Of a stretch of 37,242 nt of DNA, positions 1-37,242 are shown one piece after another. A model generated the notes under the pieces. The model saw nothing but the letters and a program-made list of their open reading frames with translations. It was not told where the DNA came from and made no database searches. Position numbers and translations under genes: made by a program. How positions within the stretch are numbered: the first letter of the stretch is position 1; each line of letters starts with the position of its first letter. This DNA comes from an uncultured Planctomycetaceae bacterium (lineage in GTDB: Bacteria > Planctomycetota > Planctomycetia > Planctomycetales > Planctomycetaceae). Where the stretch lies: the NCBI GenBank assembly GCA_903858815.1, contig CAIOKE010000344.1, positions 1-37,242 on the forward strand. The letters are read 5' to 3'.

Positions 1-206
1 ATCTCATCGTGATCGAGGGGGCCAATCACATGTCCTATGGTGGTGCCCTGCGGATTCGAGGCGGCGGCGTCACGGAAATCGTCAATTTTTGCACGACCAA
101 GTACTGGGATGCCTATCTGAAGAATTCGCAGGAGGCAAAAGAGTATTTACAGTCAGGCAAACTCTTAGAAGACTTTGCCGATAAGTGCACGTTGGATAAG
201 AAGTAA
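1..206 (+). CDS. Alpha/beta hydrolase, C-terminal fragment (5' end outside window)
   Basis: The frame is open from the first bases of the window (codons from position 3) to a TAA at 204-206, so only about the last 67 residues are present. The visible part contains GANHMSYGG. A G-x-N-H stretch like this commonly carries the catalytic histidine of dienelactone-hydrolase or chlorophyllase-like alpha/beta hydrolases. A short helical tail ending in LDKK follows. The GTG at position 9 could be read as a start, but the frame continues upstream and a 65-residue protein beginning just before the catalytic histidine makes no sense as a unit, so I treat it as truncated by the window edge. It lies 55 bases upstream of another serine hydrolase on the same strand. 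The fold is inferred from the histidine motif only; substrate unknown. Confidence 0.6.
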   Translation, partial: LIVIEGANHMSYGGALRIRGGGVTEIVNFCTTKYWDAYLKNSQEAKEYLQSGKLLEDFADKCTLDKK

Positions 207-261
207 AGAGTTTGATTTGCGCAGTAAAGTCATCCTTTCAGGCGAGTTTCGAGAGGCGGAA

Positions 262-1791
262 ATGACGTTCCAGAGTTCGCTGAAATCAGACTCATCGTTT
301 TTGTGTCGCGATTGTAGTCGCCATCTTGTCCGGGGGCAAAACTTGTTTTTTCGGCTTGTTGTCATCGGCTGCGCGAGCCTCGGCTTTATTGCTTTCGTTT
401 TTGAAAGGTCGTCGCTGTATGTCCTACAAGCTCGGCAACAAGATCCCGAAGCTGAATTTAAAAAGCTAGATGCAAACGGCGATAACAGTATCTCCGCTGG
501 TGAATTCAAGGCGTTCCGGCCGAGTCGGATGATGCCTGATTTGTTCAAGCGACTCGACCGCGACGGTGATGGTTCGCTGTCGTTGGTGGAATTTCAAGTA
601 GTTGCGACAATGGGTTCGAAGGCTCGCAATGCAGGCAAGTCGGTGGAGAGCGAGAGGCCTTTGGCACTGAGTGAGCCAGCAATCGCCAAAGGGACGACAA
701 CCGAGCTTGAGCGATACCGAGCCGCATCAGAGTACTCAGCGCGGCATGCCGGTTTGTGCTTGCTGATCATGAAAGATGGTGAGATTGTTTTCGAGCAACA
801 CGTCGAAGGCTCCAGCCCCGAGAAAGCTTACCAGTTAGCGTCTGGTACAAAGAGCTTCTGGGGGCCAATTGCCCAAGTGGCGATCTCGGAGGGATTGTTC
901 ACGCTGGACGAGGTCGTCTCGGAGACATTGACCGAATGGAAGGGCGACCCGCGGAAGTTAAAAATCACGGTTCGCGATCTGCTTTCGTTCTCCAGCGGAC
1001 TGGAGGCTCCTCGGCGACTCTGGGCTGAGAAGAAGAAGGACTTGTACAAGCTGGTTCTCGAATTGCCTGCAACTGCCGAACCGGGTGCAGAGTTCGCTTA
1101 CAGCGAGGTTCATCTCTACGCGTTCGGCGAATTCTTCAAACGCAAGCTGACGGCTAAGTCGAATGCTTCGGCCAAGGGCGGAGAGCGACCTTGGGACTAC
1201 CTTAATCGCAAAATTCTGACTCCGATTGGGTTGACCAATTTGAGATGGGTCAAAGACGGTTCGGGCGACCCGGCGATGGGGGATGGAGCCGTACTGACCG
1301 CGCGTCAGTGGGCAATCTACGGCGAGTTCCTTCGTCTCGGGGGAGAATGTAAAGGAAAACAACTCGTGCCGAGCGAGCGATTGGCGGAATGTTTTTCAAG
1401 TTCTCGAGCGAATCCTGATTACGGTTTGACGTTTTGGTTGAATAAAGCGTCCGACAAACCTAACGCCGGAGTTGCTGATGCGGCGGGTGCGGGCCGGATG
1501 CGTTCATCGGATCAAGTTAGTGCACGTGGTATCGTACCTGGTAAGTTGCCTGATCTGGTGATGGCGGCGGGAGCAGGCCAGCAGAGGTTGCTTTTCAGTT
1601 CAGCCGAAAAGCTGGTCATCGTCCGGTTCGCCAACGCAGATATGCCGCGGCTGGTGATGGCAGGCAAGTATGACCAGCTCGATTTGACATTCAAAGACGA
1701 GGAGTTTTTCAACAAACTCCTCGAACCGGCACGAGACGGGAAGGAAGTCGATAGGAGCCCGAGCAGGGACGAAAGATTAGTGCCGCGATGA
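262..1791 (+). CDS. EF-hand and beta-lactamase-fold serine hydrolase, membrane-anchored or exported
   Basis: A 509-residue protein. The ATG at 262 is chosen because GAGAGG lies just upstream; the frame stays open further back to 175 without a better site. Residues about 28-49 form one hydrophobic segment, a signal anchor or uncleaved signal. Two EF-hand loops follow: DANGDNSISAGEF near residues 70-82 and DRDGDGSLSLVEF near 99-111. The rest resembles class C beta-lactamase/6-aminohexanoate-dimer-hydrolase-type enzymes: SGTK at 194-197 fits the SxxK nucleophile/general-base motif and YSE at 280-282 stands where YxN is usual. It is probably an extracytoplasmic esterase, amidase or peptidase whose EF hands bind calcium; the substrate cannot be read from sequence. 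The last ~20 residues are charged and run into a carboxylesterase remnant, so the C-terminus may be altered by a rearrangement. Confidence 0.82.
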   Translation: MTFQSSLKSDSSFLCRDCSRHLVRGQNLFFRLVVIGCASLGFIAFVFERSSLYVLQARQQDPEAEFKKLDANGDNSISAGEFKAFRPSRMMPDLFKRLDRDGDGSLSLVEFQVVATMGSKARNAGKSVESERPLALSEPAIAKGTTTELERYRAASEYSARHAGLCLLIMKDGEIVFEQHVEGSSPEKAYQLASGTKSFWGPIAQVAISEGLFTLDEVVSETLTEWKGDPRKLKITVRDLLSFSSGLEAPRRLWAEKKKDLYKLVLELPATAEPGAEFAYSEVHLYAFGEFFKRKLTAKSNASAKGGERPWDYLNRKILTPIGLTNLRWVKDGSGDPAMGDGAVLTARQWAIYGEFLRLGGECKGKQLVPSERLAECFSSSRANPDYGLTFWLNKASDKPNAGVADAAGAGRMRSSDQVSARGIVPGKLPDLVMAAGAGQQRLLFSSAEKLVIVRFANADMPRLVMAGKYDQLDLTFKDEEFFNKLLEPARDGKEVDRSPSRDERLVPR

Positions 1792-1919
1792 TGGACTACT
1801 GGTTGGCCTTCATGAAGGACGGCAAGCCCAGCAGCAAGCAGTTACCCGACTGGCCAGCGTATCAACCCGCGTCACCCAAAATGATGGTCTTTGGGAACGA
1901 AAGCATCGCTGCACGATAA
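1755..1919 (+). pseudogene. Remnant of a type-B carboxylesterase (C-terminal ~45 residues only)
   Basis: In the third forward frame, out of register with the upstream hydrolase, a 54-codon stretch between a TAG at 1752-1754 and a TAA at 1917-1919 reads ISAAMMDYWLAFMKDGKP, then LPDWPAYQPASPKMMVFG. This is the characteristic C-terminus of para-nitrobenzyl-esterase/type-B carboxylesterases: a helix ending YW..F...G.P, then LP.WPxY, then MxFG. The catalytic core is absent, and the fragment overlaps the last 37 bases of the serine hydrolase gene. It is best read as the tail of a deleted gene. The ATG pair at 1788-1793 could start a 43-residue peptide, but it has no convincing ribosome-binding site. 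Family assignment by motif; loss of the rest is directly visible. Confidence 0.6.
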
Positions 1920-2004
1920 GAGGAGACTCTGATTACCGGGTGTACAAATCATCCGCAGAGACCCTCATGCGTAGGAAAAAGTAAAAATCGGGGGCGGAAG
2001 GAAA

Positions 2005-3081
2005 ATGATCAGCAAACGAGCAAAAAGTTTCGTGGTTTTCATGATCGCGATAGCCCTCAGCCTCAGCAACACTTTGGCGCAGGATGCCCCAGACAATTCT
2101 GAGAGTCAAAATCGGCGCGCAACCCAAGGAACGAATAGGCCGCAGCGGCAAGGCGGAGAACCTCGCAAACAGATCAATCCGCGTCAGCGTGAGGCGGTGC
2201 GGAAGTTGCGTGAACGGACAGAAAATGGTCCTGTTCCGGCTGGGCTCGAACGACGGAAAATTCAAGTTGGTAAGACTGAGCGGGAGTACTTCATCAACAT
2301 CCCTCAATCGTGCCAGGACAAGCCGTCGCCGGTTGTCTTTGTGCTCCATGGCGGAGCAACCAGCAGCGGAATTGCGATGCATCTGAAAACCGATTTTACC
2401 AAACTCGGGGCCAGTGCCGGTTACGTCACGGTGTATCCAAGTGGAATCAACGGATGGAACATAGGTAGCCATGACATGTATTCGGTACAGCGACGGACTA
2501 GCAATGCCGATGATGTCGGATTTTTTCGAACGATGTTCGATGAACTTATCGAGAAAAAAATTGCCGATCCCGCTCGGATTTATTTAGTCGGTGGAAGCAA
2601 TGGCGGGGTGATGACCCAATATCTCGTTTGCAATCTTGCAGATCGCATTGCGGCCGCCGGGGTAATTGTGGCTACTTTGCCAAGAGCAGCCGAGACCAAG
2701 TGGCCCAAACCTACCAAGCCAGTGCCGATGATCGTGCTGCTAGGTACGGAGGATCCGATGAAACCATGGGATGGGAATCGAGACCAGATGAGTGCCGAGG
2801 AGACGATCGCTTATTGGCGCAAGCAGAACAAGTGCGACAGCGAGGGGAAAAAATGGGAATTACCGGACAAGGATCCCAGGGATGGGTGCCGGATCCACGC
2901 TCAGCGTTGGGGGGGAACAGCTCCAGTGGTTTTCTATACGATGCAAGGGCATGGGCATGGTTGGCCGATGCAGCGGCGTCGAGCCAATGAAGATCTGGGT
3001 AAAGGGACCAACGACATTTCGGCACCGGAGGAATTCTGGGGATTCTTCGAAAAGCTGCGATCGTCGAAGAGCGTTCCATAA
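2005..3081 (+). CDS. Secreted PHB-depolymerase/feruloyl-esterase-like alpha/beta hydrolase
   Basis: A 358-residue protein. The ATG at 2005 is preceded by GGAAGG at good spacing. Residues 1-25 form a signal peptide ending near LAQ, followed by a polar, arginine/glutamine-rich linker (about 26-85). The catalytic domain starts with VFVLHGG (HGG at 115-117, oxyanion region). It has GGSNGG with the nucleophile Ser198 in a GxSxG context, LLGTEDPMKPW around residue 250 (likely the acid region) and GHGHGWP at 315-321, which supplies the catalytic histidine. This order and the GGSNGG sequence match the LpqC/poly(3-hydroxybutyrate) depolymerase family. The role is probably hydrolysis of ester bonds in extracellular polymers or polysaccharide decorations. 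It stands alone, behind a ~85-base spacer after the carboxylesterase remnant and before a hairpin at 3161-3181. Confidence 0.85.
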   Translation: MISKRAKSFVVFMIAIALSLSNTLAQDAPDNSESQNRRATQGTNRPQRQGGEPRKQINPRQREAVRKLRERTENGPVPAGLERRKIQVGKTEREYFINIPQSCQDKPSPVVFVLHGGATSSGIAMHLKTDFTKLGASAGYVTVYPSGINGWNIGSHDMYSVQRRTSNADDVGFFRTMFDELIEKKIADPARIYLVGGSNGGVMTQYLVCNLADRIAAAGVIVATLPRAAETKWPKPTKPVPMIVLLGTEDPMKPWDGNRDQMSAEETIAYWRKQNKCDSEGKKWELPDKDPRDGCRIHAQRWGGTAPVVFYTMQGHGHGWPMQRRRANEDLGKGTNDISAPEEFWGFFEKLRSSKSVP

Positions 3082-3160
3082 GTTAGCTTCATTCGGATAA
3101 ACCTACAGCGAGCCAAAACCGAAATAAATGGCACCGTTGCGAGTCCAAGAAACCGCCTCC

Positions 3161-3181
3161 ATTTTCGGCGAAGCCGAAAAT
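3161..3181. terminator. Perfect hairpin downstream of the PHB-depolymerase-like gene
   Basis: ATTTTCGGC (3161-3169) pairs perfectly with GCCGAAAAT (3173-3181) around a GAA loop. It lies 80 bases after the TAA of the preceding gene. The A/T ends of the stem could act as a weak U-tract in either direction, so it is a plausible bidirectional terminator, although no long T-run follows. Confidence 0.45.
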
Positions 3182-3185
3182 CTAG

Positions 3186-3294
3186 AGTAGACAAGAGAAA
3201 GTAGAGCAGTACAGCGTTCATACCCGACAGATTCTCCAGGGTATTGGACGTTCGCTACCAATCCACCTTCTCTTGTCTACTCGTTCTACTTTCC
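3186..3294. repeat. 14-bp inverted repeat with an embedded shorter repeat
   Basis: AGTAGACAAGAGAA (3186-3199) has its exact reverse complement at 3268-3281, with 68 bases between. Next to both arms there is a second matching pair, GAAAGTAGA (3197-3205) and TCTACTTTC (3286-3294). This may be the ends of a small decayed element or a long-range hairpin. No transposase or target duplication was seen. Confidence 0.5.
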
Positions 3295-3690
3295 ACTCTC
3301 CACTTTCTGTGCCCCCCTTCTCTCTCTCTCCGACCTCTCTGAACCTGCGGTTCCGCCTGCCGCGTTTCTGCGTAGCTGCAATCCCCACAGCCGCGTCATC
3401 GTTGCGCCTTTCAGAAGTACGGCTGCTGCTGCTGAACCGAACGCTGGTGGGGCGAAAAGACACTGCGATTCAGCGGAAGCCTTACTCGCCCAGGTTGGAC
3501 TTTGCGTTCCCTGCCTCCTGACCCCTACCCCCTGACCGCAATCAAAACCGATTGAATCTTCCCACACAAAAAATCACTGCTTCGAGCCTGTGGAAACTGC
3601 GCCACCACCCGGGGTGCCCCACGCTGGAGACCTCAAGCCTGTGGGTTCTGGTCGCATGGAACGTGATATTCGCACCAGGATATTTCGGCT

Positions 3691-4338
3691 GTACGTAAAA
3701 TTCAGTGCGGGGTGTCGCTGTGCCGTCCGAGTGTTGATGAATCCTTACCACCAGAGGACACGGTGGTCAGTGGTCAGTGCGTGCAAAATCTCCCTTGGGA
3801 GTGCGAGGCTCCTGCCAAGCCGAAGTCAAATGCCAGTGTTCAGTTGTCGTTGTTCGCCGACAACGGTAGCCCGGGGATTCCTGACGCCAGTGACAAAAGT
3901 CGGCGGAGGCCGTCCAATCGACTTCAGTCCATTGAAAACCCTCGTGTTTTTGCATTACGTGGCCGAGCAGGCATGCTTGGGCTGCCTTTTTGTCCTCGGC
4001 GTCATTCCTGCCCGGCCGCTTTGTCCACACAGAGCCGCAAGTCGGCCCACGTTTGCCAGTCGCTCAGCTATTCCGTGGGCGGATAAGTACTAAGCAAACG
4101 GGCTCCTGCGTCATCGTACCGAACTGGTGCTCGGTGGTCGTAGCATGGGCTTCAGCCCGTGTTGCCCACCGCATGCAAGCCCCCCCGGCGAGCCGTCAGC
4201 GTCAGCTGACGGGTGTTGTTATCTGTGTCTGAGTGGTTGTGTTTTTTCTGACACGTAAGCAGTGTCCAGTGCGTTTTTCGCCGACCTCATCAAACTGCAA
4301 CCTGCAGGTGCGAACATGATTGTTCGTTGATTCGTTTC
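3691..4338 (+). repeat. Composite extragenic repeat, copy A
   Basis: Three blocks occur in the same order as in the inverted copy at 8557-8904. Block 1 is 3691-3762, beginning GTACGTAAAATTC and ending near GGACACGG. Block 2 is the core at 3791-3822, containing GCGAGGCTCC. Block 3 runs from AGCTGACGGGTGTTG at 4204 to CCTGCAGGTG at 4310, with weaker similarity to about 4338. Blocks 1 and 3 match the other copy at roughly 75-85% by eye. About 380 bases between blocks 2 and 3 are absent from copy B. No protein is encoded. Confidence 0.7.
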
Positions 4339-4459
4339 GGTGGGCGGTGAGGATAAACTGCCGGACACGAGGCTGTTTGTGCTGGCTCGAAAGGAAGCGG
4401 GGTTATTGTGCCCCCCCGATACTCGGAGCTGTTAGTGGCGGTATTGAAGGTGTAAGAGA

Positions 4460-5284
4460 ATGAAACCAGGGACGCGGACGGATGCCTACGCTGAAGCTGT
4501 TCTCGCGGATCGTCCCGTGGGATACTGGCGATTGAACGAGCGGACATGCAATGAGCAGGTAGCTGACGAATCAGGTCACAACAATCACGGAAGTTTTGTC
4601 GGTCGCCCATCTCCTGGTCAACAAGGAGCGATTCGCGGTAGTGCGAATTGTTCCATGTCGTTTGCCTCTGACGCTCATATCAGTATTTCCCATTCACCGG
4701 ATTTCAGCATTCAAACAAGCGGAGAAGGTTTGTCTGTCGAAGTCTGGATGCGGCCAGATACCTTGCTCTATGAGGGTGAAGGCAACAGGAAGTACATCCA
4801 CTGGCTCGGCAAAGGTAAACCAACGCAGCGTGGCGAACCGAAACATCTGGAATGGGGATTCCGGCTCTATTCAAGTGACCATCCGCGGCGTCCCAGTCGA
4901 ATCTCGGCGTACGCGTGGAACCCTCAGGGTGGCGAAGGAGCCGGTGCGTGGTACGAAGGTGATCCTGTTGCCGAGGGAGAATGGATTCATCTGGTCGCCT
5001 GCTTCCAGCATTACGTTAAGCCGAGCGTAATGAAGACCGGCGTCCAGCTGTTCGTCAACGGGGAATTTGTTCAGGGACCGCCGTCATCCGGCACGCTCTA
5101 CTTCAACGAGGGAAGTTGGTCAGTCGTTCCCCGGAGTGGCGATGCCCCTTTACGGCTCGCCACCCGCAGTGCAACAGCCAATAGCTTTCTCACAGGCGGC
5201 ATCGACGAAGTGGCGGTTTACGCAGAAGTGCTGACGCCGCAGAGAATCAAGCGGCACTACGATATTGGAAACGGAAGTTCATGA
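4460..5284 (+). CDS. LamG / concanavalin A-like domain protein
   Basis: A 274-residue protein from the ATG at 4460; only a weak purine stretch (GAAGG, 4445-4449) precedes it. The opening VGYWRLNE followed by DESGHNNHGSF is the classic start of a LamG-like jelly-roll (Laminin_G_3) domain. It continues with FSIQTSGEGLSVEVWMRPD, a WIHLVACFQ strand, VQLFVNGEFVQGP, and a final GGIDEVAVYAEVLTPQRIKRHY, which is the standard C-terminal strand and helix of these domains. The protein is essentially one such domain and has no visible signal peptide or enzyme domain. In planctomycetes these domains usually decorate large surface or sugar-binding proteins, so a free-standing copy may be a fragment of a larger ancestor. 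Function beyond likely carbohydrate or protein binding cannot be stated. Confidence 0.75.
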   Translation: MKPGTRTDAYAEAVLADRPVGYWRLNERTCNEQVADESGHNNHGSFVGRPSPGQQGAIRGSANCSMSFASDAHISISHSPDFSIQTSGEGLSVEVWMRPDTLLYEGEGNRKYIHWLGKGKPTQRGEPKHLEWGFRLYSSDHPRRPSRISAYAWNPQGGEGAGAWYEGDPVAEGEWIHLVACFQHYVKPSVMKTGVQLFVNGEFVQGPPSSGTLYFNEGSWSVVPRSGDAPLRLATRSATANSFLTGGIDEVAVYAEVLTPQRIKRHYDIGNGSS

Positions 5285-5344
5285 GGTTGATGAGCGAACC
5301 GGGCGACGACCTTTGGCAGAGAGTGTGTTTGTGCGGGGAATGAA

Positions 5345-6079
5345 ATGAACGCCAAAGATGCACAGCAGAAACTCAGGTCCCTCGCCTCACCCGACGTGGC
5401 GAAGTCGTCTCTGCGTTTCTTCAAGACCGGGCCGGGGCAGTACGGCGAGGGCGACATCTTCATCGGCATCAAAGTTCCGACCCTGCGAAAAGTGTCTCGT
5501 GAGTTCCGCTCATTGCCCCTGGAAGAAATTGAATCGCTTCTGCATTCGCCGATCCACGAAGAACGGCACCTCGCGTTGATGATCCTCGTGTTACAGGTTG
5601 CGAAGTGCGACGAGACTTTCCGGCGAGTCGCTTTTGATTTCTACCTGGAGAACACCAGGTTCATCAATAACTGGGACCTGGTGGACTGCTCGGCACCACA
5701 GATTGCAGGCGGGTATTTGCTGGACAAATCAAGGCAGCCGTTGCTTAAGCTCACCAGATCGAAATCTCTCTGGGAACGCCGGATCGCGATTGTCTCGACG
5801 CAGCACTTCATTCGCAACGATGACTTCGCCGATACGCTGACGATCAGCGAGAAGTTCCTGAATGACGAGGAAGATCTCATTCACAAAGCGTCGGGCTGGA
5901 TGCTGCGAGAAGTTGGACAGAAAGCTCGGGCGGTCCTGGCAGCATTTCTCGATCAGCACGCAGCAGGCATGCCGCGAACGATGTTGAGATATGCCATTGA
6001 GAAATTCCCTCCCGAACAGCGACGTGGATATCTGGGTAGAAAACGCACACTGAAACAGGGTGTCACCAATGGCCTTTGA
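5345..6079 (+). CDS. DNA alkylation repair protein, AlkD-type HEAT-repeat DNA glycosylase
   Basis: A 244-residue cytoplasmic protein from the ATG at 5345. GGGGAATGAA just upstream gives a possible ribosome-binding site. It matches the DNA_alkylation family in length and motifs: KVPTLRKVSREF near residue 40, NNWDLVD at 108-114, LWERRIAIVST at 142-152, HKASGWMLREVGQK and MPRTMLRYAIEKF towards the end. By position, W110, D114 and R145/R146 correspond to the Trp/Asp/Arg set that binds the lesion in Bacillus AlkD, so the enzyme should be active. Its known role is release of N3- and N7-alkylated purines without flipping the base. The stop codon overlaps the start of the TfoX-N gene, which suggests co-translation. 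Confidence 0.9.
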   Translation: MNAKDAQQKLRSLASPDVAKSSLRFFKTGPGQYGEGDIFIGIKVPTLRKVSREFRSLPLEEIESLLHSPIHEERHLALMILVLQVAKCDETFRRVAFDFYLENTRFINNWDLVDCSAPQIAGGYLLDKSRQPLLKLTRSKSLWERRIAIVSTQHFIRNDDFADTLTISEKFLNDEEDLIHKASGWMLREVGQKARAVLAAFLDQHAAGMPRTMLRYAIEKFPPEQRRGYLGRKRTLKQGVTNGL

Positions 6080-6398
6080 CAAGACACTCGCCGGTCGTAT
6101 CCGTGACGCCCTCGCACGCAAAAGGAAAATCGAAGAGAGGAAGATGTTCGGCTGCATCTGCTTCCTGCTCAACGGCAATGCTCTGGCCGGTGTCTGGAAG
6201 GATCGACTGATCGCCCGCCTCGGCCCCGCCGAAGCAGAAGCAGCATTGCTGGAGCCACACGTGCGGGTGTTCGACATCACCGGCAAGCCGATGAGGAATT
6301 GGGTGGCGGTCAAGCCTGAGGGCGTTGAGGATGAGGATCAGTTGAATTCCTGGATTGATCGGGCCATCAGGTTCGTAAAGACGCTGCCAGGGAAGTGA
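6069..6398 (+). CDS. TfoX N-terminal domain protein
   Basis: A 109-residue protein. The ATG at 6069 overlaps the end of the AlkD-like gene by 11 bases. AGGGTG lies about 10 bases upstream of it and favours this start over the GTG at 6060. RKIEERKMFGCICFLLNGNAL, followed by GVWKDRLIARLGP, is the signature of the stand-alone TfoX N-terminal domain (the MFGG-type motif here reads MFGC). C-terminal residues such as WVAVKPEGVEDEDQL fit the same family. Full-length TfoX/Sxy activates competence genes in gammaproteobacteria, but isolated N-domains are widespread and their role is unknown. Overlap with a repair gene suggests shared expression, possibly a stress or DNA-modification response (inference). 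Confidence 0.85.
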   Translation: MAFDKTLAGRIRDALARKRKIEERKMFGCICFLLNGNALAGVWKDRLIARLGPAEAEAALLEPHVRVFDITGKPMRNWVAVKPEGVEDEDQLNSWIDRAIRFVKTLPGK

Positions 6399-6598
6399 AC
6401 GAGCAACGCTGTCATCAGGCGACGTGTTTCGCTGCTCGCTCTGCTTTCCACTCTCTGAATCGCCCGCATCACCCCTGGCTTCCACTGTCATGTTCCAGCG
6501 TCGCAGCAATCCTCGCCACTCCGGAATCGCGGCAATCTTCCGGAGCATGACAGTTTCTGCTGAACCCAATACGGATGTGACTACCAGTTTGTTCTCCG

Positions 6599-7585
6599 TT
6601 AACGCAGATTTTTCTGCATGGCCCTCGTCCTTTGTTTCGCATCAAACGCCTCGGGTTTGAATTGTTTGCCGATTGTTTCCATTACGGTCACATAGAGATC
6701 GTGGTCTGGATGCTCCATGATATCGAGGAGTCGGGTGAAGCCGAGTTCGCCACCACAGTCTTCCGGCGGGCAGGCTCGCTCACCTTCCAGGCAACGCGGA
6801 AGTTTTGCTTTGGGTTCGAGGGGCGGAATGCCTTCGAACAGGATTTCGTGCTGCCAGTTGTTACCACCATCGTATTCGTATCGGAAGCTGAAGGGTTTGC
6901 CATCCGTCGGCAGGAATTGGCTGAGACAGACCTCTTCCACAACGTCTTCCTCAAGCCGGTCTTCGCTGTCAGGATCACTTTCGGCCTCGTCATCCAGCAG
7001 TTCGGAATCACATCCTACAAAACGTGTGATTATGAACTCATAATCGTGGTGGTTTTCCCACCCCATTGCGTTCTGGATGTGAGTATGGAGTTTGTCGAGC
7101 GTGCAGTCTCTGACCTGAATTCTTCTCCAGATCGGGGGCTGGACTCCCAGCAGAGTAATCTTGAATTGATAGACAGTCTTTGTAAGTTTTGGCTGTCGGG
7201 TTGTTTCGCTTGCCGGCGTATCCGGAAAGACGTTGGCCATCAGGCAGCTGCCAAGCTTCATCGTGATTTCTGCCAGAATCGAAGCCTGGGGGTCGGCAGC
7301 TTTGGCCATGGCAGCGGCCAGGCACTTCAGGACAGTGGCGACCTCAGCCGTCGTGAAGCTAACGCCCATCGTCTGCAGCTTTTTCTTCAGCTTCGCTGGC
7401 ATTCCCGGAATCGCGGCGGCAGTGGCGCAGTCGGCATTATCGAGGGGGAAGTCATCAATTGGCTCATGATTATCGCTGAGCTCTTTGGCTAATATCGTTG
7501 TGGTATTGATGAAGTCGGCCAGTACAGCCGCCTCATGTGCAGCGTCGTTTGGTTCTGATTTTCTGCGGGCCATTTCCATTTCCAT
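6599..7585 (-). CDS. pRiA4b ORF-3 family protein
   Basis: A 328-residue protein on the minus strand. Three in-frame ATGs lie close together (7585, 7579, 7573); the purine-rich GGAAATGGAA favours the innermost, but I report the longest. The N-terminal ~130 residues are helical and unrecognised. The C-terminal half carries the plasmid pRiA4b ORF-3 domain: VYQFKITLLGVQPPIWRRIQV, LHTHIQNAMGWENHHDYEF, an acidic insert, FRYEYDGGNNWQHEILFEG and ERACPPEDCGG near the end. Proteins of this family are often found beside plasmid or IS1096-type elements, and their biochemical role is not settled. Here it faces the TfoX gene tail to tail and no transposase is visible, so if it arrived with a mobile element the rest has gone. 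Confidence 0.85.
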   Translation of the reverse strand: MEMEMARRKSEPNDAAHEAAVLADFINTTTILAKELSDNHEPIDDFPLDNADCATAAAIPGMPAKLKKKLQTMGVSFTTAEVATVLKCLAAAMAKAADPQASILAEITMKLGSCLMANVFPDTPASETTRQPKLTKTVYQFKITLLGVQPPIWRRIQVRDCTLDKLHTHIQNAMGWENHHDYEFIITRFVGCDSELLDDEAESDPDSEDRLEEDVVEEVCLSQFLPTDGKPFSFRYEYDGGNNWQHEILFEGIPPLEPKAKLPRCLEGERACPPEDCGGELGFTRLLDIMEHPDHDLYVTVMETIGKQFKPEAFDAKQRTRAMQKNLR

Positions 7586-8046
7586 TCTGGTGAAGCCACC
7601 TGACCTGGTGGCGAGTAAGTACGTGTCAATGAAGTCAATAAATGTCCTGGCCGTGCTTCTTTGGTGGCGACACTGCGAATGTCACCTCGTCAGCAGGTGG
7701 TCGCGGAAGTGCCTTGACGTGATCGAATTGTGTCATCGCTACTGTTACAGTGCAGCCTGCCAGATTGAGTGACCTGCAACACAATGGAGGCGAATCATTT
7801 CTGAAGTCGCCCCCTGCAGTTCTCTGGACTCAGACCGGCACCATATTTCCTTGTGCTTTGTTAAGCAACCATCTGAATGCAGGTTTCCTTGTGCCGTGAT
7901 ACCACTGTTTTTCTCAAGTCATCCGGCGATTGGCCTGACAGGCGCACACGGCTGGCGTGCTGCTGTTTGTCTCTTTTTCCTGAAATCTGATACATCTTAC
8001 CATGTTTCGGGGGCAATCAGCAGGCCAGAGAGGCGGAGGGTGCAGC
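7586..8046. other. Intergenic region without recognised gene
   Basis: About 460 bases separate the divergent pRiA4b-type gene and the HAD-like gene. A short hairpin (GCCACC, six-base loop, GGTGGC) lies near 7595-7612. No convincing promoter, RNA gene or coding frame was seen. Confidence 0.5.
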
Positions 8047-8478
8047 ATGGCGGACGGAACACAGCACGGGCGGCAGGCAGTGGAATCGATTCGAGCGTTG
8101 TTCCCGGATCCGGTACCGATACTGGGGATCGATATTGATGGTTGCGTGGACGAGGCACCGATTTTCTTTCGCATTCTGACTCGTATCTGGCCGGGTCAGG
8201 TGTTTGTGGTCAGCTACCGGCGGGATCGGGCAAAAGCCATCGCTGATCTGGCGCGCTGGGAGATCAGTTATGATCAGTTGTTTCTGGTGACGGCTCTGGA
8301 TGAGAAGGCTGCAGTAATCGCTCGCGAAGGCATCCGCATTTACTTTGATGATCAGCCGGAGTGTCTGAAAGCGATTGACGCCCTGACCAGCGTGATGCTG
8401 GTGCGGAACGGCGGAAACTTTGATTTTGACGATCAACGCTGGATGTTCAGTGACAAAACAGGGAAGCTGTTGCAGTGA
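8047..8478 (+). CDS. Small HAD-superfamily protein (putative phosphatase/nucleotidase-like)
   Basis: A 143-residue protein. The start is set at the ATG at 8047 because GGAGGG sits seven bases upstream; an in-frame ATG at 8002 would add 15 residues of unlikely sequence. All HAD motifs are visible in a minimal capless layout. Motif I is GIDIDGCVD (nucleophile D29, acid D31), motif II is the serine in VVSYR, and motif III is the lysine in LDEKAAVIAREG. Motif IV is the acidic pair in YFDDQPE. The sequence GxDIDGCxD with a cysteine after the glycine differs from typical nucleotidases. A Mg-dependent phosphatase or phosphotransferase activity is expected from the motifs; the substrate is unknown. 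It is a single gene, followed by the inverted extragenic repeat. Confidence 0.75.
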   Translation: MADGTQHGRQAVESIRALFPDPVPILGIDIDGCVDEAPIFFRILTRIWPGQVFVVSYRRDRAKAIADLARWEISYDQLFLVTALDEKAAVIAREGIRIYFDDQPECLKAIDALTSVMLVRNGGNFDFDDQRWMFSDKTGKLLQ

Positions 8479-8556
8479 ATGCAGTAAAGGCCGCATGAAA
8501 AGGCGAATGTTGAGAAGGACTGGACCGAGCACGAGTGATGAATTTCGGCCCTGTCC

Positions 8557-8904
8557 TCAAGAACCGGATGAACGAAAAATCCTGTACTCACCTGCAGGTT
8601 GCAGTTTCATGGGGTTGGCGAAAGACGCTCTGGATACTGCTTCCGTGTCAGGAAAAACATAACCGCTCAGACGCAAACGACAACACCCGTCAGCTTATAC
8701 TCACGGCTTGCCTGTACGGCGGGGGGGCCGTTCGGCTCGGCAGGAGCCTCGCCCTTCCAACGGGGGCTTTGCCTGCAAAGCCTCTGACCACAGACAGCGG
8801 ACCACAGACAGCGGACCACAGACAGCGGACCCCGTGTCCCACGGTGGTGAAGAATCATCAACACTCAAACGGCACAGCAACACCGCGTTCAGCATTTTAC
8901 GTAG
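8557..8904 (-). repeat. Composite extragenic repeat, copy B (inverted relative to copy A)
   Basis: Read on the minus strand, the three blocks of copy A appear in the same order. Block 1 is 8904-8826 (CTACGTAAAATGC to GGACACGG), block 2 is 8765-8733 (GGGCGAGGCTCCTGCC), and block 3 is 8695-8590 (AGCTGACGGGTGTTG to ACCTGCAGGTG), with weaker similarity to 8557. It is about half the length of copy A because the 380-base insert is missing. The two copies flank a 4.2-kb segment in opposite orientation. Confidence 0.7.
8786..8827. repeat. Three tandem copies of a 14-bp unit
   Basis: GACCACAGACAGCG is repeated exactly three times (8786-8799, 8800-8813, 8814-8827), followed by a partial GACC. It lies inside extragenic repeat copy B, between its blocks 1 and 2. 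The corresponding spot in copy A has the related GGTCAGTGGTCAGTGC near 3764-3779. Confidence 0.85.
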
Positions 8905-9061
8905 AGCGTGCTTTACTGGCCACAGGAAATCCGCAATGAACGTGTCGGTCGATACCGAAAGCGTGTGCAAATGACAATGCGGTCTGGCTTAGCTGATGAA
9001 TATCCGTCGATCGTGTCAAGTCTGCGTCAGCGGCTGGAACTGTGAGGAGCGGGAGGTGTGA

Positions 9062-10453
9062 TCAGACGGCGCGGCCGGTGTACAGGGGTGTGATAATTTC
9101 GCCGTTCAGCAGGGGATTCGGGCGATTCAGCGGATCCATGACGACGGCATCATCGGGAATCCCGAGTGCACTGAGCAGTGTTGTGCCGACGTCGGCTGGC
9201 GTCCATGACCGGGTGAGTGGCCAGGCGGCGATGGAATCGGTTTCACCGAGTACTTGTCCGCCCTGAATACCGGCACCTGAGCATAGTATGGAATAGGCGT
9301 GTGCCCAGTGATCGCGACCTGGTACAGACTGTCCCGGCAGTGTGGAGATTCTGGGAGTTCGTCCGAATTCTCCCATGACGAAAACCATGGTGTGTTCCAG
9401 CAGTCCTGAGTCAGTGAGGTCGTCGATGAGAGCGGCGAGCGCCTGATCCAGTTGTGGCAGCAGAGTCGTTTTCAGGCGCCCCCAGTTATCCACATGCGTA
9501 TCCCAGGTCTGCACGATCCCCATTGCGGCCTGTACGACGGGGACTTCTGCTTCAAGCAGTCTGCGGGCCAGCAGCAGGGACTGTCCGAACTTATTGCGGC
9601 CGTACCGCAGGCGAGTAGTTTCGGGTTCCTGATCCATGCGGAATGCGGTGGCAACGCGAGCGGAGGTGAGTAGTGAGAACGCAGCAGCCTGCTGATCATC
9701 AAAGGCCTGAGTTCTGGTATCGCTGCCGGGGCTGCAACCCGTACTGTTGAGCAACTGCAGCAGGCTGCGTCGCGTGGCCAGCCGTGTTTCGCTGATCTGT
9801 TCCGGGAAGCTGAGCGCGTCAACTTTGAATTGTGGATCATTGGGATCATGGTTGATCTGCCACGGATCATGCTTTGCCCCGAGAAATCCAGCGTGCTGCC
9901 CGGGCCATGTGAGTGGACCTTCGATGAAGTAGTTGGGCAGCGAGACGCCGGTGGGTACGCCATTGTTTGTCGGTCGTACGAAATTCACGGCGGCAGCAAA
10001 ATTCGGGAAGTCGTGGCGTGATTCGACGCGATCGAGGTCACTGCCACCGCGCGGGATTGGAGTGGGGCGACCGGTGAGAGCCACATGGGTCGCCAGCAGG
10101 TGATTATGTTCTTTGTGAGCCATCGAGCGAATGATGGCCCAGCGATCAAGTCGTGCAGCAAGAAGCGGCAGATGTTCGCAGATGGAAACACTGGGAACCG
10201 CTGTTGAGGTGGCCTGAAACTCGCCACGAATTTCCGCAGGCGCGGATGGTTTGGGATCAAGTGTATCAAGCTGGCTGGGACCACCACTGAGCAGTACCAG
10301 CAGCACGGATTTCGCCCGAGGCTGTGCGAGTGGGCGAGCTGCACGGGCCAATGCTGTCCGCGAAGTGAAGGACGGCAGAGCGAAGGCGGAGGTGCCGGCC
10401 GCCGCAGCAGAGATCAGCCCACGACGACGCAGCAGAAAACGAGGTTGAAGCAT
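9062..10453 (-). CDS. DUF1501 protein (exported, sulfatase/alkaline-phosphatase-like)
   Basis: A 463-residue protein starting at the ATG at 10453. The N-terminus (FLLRRRGLISAAAAGTSAFA) looks like a Tat-type signal with an RRRG variant of the twin-arginine motif. Family landmarks follow: VLLVLLSGGPSQLDTLDPKP near residues 50-69, RSMAHKEHNHLLATH, VPVVQAAMGIVQTWDTH in the C-terminal half, VFVMGEFGRTPRI and GRDHWAHAYSILCSGAGI. DUF1501 proteins share the alkaline-phosphatase/sulfatase fold and are abundant in planctomycetes, usually next to DUF1549/DUF1553 heme-binding proteins. That partner is absent here, and the large heme protein of the same strand lies three genes upstream. Activity is unknown. 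A 280-base gap separates it from the upstream gene, so it may have its own promoter. Confidence 0.92.
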   Translation of the reverse strand: MLQPRFLLRRRGLISAAAAGTSAFALPSFTSRTALARAARPLAQPRAKSVLLVLLSGGPSQLDTLDPKPSAPAEIRGEFQATSTAVPSVSICEHLPLLAARLDRWAIIRSMAHKEHNHLLATHVALTGRPTPIPRGGSDLDRVESRHDFPNFAAAVNFVRPTNNGVPTGVSLPNYFIEGPLTWPGQHAGFLGAKHDPWQINHDPNDPQFKVDALSFPEQISETRLATRRSLLQLLNSTGCSPGSDTRTQAFDDQQAAAFSLLTSARVATAFRMDQEPETTRLRYGRNKFGQSLLLARRLLEAEVPVVQAAMGIVQTWDTHVDNWGRLKTTLLPQLDQALAALIDDLTDSGLLEHTMVFVMGEFGRTPRISTLPGQSVPGRDHWAHAYSILCSGAGIQGGQVLGETDSIAAWPLTRSWTPADVGTTLLSALGIPDDAVVMDPLNRPNPLLNGEIITPLYTGRAV

Positions 10454-10660
10454 GGCTGATTGGCCTTGGACCGAGGCAGGACCGCTGAGTGCGGATCAGG
10501 GAGGGCGGGAGCAACCGCGGCGCGGTTGGTGCAGATTATCGACAGTTGACCGGACTGATCGCAATTGGAAACCGAGCCATTCGCGAACAATTTCCGGTCG
10601 TAATTGAGGCGACCACCCCGGGCGCTCACTCCACCACAGGACACCTGCGGGCAGTTCTGG

Positions 10661-10690
10661 CGCCCCGGAAGCCTCGCCCCGCCAAAGGGG
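10661..10690 (-). repeat. Degenerate copy of the extragenic repeat core
   Basis: Read on the minus strand it runs CCCCTTTGGCGGGGCGAGGC and continues TTCCGGGGCG. This aligns with the core shared by 3791-3822, 8733-8765 and 36470-36501, with a few substitutions. It lies in the 280-base gap between the DUF1501 gene and the phosphohexomutase-like gene. A GCCCCGC (10676-10682) / GCGGGGC (10696-10702) inverted repeat overlaps it and could form a hairpin just after the upstream gene. Confidence 0.5.
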
Positions 10691-10732
10691 CCGCAGCGGG
10701 GCAGGTGAATGCGGGGAGCTCTGCAGTCCACT

Positions 10733-12010
10733 TCAGACCAGCAGACGGCCGCCAGGGTTCAATCGCAGCAGCAATCCCGCGAAGGCCAGACCGTCCTCGA
10801 TCCGTTCGACTGCAGTGCCCGTCCCAGCCCCGGCTGTCGGCAGCACCGAATCCGTCAGCCAAACACGTCCGGTCACCACGTCCGAATGCACCGTCAGCTG
10901 TCCAAAACCAGCGCCCAGCAGCCGATTCAGACGCTGAGCTAACAGCTCCGCCGGATAAGTTCGACCGTCTGCATCCTGCAACACAAAATATCGATCGTCT
11001 TCAGAGATCAACAGCCGCAGCACACCATTCGTGGAATCAACCGCCTGTGCTCCACGTAACACCAGCTCTGCCAGGCCCTGCCGCTGCAACCACTCCACTC
11101 GCTCAGTCACCAACTGGTCGTCAGTGACCACGATCAGTCCACGTCCTGCTGTGCCCACAAACCACGTCGACAGCCAGCGACGATACAGGCTTTCCGCATC
11201 CAGTCCACAGATCCCCCCACTGCTGCGACTGATACGACGTCCTGTGTCCGATAACCCGGCAGTATCCAGTTGCAGCCGGCTGCCAGCTCGAGTCGACTCA
11301 CCCGACTGATAAAGACGGATCCCGAAATCCTTCCAGACCACCGCCACTGATTCGCCGGCAGCATCAAATACATCCAGTCCGACCCACGCAGGCCCATACC
11401 CGGCCCCCGTCACCATCACAGATCCAAGGACACCCGCCGTTCTCCGCATGACCTCATGGAGCGCTGCTGCGGTTGTTCGACCGACGTCATACACCGGAAA
11501 ACCCAGCCGACTGACAGCCTCCGTCACTCCCGCGTACATTTGCTGCGAAAAGGATCGACCGTCGTAGCCTGTCACGATCGCAGGCAGGGCTTCCCGCACG
11601 GGCACAACTTCTGACGCTGTTCCAGAATCTGCAGAAACGAGGCCCCCTGACCGGGCAGATGGAAGACTGCTTTGTCCCACACGCTGCAGACACACACAGA
11701 ACACTTCTGCCAGCCGCTCTGCAAGGCTTCGATCCAGCACGTTCAGCCACGGTCCCCGAACACCGAATTCCGTGCGATCCAGTCCGTCCCGACGAAACTC
11801 CTGAACCCGCTGTATATCATCCACAACCTGCTGCGATAAACCCTCTGTCTGCTTGCGACATTCACACTGATCACAGACTGACCAACCCGCATGCAGACGC
11901 GCCAGATGAACAGCACGGGAGATGCCAATAGATGCCCCAGGACAGACGAAAGCTCTGTCACTCACCGCCTCGTCTGCCACATCGTATGTGTCGTAGTCAG
12001 ACAGATTCAT
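10733..12010 (-). CDS. Phosphohexomutase-like pseudoenzyme with N-terminal cysteine cluster
   Basis: A 425-residue protein; the ATG at 12010 has a strong GGAGGG site ten bases upstream. Residues 23-51 carry cysteines C23, C46, C49 and C51 around VHLARLHAGW, a likely zinc ribbon. FGVRGPWLN near residue 82 resembles the FGTxGxRG opening of alpha-D-phosphohexomutases (phosphoglucomutase/phosphomannomutase). IVTGYDGRSFSQQM near 145-158 matches their GYDxR strand. VMVTGAGYGPAWVGLDVFDA near 198-217 sits exactly where the active-site loop TxSHNPxxxNGxKxF should be, so the phosphoserine loop S-H-N is replaced by G-A-G-Y-G. The rest is divergent. I infer a non-catalytic or re-purposed relative. It follows the FG-GAP gene by 33 bases and is probably co-transcribed with it. 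Fold assignment rests on motifs only. Confidence 0.7.
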   Translation of the reverse strand: MNLSDYDTYDVADEAVSDRAFVCPGASIGISRAVHLARLHAGWSVCDQCECRKQTEGLSQQVVDDIQRVQEFRRDGLDRTEFGVRGPWLNVLDRSLAERLAEVFCVCLQRVGQSSLPSARSGGLVSADSGTASEVVPVREALPAIVTGYDGRSFSQQMYAGVTEAVSRLGFPVYDVGRTTAAALHEVMRRTAGVLGSVMVTGAGYGPAWVGLDVFDAAGESVAVVWKDFGIRLYQSGESTRAGSRLQLDTAGLSDTGRRISRSSGGICGLDAESLYRRWLSTWFVGTAGRGLIVVTDDQLVTERVEWLQRQGLAELVLRGAQAVDSTNGVLRLLISEDDRYFVLQDADGRTYPAELLAQRLNRLLGAGFGQLTVHSDVVTGRVWLTDSVLPTAGAGTGTAVERIEDGLAFAGLLLRLNPGGRLLV

Positions 12011-12043
12011 GCCTCAACCCTCCAGGTCCGGCAGGCAGATACC

Positions 12044-14443
12044 TTAACCCCCGCCGGCTGGCGGTGCTGCCGCCTCTTCCCCCGCATCCTGTGGGTAGAC
12101 CAGCAGACGATCGTGACATAACAGCAGCAGATCAGCGCGGCCGTCACCCGTCACATCCACAATCAGACCTTCGCGAGGCTGTAAGCCTCGATCCGTAGCC
12201 TCCGACACCAACCGCTTTTCCTCAAACACTCGAAAACTGGTCGCCTCGCGCAATCCCTCACGTTCGTCAAACCGCAGAATCGCCACCCCGTTGATGCTGG
12301 TGTCAATTGCCACAAGGTCCATCACACCGTCCCCGTTGACATCACCCGCCAGCACATCCGCCGGATAAGCCTTCTCACGCTTTGATTCAAAACCATGCAT
12401 TTCCTTCAAAGTCACATCCGTGCGACCACTATACAGCACTCCGAGCTGCTCAGATCCCACCAACAGCAGATCTGTCCGGCCATCACCATTCAGGTCGGCA
12501 GTGATCGCCGAAGAAAACGGAGCAGCTCCCAGTTCCACTTCACGCCATGGTCGATAGACGTTGTCTTCCCGACGCAGAATCCGGGCTTTGCGAATACCCG
12601 CATCCAGCAGCACAACCTCGGCACCCTCCTGACCATCCAGATCCAGCGCGGCTACGCTCTCGATTCTGGCGGTTGCTTCACCCGCATTGATCTGATCCGA
12701 TACCTGCCAGCCACCGTCCTTCCATGACAACATGCGAGCGAACGAGTCGCGAGCGACCAGCAGGCCGGAACCACTGACGAAGACTCGCCCCGGAGAACTG
12801 ACCCCCGCCTCCAGCTGGCTGCTGCTGACCGCAGTCGACAAACTGCCGTTTTCTGCCTGCAGCAGCACATGAAATCCGGACTTCGCCTGACCGGCAGCAA
12901 TCGACAGCAGATCCTGTCGGCCGTCGGTGTTCACATCCATTGCAACCAGCCGCACACCACGCTGCCCCACTGCACCGGACAGCTCCAGCTTCGGATCTTC
13001 GGCCACGCGACTCCACTTACCGTCTGCATCCCGACGAAATCGCTGATACTCAAGCCTGGCCGAGTTCCCGGAACCCTGCGACAACCCCACGATCAACTGC
13101 GCCTGCCCGGCATGTGGCAACACCGCCAGAGCTGCCAGTTCCCAGCCGTCGGGCTTCCGCACGATCGCCTCAGGAAATGTCAGCCGACCGCTGTCAAAAC
13201 GACTGATCGCTACCACTCCTTCACTGCTGCTCAACAGCACAGCCTCTGTCCGACCATCTCCATCCAGATCGCCGGACGCCACCTCCGTAATCCCCAGCAG
13301 CGCTGGATACTGTTCGGCCGGACCCAGACCATCAATTCCATTCTGTCGATACAGCAGCAGCTGTGCCTGCTCAGGTTCATTCACCAGCACGTCCAGCAAC
13401 TTGTCGCCATCGAAATCCGCCACGGCGACTGCACGCTCACGTGATGATTCTGTACCGCCAATGCCGTATCGCAGCAGTCGCTCGGAGAGACTGCCAACCG
13501 ATTGCTGCGATGCCTCTGCCTGCAGCACACTGATCCGCCCGTTCCGCCCATCCACAGAAATCACTTCAGCCCCCGGACGACTGTCCAGTCCCGCAATTGT
13601 CACTGCCCGCGGCGTCTGCAGAGTAAACGAAACTTCCGGCCCAAGGCGACCACTGGCAGACTGCAGCCGCGCACACACAGAACGCCCAGTCTGCTCACCC
13701 GCCAGATAACACAGGTCCGTTCGGCCATCACCATTCAGATCGGCAGCCTGCAGCAATCCCTGACGACCAGATGTACTGATCAATGTCTCCGGAGCCCGCA
13801 GAGTGCCCTGCTCCGTCTGGAACAGCAGAAACATGCTGCTCTTCCCCGCAGCCGCCAGATCCAGCCGACCATCACCATTAAAATCACCCGCCGCCAGAAT
13901 TCCCGACACAGGATCCAGCCCCGGGAGACGCACGGTCCACTTTTTCGTCCAATCTTTACGACCCGCTTCCGGCTGATAATAGACCGCCAGCTGATCCGGT
14001 GGCCCAATCACGGCGAAGTCCAGCCGACCATCTGCGTCAAAGTCGCCGGTCTCCAGTTCAGCGATTGCTCGATCCATCGTAATCCGACGGTCCTCGAAAC
14101 GTTTGTCCGAAGACAACTCATTGACCTTCGAGCCGGCCTTTTCTGATCCTGTGCCCGGCGGACGCTGCAACAACAATCGAATCGAACTGGTGAAATTGTC
14201 CATGACCGCCACATCCGTCAGGCCATCGCCATTGAAATCTCCTGATTTCAAATGCTCGGCACGCTCATGCAGCTTCGTGATCTCGACACCCGTAAAACCG
14301 TAGTACTGCGCCAGTTCAGAATCGGACGCCGGTTCATCGCCCGCACCCTGGGCTGCAGGAGTCAACAGCAACAGAATTGCCACGATCGACCCGCACCAGT
14401 TCATCCGGTTCCATCTGCCCATTACACTCACCATTGTCAGCAC
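12044..14443 (-). CDS. Exported FG-GAP/VCBS repeat protein (beta-propeller)
   Basis: About 799 residues from a GTG at 14443. In-frame ATGs at 14434, 14422 and 14404 are alternatives, and the shorter forms give a cleaner signal peptide (WCGSIVAILLLLTPAAQGA). Around eleven calcium-binding FG-GAP/VCBS motifs run through the whole length, for example GDFNGDGLTDVAV, GDFDADGRLDFAV, ADLNGDGRTDLCY, GDLDGDGRTEAVL, ADLNGDGRTDLLL and GDVNGDGVMDLVA. They are spaced 50-80 residues apart, as expected for one or two seven-bladed propellers like integrin alpha heads. It is probably periplasmic or cell-surface and calcium dependent; binding partner unknown. It lies 69 bases after the large heme protein and 33 bases before the phosphohexomutase-like gene, so the three are likely one operon. 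Confidence 0.9.
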   Translation of the reverse strand: MLTMVSVMGRWNRMNWCGSIVAILLLLTPAAQGAGDEPASDSELAQYYGFTGVEITKLHERAEHLKSGDFNGDGLTDVAVMDNFTSSIRLLLQRPPGTGSEKAGSKVNELSSDKRFEDRRITMDRAIAELETGDFDADGRLDFAVIGPPDQLAVYYQPEAGRKDWTKKWTVRLPGLDPVSGILAAGDFNGDGRLDLAAAGKSSMFLLFQTEQGTLRAPETLISTSGRQGLLQAADLNGDGRTDLCYLAGEQTGRSVCARLQSASGRLGPEVSFTLQTPRAVTIAGLDSRPGAEVISVDGRNGRISVLQAEASQQSVGSLSERLLRYGIGGTESSRERAVAVADFDGDKLLDVLVNEPEQAQLLLYRQNGIDGLGPAEQYPALLGITEVASGDLDGDGRTEAVLLSSSEGVVAISRFDSGRLTFPEAIVRKPDGWELAALAVLPHAGQAQLIVGLSQGSGNSARLEYQRFRRDADGKWSRVAEDPKLELSGAVGQRGVRLVAMDVNTDGRQDLLSIAAGQAKSGFHVLLQAENGSLSTAVSSSQLEAGVSSPGRVFVSGSGLLVARDSFARMLSWKDGGWQVSDQINAGEATARIESVAALDLDGQEGAEVVLLDAGIRKARILRREDNVYRPWREVELGAAPFSSAITADLNGDGRTDLLLVGSEQLGVLYSGRTDVTLKEMHGFESKREKAYPADVLAGDVNGDGVMDLVAIDTSINGVAILRFDEREGLREATSFRVFEEKRLVSEATDRGLQPREGLIVDVTGDGRADLLLLCHDRLLVYPQDAGEEAAAPPAGGG

Positions 14444-14460
14444 TGCACCAGAAGAATTCC

Positions 14461-14488
14461 GGAATCGGTCCTGCAGCAGACCGATCCC
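14461..14488 (-). other. Intercistronic hairpin
   Basis: GGAATCGGTC (14461-14470) pairs with GACCGATCCC (14479-14488) over nine of ten positions around an eight-base loop. It lies between the heme-protein stop and the FG-GAP start. No T-run follows on the minus strand, so it is more likely an RNA-stabilising or attenuating structure within an operon than a full terminator. Confidence 0.45.
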
Positions 14489-14512
14489 GGGGTCATTGCC
14501 GTCAGCCCGCTT

Positions 14513-17500
14513 TCAGCGTTTGAACATGCCACTGTTCTTTTCGCCACGTGACAGCAGATAGGCCAGCAGATCCAGCACCTCATTCTCATTCAACGGCTTC
14601 AGGAGATCAGCCGGCATGATTGACACGCTGGATGGCTGAATCTCTTCCAGGTCGGACTTCAGAATCTCTGTAATCTTTGTCGGATCTTCAGGGTTCGTCA
14701 GCACGGTCACCGCTGTTTCCGTCTCGGCCACGACTCGCCCCGAAATCGCCAGACCAGCTTTTGTGACAACCGTACTGCCTTTGTACTGATCGCTGATCAC
14801 TTTGCTGGGATCCATGATTGCCTCCGTCAGATCCCTGACGTTGAATCGACCTGCCAACTGAGTCAGGTCCGGTCCCGTGGCACCACCATCGCCAGCAAAG
14901 CGATGGCAGATCACGCAGCGAGTGGCTGCAAACATCTTCTGCCCATTTTCGAAGTTCCGATCCTTCAGCCCCGTCTCTGCCAGGGCCCGCACGGAATCCA
15001 GTGTCCAGTCTTTGCCCGGCCCGGCGGGCTTTGGCAGCTCTGGCGGAGCATACGGCTTACGCGCCCCGGAAGCCTCAATCAGCAGACGCTCCTGCTCGGT
15101 CGCATTCAGAAACGCCTCGTTCTCAATATTTCGCAGAAAGCCACGGAAACTGGCCCCACCGGCCCACTTTGCAGCTCGCTCAAACCACCCGAAATACACC
15201 TTGCGGTGCTCCAGAGTCCACCCTTCCTTCGCATTCCGCAGCGAAAATGCATACCACATCTGCTGCTGATCAGGAGCATTCGTGATGGATGCCGCAATCG
15301 CACCACCATAACCACGATTACGAGCCAGCAGTTCCTGCATATCGTCCGTCACCGTCGGCCGCGATTCCGCCGCCAGCAGCCCGACAGCTTTGCCCACCAC
15401 GGTCGGTGACTTCAGATAGATCAATACCTGAATCAGTTCCCGATCCATGTCCGCGTCTCCTGTCGGAAACAGCCCATCCAGACGGTCCAGATACCCCTGA
15501 CGCTCAGCTGTCTCAGGCGGCCCCAGACGCAGGAAGACCAGACTGATCACTCGCAGATACTCCAGCTTCTGCTCACGATTCAGCGAGGCAAAATCCTGGC
15601 CCTGCATCAGTGCCGTGCTTAAACGACGCAGACTTTCTTCCATGGATGCCACTGCAGTCTCAGAAACATCGTCCGTTTTTGTCAGGCTTGACAGCGGAGC
15701 CTTAACAAGTGCCATGACAACCGCCGTTCGATCCGTCACATTCTCGCTGTTGCTCAGATCCGCCTGATCCAGAGACCGCATCAAGTCCGGGAACAGCTGC
15801 GAATGATAAAACGCATTGTGCATGGCCATCCGCAGGAAACGGTCCGTCGTACCACGAACAGCGGTCAGCTGCTGCAGCAGCGTTGCAGAATCCACTCGCG
15901 AGTTCGCTGTTGCTCCCGTACGTCCTGCATGGAACGATTCAAACAGACGACGCAATGAACGTGGGCCGGCTTCCCGTGAGTCCTTCAGTTGTGCTGGTTC
16001 AGTCGACTCTTCACCCGTGTAGATCACCCGGAACAGTTCAGACTGCGTCCCGCGGCCACCAATGGAAAAATACAGTGAACCATCAGGACCGGCCACCACA
16101 TCCGTCAGGGGCAGCGGAGTCCGCGACAGAAACTCCTCCTTCACCGCCACATAACTGCTCTGCCGAGGCTCCAGATGGATCGCATACATCGTACCGAATG
16201 TCCAGTCACAGATGTATAACGCCTTCTGATACTTCGCCGGGAAACGGCAGCCGTAACCAAAGTCCACTCCCACAGGTGAGCCTGGCCCGATATTGACCAT
16301 CTGCGGCAAACTGTCCGGGTACCACGTCGGCCACTTGCCCGAACCACTGCGCCAGCCAAACTCACTGCCACTGGTCGCATGGACGACTCGCGTCGGACGG
16401 TACCAGGGTGATCCCACATCCCACTCCATGTCCGCATCGTATGCAAACAGTTCGCCGTCCGCGTTGAATGCCATGTCGTACGGGTTGCGATAGCCCACAG
16501 ACCAGATGTCCCACGTCTTTCCATCCGCATCTGTGCTGGCAATCCAGCCTCCCGGAGCCATGATGCCGCGAGCATGCCCGTTGGCATCCCACATGCGAGG
16601 CAGCAGATGATCTTCAGACCAGTTGGTCGGAATGCGACTGGTAAAATCCCGATTTGTCAGCTCCTCACCCTCGTCAAATGGTGGCTTCGTATGATTTCCA
16701 CAGATCACGAAAATCCGCTGGCCATCCGGAGACAAACGCAGGGCATGCGGTCCATGCTCGCCACCACCACGGAATTCCTTCAGCTTCACGCACTGATCAA
16801 ACTGATCGTCTCCGTCTGTATCTCGTGCTCGATACAGCCCACTGCCCGGTCCGCCGTTGATGGAGAAATACAGCGAGTCAAAAGCCCACAGCATTCCCTG
16901 AGCACCTGTGGGCTGGACTTCGCACTTCGAGAAGTCCAGACGCTCCACGCGAGTTTCACCACCCCGCTCGCCTGCCACGGGCAGTGTGATTCGGCAAATA
17001 CCCTTATCGCCCTGATCACTGGCCAGCAGTCTCCCCTTGCCGTCAAACGCAATGCAGACCCATGAGCCCAGTTCGTCCTTCGGGACCGTGAATAACTTTT
17101 CAACAGCAAAGCCCGGCAACAATTCAAAAACGCCGGCGGGAACACGCGACACGATTGCCTCTCGCGAGAACACATCATTCCACGGCCCGTCGCCATAGCG
17201 CCCCCGGACCTGAACCGGATCACCACCATCAGCTCCGCGACGATCTGCATAGGTCCAAGTCTCATCCGAAACCGCCCACGTCAGTTTTCCATCTGCACCG
17301 CGCATCGCCAGCTTCAGCACGAAGCCAGCTGCACCGCCCTGATTTTCAACCTCCGCCTCAATCACATTCAGTCCCGGCTGAAGTTGACCGGCAACGCTGG
17401 CGTCAGATGGTTCCTGCCACTCAGATCCGCCCCCCACTCGCCTGCCGTTTACGAACACAGCGCACACGTTATCGCAGGAGGCTTTCAGGCGGGCCGCAGA

Positions 17501-17752
17501 GGGGACCGCATCCAGCTTTACGGTCGTTCGCAGCACATATTTCGCGTCGTTATTCGGGCCCCAGATCCATGCAGCACGCGGCCCACCGGAAAAGTCGGCG
17601 TCGGCAATCACAGCAGCCGGTTGCTGCACCTGCTGACCGGCCGATCCATGCAGTTGCGCCGGTTGAAGCTCAGCCTTCTGACTGAGCACCTGCTGAGCCT
17701 GCACGACGGAAACAGAGACGAGGCAACAGCCAAAAAACAGTCCACGCAGCAT
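14513..17752 (-). CDS. Large PVC-type c-type heme protein (membrane-bound dehydrogenase domain, HEAT, cytochrome c)
   Basis: 1079 residues from the ATG at 17752 (AGGG upstream; the TTG at 17758 is less likely). Residues 1-20 form a signal peptide. An N-terminal beta domain (about 60-200) with AWIWGPNNDAKYVLR and VFVNGRRVGG resembles a galactose-binding-like fold. A six-bladed propeller of the membrane-bound-dehydrogenase type follows (PGFAVEKLFTVP, GEHGPHALRLSPDGQRIFV, GYRNPYDMAFNADGELFAYD, PLTDVVAGPDGSLYFS). A helical HEAT-like stretch leads to the heme-binding domain with CVICH near residue 946, and MPADLLKPLNENEVLDLLAYL is the usual C-terminus, whose methionine may be the axial ligand. It probably performs periplasmic oxidation of a sugar or related substrate with electron transfer to a cytochrome; substrate unknown. 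First gene of the cluster. Confidence 0.93.
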   Translation of the reverse strand: MLRGLFFGCCLVSVSVVQAQQVLSQKAELQPAQLHGSAGQQVQQPAAVIADADFSGGPRAAWIWGPNNDAKYVLRTTVKLDAVPSAARLKASCDNVCAVFVNGRRVGGGSEWQEPSDASVAGQLQPGLNVIEAEVENQGGAAGFVLKLAMRGADGKLTWAVSDETWTYADRRGADGGDPVQVRGRYGDGPWNDVFSREAIVSRVPAGVFELLPGFAVEKLFTVPKDELGSWVCIAFDGKGRLLASDQGDKGICRITLPVAGERGGETRVERLDFSKCEVQPTGAQGMLWAFDSLYFSINGGPGSGLYRARDTDGDDQFDQCVKLKEFRGGGEHGPHALRLSPDGQRIFVICGNHTKPPFDEGEELTNRDFTSRIPTNWSEDHLLPRMWDANGHARGIMAPGGWIASTDADGKTWDIWSVGYRNPYDMAFNADGELFAYDADMEWDVGSPWYRPTRVVHATSGSEFGWRSGSGKWPTWYPDSLPQMVNIGPGSPVGVDFGYGCRFPAKYQKALYICDWTFGTMYAIHLEPRQSSYVAVKEEFLSRTPLPLTDVVAGPDGSLYFSIGGRGTQSELFRVIYTGEESTEPAQLKDSREAGPRSLRRLFESFHAGRTGATANSRVDSATLLQQLTAVRGTTDRFLRMAMHNAFYHSQLFPDLMRSLDQADLSNSENVTDRTAVVMALVKAPLSSLTKTDDVSETAVASMEESLRRLSTALMQGQDFASLNREQKLEYLRVISLVFLRLGPPETAERQGYLDRLDGLFPTGDADMDRELIQVLIYLKSPTVVGKAVGLLAAESRPTVTDDMQELLARNRGYGGAIAASITNAPDQQQMWYAFSLRNAKEGWTLEHRKVYFGWFERAAKWAGGASFRGFLRNIENEAFLNATEQERLLIEASGARKPYAPPELPKPAGPGKDWTLDSVRALAETGLKDRNFENGQKMFAATRCVICHRFAGDGGATGPDLTQLAGRFNVRDLTEAIMDPSKVISDQYKGSTVVTKAGLAISGRVVAETETAVTVLTNPEDPTKITEILKSDLEEIQPSSVSIMPADLLKPLNENEVLDLLAYLLSRGEKNSGMFKR

Positions 17753-18177
17753 AATCAAGACCCTGATTCAGCACGCCATTGGTGGGAAATTCAGCAATTC
17801 TGAGGAGACCGGCAGTGCCCCGGAACTGCGCCGTCAGTATCGCAGGAAACTCGCGGATTGAAAACCGGCTGGCCACGGAAAATCCATGGAACCGCAGGCC
17901 ATGCACAAGCCATTCCCTGCCTCACACCCCCAACCCTTACCAACAACTTTCGCAGGATTTCGGATTTCTCGCAAAAATCGGCCGAAGCCGTTCAATCCTG
18001 CCACGCAGTCCTGCCGAATTTGCCTGTACCGGTCGCCTGTCATCCGCCTGCAGGGTGCCCCCACGCACTCAGCGCCCCGGAAACAGACGCGCCGGCCTGG
18101 TGCGACTCGGTGCTCGACCAGTAACTTTTGACCTCATGGACGAGCTTCTGCAGGATCCTGTTCCGGATCAGAAGTTC
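17753..18177. other. Divergent intergenic region
   Basis: This ~425-base region separates the heme-protein gene (minus) from the secreted hydrolase (plus). The plus-strand frame of the hydrolase is open back to 17779, but that stretch encodes arginine/proline-rich sequence lacking any domain, and I see no ribosome-binding site in it. Promoters for both genes should lie here; none could be identified with confidence. Confidence 0.45.
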
Positions 18178-19254
18178 ATGACCCCGTTCGGTGTTCGTGC
18201 TGCCCGTCTCTGCAGTCGGCTGATCAGCCTGCTGTTGCTGACTGTCACGCTGCTGACAGCGGGGCGTTCGCGCGCCGATGAACCCAGACAACCGGTCCCT
18301 GAGACACCACACCACAGCACCAGCACGGCCACCCGAAACCATTCGCTGGCACGTTACTGGATTGTCAGTACCGAAGATTCACCTCAATCCTTTGATGACT
18401 CACTGCCACGCTTCTCTGCCCGAGTCCAGTGTCGCCACGCAGACGGATCGGCACACCAGAGTACGCTCGAAAGTCTGACACAGTCGCTGCAGCCCGACGC
18501 GCCGCTGGTCATCATGGTGCATGGCAGCTTTATGGATTCCCCCAGCGTAGGGCCTGAATCCCTGCGTACCTGGAACTGGCTGAAACACGGAGCCGGTGGA
18601 AAACCCTTCGACTTCATCTACTTTCGCTGGCCCAGTTACCGCAGCCCCTCACTGATGATCAACATCGATGTGGCGGTTCTGGGGCGACGTGCCAGCCGCA
18701 ATGGCTTCTATCTCGCCGGACTGATCAAGTCGCTGCCCGCAGCCAGATCCATCGGGTTGATCGGACACAGCCACGGAACGCGAGTCATCTCATCGGCACT
18801 GCATCTGATGGCCGGTGGACAGGTGGAAGAGATCGGCTGTCCTGAACTCAGTTGCAGCAACCATCATATTCGCACCGTGTTTGCCGCTTCAGCCGTTGAT
18901 CACGACTGGCTGGGGCACGGGGAACGCTTTGAACGAGCCCTCTGCAGCACCGAAGCGCTGCTGAATCTGCAGAACCCCCGCGATCCGGCATTGATCATCT
19001 ATCCCCTGCGGCGTATCGGCTCACGCCGCGCACTGGGCCACACGGGATTCACCACCAACGACATTGACCGGCTGGGCTCACACGCCGCCAAAATCACGGA
19101 TGTCAACGTTGGCTCCACTGTCGGCTGCAAACACATGTGGCCCGCATGGGTCGAACAGCCGGAAGTCGCCCACGCAGTGGCCCCGTGGCTGTTTTTTCCG
19201 GAGGCGAAATCCCCTCAGAAAACTGCAAATCATCCTACCGTCTCTCCGCCCTGA
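18178..19254 (+). CDS. Secreted alpha/beta hydrolase
   Basis: 358 residues from the ATG at 18178, chosen because it begins a clean signal peptide (MTPFGVRAARLCSRL, then ISLLLLTVTLLTAGRSRA). An upstream in-frame ATG at 18136 would add 14 residues and bury it. VIMVHGSF near 112-118 gives the oxyanion-side HG motif. IGHSHGTR around Ser198 is the GxSxG nucleophile elbow, and VGCKHMWPAW near the C-terminus probably supplies the catalytic histidine. The body resembles DUF900/lipase-like esterases that act on lipids or acylated surface molecules, but no precise family was recognised. Its 3' end overlaps that of the convergent TPR gene by 20 bases. Activity is probable; substrate unknown. Confidence 0.8.
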   Translation: MTPFGVRAARLCSRLISLLLLTVTLLTAGRSRADEPRQPVPETPHHSTSTATRNHSLARYWIVSTEDSPQSFDDSLPRFSARVQCRHADGSAHQSTLESLTQSLQPDAPLVIMVHGSFMDSPSVGPESLRTWNWLKHGAGGKPFDFIYFRWPSYRSPSLMINIDVAVLGRRASRNGFYLAGLIKSLPAARSIGLIGHSHGTRVISSALHLMAGGQVEEIGCPELSCSNHHIRTVFAASAVDHDWLGHGERFERALCSTEALLNLQNPRDPALIIYPLRRIGSRRALGHTGFTTNDIDRLGSHAAKITDVNVGSTVGCKHMWPAWVEQPEVAHAVAPWLFFPEAKSPQKTANHPTVSPP

Positions 19255-22186
19255 TTTTTAATGCTTTCTGCAGATGCTCTTCCGCCCCCGCATCATCGCC
19301 CTGGGCTCGGCAGACTCGTGCCAGCAATTCGAAAGTCTCAGGAACGTCCGGACGCAATTCCCGAGCCCGCTGCAGATCTCGCAGCGCCTGCGGCAGACTG
19401 CCCGTGGCAAGAAACACTTCTGCGCGCGTGGTCAGCAGATCATGATTGTCGGGCAGCAACTGCACCGCCGCAGTGGCCAGACGCAGGGCTTCAGACTGGT
19501 GCTCTGGATCTCCCGTGCGAATCAGAGCCAGTGCCAGATTATTCATCAGGAATGGATCCGGCTTTCTGGAGGCCGTGACTGCCAGCCGCAGCCACTGCAC
19601 GGCCTGATCCGTGCGTTGATTCTGCAAGGCTCGCGTCCCGATGACGGACAGTACTCGCGTCGCATCACCGGTGGCTTGCAGTCGTTGCAGAGTTTCACTG
19701 GCCACCTGCCCGGTTTGTCCCCCGCGCAGTGACATTAAGTAAAGCCTGTCCGCCACTCGCATAATCACTGACGAGGATTTGAGGCTTGTGTCAAGGAGTT
19801 CCGTCAGTCGCTCAGATGCAGACTCCGGGAACTGCGGTGTCCAGGTGTCCTGCCGTTTCGAAAAGGCACCGGGATATCCCGTGAGCACATCAAACTCCTG
19901 CAGCGCGATTCTGGCCTGCGCAGTGTTCAGCTGTTCTGTATCCGACGCAGTGTTCACCTCCAGCTGCAGGCTACTGCTGGCCTGAGAGAACTCGCGGGCC
20001 ACACTGAAGTACTCGGCCGCCTGGATTCTGGCGGACAGCTCTGCGGTCTGCAGCAGTGGTTGTGTGATTTCGGTCACCGCCTGCGCTGCTTCAGACTGTC
20101 GGCCTGCAGCCACCAGCGCTGCCAGCCAGATCATGGAATCGAACCGATCGGGCTGTCGCAGTCGCTGATATGTTTCAGCGGCCTGCGTGTAGTTCCCCAG
20201 AGCATATGCCAGATGGACGACACACCTGGGGATTGTTTCAGACTTGTCGGGCGTTAATCCGGCCGATTGTGCGAGCCAGTACTGCAGAGCCGCTTCGGCG
20301 GACCCCGTAAACGGCGCCCCCTTCAGGTGCAGCAGTGATGCCAGCAGCGGAGCCTGGGGGTTCTGCGGATCCAGCTGCAGTGCCTCGCGCACGGCCTGCG
20401 GACCAGCATCGCCCTCCATACGATCTGCCTGCAGCAATTGCTGGACTCGCTGCAGACGCAGCTCGGCGGTGGCCTTTCGCAGTGCAGGCGAGGGGTCCAG
20501 CTGCAATCCTGTGTCAAGCAGCGATTCGGCCGCCGACGCCTCGCCGGTTAATGCCAGCAGATATGACAACCGCAGACGCAGTTCCGAATCTTTCGGTTTC
20601 TGCTTCAACTTTGATTCAAGACTGACAAGTCTGCGCTCCACGAGCACATCATGCGGCTGCAGTCGGCCATTGCGTGCCAGCTGATAGATCAGCGCATCGG
20701 CGTATTCTGCATCTGCTTCGGCAGCCTGCCGCAGATGCCGTTCAGCCAGTCCGGTCTCGTCGACAGTCAGATACAGCTGCGATAGCATGCGATGTGCCTC
20801 GGCAGTGGTGTGTCCCGTTTCCAGTGCTCGCTGCAGGCGAGTGATCAGCTGCTCCGTCGTCTGTTTTTGAAACGGCTGATTTGAGAGTGCATTTCGCACG
20901 ATCCACAGGTGAGCCGGTCCGTAACCTCCTGTGTCCAGACTTGCCAGCCGTTCAATGGCCTCCCAACCTGCCTGCTGACTACGATGCTGCCAGAGAAACT
21001 CGGCGACCTGCATCCTTCGTGCAAGGTCATTCGGCTGCAACCCGGCCAGCGCCTGGAGGCACAATTGCTGAGAATCCAGATCACCCTGCTGCTCAGCCAG
21101 CAGTAATCGATTGGTGTAGAGACTGCCGACCGTCAGGACATCGCCGGCAATACGCTGCTCGACCAGCAGAGCAGCCAGCAGCAGGGTGCTGCCGGGGATG
21201 GCGAAGTACAGCATGGAGACTTCGCGAGACAGGGCCCAGTCCACCATGAACGATTGCAGAAAGCGTCCGATCGGCAGACGATTTCCGTCTGAGGATCGCA
21301 GCTGGATCTCGGACCACTTTTCAGGCAGCACACCACTCACCTCACGTCCCCACAGGCGATTGAGCGGATTACCGCTGATGTGCGAAGTGGCCGGTCTGTC
21401 GCTTTGCAGCACGGGTGCAGTCAGAAACAGAACGATATACTGCATGGACCACAGCAGCAGGCATCCAGGCAGCAGCATCAGCAAAGGCCAGCCCTGGACA
21501 GGGACCAGCTGACTGCCATCCGAAATATCCAGAATGGCAAACAGGCAGGCGCAGAAGTATACAGGCAGCGAACAGATGACGGCGAGTGGCAGCGTCAGCA
21601 GGACCTGCGGCAGCGTTCGGCCGGCACGGAACAACAGCAGAGTTGTCAGCACCAGTACTCCGGTCAGCCCGAATGGTGACTGCAGGATCCCACTCAGATC
21701 CACGCTTGCAGACAATGTGCCTGCCGTGGTGCCCTCAGTAAAATGCCAGTACTGCAGGGAACTGGCGAGCGTGCTGGAGTGCAGCAGCAGTCGCTGGGAC
21801 AACTGCTGCATCGTGAAAACGGCTGGCATCGGCGGCAGGCCTGTGAACATCACCAGCAACAGCAGCACGCGACCGCGGTTCGGCAATCCAGCCAGCAGCG
21901 TCAGCAGGCAGACCCCGACTGCGAACCCAGCAGCTGCCAGCCAGTCCGAATCAAGAACTGCCATAGCCGGCAGCAGCAGTACAGTGGCCAGCAGCAGCAG
22001 CGTACTGGGCAGCCTCCACGTCCAGACGGCATGGACTACTGGCCGCAGTTTCCAGCACAGCACAACGATCAGTACAGCAGCGGGCCAGTTCTGAGGCAGC
22101 AGCAGGCTGCGGGCCAGAGATCCACCGTTCAGAATCAGCGGCAGGACGGGCAGCAGCAGGCTGACGATTCTGAGGATCTGAAGCAT
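19235..22186 (-). CDS. Multi-pass membrane protein with exosortase-like N-domain and C-terminal TPR array (paralogue 2)
   Basis: 983 residues from the ATG at 22186; no strong ribosome-binding site. Residues 1-270 contain about eight hydrophobic segments. Within them, LSQRLLLHSSTLASSLQYWH (about 129-148), then VDLSGILQSPFGLTGVL (162-178), resembles the exosortase/EpsH pattern of a short helix followed by the ACSG active-site turn. Here S-P-F-G replaces A-C-S-G, so the catalytic cysteine is absent. Another membrane segment lies near 335. From about 380 to the end are TPR-like helices, clearest near the C-terminus (DPFLMNNLALALIRTGD, DNHDLLTTRAEVFLATGSLP, LRPDVPETFELLARVCRAQG). It is similar over its full length to the next gene upstream (DRLYLMSL/DRLYLLSL, GTRALQ in both), and 57 bases separate them, so they are tandem duplicates, probably co-transcribed. 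The exosortase link is an inference. Confidence 0.8.
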   Translation of the reverse strand: MLQILRIVSLLLPVLPLILNGGSLARSLLLPQNWPAAVLIVVLCWKLRPVVHAVWTWRLPSTLLLLATVLLLPAMAVLDSDWLAAAGFAVGVCLLTLLAGLPNRGRVLLLLVMFTGLPPMPAVFTMQQLSQRLLLHSSTLASSLQYWHFTEGTTAGTLSASVDLSGILQSPFGLTGVLVLTTLLLFRAGRTLPQVLLTLPLAVICSLPVYFCACLFAILDISDGSQLVPVQGWPLLMLLPGCLLLWSMQYIVLFLTAPVLQSDRPATSHISGNPLNRLWGREVSGVLPEKWSEIQLRSSDGNRLPIGRFLQSFMVDWALSREVSMLYFAIPGSTLLLAALLVEQRIAGDVLTVGSLYTNRLLLAEQQGDLDSQQLCLQALAGLQPNDLARRMQVAEFLWQHRSQQAGWEAIERLASLDTGGYGPAHLWIVRNALSNQPFQKQTTEQLITRLQRALETGHTTAEAHRMLSQLYLTVDETGLAERHLRQAAEADAEYADALIYQLARNGRLQPHDVLVERRLVSLESKLKQKPKDSELRLRLSYLLALTGEASAAESLLDTGLQLDPSPALRKATAELRLQRVQQLLQADRMEGDAGPQAVREALQLDPQNPQAPLLASLLHLKGAPFTGSAEAALQYWLAQSAGLTPDKSETIPRCVVHLAYALGNYTQAAETYQRLRQPDRFDSMIWLAALVAAGRQSEAAQAVTEITQPLLQTAELSARIQAAEYFSVAREFSQASSSLQLEVNTASDTEQLNTAQARIALQEFDVLTGYPGAFSKRQDTWTPQFPESASERLTELLDTSLKSSSVIMRVADRLYLMSLRGGQTGQVASETLQRLQATGDATRVLSVIGTRALQNQRTDQAVQWLRLAVTASRKPDPFLMNNLALALIRTGDPEHQSEALRLATAAVQLLPDNHDLLTTRAEVFLATGSLPQALRDLQRARELRPDVPETFELLARVCRAQGDDAGAEEHLQKALKIRAERR

Positions 22187-22243
22187 AGTCGGGGCTCATA
22201 CCGTGAGTGTTGTCATCTCGAAGATGGCCACGTAGATCGTCCA

Positions 22244-25204
22244 TCAGGGATCCGTCGGCTTCAGGGACTGGCTGCGTCGCTGGTACTCTTCAGCACCGGC
22301 TGTGTCTCCCAGTTCCGTCGCGGCCTGGGCCAGCAGTTGCAGCGTTTCTGAATAATCCGGTCGCAGCAGCAGGGCTGCTTTCAGATCCTGTTCCGCCAGC
22401 TTTGCATTTTTCATTGCGAGGTAGACTTCACCTCGAGTCGCCAGTGCGACGTGATTCTCCGGCATCAGCTGCAGAGCTTTGTTGGCCAGCTCAAGAGCCT
22501 CTGGCAGACGCGCTGACTGGCCCGATCTGACAATCGCAATGGCCAGATTGTTCTGCACAATCGGGTTGGGGTCTCGAGCAGAAGCCTGGGCCATTTCCAG
22601 CCAGCGAATTGCCGGTTCGAACTGATTGTGCTGCAGTGCCCGCGTTCCCAGCGTCACCAGAATCATCATGGCATCTGCCGCGGTGGCACGATATTCCAAC
22701 AGAGCCTCATCCGCGGCCTGCCCCGCGATTCCACCTGCCAGCGACAGCAGATACAGTCGATCAGCAGCACGGCCGGCAAGTTGTGGTGACTGTATTGCAG
22801 CGACAATCAGCCTGCGAATCCGCGGGATGGCCTCGTCGGAAATCTGTGGACGCCACGCCTGCTCAGACGTTCTGAAATAACCGGGATAACCGAGCACATG
22901 ATCCAGTTCATGCAGCGCAACCCATGCACTTCCGTACTGCAGCAGTTTCCGCTGGCTGGTGTTCATCGTCTCAGACGGGACACTCCTGAGGCATGCTTCA
23001 GCATCTGCAAAAGCCGCCACCTGACAGAACAGATGGGCAGCGTTCAGTCGGGCTGGCAGACTTCCATCAGCCAGCAGAGGTGCTGCGGTGGACTTTGCTT
23101 TGTCCAGCGCGTCAGCCTGCCGCCCCGCCTGCATCAACGCGGCGAGGATGATGATCGTGTCATCAGCAGGCGACTTTGACATCTGAGCAAACAATTCTGC
23201 CGCATCGGCCGGACGACCGGCGGCAAACGCCAGCATTGCCTGCCTGCGCTGAGCCTCAGGATCTTTTGTTGTCTCTGCCAGCGTTTTCCAGTGCTGCTCG
23301 GCCGCCATCAGATATTCACCGAATTCTGCACCTTCAAGCCGCAGCAGCGCTGCCAGTGCAGGCGCCTGTGCGCTGGTCGGATCCAGTGTCAGAGCCTCGC
23401 GGACTGCCAGCAGGCTGCCGTCACCGATCATCGATGTGCCTGACAGCTCTGCACGGACACCAGCCAGTCGCTGCTCGGCAAGTGCCTTCCGCAGGTCAGG
23501 TGAATCACGCAGACTGATTCCAGCCCTCAGTATCTGCTCAGCCTCCGCACCTCGATCGGTCAGCCACAGCAGCCTCGCCAGTTTGATTCGGAGTGCTTCA
23601 TCGCCGGGTTGCTGCTGCAGGCCATCTGACAGCTGCTTCACTCGACTGCCGAGCAGCTGCGGATCGGGCAGCGGACGTCCGCTGCTGCGACAGTAGCTTA
23701 CAAGGTCATCCACGTACTGAGGATCCGCGTTCGCAGCTTTTTGCAGCTGAGTTTCCCCCATCTTCTGCTCACCACCGCGAAGATAAAGCCGCGCGAGCAG
23801 CGCGTGAGCCTCTGCGTTTTCACCAGTGGACTGCAGCACCCGAAGCAGGTACTGAATCATTTGCTCATCCGGCAATCGCCGAAATGGTTCAGCCGACATC
23901 GAGTTTCGAACAATCCAGAGCTGAGCATCGGCCGCACCGAGCACCGACTGCTGGGCAATCGACTCGTATTCGGCCCAGCCCGCCTGCTGCGATCGCTTGC
24001 TCCAGAGGAATTCGGCCAGCTGCAGCCGCCGTTGTGGATCCGAAGGGAACTGCGAGATCAGAGCACGCAGCAGCAGTTCCTGACGATCCGTATCCTGCTG
24101 CTGAATCGCCTGCTGCAGCTGTTGCTGATACTGGATCGCTACAGCATCACGACGGGTGGACAGCGTCGAGTTGAGCAGCGGAAGACCCACCAGCACCAGC
24201 ATGGCGGGCAGCGCTTGAGGCAATCGCCACGTGCGTCGCGAAAAAAACCAGTCGAGTGCAAAAGTCGTCAATACCGCATCGGATGACAACCCAAATCCTT
24301 CATCGGCCAGCAGGCGAATTTCCCCAACCTGCTGCAACGGGTAACCAGAGACTACGTGATCCCACAAACGGGTAAACGCATTCCCAGTGGTGGCACCACC
24401 ACGATCACCTCCTTCGGCAGCGATGGCATCAGTCAGCAGCAGCAGCAACTGCTCGGCAGACAATAACAGCAGAGCCACGATCGGAAACAACAGCACGGGA
24501 TACAGCCAGACCGGTGTCCACTGCCAGCCGGCGTTCATCAGAACGATCGCGAGGACGGAACTGGCAAAGTTGTGCAGGACCGCAAGTGGCAGGGCCAGCA
24601 GCATCAGCAGCAGAATCTGGATCAGTGTGGCCTTACGGTAAAGCAGCCAGCACCCCAGCAGCAGGAACAGGCCGGAGATTCCAAGCGGAGACTGAAAGAT
24701 CCGAGACAGGTCGACTGTCCCACTCGACGTTGTGATCAGGGACCCGGTGCGAGCGTTCCAGATACCCAGCAGGCTGGCCACTGTGCTGGAGTGACTGCAG
24801 AGACGGTCAGACACCAGCGAATTCAGCGGACTGCTGTAAAGCGGAGGCAGTCCGGCACCCGTCAGCAACAGGACCAGCAGCAGCCTGATGCGACGTTTTG
24901 GAGCCCTTGCACCGGACACCAGAGCCAGCGCGGTGCCCAACGACATGGCGGCAAACCAGCCCGAAGCGCGCAACAGAGCCAGACTGAGCAGAATAAAGTA
25001 ACCGCAGGACAGCAGAATGGTCACGCGATCCCGTGGCACTGGCCGCAGCCAAAGCGACCGCAACAGCCATAGCGTCAGCCCAACCGCACCTGCCAGATGC
25101 AGCCAGTGCTGCGGCCGCAACAGCTGTTCTGGCAAATCAGCAGATGGGACAAAACACGGTAACAGAATGAGCAGGACAAGACCCGCCCTGATGAGCCACG
25201 ACAC
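22244..25204 (-). CDS. Multi-pass membrane protein with exosortase-like N-domain and C-terminal TPR array (paralogue 1)
   Basis: 986 residues from a GTG at 25204 (GGGAG upstream). It has the same architecture as its downstream neighbour. About eight membrane segments cover residues 1-260, one more lies near 325-340, and TPR units follow from about 375 to the end (NPIVQNNLAIAIVRSGQ, ENHVALATRGEVYLAMKNAK, LRPDYSETLQLLAQAATELG). LVSDRLCSHSSTVASLLGIW (130-149), then a GxL turn, then VDLSRIFQSPLGISGLFLLL (164-183) lines up with the exosortase core. There the active site normally reads ACSGISSLF; here it is SPLGISGLF, with Pro173 in place of the cysteine. LPLAVLHNF (206-213) resembles the conserved xxxN segment after it. 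I infer a non-catalytic exosortase-like membrane anchor for a periplasmic or cytoplasmic TPR scaffold. Function unknown. Confidence 0.8.
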   Translation of the reverse strand: MSWLIRAGLVLLILLPCFVPSADLPEQLLRPQHWLHLAGAVGLTLWLLRSLWLRPVPRDRVTILLSCGYFILLSLALLRASGWFAAMSLGTALALVSGARAPKRRIRLLLVLLLTGAGLPPLYSSPLNSLVSDRLCSHSSTVASLLGIWNARTGSLITTSSGTVDLSRIFQSPLGISGLFLLLGCWLLYRKATLIQILLLMLLALPLAVLHNFASSVLAIVLMNAGWQWTPVWLYPVLLFPIVALLLLSAEQLLLLLTDAIAAEGGDRGGATTGNAFTRLWDHVVSGYPLQQVGEIRLLADEGFGLSSDAVLTTFALDWFFSRRTWRLPQALPAMLVLVGLPLLNSTLSTRRDAVAIQYQQQLQQAIQQQDTDRQELLLRALISQFPSDPQRRLQLAEFLWSKRSQQAGWAEYESIAQQSVLGAADAQLWIVRNSMSAEPFRRLPDEQMIQYLLRVLQSTGENAEAHALLARLYLRGGEQKMGETQLQKAANADPQYVDDLVSYCRSSGRPLPDPQLLGSRVKQLSDGLQQQPGDEALRIKLARLLWLTDRGAEAEQILRAGISLRDSPDLRKALAEQRLAGVRAELSGTSMIGDGSLLAVREALTLDPTSAQAPALAALLRLEGAEFGEYLMAAEQHWKTLAETTKDPEAQRRQAMLAFAAGRPADAAELFAQMSKSPADDTIIILAALMQAGRQADALDKAKSTAAPLLADGSLPARLNAAHLFCQVAAFADAEACLRSVPSETMNTSQRKLLQYGSAWVALHELDHVLGYPGYFRTSEQAWRPQISDEAIPRIRRLIVAAIQSPQLAGRAADRLYLLSLAGGIAGQAADEALLEYRATAADAMMILVTLGTRALQHNQFEPAIRWLEMAQASARDPNPIVQNNLAIAIVRSGQSARLPEALELANKALQLMPENHVALATRGEVYLAMKNAKLAEQDLKAALLLRPDYSETLQLLAQAATELGDTAGAEEYQRRSQSLKPTDP

Positions 25205-25402
25205 CTGCTGCGACTCCCGACAAGGGAAATTTGGTTCAGATCACGTTTCTCCTGGAAGACTAAACGACCGCCCCCTGCCTGTCACCAGTTGTTACGATTC
25301 AACTGCCTGAAATGCAGGAAGTTTGCCAGAATGTCAACAGAACCCGCAGATCCATCCTCACCAATTCTTCATAACGCACAGAACAGCAGGTGATTCTGTC
25401 AG

Positions 25403-25496
25403 TTTGTAACTTTTACAAAGTCTGGGCTTCGAAAATCGCCTCAACTGGATTGCAGGCGATTGAAAGCGGCAGCGCGGGGGCTCGGATTCCGCGCTG
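25403..25496. promoter_or_regulatory. Two inverted repeats in the divergent control region
   Basis: TTTGTA (25403-25408) and TACAAA (25414-25419) form an operator-like palindrome with a five-base spacer. CAGCGCGG (25470-25477) and CCGCGCTG (25489-25496) form a perfect eight-base stem with an eleven-base loop. Both lie in the 444-base gap between the TPR pair (minus) and the SHOCT-like gene (plus). Either could be a regulator site or RNA structure; there is no direct evidence which. Confidence 0.35.
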
Positions 25497-25588
25497 AACG
25501 AGCAAATTCTGCCGATATTTCACGCATTTGATGCATCTGAGTCGCTTGTTTGCAGACGGCAACCGTGTCAGGATGTTTTTTTGCGATT

Positions 25589-25604
25589 TGGCACTGCAAT
25601 TGCA
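25589..25604 (+). promoter_or_regulatory. Sigma-54 (RpoN) -24/-12 promoter
   Basis: TGGCAC (25589-25594), five bases, then TTGCA (25600-25604) is an exact match to the sigma-54 consensus TGGCAC-N5-TTGCW, with the preferred T before it at 25588. Transcription should start around 25615, giving a ~35-base leader before the ATG at 25649, which has AAGGAA upstream. It therefore points directly at the small membrane-protein gene. The window also encodes a sigma-54 activator at 30999-32399. Confidence 0.75.
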
Positions 25605-25648
25605 CCCAAAAAGTCAGGTGAAACGCAGCAGACTAAGGAACGCGAACG

Positions 25649-26083
25649 ATGGAGAGCGTCGAATTTCTACTGGCTGTAAAACGCAGGCGATACGATCCGT
25701 TTCAGACATTGGACTCGTGGCTGCCACTGCTGGTTGCAGCGGTTATTCTGATTCTGCTGATTTGGGCGATTTTGAAGTTTCTTTCGAAAATGCACGAAGA
25801 CGTAGATCCTGCCGAGGCAGACCGTGAGATGCTGCAGGCGCTGCGTGAATTGCGGCGTGAAGGTGACTTGACCGAAGATGAATTCCGATCCATCAGGGGG
25901 AAACTGTCGAACCGTTTGAACACTCTGCCGACTGCAGACCAACCCGCAGAAAAAAATCGGGGAAAATCAGCGGAAAATGCCGCAGAAAGCAGTCCACAGT
26001 CGCTTGTGAACAAGCTGTCGCCAGAACTCAAAAACACCGAACTGATCTCTGACTCAAAGGAAGAATCAGTTCAGCCGGAATAA
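25649..26083 (+). CDS. Small membrane protein with SHOCT-like domain
   Basis: 144 residues from the ATG at 25649 (AAGGAA nine bases upstream). One strong transmembrane helix lies at about 25-47 (WLPLLVAAVILILLIWAIL). It is followed by a SHOCT-like short helical module at about 60-90 (MLQALRELRREGDLTEDEFR, then a short helix), and the last ~50 residues are charged and disordered (PAEKNRGKSAENAAE). The SHOCT module is a small C-terminal helix pair found on many membrane proteins and is thought to mediate oligomerisation; no enzymatic function is visible. The gene sits behind a perfect sigma-54 promoter, so its expression should be conditional. Comparable small proteins are common in planctomycetes. 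The same frame remains open for 109 codons after the TAA but without a start codon signal. Confidence 0.75.
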   Translation: MESVEFLLAVKRRRYDPFQTLDSWLPLLVAAVILILLIWAILKFLSKMHEDVDPAEADREMLQALRELRREGDLTEDEFRSIRGKLSNRLNTLPTADQPAEKNRGKSAENAAESSPQSLVNKLSPELKNTELISDSKEESVQPE

Positions 26084-26194
26084 AACGGCAGATCGAAATA
26101 CGTTCCCAGACTTGTTACGGATCTGCAGCAACTCGATGCACACCCCTGGCGTGAAGAATCCGAATTAGAAAGGGCACGAAAAACCGTTGGGAAA

Positions 26195-26363
26195 CTGCTG
26201 GCCGGCAGCCAGCAGGATTCTGATGGGGAAAAACAACAGGTGCCGCTGTGGGCTACCGGGCTTTGGCAGCGGCACCTGCAGACGGGTTCAGACGGTGCAG
26301 ACTGCGTCAGCAGTTTTCGCCGTTTGAACCCTCAGACTGATCAACGCCGGCAGGGATGCCGGC
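26195..26363 (+). promoter_or_regulatory. Three consecutive hairpins upstream of clpX
   Basis: Three perfect stems lie in the 406-base gap before clpX. The first is CTGCTGGC (26195-26202) with GCCAGCAG (26208-26215), loop five. The second is CAGGTGCCGCTG (26237-26248) with CAGCGGCACCTG (26267-26278), loop 18. The third is GCCGGC (26346-26351) with GCCGGC (26358-26363), loop six. None is followed by a T-run. They could end the upstream transcript in a Rho-dependent way or form a structured clpX leader. Confidence 0.45.
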
Positions 26364-26489
26364 CACCACGGAGCGAAGGTTCCAGAGATCTGTGCACTCG
26401 GGCGTATCAGTAGCTCAAAGACTCCTGCCTCCAGAGTCATGCAGAGCGGCTGAATTGGCAGAGTGACTGAAGCATTCAAAGGCAAAACG

Positions 26490-27770
26490 ATGGTATCGGG
26501 TAAGGATTTCGGTTCCGGCAAAACGTCGCAGCAGGGCAAACGCAACGCCAACTGCTCATTCTGCCGCAAGAACTATCGCGAAGTCGGACCATTGGTGGAA
26601 GGTCCGGAAGACGTTTATATCTGCGGCGAATGCATCGAACTGTGCCAGTCAATTCTGGACCAGGAACGTCGCCGTCGCGGAGCTTCCAAGAAGCTGTTCA
26701 ACCGTGTTCCGACGCCTCGCGAAATCGTACGTGAACTGGATCAGTACGTAATCGGTCAGGCACGTTCCAAGAAACTGCTGTCCGTTGCTGTCCACAGTCA
26801 CTACAAGCGACTGACTCACAACCTGGAAGTGGGTACCGAAGAGGTTGAGATTGAGAAGTCGAACATTCTGCTGATCGGTCCTACCGGCTCGGGCAAAACC
26901 CTGCTCGCCAAAACTCTGGCTCGCTCACTGCAGGTGCCATTCGCGATCGGTGATGCCACGACTCTGACTGAAGCCGGCTATGTCGGTGAGGACGTTGAAA
27001 ACCTGTTGCTGAAACTGCTGCATGCGGCCGACTTCGATATCGAAGCTGCTCAGCGCGGGATTATCTTCATCGATGAGATTGACAAGATTGGCAAGACCAG
27101 CCAGAACGTCAGTATCACTCGTGACGTGTCCGGTGAAGGTGTCCAGCAGGCTCTGCTGAAAATGCTGGAAGGTACGGTCGCCAACGTTCCGCCGCAGGGC
27201 GGTCGCAAGCATCCGGAACAGCAGTACATTCAGATCGATACCACGAATATTCTGTTCATCTGTGGTGGGACATTTGTCGGTCTGGAAGACATCATCTCCC
27301 GCAGGCTGGGGCGTAAGGTCATCGGTTTTGGCACGGCCGCCGATGCTCCTGATGAGCGCAGCCGGGAAGATCTGCTGGCACAGGCGACTGTTGAAGACGT
27401 CATGGAATTTGGTCTGATCCCGGAACTGCTGGGACGTCTGCCCGTCATCGGCACACTTGCTCCGCTGGACGAAGATGCCCTGATGCAGGTCCTGACCGAA
27501 CCCCGCAATGCACTGGTTCGCCAGTATCGGCGGATGTTCGAGATGGAAGAATGCGAGCTGGACTTCACTCCGGGCGCACTGCGTGAGATTGCGAAACTGG
27601 CCCGCACTCGTGAAACCGGGGCCCGCGGTCTGCGATCCATCCTTGAGAACGTGATGTTCGACCTGATGTTTGATCTGCCGGAACTGGAGCGTGGTCAGAA
27701 ATTTGTCGTCACCGAAGAAATGGTCCGCGGGGATCTGAAGATTCCACGTCGCGATTCGGCTGCTGCCTGA
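26490..27770 (+). CDS. clpX: ATP-dependent Clp protease ATP-binding subunit ClpX
   Basis: 426 residues from the ATG at 26490, preferred over the in-frame GTG at 26463 because AAAGGC lies just upstream. The N-terminal zinc-binding domain has CSFC and CGECIELC in the C-x2-C...C-x2-C pattern. The AAA+ core contains [10 protein letters not shown] (Walker A), [16 protein letters not shown] (pore loop 1), [12 protein letters not shown] (Walker B), and the sensor-2 region [36 protein letters not shown] is also characteristic; the IGF tripeptide (VIGFGTA) used to dock on ClpP is present. ClpX unfolds tagged substrates and feeds them to ClpP in the cytoplasm. clpP is not adjacent here, unlike in many bacteria. 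A strong terminator follows the stop codon. Confidence 0.98.
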
Positions 27771-27798
27771 TCTGACTGCAGAATTCGCAACGACATCC

Positions 27799-27836
27799 AC
27801 GCCGTGGTTCCCCTTCAGGAACGACGGCGTTTTTTT
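27799..27836 (+). terminator. Rho-independent terminator of clpX
   Basis: ACGCCGTGGTTCC (27799-27811) pairs with GGAACGACGGCGT (27818-27830) with one mismatch around a six-base loop, followed immediately by six further T residues (27831-27836). It lies 29 bases after the clpX stop, directly before the end of the convergent HTTM gene. Confidence 0.92.
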
Positions 27837-27838
27837 CA

Positions 27839-28732
27839 TCACGTTATCGCCGACAGCAGCCAGTGCAGACTGCACTCGATTGTCGCCGGATCGACGAACA
27901 GCAACAGGCTGCAGATCATGATCCAGCTGAACAGCTGCAGATTCAGCACCAGTTCGAAGATCAGATGCAGCACGATTCCGCTGATGAGCAGTGGCACTCG
28001 AAGTTCCTGCACCCAGAGCCCCACGCCCAGTGAAGCTTCTTCGACCAGAGTCCCCCACGTGGCCAGCCGAATCAGTCCTGGACGCAGCATCCAGCCCGGC
28101 GGTCTGCAGCGCACATAGGCGTCCACCCACAACGGGTACCAGACTGCTGAACCGTCCCGCCATCGCGATCCACTCAGCTTCCACGCCACCGTCCGCAGAT
28201 ACACCACACTGATCAGCAGCTGCATCACCCGCAATGGCCACGGATCCATCGGACGAAAGTCGCCCTGTGACGATCCCTGCAGCCAGAGGTCTGCAGAATA
28301 TCCGCCCGCTGCGTCCGCGAAACAACAGAGAAACGTGAGCAGACGGAGCAGCGAATCGCCGCTTGAAAGCACCCACGGATTGCGATGATGAATCGACACC
28401 AGCGTCAGAAAAACCAGTATGGCTGACAGTCGGTACTGCAGCCCGATCAGAAAGCAGCAGACGGACACAATGTGCAGCAGCCACAGCCCGCGAAATGACA
28501 GCCAGCCGCTGGGCAGCAAACCCTGCAGCGAAAATCGAGTCCGATGACATCCAGCCCGCGACAGTGCAGCAGGCCACAGTCCCCTGTCTGAATAGTAATC
28601 ACCCGCCAGTGGCAGCAGCAGCACGGCATTCACCAGCAGTAACAGTCCCAGCAGCAGACGAAAACAGACCAGCGGGGCTGTGGAACATTCCGCATGAAAG
28701 AAGTGATTCCAGAAGGTGAGGAACTGAGTCAT
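27839..28732 (-). CDS. HTTM-domain membrane protein (vitamin K-dependent gamma-carboxylase-like)
   Basis: 297 residues from the ATG at 28732, two bases after the stop of the upstream gene; an in-frame GTG at 28765 would overlap that gene. It is almost entirely membrane-embedded, with about seven hydrophobic helices. LVCFRLLLGLLLLVNAVLLL opens the HTTM domain, YYSDRGLWP is the typical short loop, and LVSIHHRNPWVLSSGDSLLR is the conserved central motif of HTTM proteins. AWKLSGSRWRDGSAVWYPLW also fits the family. HTTM proteins share the membrane fold of vitamin K-dependent gamma-glutamyl carboxylase, but bacterial members mostly have no assigned reaction. It is tightly coupled to the 165-residue membrane protein upstream, so the two probably act together. 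Confidence 0.9.
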   Translation of the reverse strand: MTQFLTFWNHFFHAECSTAPLVCFRLLLGLLLLVNAVLLLPLAGDYYSDRGLWPAALSRAGCHRTRFSLQGLLPSGWLSFRGLWLLHIVSVCCFLIGLQYRLSAILVFLTLVSIHHRNPWVLSSGDSLLRLLTFLCCFADAAGGYSADLWLQGSSQGDFRPMDPWPLRVMQLLISVVYLRTVAWKLSGSRWRDGSAVWYPLWVDAYVRCRPPGWMLRPGLIRLATWGTLVEEASLGVGLWVQELRVPLLISGIVLHLIFELVLNLQLFSWIMICSLLLFVDPATIECSLHWLLSAIT

Positions 28733-28734
28733 TG

Positions 28735-29232
28735 TCAGCACTTGAGTTGTCCCTGTGGCGACCACTGAAATAACCTGTCCGCACGCTCGGCACCGAATCG
28801 CTCGGCGCTGCTCCAGCCGTTCACGCTCTGAGTCAGTCGAATCAGCTCGATGGACTGCACGACCTGCCCGGCAACAGCTGCCTGCTGCGCCACAAACTCA
28901 CAGACCGGCCCATACAGTCTTTCACCGCCTGGACTGAACAGTGAGAATTCAAACTTGAAGCTGCGCACGTAAAGCATCCGCAGCAGCAGTGACTGACCCT
29001 CAGACGATAATGGCTGCCATTGCTGTCGAGTGCCATCGGACAGGGTGACCAGCGCCACCAGACGGCGATTCAGATGCACTGGATGTGGTGCAAACATGGC
29101 CCAGCTGTGCCAGAGTCCGAAATACACCAGCGGGCCCCCCGGCAGCCGGATCAGCCGCCGCAGAAAATGGTCTGCGGGATAGTCCCAGCACCAGAGAAAC
29201 AGCAGTAGCCAGAGGATCAGCAGGTCGGTCAT
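28735..29232 (-). CDS. Membrane-anchored partner of the HTTM protein
   Basis: 165 residues from the ATG at 29232; a GTG at 29238 is the alternative, and neither has a clear ribosome-binding site. It begins with a transmembrane helix (LLILWLLLFLWCW), then LVYFGLWHSWAMFAPHPVHLNRR. The phrase W.MFAP.P, followed by a beta-rich soluble part (LVALVTLSDGTRQQWQPLS), is typical of small proteins encoded next to HTTM genes. No catalytic motif is visible. The TGA is two bases from the HTTM start, a strong sign of translational coupling. A role in presenting substrate to, or stabilising, the HTTM protein is inferred. Confidence 0.8.
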   Translation of the reverse strand: MTDLLILWLLLFLWCWDYPADHFLRRLIRLPGGPLVYFGLWHSWAMFAPHPVHLNRRLVALVTLSDGTRQQWQPLSSEGQSLLLRMLYVRSFKFEFSLFSPGGERLYGPVCEFVAQQAAVAGQVVQSIELIRLTQSVNGWSSAERFGAERADRLFQWSPQGQLKC

Positions 29233-29275
29233 GCGCACACCATGAACGGATGGTGATTAAGTTCACCGCATCTAG

Positions 29276-29294
29276 GGTGGTAAACTATACCGCC
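29276..29294. promoter_or_regulatory. Operator-like inverted repeat upstream of the HTTM pair
   Basis: GGTGGTA (29276-29282) and TACCGCC (29288-29294) form an inverted repeat with one mismatch and a five-base centre. It lies about 45 bases upstream of the membrane-partner start, in the 186-base gap after the sulfatase. It could be a regulator site; no clear -35/-10 pair was found. Confidence 0.3.
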
Positions 29295-29418
29295 GGTTTC
29301 TGCGAGCAGAGGTGCCTCGATCGCGAAATTTCCCACACCACAGGGAACACGGCCGGTTATGTCAACCGGCTGCACAAATGCCACAGACCGGTAATCGCTG
29401 CACAGACGATACAGGCCG

Positions 29419-30819
29419 TCAGTTCACGAAAGGACGCTCCACAGACCACTCACCCTGCAGATGCTCACGGAGCCGAGCAACCAGCTCCGGATGCTGGTCT
29501 GCCACGTTCTTACGCTCTTCCGGATCTGCCGTAATATGAAACAACTGCGGACGTCGCTCATTCAGACTGTGCACAAACGCATATCGATCCTCCGGCGGTT
29601 CCCAGCTCAGAATCAGCTTCCACTCGCCCTCAATACACCAGCGAGTCACCAGAGACGCTTCCGGCACATTCAGGTCCGCGATGTCATGAACAAACCCTTC
29701 ACCGCTGATTGTCTGACGTTCGATGGGCCTGCCACTTGTCAGTGCGGGCAGCAGGTTCAGGCCAGGCAGGCCATCCGGTACAGGAAGCTCAGCGGCTGCC
29801 AGCACGGTTGGGAAAACATCCAGCGTCGTCGCCAGCTCCCCCCGATCGGCCGCCGGAATCCGCCCTGGCCAGCGGAACATCACCGGAGTTCGCACTCCAC
29901 CCTCGTACACGCTCTGCTTTGAACGCGGAGCAAATCCGTGCGTCCAGCCCGCGCCCAACTGCATCCGGGACGTTGCCTGAATCCAGCCGTTGTCTGTCAC
30001 ATACACAACCAGCGTCTTTTCCGCGATGCCTCGGGAATCCAGCGCCTTGAGCAGTTCCCCGCAGGTTTCATCAAACCATTCCACCATCGCGTGATACTTC
30101 GCCAGCTCAGGAGCAACTCCGGGAAGCTCATACTTCTGCAGCAGTCGAGCGGGGGGATTGTGCGGGGTGTGCGGCAGCATTGGCGCATACCAGACAAAAA
30201 ACGGCTGTTGCTTTGCCAGCGAACGATCCATGAAGTCCAGAATCGGCTGCACTCCCTGTCGCCCGATCTTCAGCCCGTCATCACCATGACGGCCGCCAGG
30301 TTCGGGGAAGCCGCGAGTCATACCTTCGGTGAATCCACCCCGCCTCCAGTTGCCCTCCCACCACTTGCCAGTCTGCAGGCAGGCGTAGCCGGCAGCGGAT
30401 AACAACCGGGGCAGCGTTGGGACACGATCCACCTTTGCAATCAGCTGTTCACGTAACGCCGCATAGGCCTCGTCACTCAGCGATTTGTCCGGACGTGGAT
30501 CATTCCCGACCACACCATGGTCATGGGCATAGCGACCGGTGATTATGGACATCAGCGATGGACGACAGAGTGGCGTGGGAGTATATCCACGACGAAACAG
30601 AGCAGAGGCCTCTGCCAGACGATCCAGCTGCGGCGTCTGAATCACGGGATGCCCCATAAATCCATAGTCGGTCCAGGCCTGATCGTCAGACAGAATCAGC
30701 AGTACATTCGGACGCTCGCCAGCAGGTTTTTCCGCCGCCCATCCCGAAAGTCCGCAGAACAGTCCGGCACAACAGACCAGCCAGAGCCGGCAAAATTTCC
30801 GCAGCATAATTTGATGCAT
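29419..30819 (-). CDS. Secreted sulfatase
   Basis: 466 residues from the ATG at 30819; the GTG at 30825 and ATG at 30807 are alternatives. A signal peptide ends near GWAAEKP. NVLLILSDDQAWTDYGFMG gives the first metal-binding pair of aspartates. The formylglycine motif is CRPSLMSIITGRY at about residue 85: Cys, Pro and Ser fit C-x-P-S-R, but Leu replaces the usual Arg. WYAPMLPHTPHNPP, VVYVTDNGW and SKQSVYEGGVRTPVMFRWPG complete the sulfatase set. It should desulfate extracellular polysaccharides, which planctomycetes are known to use, after maturation by a formylglycine-generating enzyme encoded elsewhere. No sulfatase-maturation gene or glycoside hydrolase is nearby. It lies upstream of, but ~190 bases away from, the HTTM pair on the same strand. 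Confidence 0.93.
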   Translation of the reverse strand: MHQIMLRKFCRLWLVCCAGLFCGLSGWAAEKPAGERPNVLLILSDDQAWTDYGFMGHPVIQTPQLDRLAEASALFRRGYTPTPLCRPSLMSIITGRYAHDHGVVGNDPRPDKSLSDEAYAALREQLIAKVDRVPTLPRLLSAAGYACLQTGKWWEGNWRRGGFTEGMTRGFPEPGGRHGDDGLKIGRQGVQPILDFMDRSLAKQQPFFVWYAPMLPHTPHNPPARLLQKYELPGVAPELAKYHAMVEWFDETCGELLKALDSRGIAEKTLVVYVTDNGWIQATSRMQLGAGWTHGFAPRSKQSVYEGGVRTPVMFRWPGRIPAADRGELATTLDVFPTVLAAAELPVPDGLPGLNLLPALTSGRPIERQTISGEGFVHDIADLNVPEASLVTRWCIEGEWKLILSWEPPEDRYAFVHSLNERRPQLFHITADPEERKNVADQHPELVARLREHLQGEWSVERPFVN

Positions 30820-30924
30820 ACCCACTGCTTTCTGTCCTCAGTCTGACCAGCCACGAGCAACAGTTTCCCGCAGCGCTGCGACAGTCTAGCAGGGACACAG
30901 CAGTCCGCAAACTGCCCTGTGGAA

Positions 30925-30957
30925 AGCAAAACAGCCGGACTTGCGTAAGTCCGGCTG
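30925..30957 (-). terminator. Rho-independent terminator of the sigma-54 activator gene
   Basis: On the minus strand, CAGCCGGACTT (30957-30947) pairs perfectly with AAGTCCGGCTG (30942-30932) around a four-base loop and is followed by TTTTGCTTT. It lies about 40 bases after the activator's stop codon, separating it from the sulfatase gene. Confidence 0.85.
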
Positions 30958-30998
30958 CAGTGTGCTCAGGTCAGTGCGACGAATTCTCGCCATACCCA

Positions 30999-32399
30999 TC
31001 ACATATGCTTGTAAACCGACTCGAAGTCGATCTCATAGCGCTTCATCTTCTTGTAGAGCGTCGTGCGATTGATGCCCAGAGCGCGAGCTGTCTTCTGGCG
31101 ATTCCAGCCAGTGCTTTCCAGAGCCTGAATGATCAGCTGTCGTTCCGGCTGAGTCAGAGCCACTTTCAGTGACGCATTGCCCAGATGAGCGGTGACATTG
31201 GCACGAGTTTCTGCGGAAGCAAACAGCTTTTCGGGCAGGTCGGTCGCAGTAATCACCCCGTTCCGGCACAGCACCACCGCTCGCTCAATCACATTCACCA
31301 GCTCACGCACATTACCTGGCCAGTGATAGTGCTGCAGTACCTGCATGGCAGCTTCTTCAATCTGAGTAATCCGACGCCCCGTCTGCTCACTGAAGATCTG
31401 CAGATAGTGATTGGCCAGCAGTGGGATATCACCGAGGCGATCCCGCAGAGCCGGCTGGGTCAGAGTAATCACGTTGATACGGTAATACAGGTCTTCTCGG
31501 AAGCGGCCTTCCCGGACCGCCTCTTCCAGATCCACATTGGTGGCCAGAACCAGTCGGACGTCGACCTTATGAGTGACGTTGCCACCAACCGGCTCAAACT
31601 CACGATCCTGCAGCACTCGCAGCAGCTTGACCTGCAGTGCAGGCGATGCTGTCGCGATTTCGTCCAGAAACAGAGTACCTCCGTCGGCCTGCAGAAAGCG
31701 TCCGATCTTGTCATGAGTCGCTCCGGTGAACGCACCGGCCACATGCCCGAACAGCTCACTTTCCAGCAGCGTTTCCGGCAGTGCCCCGCAGGCCACTTCC
31801 ACAAACGGCTTGTCGCGGCGATTGCTGAGATGATGCAGAGCCCGAGCCGTCATGGTCTTGCCCGTACCACTCTCACCCAGAATCAATACGGTTGTCTTGG
31901 TATCCGCTACGCTCTCCATAAGCTCGAACATGCGGACCATTTTGTAGTCCTTGCCGATCACGCTGGAGAGTCCATAGCGTTCGGACAGCTGTGCCTTCAG
32001 CTTGCGATTCTCTTCCACAATCTGACGCTGGCCAATGGCCCGCTCGATGGAAAACCGCAGCTCCTCGTCAATGACCGGCTTCGTCAGATAGTCAAAGGCA
32101 CCCATCCGGATGGCTTCGACCGCACTCTCAATCGTTCCAAATCCCGTCAGCAGGATCACGGCAGTCTCAGGAGCATGTTCGCGAGCCCACTGCAGCAGAT
32201 GAAATCCATCCTTGTCCGGCAGATTCACATCACAGATGACAACCTCGAATGGAAATTCCTCCATTCGTTCAAGCGCTTCGAGACAGGTCGATGCGGTTTC
32301 GGTCCGATGCCCCAGACTACGCAGATAATCGGCCATGGCATTCTGAATATGGCGATCATCGTCAACAACAAGCAGTGAACCGGATGAATTACGAGCCAT
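30999..32399 (-). CDS. NtrC-family sigma-54-dependent response regulator
   Basis: 466 residues from the ATG at 32399. The N-terminal receiver domain (about 1-120) has the acidic cluster DDD at 13-15, the phosphorylation site Asp57 in [13 protein letters not shown], and the TGF/K switch residues (ILLTGFG, YLTKP). The central AAA+ domain has LGESGTGKT (Walker A), GAFTGA (sigma-54 contact loop), [10 protein letters not shown] (Walker B) and [10 protein letters not shown]. The C-terminal Fis-type helix-turn-helix is [20 protein letters not shown]. Such proteins bind upstream enhancers and open sigma-54 promoters when phosphorylated. No histidine kinase is encoded nearby, so it is an orphan regulator. 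A structured region lies about 100 bases upstream of its start. Confidence 0.97.
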
Positions 32400-32494
32400 C
32401 TGGACCCCCCCAGAGACGAGCTGCGATGCACGTCGGCAGTCTTATGAAGAAAATTCCTGTTGCATAAGCCGCAATTCGCAGCCGAATCGCAGCA

Positions 32495-32567
32495 CTGACT
32501 ACCTGCGACAGCACCAATTGCTGTCAAAACAGAGCATTGGCGATGACTTTTTCAGTCAGGTAGTCTT
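32495..32567. ncRNA. Predicted three-stem RNA element between the activator gene and apt
   Basis: GACTACCTG (32497-32505) pairs with CAGGTAGTC (32557-32565) as an outer stem. Inside it are GACAGCA/TGCTGTC (32507-32513 with 32519-32525, loop five) and TGACT/AGTCA (32544-32548 with 32554-32558), the last overlapping the outer stem by two bases. Together they could form a three-way junction. It sits ~100 bases upstream of the activator (minus) and ~340 bases upstream of apt (plus). Because all pairs are Watson-Crick it could fold on either strand. Whether it is an RNA or a DNA site is not known. Confidence 0.35.
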
Positions 32568-32767
32568 GAGCACACAGGCAAAACGTTAGGTCGCTCGTCT
32601 GCAGCATGTCGTTGAGTGGGCACAACAAATTGCTGAAATCGAGTTCACAGATGGATGCGAGCCGGCGTAATCGGCATAACCGGAACGCCTCTCATGGCGG
32701 CCGCCTCCCCGCTCACATTTTCCCTCAAGTTCGTGGCGGGAGGCTTCCCACAGAATTGCAAAAGTGA

Positions 32768-32788
32768 GCGCCCGCAGCGGCCGGGCGC
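32768..32788. promoter_or_regulatory. GC-rich hairpin upstream of apt
   Basis: GCGCCCG (32768-32774) pairs perfectly with CGGGCGC (32782-32788) around a seven-base loop, 117 bases upstream of the apt start. The 505-base gap between 32400 and 32904 holds no coding frame I recognise; otherwise it contains the three-stem element at 32495-32567. Confidence 0.4.
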
Positions 32789-32904
32789 GTGAACATCGCC
32801 AATCGTCCGCATACACTGCAGACTTCCCGTTTGCCGGCTACTCGGCGTAAATTCTGCCCGCTCACACCGGCCCGAATTCGCTCCTTCTGAAGGCTGCACT
32901 CATC

Positions 32905-33438
32905 ATGAATCTTCGCAGTTTCGTCCGCGCTGTTCCCGATTTTCCGAAACCCGGAATCATGTTTCGCGATATCACTCCGCTGATCGCCTCACCCGCAGCA
33001 CTCCGGGAAGTGACACAGCAGCTGGCTCAGCCATGGCTGCACACCGGCATCACCAAAGTGGTGGCCGCTGAAGCTCGCGGATTCATCTTCGGTGTGCCCC
33101 TCGCCATGGAACTGAATGCGGGTTTCGTACCGGTTCGCAAGCCAGGCAAACTGCCGTGGCAGACGCGGCAATTCAGCTATGACCTTGAATACGGATCCGA
33201 CTCACTGGAAATCCATACCGATGCCCTGCAGCCCGGTGATCAGGTGCTGCTGGTGGATGATCTGCTGGCGACAGGCGGTACAGTAGAGGCCTGTCGTCGC
33301 CTGACTGACCAGCTCGGTGCCACAATTGTGGGCGCCGCCTGCGTTATCGAACTGAGTTTTCTCAAAGGACGCGAACGCCTGCATCCTCTGAAGATCACCA
33401 GCCTGCTCACGTATCACACCGAAGACCCCAACGAATAA
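32905..33438 (+). CDS. apt: Adenine phosphoribosyltransferase
   Basis: 177 residues from the ATG at 32905, with GAAGG about ten bases upstream, and the normal length for the family. [18 protein letters not shown] near the start is the typical Apt opening. [14 protein letters not shown] carries the conserved ARGF loop, [13 protein letters not shown] the flexible loop, and [13 protein letters not shown] (114-126) the PRPP-binding signature. It salvages adenine to AMP with PRPP in the cytoplasm. It is a single gene, divergent from the sigma-54 activator and 86 bases before the next gene on the same strand. Confidence 0.97.
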
Positions 33439-33524
33439 TGCTGGCGTTCCCAAACAGCTCAGGTTTCACAGATTCCTGATCAGCCAGCTGTCCCCGCCTC
33501 ACACTCCCTCCGGAACTCACTGGT

Positions 33525-34457
33525 ATGCTTCATCACAGCACTCTGTTCATGCAACTGACCGCTCTGTTTATGACCGGCTGCACCGTACTGACTGCGGCAT
33601 CAGCTGATGAGCCAGCAGCGATCCGGCATTCGTTGATCGTCTTCGGCAATCGTACGGCGATCATCGATGAAAATGGTCAGATTGAATGGGAGTACCGCGG
33701 TCGTTCACGTGACGGCTTCATCCTGCCCAGCGGAAATGTGCTGATCGCATGGAGCGATGTGGTGCAGGAGGTCACTCGTGACAAACAGGTTGTCTTTGAA
33801 TGGAAACTGAGCCCGGAAAATCGTGAAATCGGCACCGCCCAGCGACTGTATAACGGCAACACTCTCATCACGGAGCTGGGACCACAGCCTCGTCTGCTGG
33901 AGATCGCTCCGCAGGGCACGCTGGTACTGACCGTGCCACTGCAGCCCGAAACCGACAATGCCCATATGCAGACTCGCATGGCGCGTCAGCTGCGAAATGG
34001 CAACTACCTCGTGCCGCACCTGCTGGCCTTCAGCATCAAGGAATATCGCCCTGACGGAACGATCGTCCGAACGCTGCCCACAGACCTCGCTGAACTGGGC
34101 GGACGACCGGCTGAAAACTGGCCCTTTACTGCCATTCGACTGGATAACGGCAACACGCTTGCTTCACTGACTCACGGTAACAAAGTCGTTGAACTGGATC
34201 CCGCCGGCACAGTGATCTGGAAGGTGGATAACAGCCATGTCAACAATCAGTTCCGGGATCCCTGCGGTGCCCAGCGACTGGCCAATGGCAATACCGTTGT
34301 GGGCAGTCACGGGGCCGCCACTGGCGTCTCCATGATTGAAGTCAATCCGCAGCAGCAGATTGTGTGGACCAGCGATCATCCGGCTGCTGCAGCTGTGCAC
34401 CACTTTCAGATTCTGACTACCAATGGTCGACCAGAGCCAGGGATGCCTTTGAAGTAG
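33525..34457 (+). CDS. Exported beta-propeller-like protein with NGNT repeats
   Basis: 310 residues from the ATG at 33525. A signal peptide covers about residues 1-27 (LTALFMTGCTVLTAASADEP); the cysteine after TG could alternatively make it a lipoprotein. The mature part is made of ~45-residue repeats, each with a pattern like LxNGNTL: RLYNGNTLITEL, QLRNGNYLVPHL, RLDNGNTLASLTHGNKVVELD and RLANGNTVVGSHG, with strands such as GTVIWKVDN between them. This resembles PQQ-like or arylsulfotransferase-type propellers, but no catalytic residues of those enzymes were identified. It is probably a periplasmic binding or scaffold protein. It converges tail to tail with the SGNH-DUF6807 gene, with 16 bases between them and no clear terminator. 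Confidence 0.8.
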   Translation: MLHHSTLFMQLTALFMTGCTVLTAASADEPAAIRHSLIVFGNRTAIIDENGQIEWEYRGRSRDGFILPSGNVLIAWSDVVQEVTRDKQVVFEWKLSPENREIGTAQRLYNGNTLITELGPQPRLLEIAPQGTLVLTVPLQPETDNAHMQTRMARQLRNGNYLVPHLLAFSIKEYRPDGTIVRTLPTDLAELGGRPAENWPFTAIRLDNGNTLASLTHGNKVVELDPAGTVIWKVDNSHVNNQFRDPCGAQRLANGNTVVGSHGAATGVSMIEVNPQQQIVWTSDHPAAAAVHHFQILTTNGRPEPGMPLK

Positions 34458-34473
34458 GTTCGCACCGTGGCAC

Positions 34474-35937
34474 TTATTCAGACTGCCACGCAGTCCAGAT
34501 CTGCTCGATCCACTCCGCCTGTGGCGGGCCATCACAGACCAGAAAACGGTACCGTGAGCCGTACGGCTGACCACGCTCGATGCGGAATTCCCCGTCAACC
34601 GCCGGTGAATAGACGAAATACGGCTTGCTGGAGTGGAATCGAACGGCCTGTGGATCCCGAAAGTTGGAATTGTGGCTGAGCATGGCAATGGTCACCTGCT
34701 GACCGTTCTGCACAGCTGTCATCGCGACCCAGCGAGCATGCTGACGATTGGCCGTCTCACGATCGGCACCCGCCGAATTCACAATCTGTGTATCACTTGC
34801 TGCAGATAACCACTCCACGGGACCGCGTACTGCAAAGCCGCCGTAGTGATATTGCAGTACCTGCAGTGGCAGGTCGGTTTGATTATACTGTGTGGACTGA
34901 ATCTCAAAATCATGACAGTCGGTTTCCGCTGAGCGGACATGCACGTGCCAGCGTTCCCGCAGAATATCAACCACCGATTCCTGCTCAGCCCGATGGATCA
35001 GGTCCACTTCAAAGCTGATTCCCTGATCAGTCGTTGCCGTGGAAATCACTCGCTGGTGCAGAAACCCGCTGCCCTGCAGCCACGGATCCATACCCGATGG
35101 CAGTGGCAGGGGCACAGCATTCCATGTCAATACCAGCTGACTGCCCCGCCGTACAGTGATGGCCCTGTCATCGGCTTCCAGCAACAGGTCCTTCTGCTGC
35201 AGTGACTTCTGCAACTGGCGCGGCTCGTGATGCCGAGCCAACTGCTGGGTGTCAAAGCAGACAGACAGTTCAGGCTTCTGCCGCAGCAGTTCCTGCACCA
35301 CCAGAACCGCCGTCACTCGGCCTCCATCAGCGTTCAGATGAGTGTGATCGGCCCCCGTCACCAGCATCGGCTCAAAAGCACGGAACGCCAGTGGGCCCAG
35401 CTGTTCACATTGCCGGATACTGGCGCTGTGCAGGTCAATCAGTGGGGTATTTGTTTCTGTCGCAACCGCCCGCGCTGCCGTCGCGTAGTCCTGCAGAGTT
35501 GGCTCAATCCGGCCGTCAGCCGTCCAGCGTCTTCATGTCAGAGGTGTGACGAGGATTGGCTGGCTGCCGATTTCACGAGCCTCCCGCACATACTGCCGCA
35601 GATGCTCGCGAAACGCGCCGTCTGCAGCAGATTCCCGCTGCAGCCCCTTCCCCGGCTGATCATTGTGCCCAAACTGAATCAGCAGAAAGTTCGGTTTCTG
35701 TTCGAGACATCGCTGCCACCAGCCTTCCGAGCGGTAACTGCGCGAGCTGCGGCCACTGCGAGCCAGATTGATGCAGCGACCCTGCGGAGTCAGAAATTCG
35801 GTAAAACCACCACCCCAGCCCGACTGGTCAGTGACGGTGGAATCCCCGGCCAGCACAAACACCACAGGCTCTGCCGCACGGCAGAGCGTTGCCGAAAACA
35901 CAATCAGCACACGAGGCAACAACCAGAGATTCTGCAT
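34474..35937 (-). pseudogene. SGNH acetylesterase-DUF6807 fusion gene with one in-frame TGA
   Basis: A 488-codon frame from the ATG at 35937 is broken only by a TGA at 35535-35533 (codon 135). Before it are a signal peptide (1-22) and the first half of a rhamnogalacturonan-acetylesterase-like SGNH domain: AGDSTVTD (Ser33), NLARSGRSSRSY (Gly62) and FGHNDQ (Asn92). After it, the same frame continues with RRWTADGRIEPTLQDYA, PLIDLHSAS and TGADHTHLN, giving the DxxH pair D197/H200. A DUF6807 (PmoA-like) domain then runs from about residue 240 to the end (VLQYHYGGFAVRGPVEWL, YGSRYRFLVCDG). Homologues of the broken stretch typically read PLTRR, so CGA to TGA is the simplest cause. It is either a recent pseudogene, a sequencing error or two separate polypeptides; the second half lacks a good start of its own. 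Confidence 0.78.
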
Positions 35938-36120
35938 CGCCAACCCCGTGATTCAGGATCATGACAGGCCGAATTGCCCCGCCAGCAACACCCTTGACGA
36001 TCGAGGCGGAAAATGCAACAACAACCAGTGTTCAAATCTACGGAAGCTTCCCGGAAACTCGATCTGCTTTTCCGTTTCTGCACCTTCCTGACACAACTTT
36101 CCATTCACGGACACAGAACC

Positions 36121-36426
36121 ATGGCGTGGTGCCCATCCTGCAGAACAGAACTGCCTGCGACAGCCGTCAATTGCGAAAGCTGTGGATACGATTTTCCGCA
36201 CCGCCCAGCCGTACTGGTCCAGCACTGGGCGTGGAGCTCACTGGCAGATCTGGCACTTGTGGCAGGGCAGTTGGTGGGTCTGCTGGGGGCAATTCTGAGG
36301 CTGCTGTCTGCCTTACGCAGCCTGCTGGATTTCGAATTCGCAGATGCCGGCGTGCACGTGATGCAGGTTGCGCTGCTGCTTGCCACTGTTGTCGCCTTCG
36401 CTCGTGTGCAGCAGATTCAGAAGTAG
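36121..36426 (+). CDS. Small zinc-ribbon membrane protein
   Basis: 101 residues from the ATG at 36121, chosen because it begins directly with MAWCPSCRTELP. The frame is open further upstream to 36013, but that part is unlike coding sequence. CPSC and CESC, 15 residues apart, form a classic zinc ribbon at residues 4-22. Two hydrophobic segments follow (about 40-60 and 83-96), consistent with two membrane helices. No enzymatic motif is visible. Zinc-ribbon plus short membrane tail proteins are common in planctomycetes, with no assigned function. No neighbouring gene suggests a role. Confidence 0.65.
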   Translation: MAWCPSCRTELPATAVNCESCGYDFPHRPAVLVQHWAWSSLADLALVAGQLVGLLGAILRLLSALRSLLDFEFADAGVHVMQVALLLATVVAFARVQQIQK

Positions 36427-36452
36427 CCGGCCTACGCCTCGAAATAAAGTGG

Positions 36453-36501
36453 CCAGTGCGCGCAAAGCTCCCCTTGGGAGGGCGAGGCTCCCGCCGAGCC
36501 G
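36453..36501 (+). repeat. Extragenic repeat core, copy C
   Basis: CAGTGCGCGCAAAGCTC, followed by the core at 36470-36501 with GGGCGAGGCTCCCGCCGAGC, closely matches 3776-3822 of copy A. The flanking blocks 1 and 3 of copy A are not present here, so the core can occur alone. Confidence 0.65.
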
Positions 36502-36718
36502 TTGGTCGTTGTCTTCGCGTCCCCGAGCAGATGCTCGGGGGGCTCAGGAGCGCCTGGGCGTGCCGTTGGCTGAGGCCGGCGGGTGTAAGTTCTGACGCGT
36601 GTCGGAAGAACCAGCACCCGCGTTCGATCGGAGTTGCATTCTACAGTGTTTCCGCGGTGACGTGGAGCAGTAGCGGACAGAAATGGATGGTTTACTGCTG
36701 GTGTGCCTTGTGTTCAAC

Positions 36719-36743
36719 CACGAATGACACGAATCACACGAAT
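36719..36743 (+). repeat. Tandem ACGAAT-type repeat
   Basis: Three imperfect units of a C-ACGAAT motif occur back to back (CACGAATGA, CACGAATCA, CACGAAT). The unit length is nine bases. It is noncoding and lies in the gap before the Rpn-like gene. Confidence 0.6.
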
Positions 36744-36845
36744 GGGGTTTGTACGAGCGAGTTGTTCAGGGTGGTTTTGGGAGGGCTGTCTGTAGTGTGC
36801 ACCTGCCGTCTTTCAGTGATGTGCGAAGGAACGAACCGGTGTATT

Positions 36846-37242
36846 TCAACTGTATTGCTTTTTGAACTGTTGCTGCAGTTGTGTGAGCATCTGAGTGAGT
36901 TGGTCGATATCACAGGCGGCAAATTGTTCATCAGAGCAGGTTGGCAGTTTCAGCAGCTGCTGTAACTGCAGGATTTGCCCCTGCAGCAAGCCTCGGTGAA
37001 TCCCGCGAGCCTCACCGATCCTGATACCTTGAGCATGCCCGATCTCGATCCCCTGCTGCTGCCCGATCTTGATCCCCTGCTGCTGCCCGATTTCGATCCC
37101 CTGTTGCTGTGCGTAAATGATGCGAGCTTCTTCGTCGCGCTGTGCTTTGACGCGAGCGTTGTATTCGTAGAGTTGTTCCGGCGTTTGGGAGATCATCTCA
37201 AGCACCCTGGCGGCTTCAGTGAATTCCTGATCAGGCAGCAAC
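36846..37242 (-). CDS. Rpn/PD-(D/E)XK nuclease family transposase-like protein, C-terminal part
   Basis: The minus-strand frame is open to the end of the window and no real start is visible, so only the last ~131 residues are seen. FTEAARVLEMISQTPEQLYEYNARVKAQRDEEARI, written here only as a description of its layout, is a helix typical of the end of the nuclease core. It is followed by eight-residue repeats QQGIEIGQ / QQGIKIGQ / QQGIEIGH / AQGIRIGE / ARGIHRGL and a glutamine-rich coiled tail. This xxGxxxGx repeat tail is the hallmark of the Rpn (recombination-promoting nuclease) and PDDEXK_2 families. Their proteins cut DNA and promote RecA-independent recombination. The catalytic residues lie beyond the window, so activity cannot be judged. 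Confidence 0.78.
   Translation of the reverse strand, partial: LLPDQEFTEAARVLEMISQTPEQLYEYNARVKAQRDEEARIIYAQQQGIEIGQQQGIKIGQQQGIEIGHAQGIRIGEARGIHRGLLQGQILQLQQLLKLPTCSDEQFAACDIDQLTQMLTQLQQQFKKQYS
36995..37112 (-). repeat. 24-bp tandem repeat inside the Rpn-like gene
   Basis: Five imperfect units of 24 bases encode the eight-residue QQGIEIGQ-type repeat. The three copies between about 37038 and 37109 are nearly identical (CCCGATCTCGATCCCCTGCT and similar on the plus strand). Such near-identity invites copy-number change by slippage. Confidence 0.75.

Follow-up and report, generated by a model that had tools for sequence, protein, structure and literature searches.

The stretch of DNA analysed here, which we call the window, comprises 37,242 nucleotides from an uncultured Planctomycetaceae bacterium. 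Two consecutive genes lie on its minus strand, gene 2 being 57 bases downstream of gene 1, and their products join a membrane domain of the exosortase type to a TPR array. Throughout, an exosortase domain is called dead, or non-intact, when at least one of Cys, Arg and His is absent from its alignment column. The features of the locus are the following:

22244..25204, minus strand: gene 1, dead exosortase-TPR fusion of 986 aa (ORF, GTG start)
24314..25204, minus strand: exosortase-derived membrane domain of gene 1, residues ~1-297 (profile-profile match, AlphaFold2, triad columns)
22247..24157, minus strand: TPR region of gene 1, residues ~350-986 (hydropathy, Pfam TPR, co-linearity with intact fusions)
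19235..22186, minus strand: gene 2, dead exosortase-TPR fusion of 983 aa (ORF, ATG start)
21296..22186, minus strand: exosortase-derived membrane domain of gene 2, residues ~1-297 (clade-only profile, triad columns)
19238..21154, minus strand: TPR region of gene 2, residues ~345-983 (Pfam TPR, co-linear BLASTP match with intact fusions)
25649..26083, plus strand: conserved neighbour of 144 aa that marks the conserved locus (70-72% identical in L058 and L067)
26463..27770, plus strand: conserved neighbour, clpX-like gene (from its translation)
17779..19254, plus strand: alpha/beta-hydrolase-like ORF, convergent with gene 2 (68% identical in L058)

The two ORFs bear out what the preliminary description had said of their layout, i.e. 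a tandem pair of 983 and 986 residues with N-terminal membrane helices and TPR repeats. In each protein, a multi-helix N-terminal domain is followed by one further hydrophobic stretch and then by TPR matches (hydropathy, AlphaFold2, Pfam). The last hydrophobic stretch of gene 1 covers residues ~331-349, just ahead of the TPR region, and the array measures ~640 residues in both proteins. Orthologues of the pair occupy the same locus, with the same neighbour genes, in two sister genomes, G007 (L058) and G010 (L067). Gene 1 corresponds to L058:1533-4526 and L067:1450-4413, and gene 2 to L058:4705-7722 and L067:1-1362, the latter copy ending at the contig end. Among the genomes searched, the pair was seen only in these two and in the window's own. 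The clpX-like gene, so named provisionally, is 96-97% identical in L067 and, over its first 127 residues, in L058, and adjoins the pair there; we regard it as a conserved neighbour outside the system. The 144-aa neighbour gave no Pfam match, and the hydrolase-like ORF matches DUF900 weakly and under the cut-off (E 0.0071). No intact exosortase is found near the pair within the window. A sigma-54 regulator in the window was considered as PrsR and not assigned (TIGR02915, 405 bits vs a cut-off of 502.6).

Neither full-length protein matches the curated exosortase models (PF09721, TIGR02602, TIGR04178); with the N-domains alone, gene 1 reaches TIGR04178 at E 1.2 and gene 2 none of the exosortase models. 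A profile-profile comparison with intact relatives nevertheless aligns 299 columns (query of 349 residues) with probability 100 and E 5.1e-43. Likewise, when 2332 ORFs were searched with a profile of the six clade members only, intact exosortases came up from E 7.4e-10 onwards, and 28 of 54 intact-labelled rows ranked ahead of the first non-family match (E 0.0092); three of the 28 repeat a place, and the remaining intact-labelled rows score worse or are unlisted. The ACT and PSE labels of this search follow a text pattern, which put L050/L132 under PSE, and are superseded by the triad-column table. Since the clade-only profile finds intact exosortases, the resemblance exceeds chance. An unrelated fold, which the preliminary description had named as evidence against such an origin, finds no support in the modelled secondary structure: the AlphaFold2 model of the gene 1 membrane domain (mean pLDDT 79.7) agrees with that of an intact exosortase domain in the order of its main helices along the chain and in having three short strands ahead of the active-site helix. 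With Foldseek, the dead domain matched nothing in the PDB or a viral library at a threshold of E 0.001, nor did the intact domain in the PDB, where a search of the sequences with an intact relative gave no match at E 1; these null results say only that the libraries contain no recognisable relative. The N-terminal domain of the pair retains the non-catalytic motifs SxW, LPP, RR and NPxxxxWNRxVS; identity to the gene 1 membrane domain is mostly only ~12-45% across the family. With the profile-profile match, the clade-only profile and the co-linearity of the TPR regions behind it, descent of the N-terminal domain of both proteins from an exosortase domain, as originally proposed, is shown. The likeness to exosortase (EpsH; PF09721 / TIGR02602) comprises a homologous membrane domain, the order of main helices and short strands, and the non-catalytic motifs. 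Unlike exosortase, the pair is without Cys-x-Gly, Asn-x-x-Arg and His, is missed by the curated models and is fused to a TPR array.

PMC1569441 describes Cys-x-Gly, Asn-x-x-Arg and His-x-x-x-Gly as the defining exosortase motifs. When the pair is aligned with intact enzymes, the Cys column falls on F170 of the 986-aa protein and L168 of the 983-aa protein, three residues upstream of the SPLG/SPFG proline, so the suggestion that this proline stands in for the cysteine has to be abandoned. The LPLAVLHNF segment of the 986-aa protein, read earlier as the usual next motif, does keep the Asn of Asn-x-x-Arg, but its Arg column is S215; the corresponding columns of the 983-aa protein hold Y210 and A213, and where the His would align both proteins have a gap. 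The preliminary description was thus right about the loss of the nucleophile in both paralogues and left out that of the other two residues: judged by their alignment columns, Cys, Arg and His are all lost in both. Nor is any cysteine invariant among five full-length members.

The TPR half points to the same relatives. By BLASTP, it is co-linear with intact exosortase-TPR fusions of sister species (27-31% over 630-703 aa), and the TPR region of an intact fusion, used as a query, finds six regions in the window's genome at 138.6-457.6 bits, all of them in exosortase modules, before the next match at 38.5 bits. Exosortase and TPR array are fused in some genomes and encoded by adjacent genes in others, which ties them together and suggests that both parts work together. 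The pair's array can be identified by homology as the one carried by the intact exosortases of the group, either fused or as the next gene. Short exosortases were considered as having lost the array and turned out to have it as the next gene. The intact fusions of the same genus (L098, L099, L101, L103) and the split modules (e.g. L054) are homologous to the pair in both halves and differ from it in keeping Cys, Arg and His; the L101 fusion passes the exosortase cut-off (112.8 vs 105.55 bits). The combination of exosortase and TPR had been noticed from the start, whereas these intact fusions and the larger dead family were overlooked.

Another large TPR protein that works alongside an exosortase is PrsT (TIGR02917) of the XrtA/PEP-CTERM system. 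TIGR02917 is the best-scoring NCBIfam model for both proteins, at 51.8 and 55.2 bits, without reaching its cut-off of 312.2. PrsT is described as a lipoprotein (PMC1569441), whereas the pair's array follows an exosortase-like domain, and no lipoprotein signal is seen in the pair, whose N-terminus is the multi-helix domain (sequence and helix predictions). The same paper records a proposal that PrsT serves the PEP-CTERM system as an adaptor, and floc formation is reported to fail in a prsT mutant (PMC9850573); together they provide a precedent for a role of the TPR part. As to topology, arginines stand directly ahead of the last helix, but over the whole loop that precedes it K/R and D/E number 6 and 9, respectively, in gene 1, against 8 and 7 in gene 2; a periplasmic array is only weakly indicated.

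Dead copies are not confined to the pair. By their triad columns, 51 of 96 domains are intact and 45 non-intact, in a sample taken from part of the matches listed by a profile (A3) of mostly non-intact members. At most 13 candidates per genome were scored in one search and at most five in the other, which makes per-genome counts lower bounds. The 96 leave out L036, L038, L039, L041, L044, L047 and L050, which repeat the place of another locus, as well as matches that span no more than 150 profile positions (L122, L132 and others), so that the place of L050/L132, apparently an intact exosortase, is missing; the domain tree has 90 rows, without L052, L117-L120 and L129. Of the 45 non-intact domains, 40 keep the W of SxW and 39 the RR position; in NPxxxxWN, the Asn is retained by 36 and the Trp by 39. 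Cys is kept in 14, the Arg of Asn-x-x-Arg in three and His in two. They fall in 11 genomes, every one of which also has an intact domain. The XrtU type, which the preliminary description had named for an active enzyme, corresponds to no model among the search results. Six exosortase-TPR modules, some fused and some split, were counted in the window's genome: one is intact and five are dead. The genome has a second intact exosortase, of another subfamily, on contig C324; the intact module and a dead one share a contig, ~33 kb apart. At L084 of G003, a single ORF separates a dead module from an intact one, the two being divergent, and at L085 the distance between a further dead module and a further intact domain is ~2.4 kb. 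G002 has dead modules and an intact exosortase of another subfamily only, no intact module of the same type having been found there; in G004, G011, G015 and G017 intact fusions and no dead module were found. Mutual exclusion of intact fusions and dead modules within the genus (0/9 pseudo-bearing vs 4/9 other genomes) is not claimed, given a Fisher p of 0.08 and genomes that are not independent.

Sorting signals of the PEP-CTERM type do occur in the window's genome, with 12 matches over the cut-off vs none in 14 control genomes, and matches are present in 15 of 18 genomes of the genus. In the window's genome, four matches are on the contig of the C324 exosortase, which may be the enzyme that serves these proteins. 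The link between exosortase-TPR modules and PEP-CTERM is not tight. Intact fusions are present but PEP-CTERM matches absent in G015 (89% complete) and G017 (61% complete), which argues against a simple relationship; G012 has neither. At 16 loci, inspection of the C-terminal 40 residues of the surrounding genes revealed no clear sorting tail adjoining the modules.

The presence of dead modules in genomes with intact exosortases makes it possible that surface proteins are sorted or regulated without being cut. We infer that the pair are non-catalytic paralogues which take part in exosortase sorting as adaptors or gatekeepers in the membrane, a reading to which we assign a probability of roughly 0.45; the sorting or export scaffold suggested in the preliminary description is a plausible role. 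The dead domain would still recognise either the intact enzyme or a sorting helix at the C-terminus of a client. The TPR array would lie in the periplasm and bind the folded part of the client or other envelope factors. Each dead module would then be a client-specific adaptor or gatekeeper that delivers its clients to an intact exosortase or holds them back, and the tandem arrangement raises the possibility that the products of genes 1 and 2 act as a heterodimer. The logic would be that of inactive rhomboids beside active proteases: iRhoms, inactive rhomboid pseudoproteases, perhaps offer a parallel as dead membrane proteases kept as partners or regulators of active ones. Their family is not known to be related to exosortase, and the comparison is one of analogy only. 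An extension that we put forward more tentatively is that the lineage turned one exosortase-TPR enzyme into one catalytic and about five dead, client-specific receptor modules. If so, surface sorting would rely on an enzyme together with a panel of pseudo-exosortase adaptors, the pair in the window being a tandem receptor. A dead set conserved in genomes with a live exosortase would provide a natural separation of recognition from cleavage, which bears on client choice by exosortases and on the part played by the TPR protein of such systems. No report of dead exosortases or of exosortase-TPR fusions was found among the matches listed in a search of the titles and abstract starts of open-licence PMC papers.

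It is possible, though on balance rather unlikely, that the former exosortase domain has become a mere membrane anchor or has taken on another membrane task, with a TPR array that works outside C-terminal sorting. Between the L058 and L067 orthologues of gene 1, dN/dS is indeed higher in the membrane domain (0.340) than in the TPR part (0.169), and since the former is roughly sixfold higher than in the intact enzyme (0.059), constraint there is moderate. The neighbours of the modules are diverse, and two genomes have intact fusions in the absence of any PEP-CTERM match. Moreover, an FG-GAP/UnbV_ASPIC gene lies near seven of 41 dead-domain loci vs none of 47 intact-domain loci, a possible hint of different clients or of a different process; this count was made at E 1e-10 with a profile built from those same seven genes and with flanks of differing length, and the seven represent about three ortholog groups and are hence not independent. 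However, if the domain served as an anchor and nothing more, there would be little reason for its full extent, the order of its helices and NPxxxxWNRxVS to persist at ~12-45% identity, and the same TPR array remains paired with intact enzymes.

That the domain is still an enzyme with another nucleophile, e.g. a Ser or Thr two residues after the lost Cys, we regard as improbable. All six clade members do have Ser or Thr in that column, as [ST]P. However, Arg and His are lost as well, the Asn of the Arg motif is missing in five of the six, and the Ser/Thr column is not constant across the 45 non-intact domains (G 17, S 14, N 5, others). The archaeosortase ArtA, an exosortase-like enzyme of archaea (PMC11980579), is reported to depend critically on Cys, Arg and Arg, as judged by mutation (PMC9263693). 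ArtA is active, whereas the pair lacks the triad. We know of no TPR array in ArtA.

Between the L058 and L067 orthologues, dN/dS is 0.219 for gene 1 and 0.182 for gene 2 (411 shared codons); between the window's pair and these orthologues, at 47-48% identity, it is 0.31-0.33. Values of about 0.2 indicate that the orthologues are under purifying selection, which makes decay unlikely and agrees with the preference for function expressed in the preliminary description; the catalytic residues have been lost while the domain stays under selection. That the two genes are relaxed duplicates on their way out, as the complete loss of catalytic residues and a dN/dS above that of the intact enzyme might suggest, is therefore very improbable, all the more so as neither of the two ORFs of nearly 1000 codons is interrupted in the window's genome or in G007, G010 has one whole and the other running to the contig end, and the reading frame is open in each of the five dead modules that the window's genome carries.

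Two adjoining genes on contig C344 each encode an N-terminal exosortase-like membrane domain followed by a TPR array:

22244–25204, minus strand: gene 1, ORF of 986 aa
19235–22186, minus strand: gene 2, ORF of 983 aa

They are 57 bases apart in a genome of 6.39 Mb on 373 contigs. Pfam and NCBIfam matches of both proteins comprise only TPR and other helical repeats, and the N-terminal domains searched alone gave TIGR04178 at just E 1.2 for gene 1 and no match for gene 2. Within its own genome the gene 1 domain finds the pair itself and, at E 1.5e-4, a short protein on C243 that scores above the Pfam exosortase cut-off (30 bits), yet is also missing the active-site cysteine. A profile built from 16 relatives (A3) has matches in 47 of the 170 family genomes searched. 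A profile confined to the pair's own clade (six members) was run against 2332 ORFs and recovered intact exosortases, i.e., those with Cys, Arg and His all in their columns (best E 7.4e-10); 28 of 54 intact-labelled rows rank above the first non-family match (E 0.0092) and the other 26 do not. Profile–profile alignment of 37 non-intact with 36 intact domains gave a probability of 100 and E 5.1e-43 over 299 columns. Finally, AlphaFold2 models of the window domain (mean pLDDT 79.7) and of an intact domain on C173 (90.0), compared by order of elements, share the succession of main helices and, ahead of the active-site helix, three short strands; one small extra helix in either model is absent from the other. 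The two profile results bear out the exosortase-like domain proposed in the preliminary description, and the order of elements in the models agrees with it.

Intact exosortases are fused to a similar TPR array in four sister genomes (L098, L099, L101 and L103; 1045–1055 aa) and, in another genus, at L102 (1099 aa). The C-terminal regions of the first four are co-linear with gene 1 and gene 2 (27–31 % over 630–703 residues, E 1e-58 to 1.6e-46), the L102 match being weaker (23–26 %, E 8e-30 and 5e-17). In the window's genome the L101 array detects six regions at 138.6–457.6 bits, every one an exosortase module, while the next best (38.5 bits) lies beside the other exosortase, on C324. The array is also the next gene after short exosortase-like genes in most loci, none being seen at several (e.g., L105, L106). 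Because of this co-linearity, specificity and gene order, exosortase and TPR array are to be regarded as one module, fused or split. The gene 1 and gene 2 modules descend from such an exosortase–TPR module.

The 2006 family description names Cys-x-Gly, Asn-x-x-Arg and His-x-x-x-Gly as motifs (PMC1569441), and a study of ArtA gives Cys173, Arg214 and Arg253 as critical (PMC9263693). Among 96 aligned domains, a sample drawn by A3 and its mostly non-intact members and limited to one row per place and to hits over more than 150 profile positions, Cys, Arg and His are all present in 51 and not in 45. At these columns gene 1 has F170, S215 and a gap, and gene 2 has L168, A213 and a gap; as judged by alignment, the catalytic triad is gone from both. 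The proline of SPLG/SPFG, initially taken to occupy the cysteine position, falls three residues after that column. A search for a conserved cysteine elsewhere in the domain found none invariant across five full-length members. The 45 non-intact domains retain Cys in 14 cases, Arg in three and His in two, far less often than the non-catalytic motif positions (SxW 40, RR 39, NPxxxxWN Asn 36 and Trp 39). Since none of the 14 Cys-keeping domains has Arg or His in its aligned column, these two losses may have come first there; the His column is occupied by Arg in L111, and L072 and L088 have an Arg nearby.

The window's genome holds one intact and five dead modules (at least one of the three residues not found in its column), plus an exosortase of another subfamily:

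C173, 81528–83462: TPR array of the intact module (array search and domain alignment)
C173, 83851–84711: adjoining intact exosortase
C173, 117685–121014: dead module
C243: dead module
C207: dead module
C344: two dead modules, gene 1 and gene 2
C324 (L057): additional intact exosortase, other subfamily; four PEP-CTERM matches above cut-off on the contig

The C324 exosortase is flanked by two TPR genes and, with these PEP-CTERM matches, makes a more classical sorting locus.

Non-intact domains occur in at least nine of 18 genomes of the genus, and all nine of these also have an intact one. In another genus, G071 and G073 each carry one non-intact fusion that retains Cys, alongside an intact enzyme. 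A class-wide search with the non-intact profile (397 genomes, best five or fewer candidates per genome scored) gave matches of at least 255 bits in these two genera only, the next reaching 201 bits. An unrooted tree built from 90 domains, catalytic columns removed, has a single branch that parts intact from non-intact with support 93, which falls short of the tree program's star. A single origin of the non-intact domains is thus likely from the tree, but not proven because their side has long branches. When 14 genomes were placed in a ClpX tree, the seven that bear pseudo-exosortases came out on one side of a branch (weak support, 59/31).

Nei-Gojobori counts (own script) on orthologues from two sister genomes, G007 and G010, gave dN/dS of 0.219 over the whole of gene 1, with 0.340 in its membrane domain and 0.169 in its TPR part, and 0.182 for gene 2 over 411 common codons, compared with 0.059 for the intact exosortase and 0.069 for its TPR gene; another dead split module gave 0.139 and 0.117. 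Both genes are therefore under real constraint, though weaker than that on the intact enzyme. These dead modules are conserved under selection and coexist with intact ones. Between the orthologous dead fusions L055 (G000, the window's genome) and L068 (G010), dS is 0.67 in the membrane domain and 0.16 in the TPR part, suggesting that the latter has undergone gene conversion or recombination.

We favour a partnership with the live system, in which the dead domain would bind sorting tails or the intact enzyme and the TPR array would bind clients, perhaps in the periplasm. The topology signal is weak and consists of arginines just ahead of the last helix, the whole loop not being net positive in gene 1. 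The partnership is supported by L084, where a dead module and an intact one are neighbours in divergent orientation, by L085, where a dead module lies close to an intact domain (both in G003, on C76 and C454 respectively), and by the precedent of PrsT, a TPR protein of classical systems proposed as an adaptor in PMC1569441 and, according to PMC9850573, required for floc formation in one species. Against it count the absence of PEP-CTERM matches in G015 (89 % complete) and G017 (61 % complete) and of clear sorting tails on genes neighbouring 16 loci. Since both genomes have intact fusions, the module's sorting tag may be one other than PEP-CTERM.

The main rival, exaptation as an anchored TPR protein working in another process, appears rather unlikely. 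It draws on an FG-GAP/UnbV_ASPIC gene near seven of 41 dead-domain loci (L053, L056, L060, L061, L069, L082, L092; Pfam-confirmed in three) and none of 47 intact-domain loci, but the FG-GAP profile was built from those same seven genes, which form just about three ortholog groups.

Exosortases and pseudoenzymes are both already known, and dead exosortase–TPR modules are a new form of these; among the matches listed from the open-licence literature, no report of dead exosortases or exosortase–TPR fusions was found. Elsewhere in the window, a sigma-54 response regulator (30999–32399) scores 405 bits against the PEP-CTERM regulator model TIGR02915, under its cut-off of 502.6. A beta-lactamase-family protein with EF-hand motifs lies at 175–1791, and Pfam/NCBIfam place a DUF1501 protein, an FG-GAP repeat protein and a putative heme-binding CxxCH protein in a single stretch (9062–17758) typical of planctomycetes.
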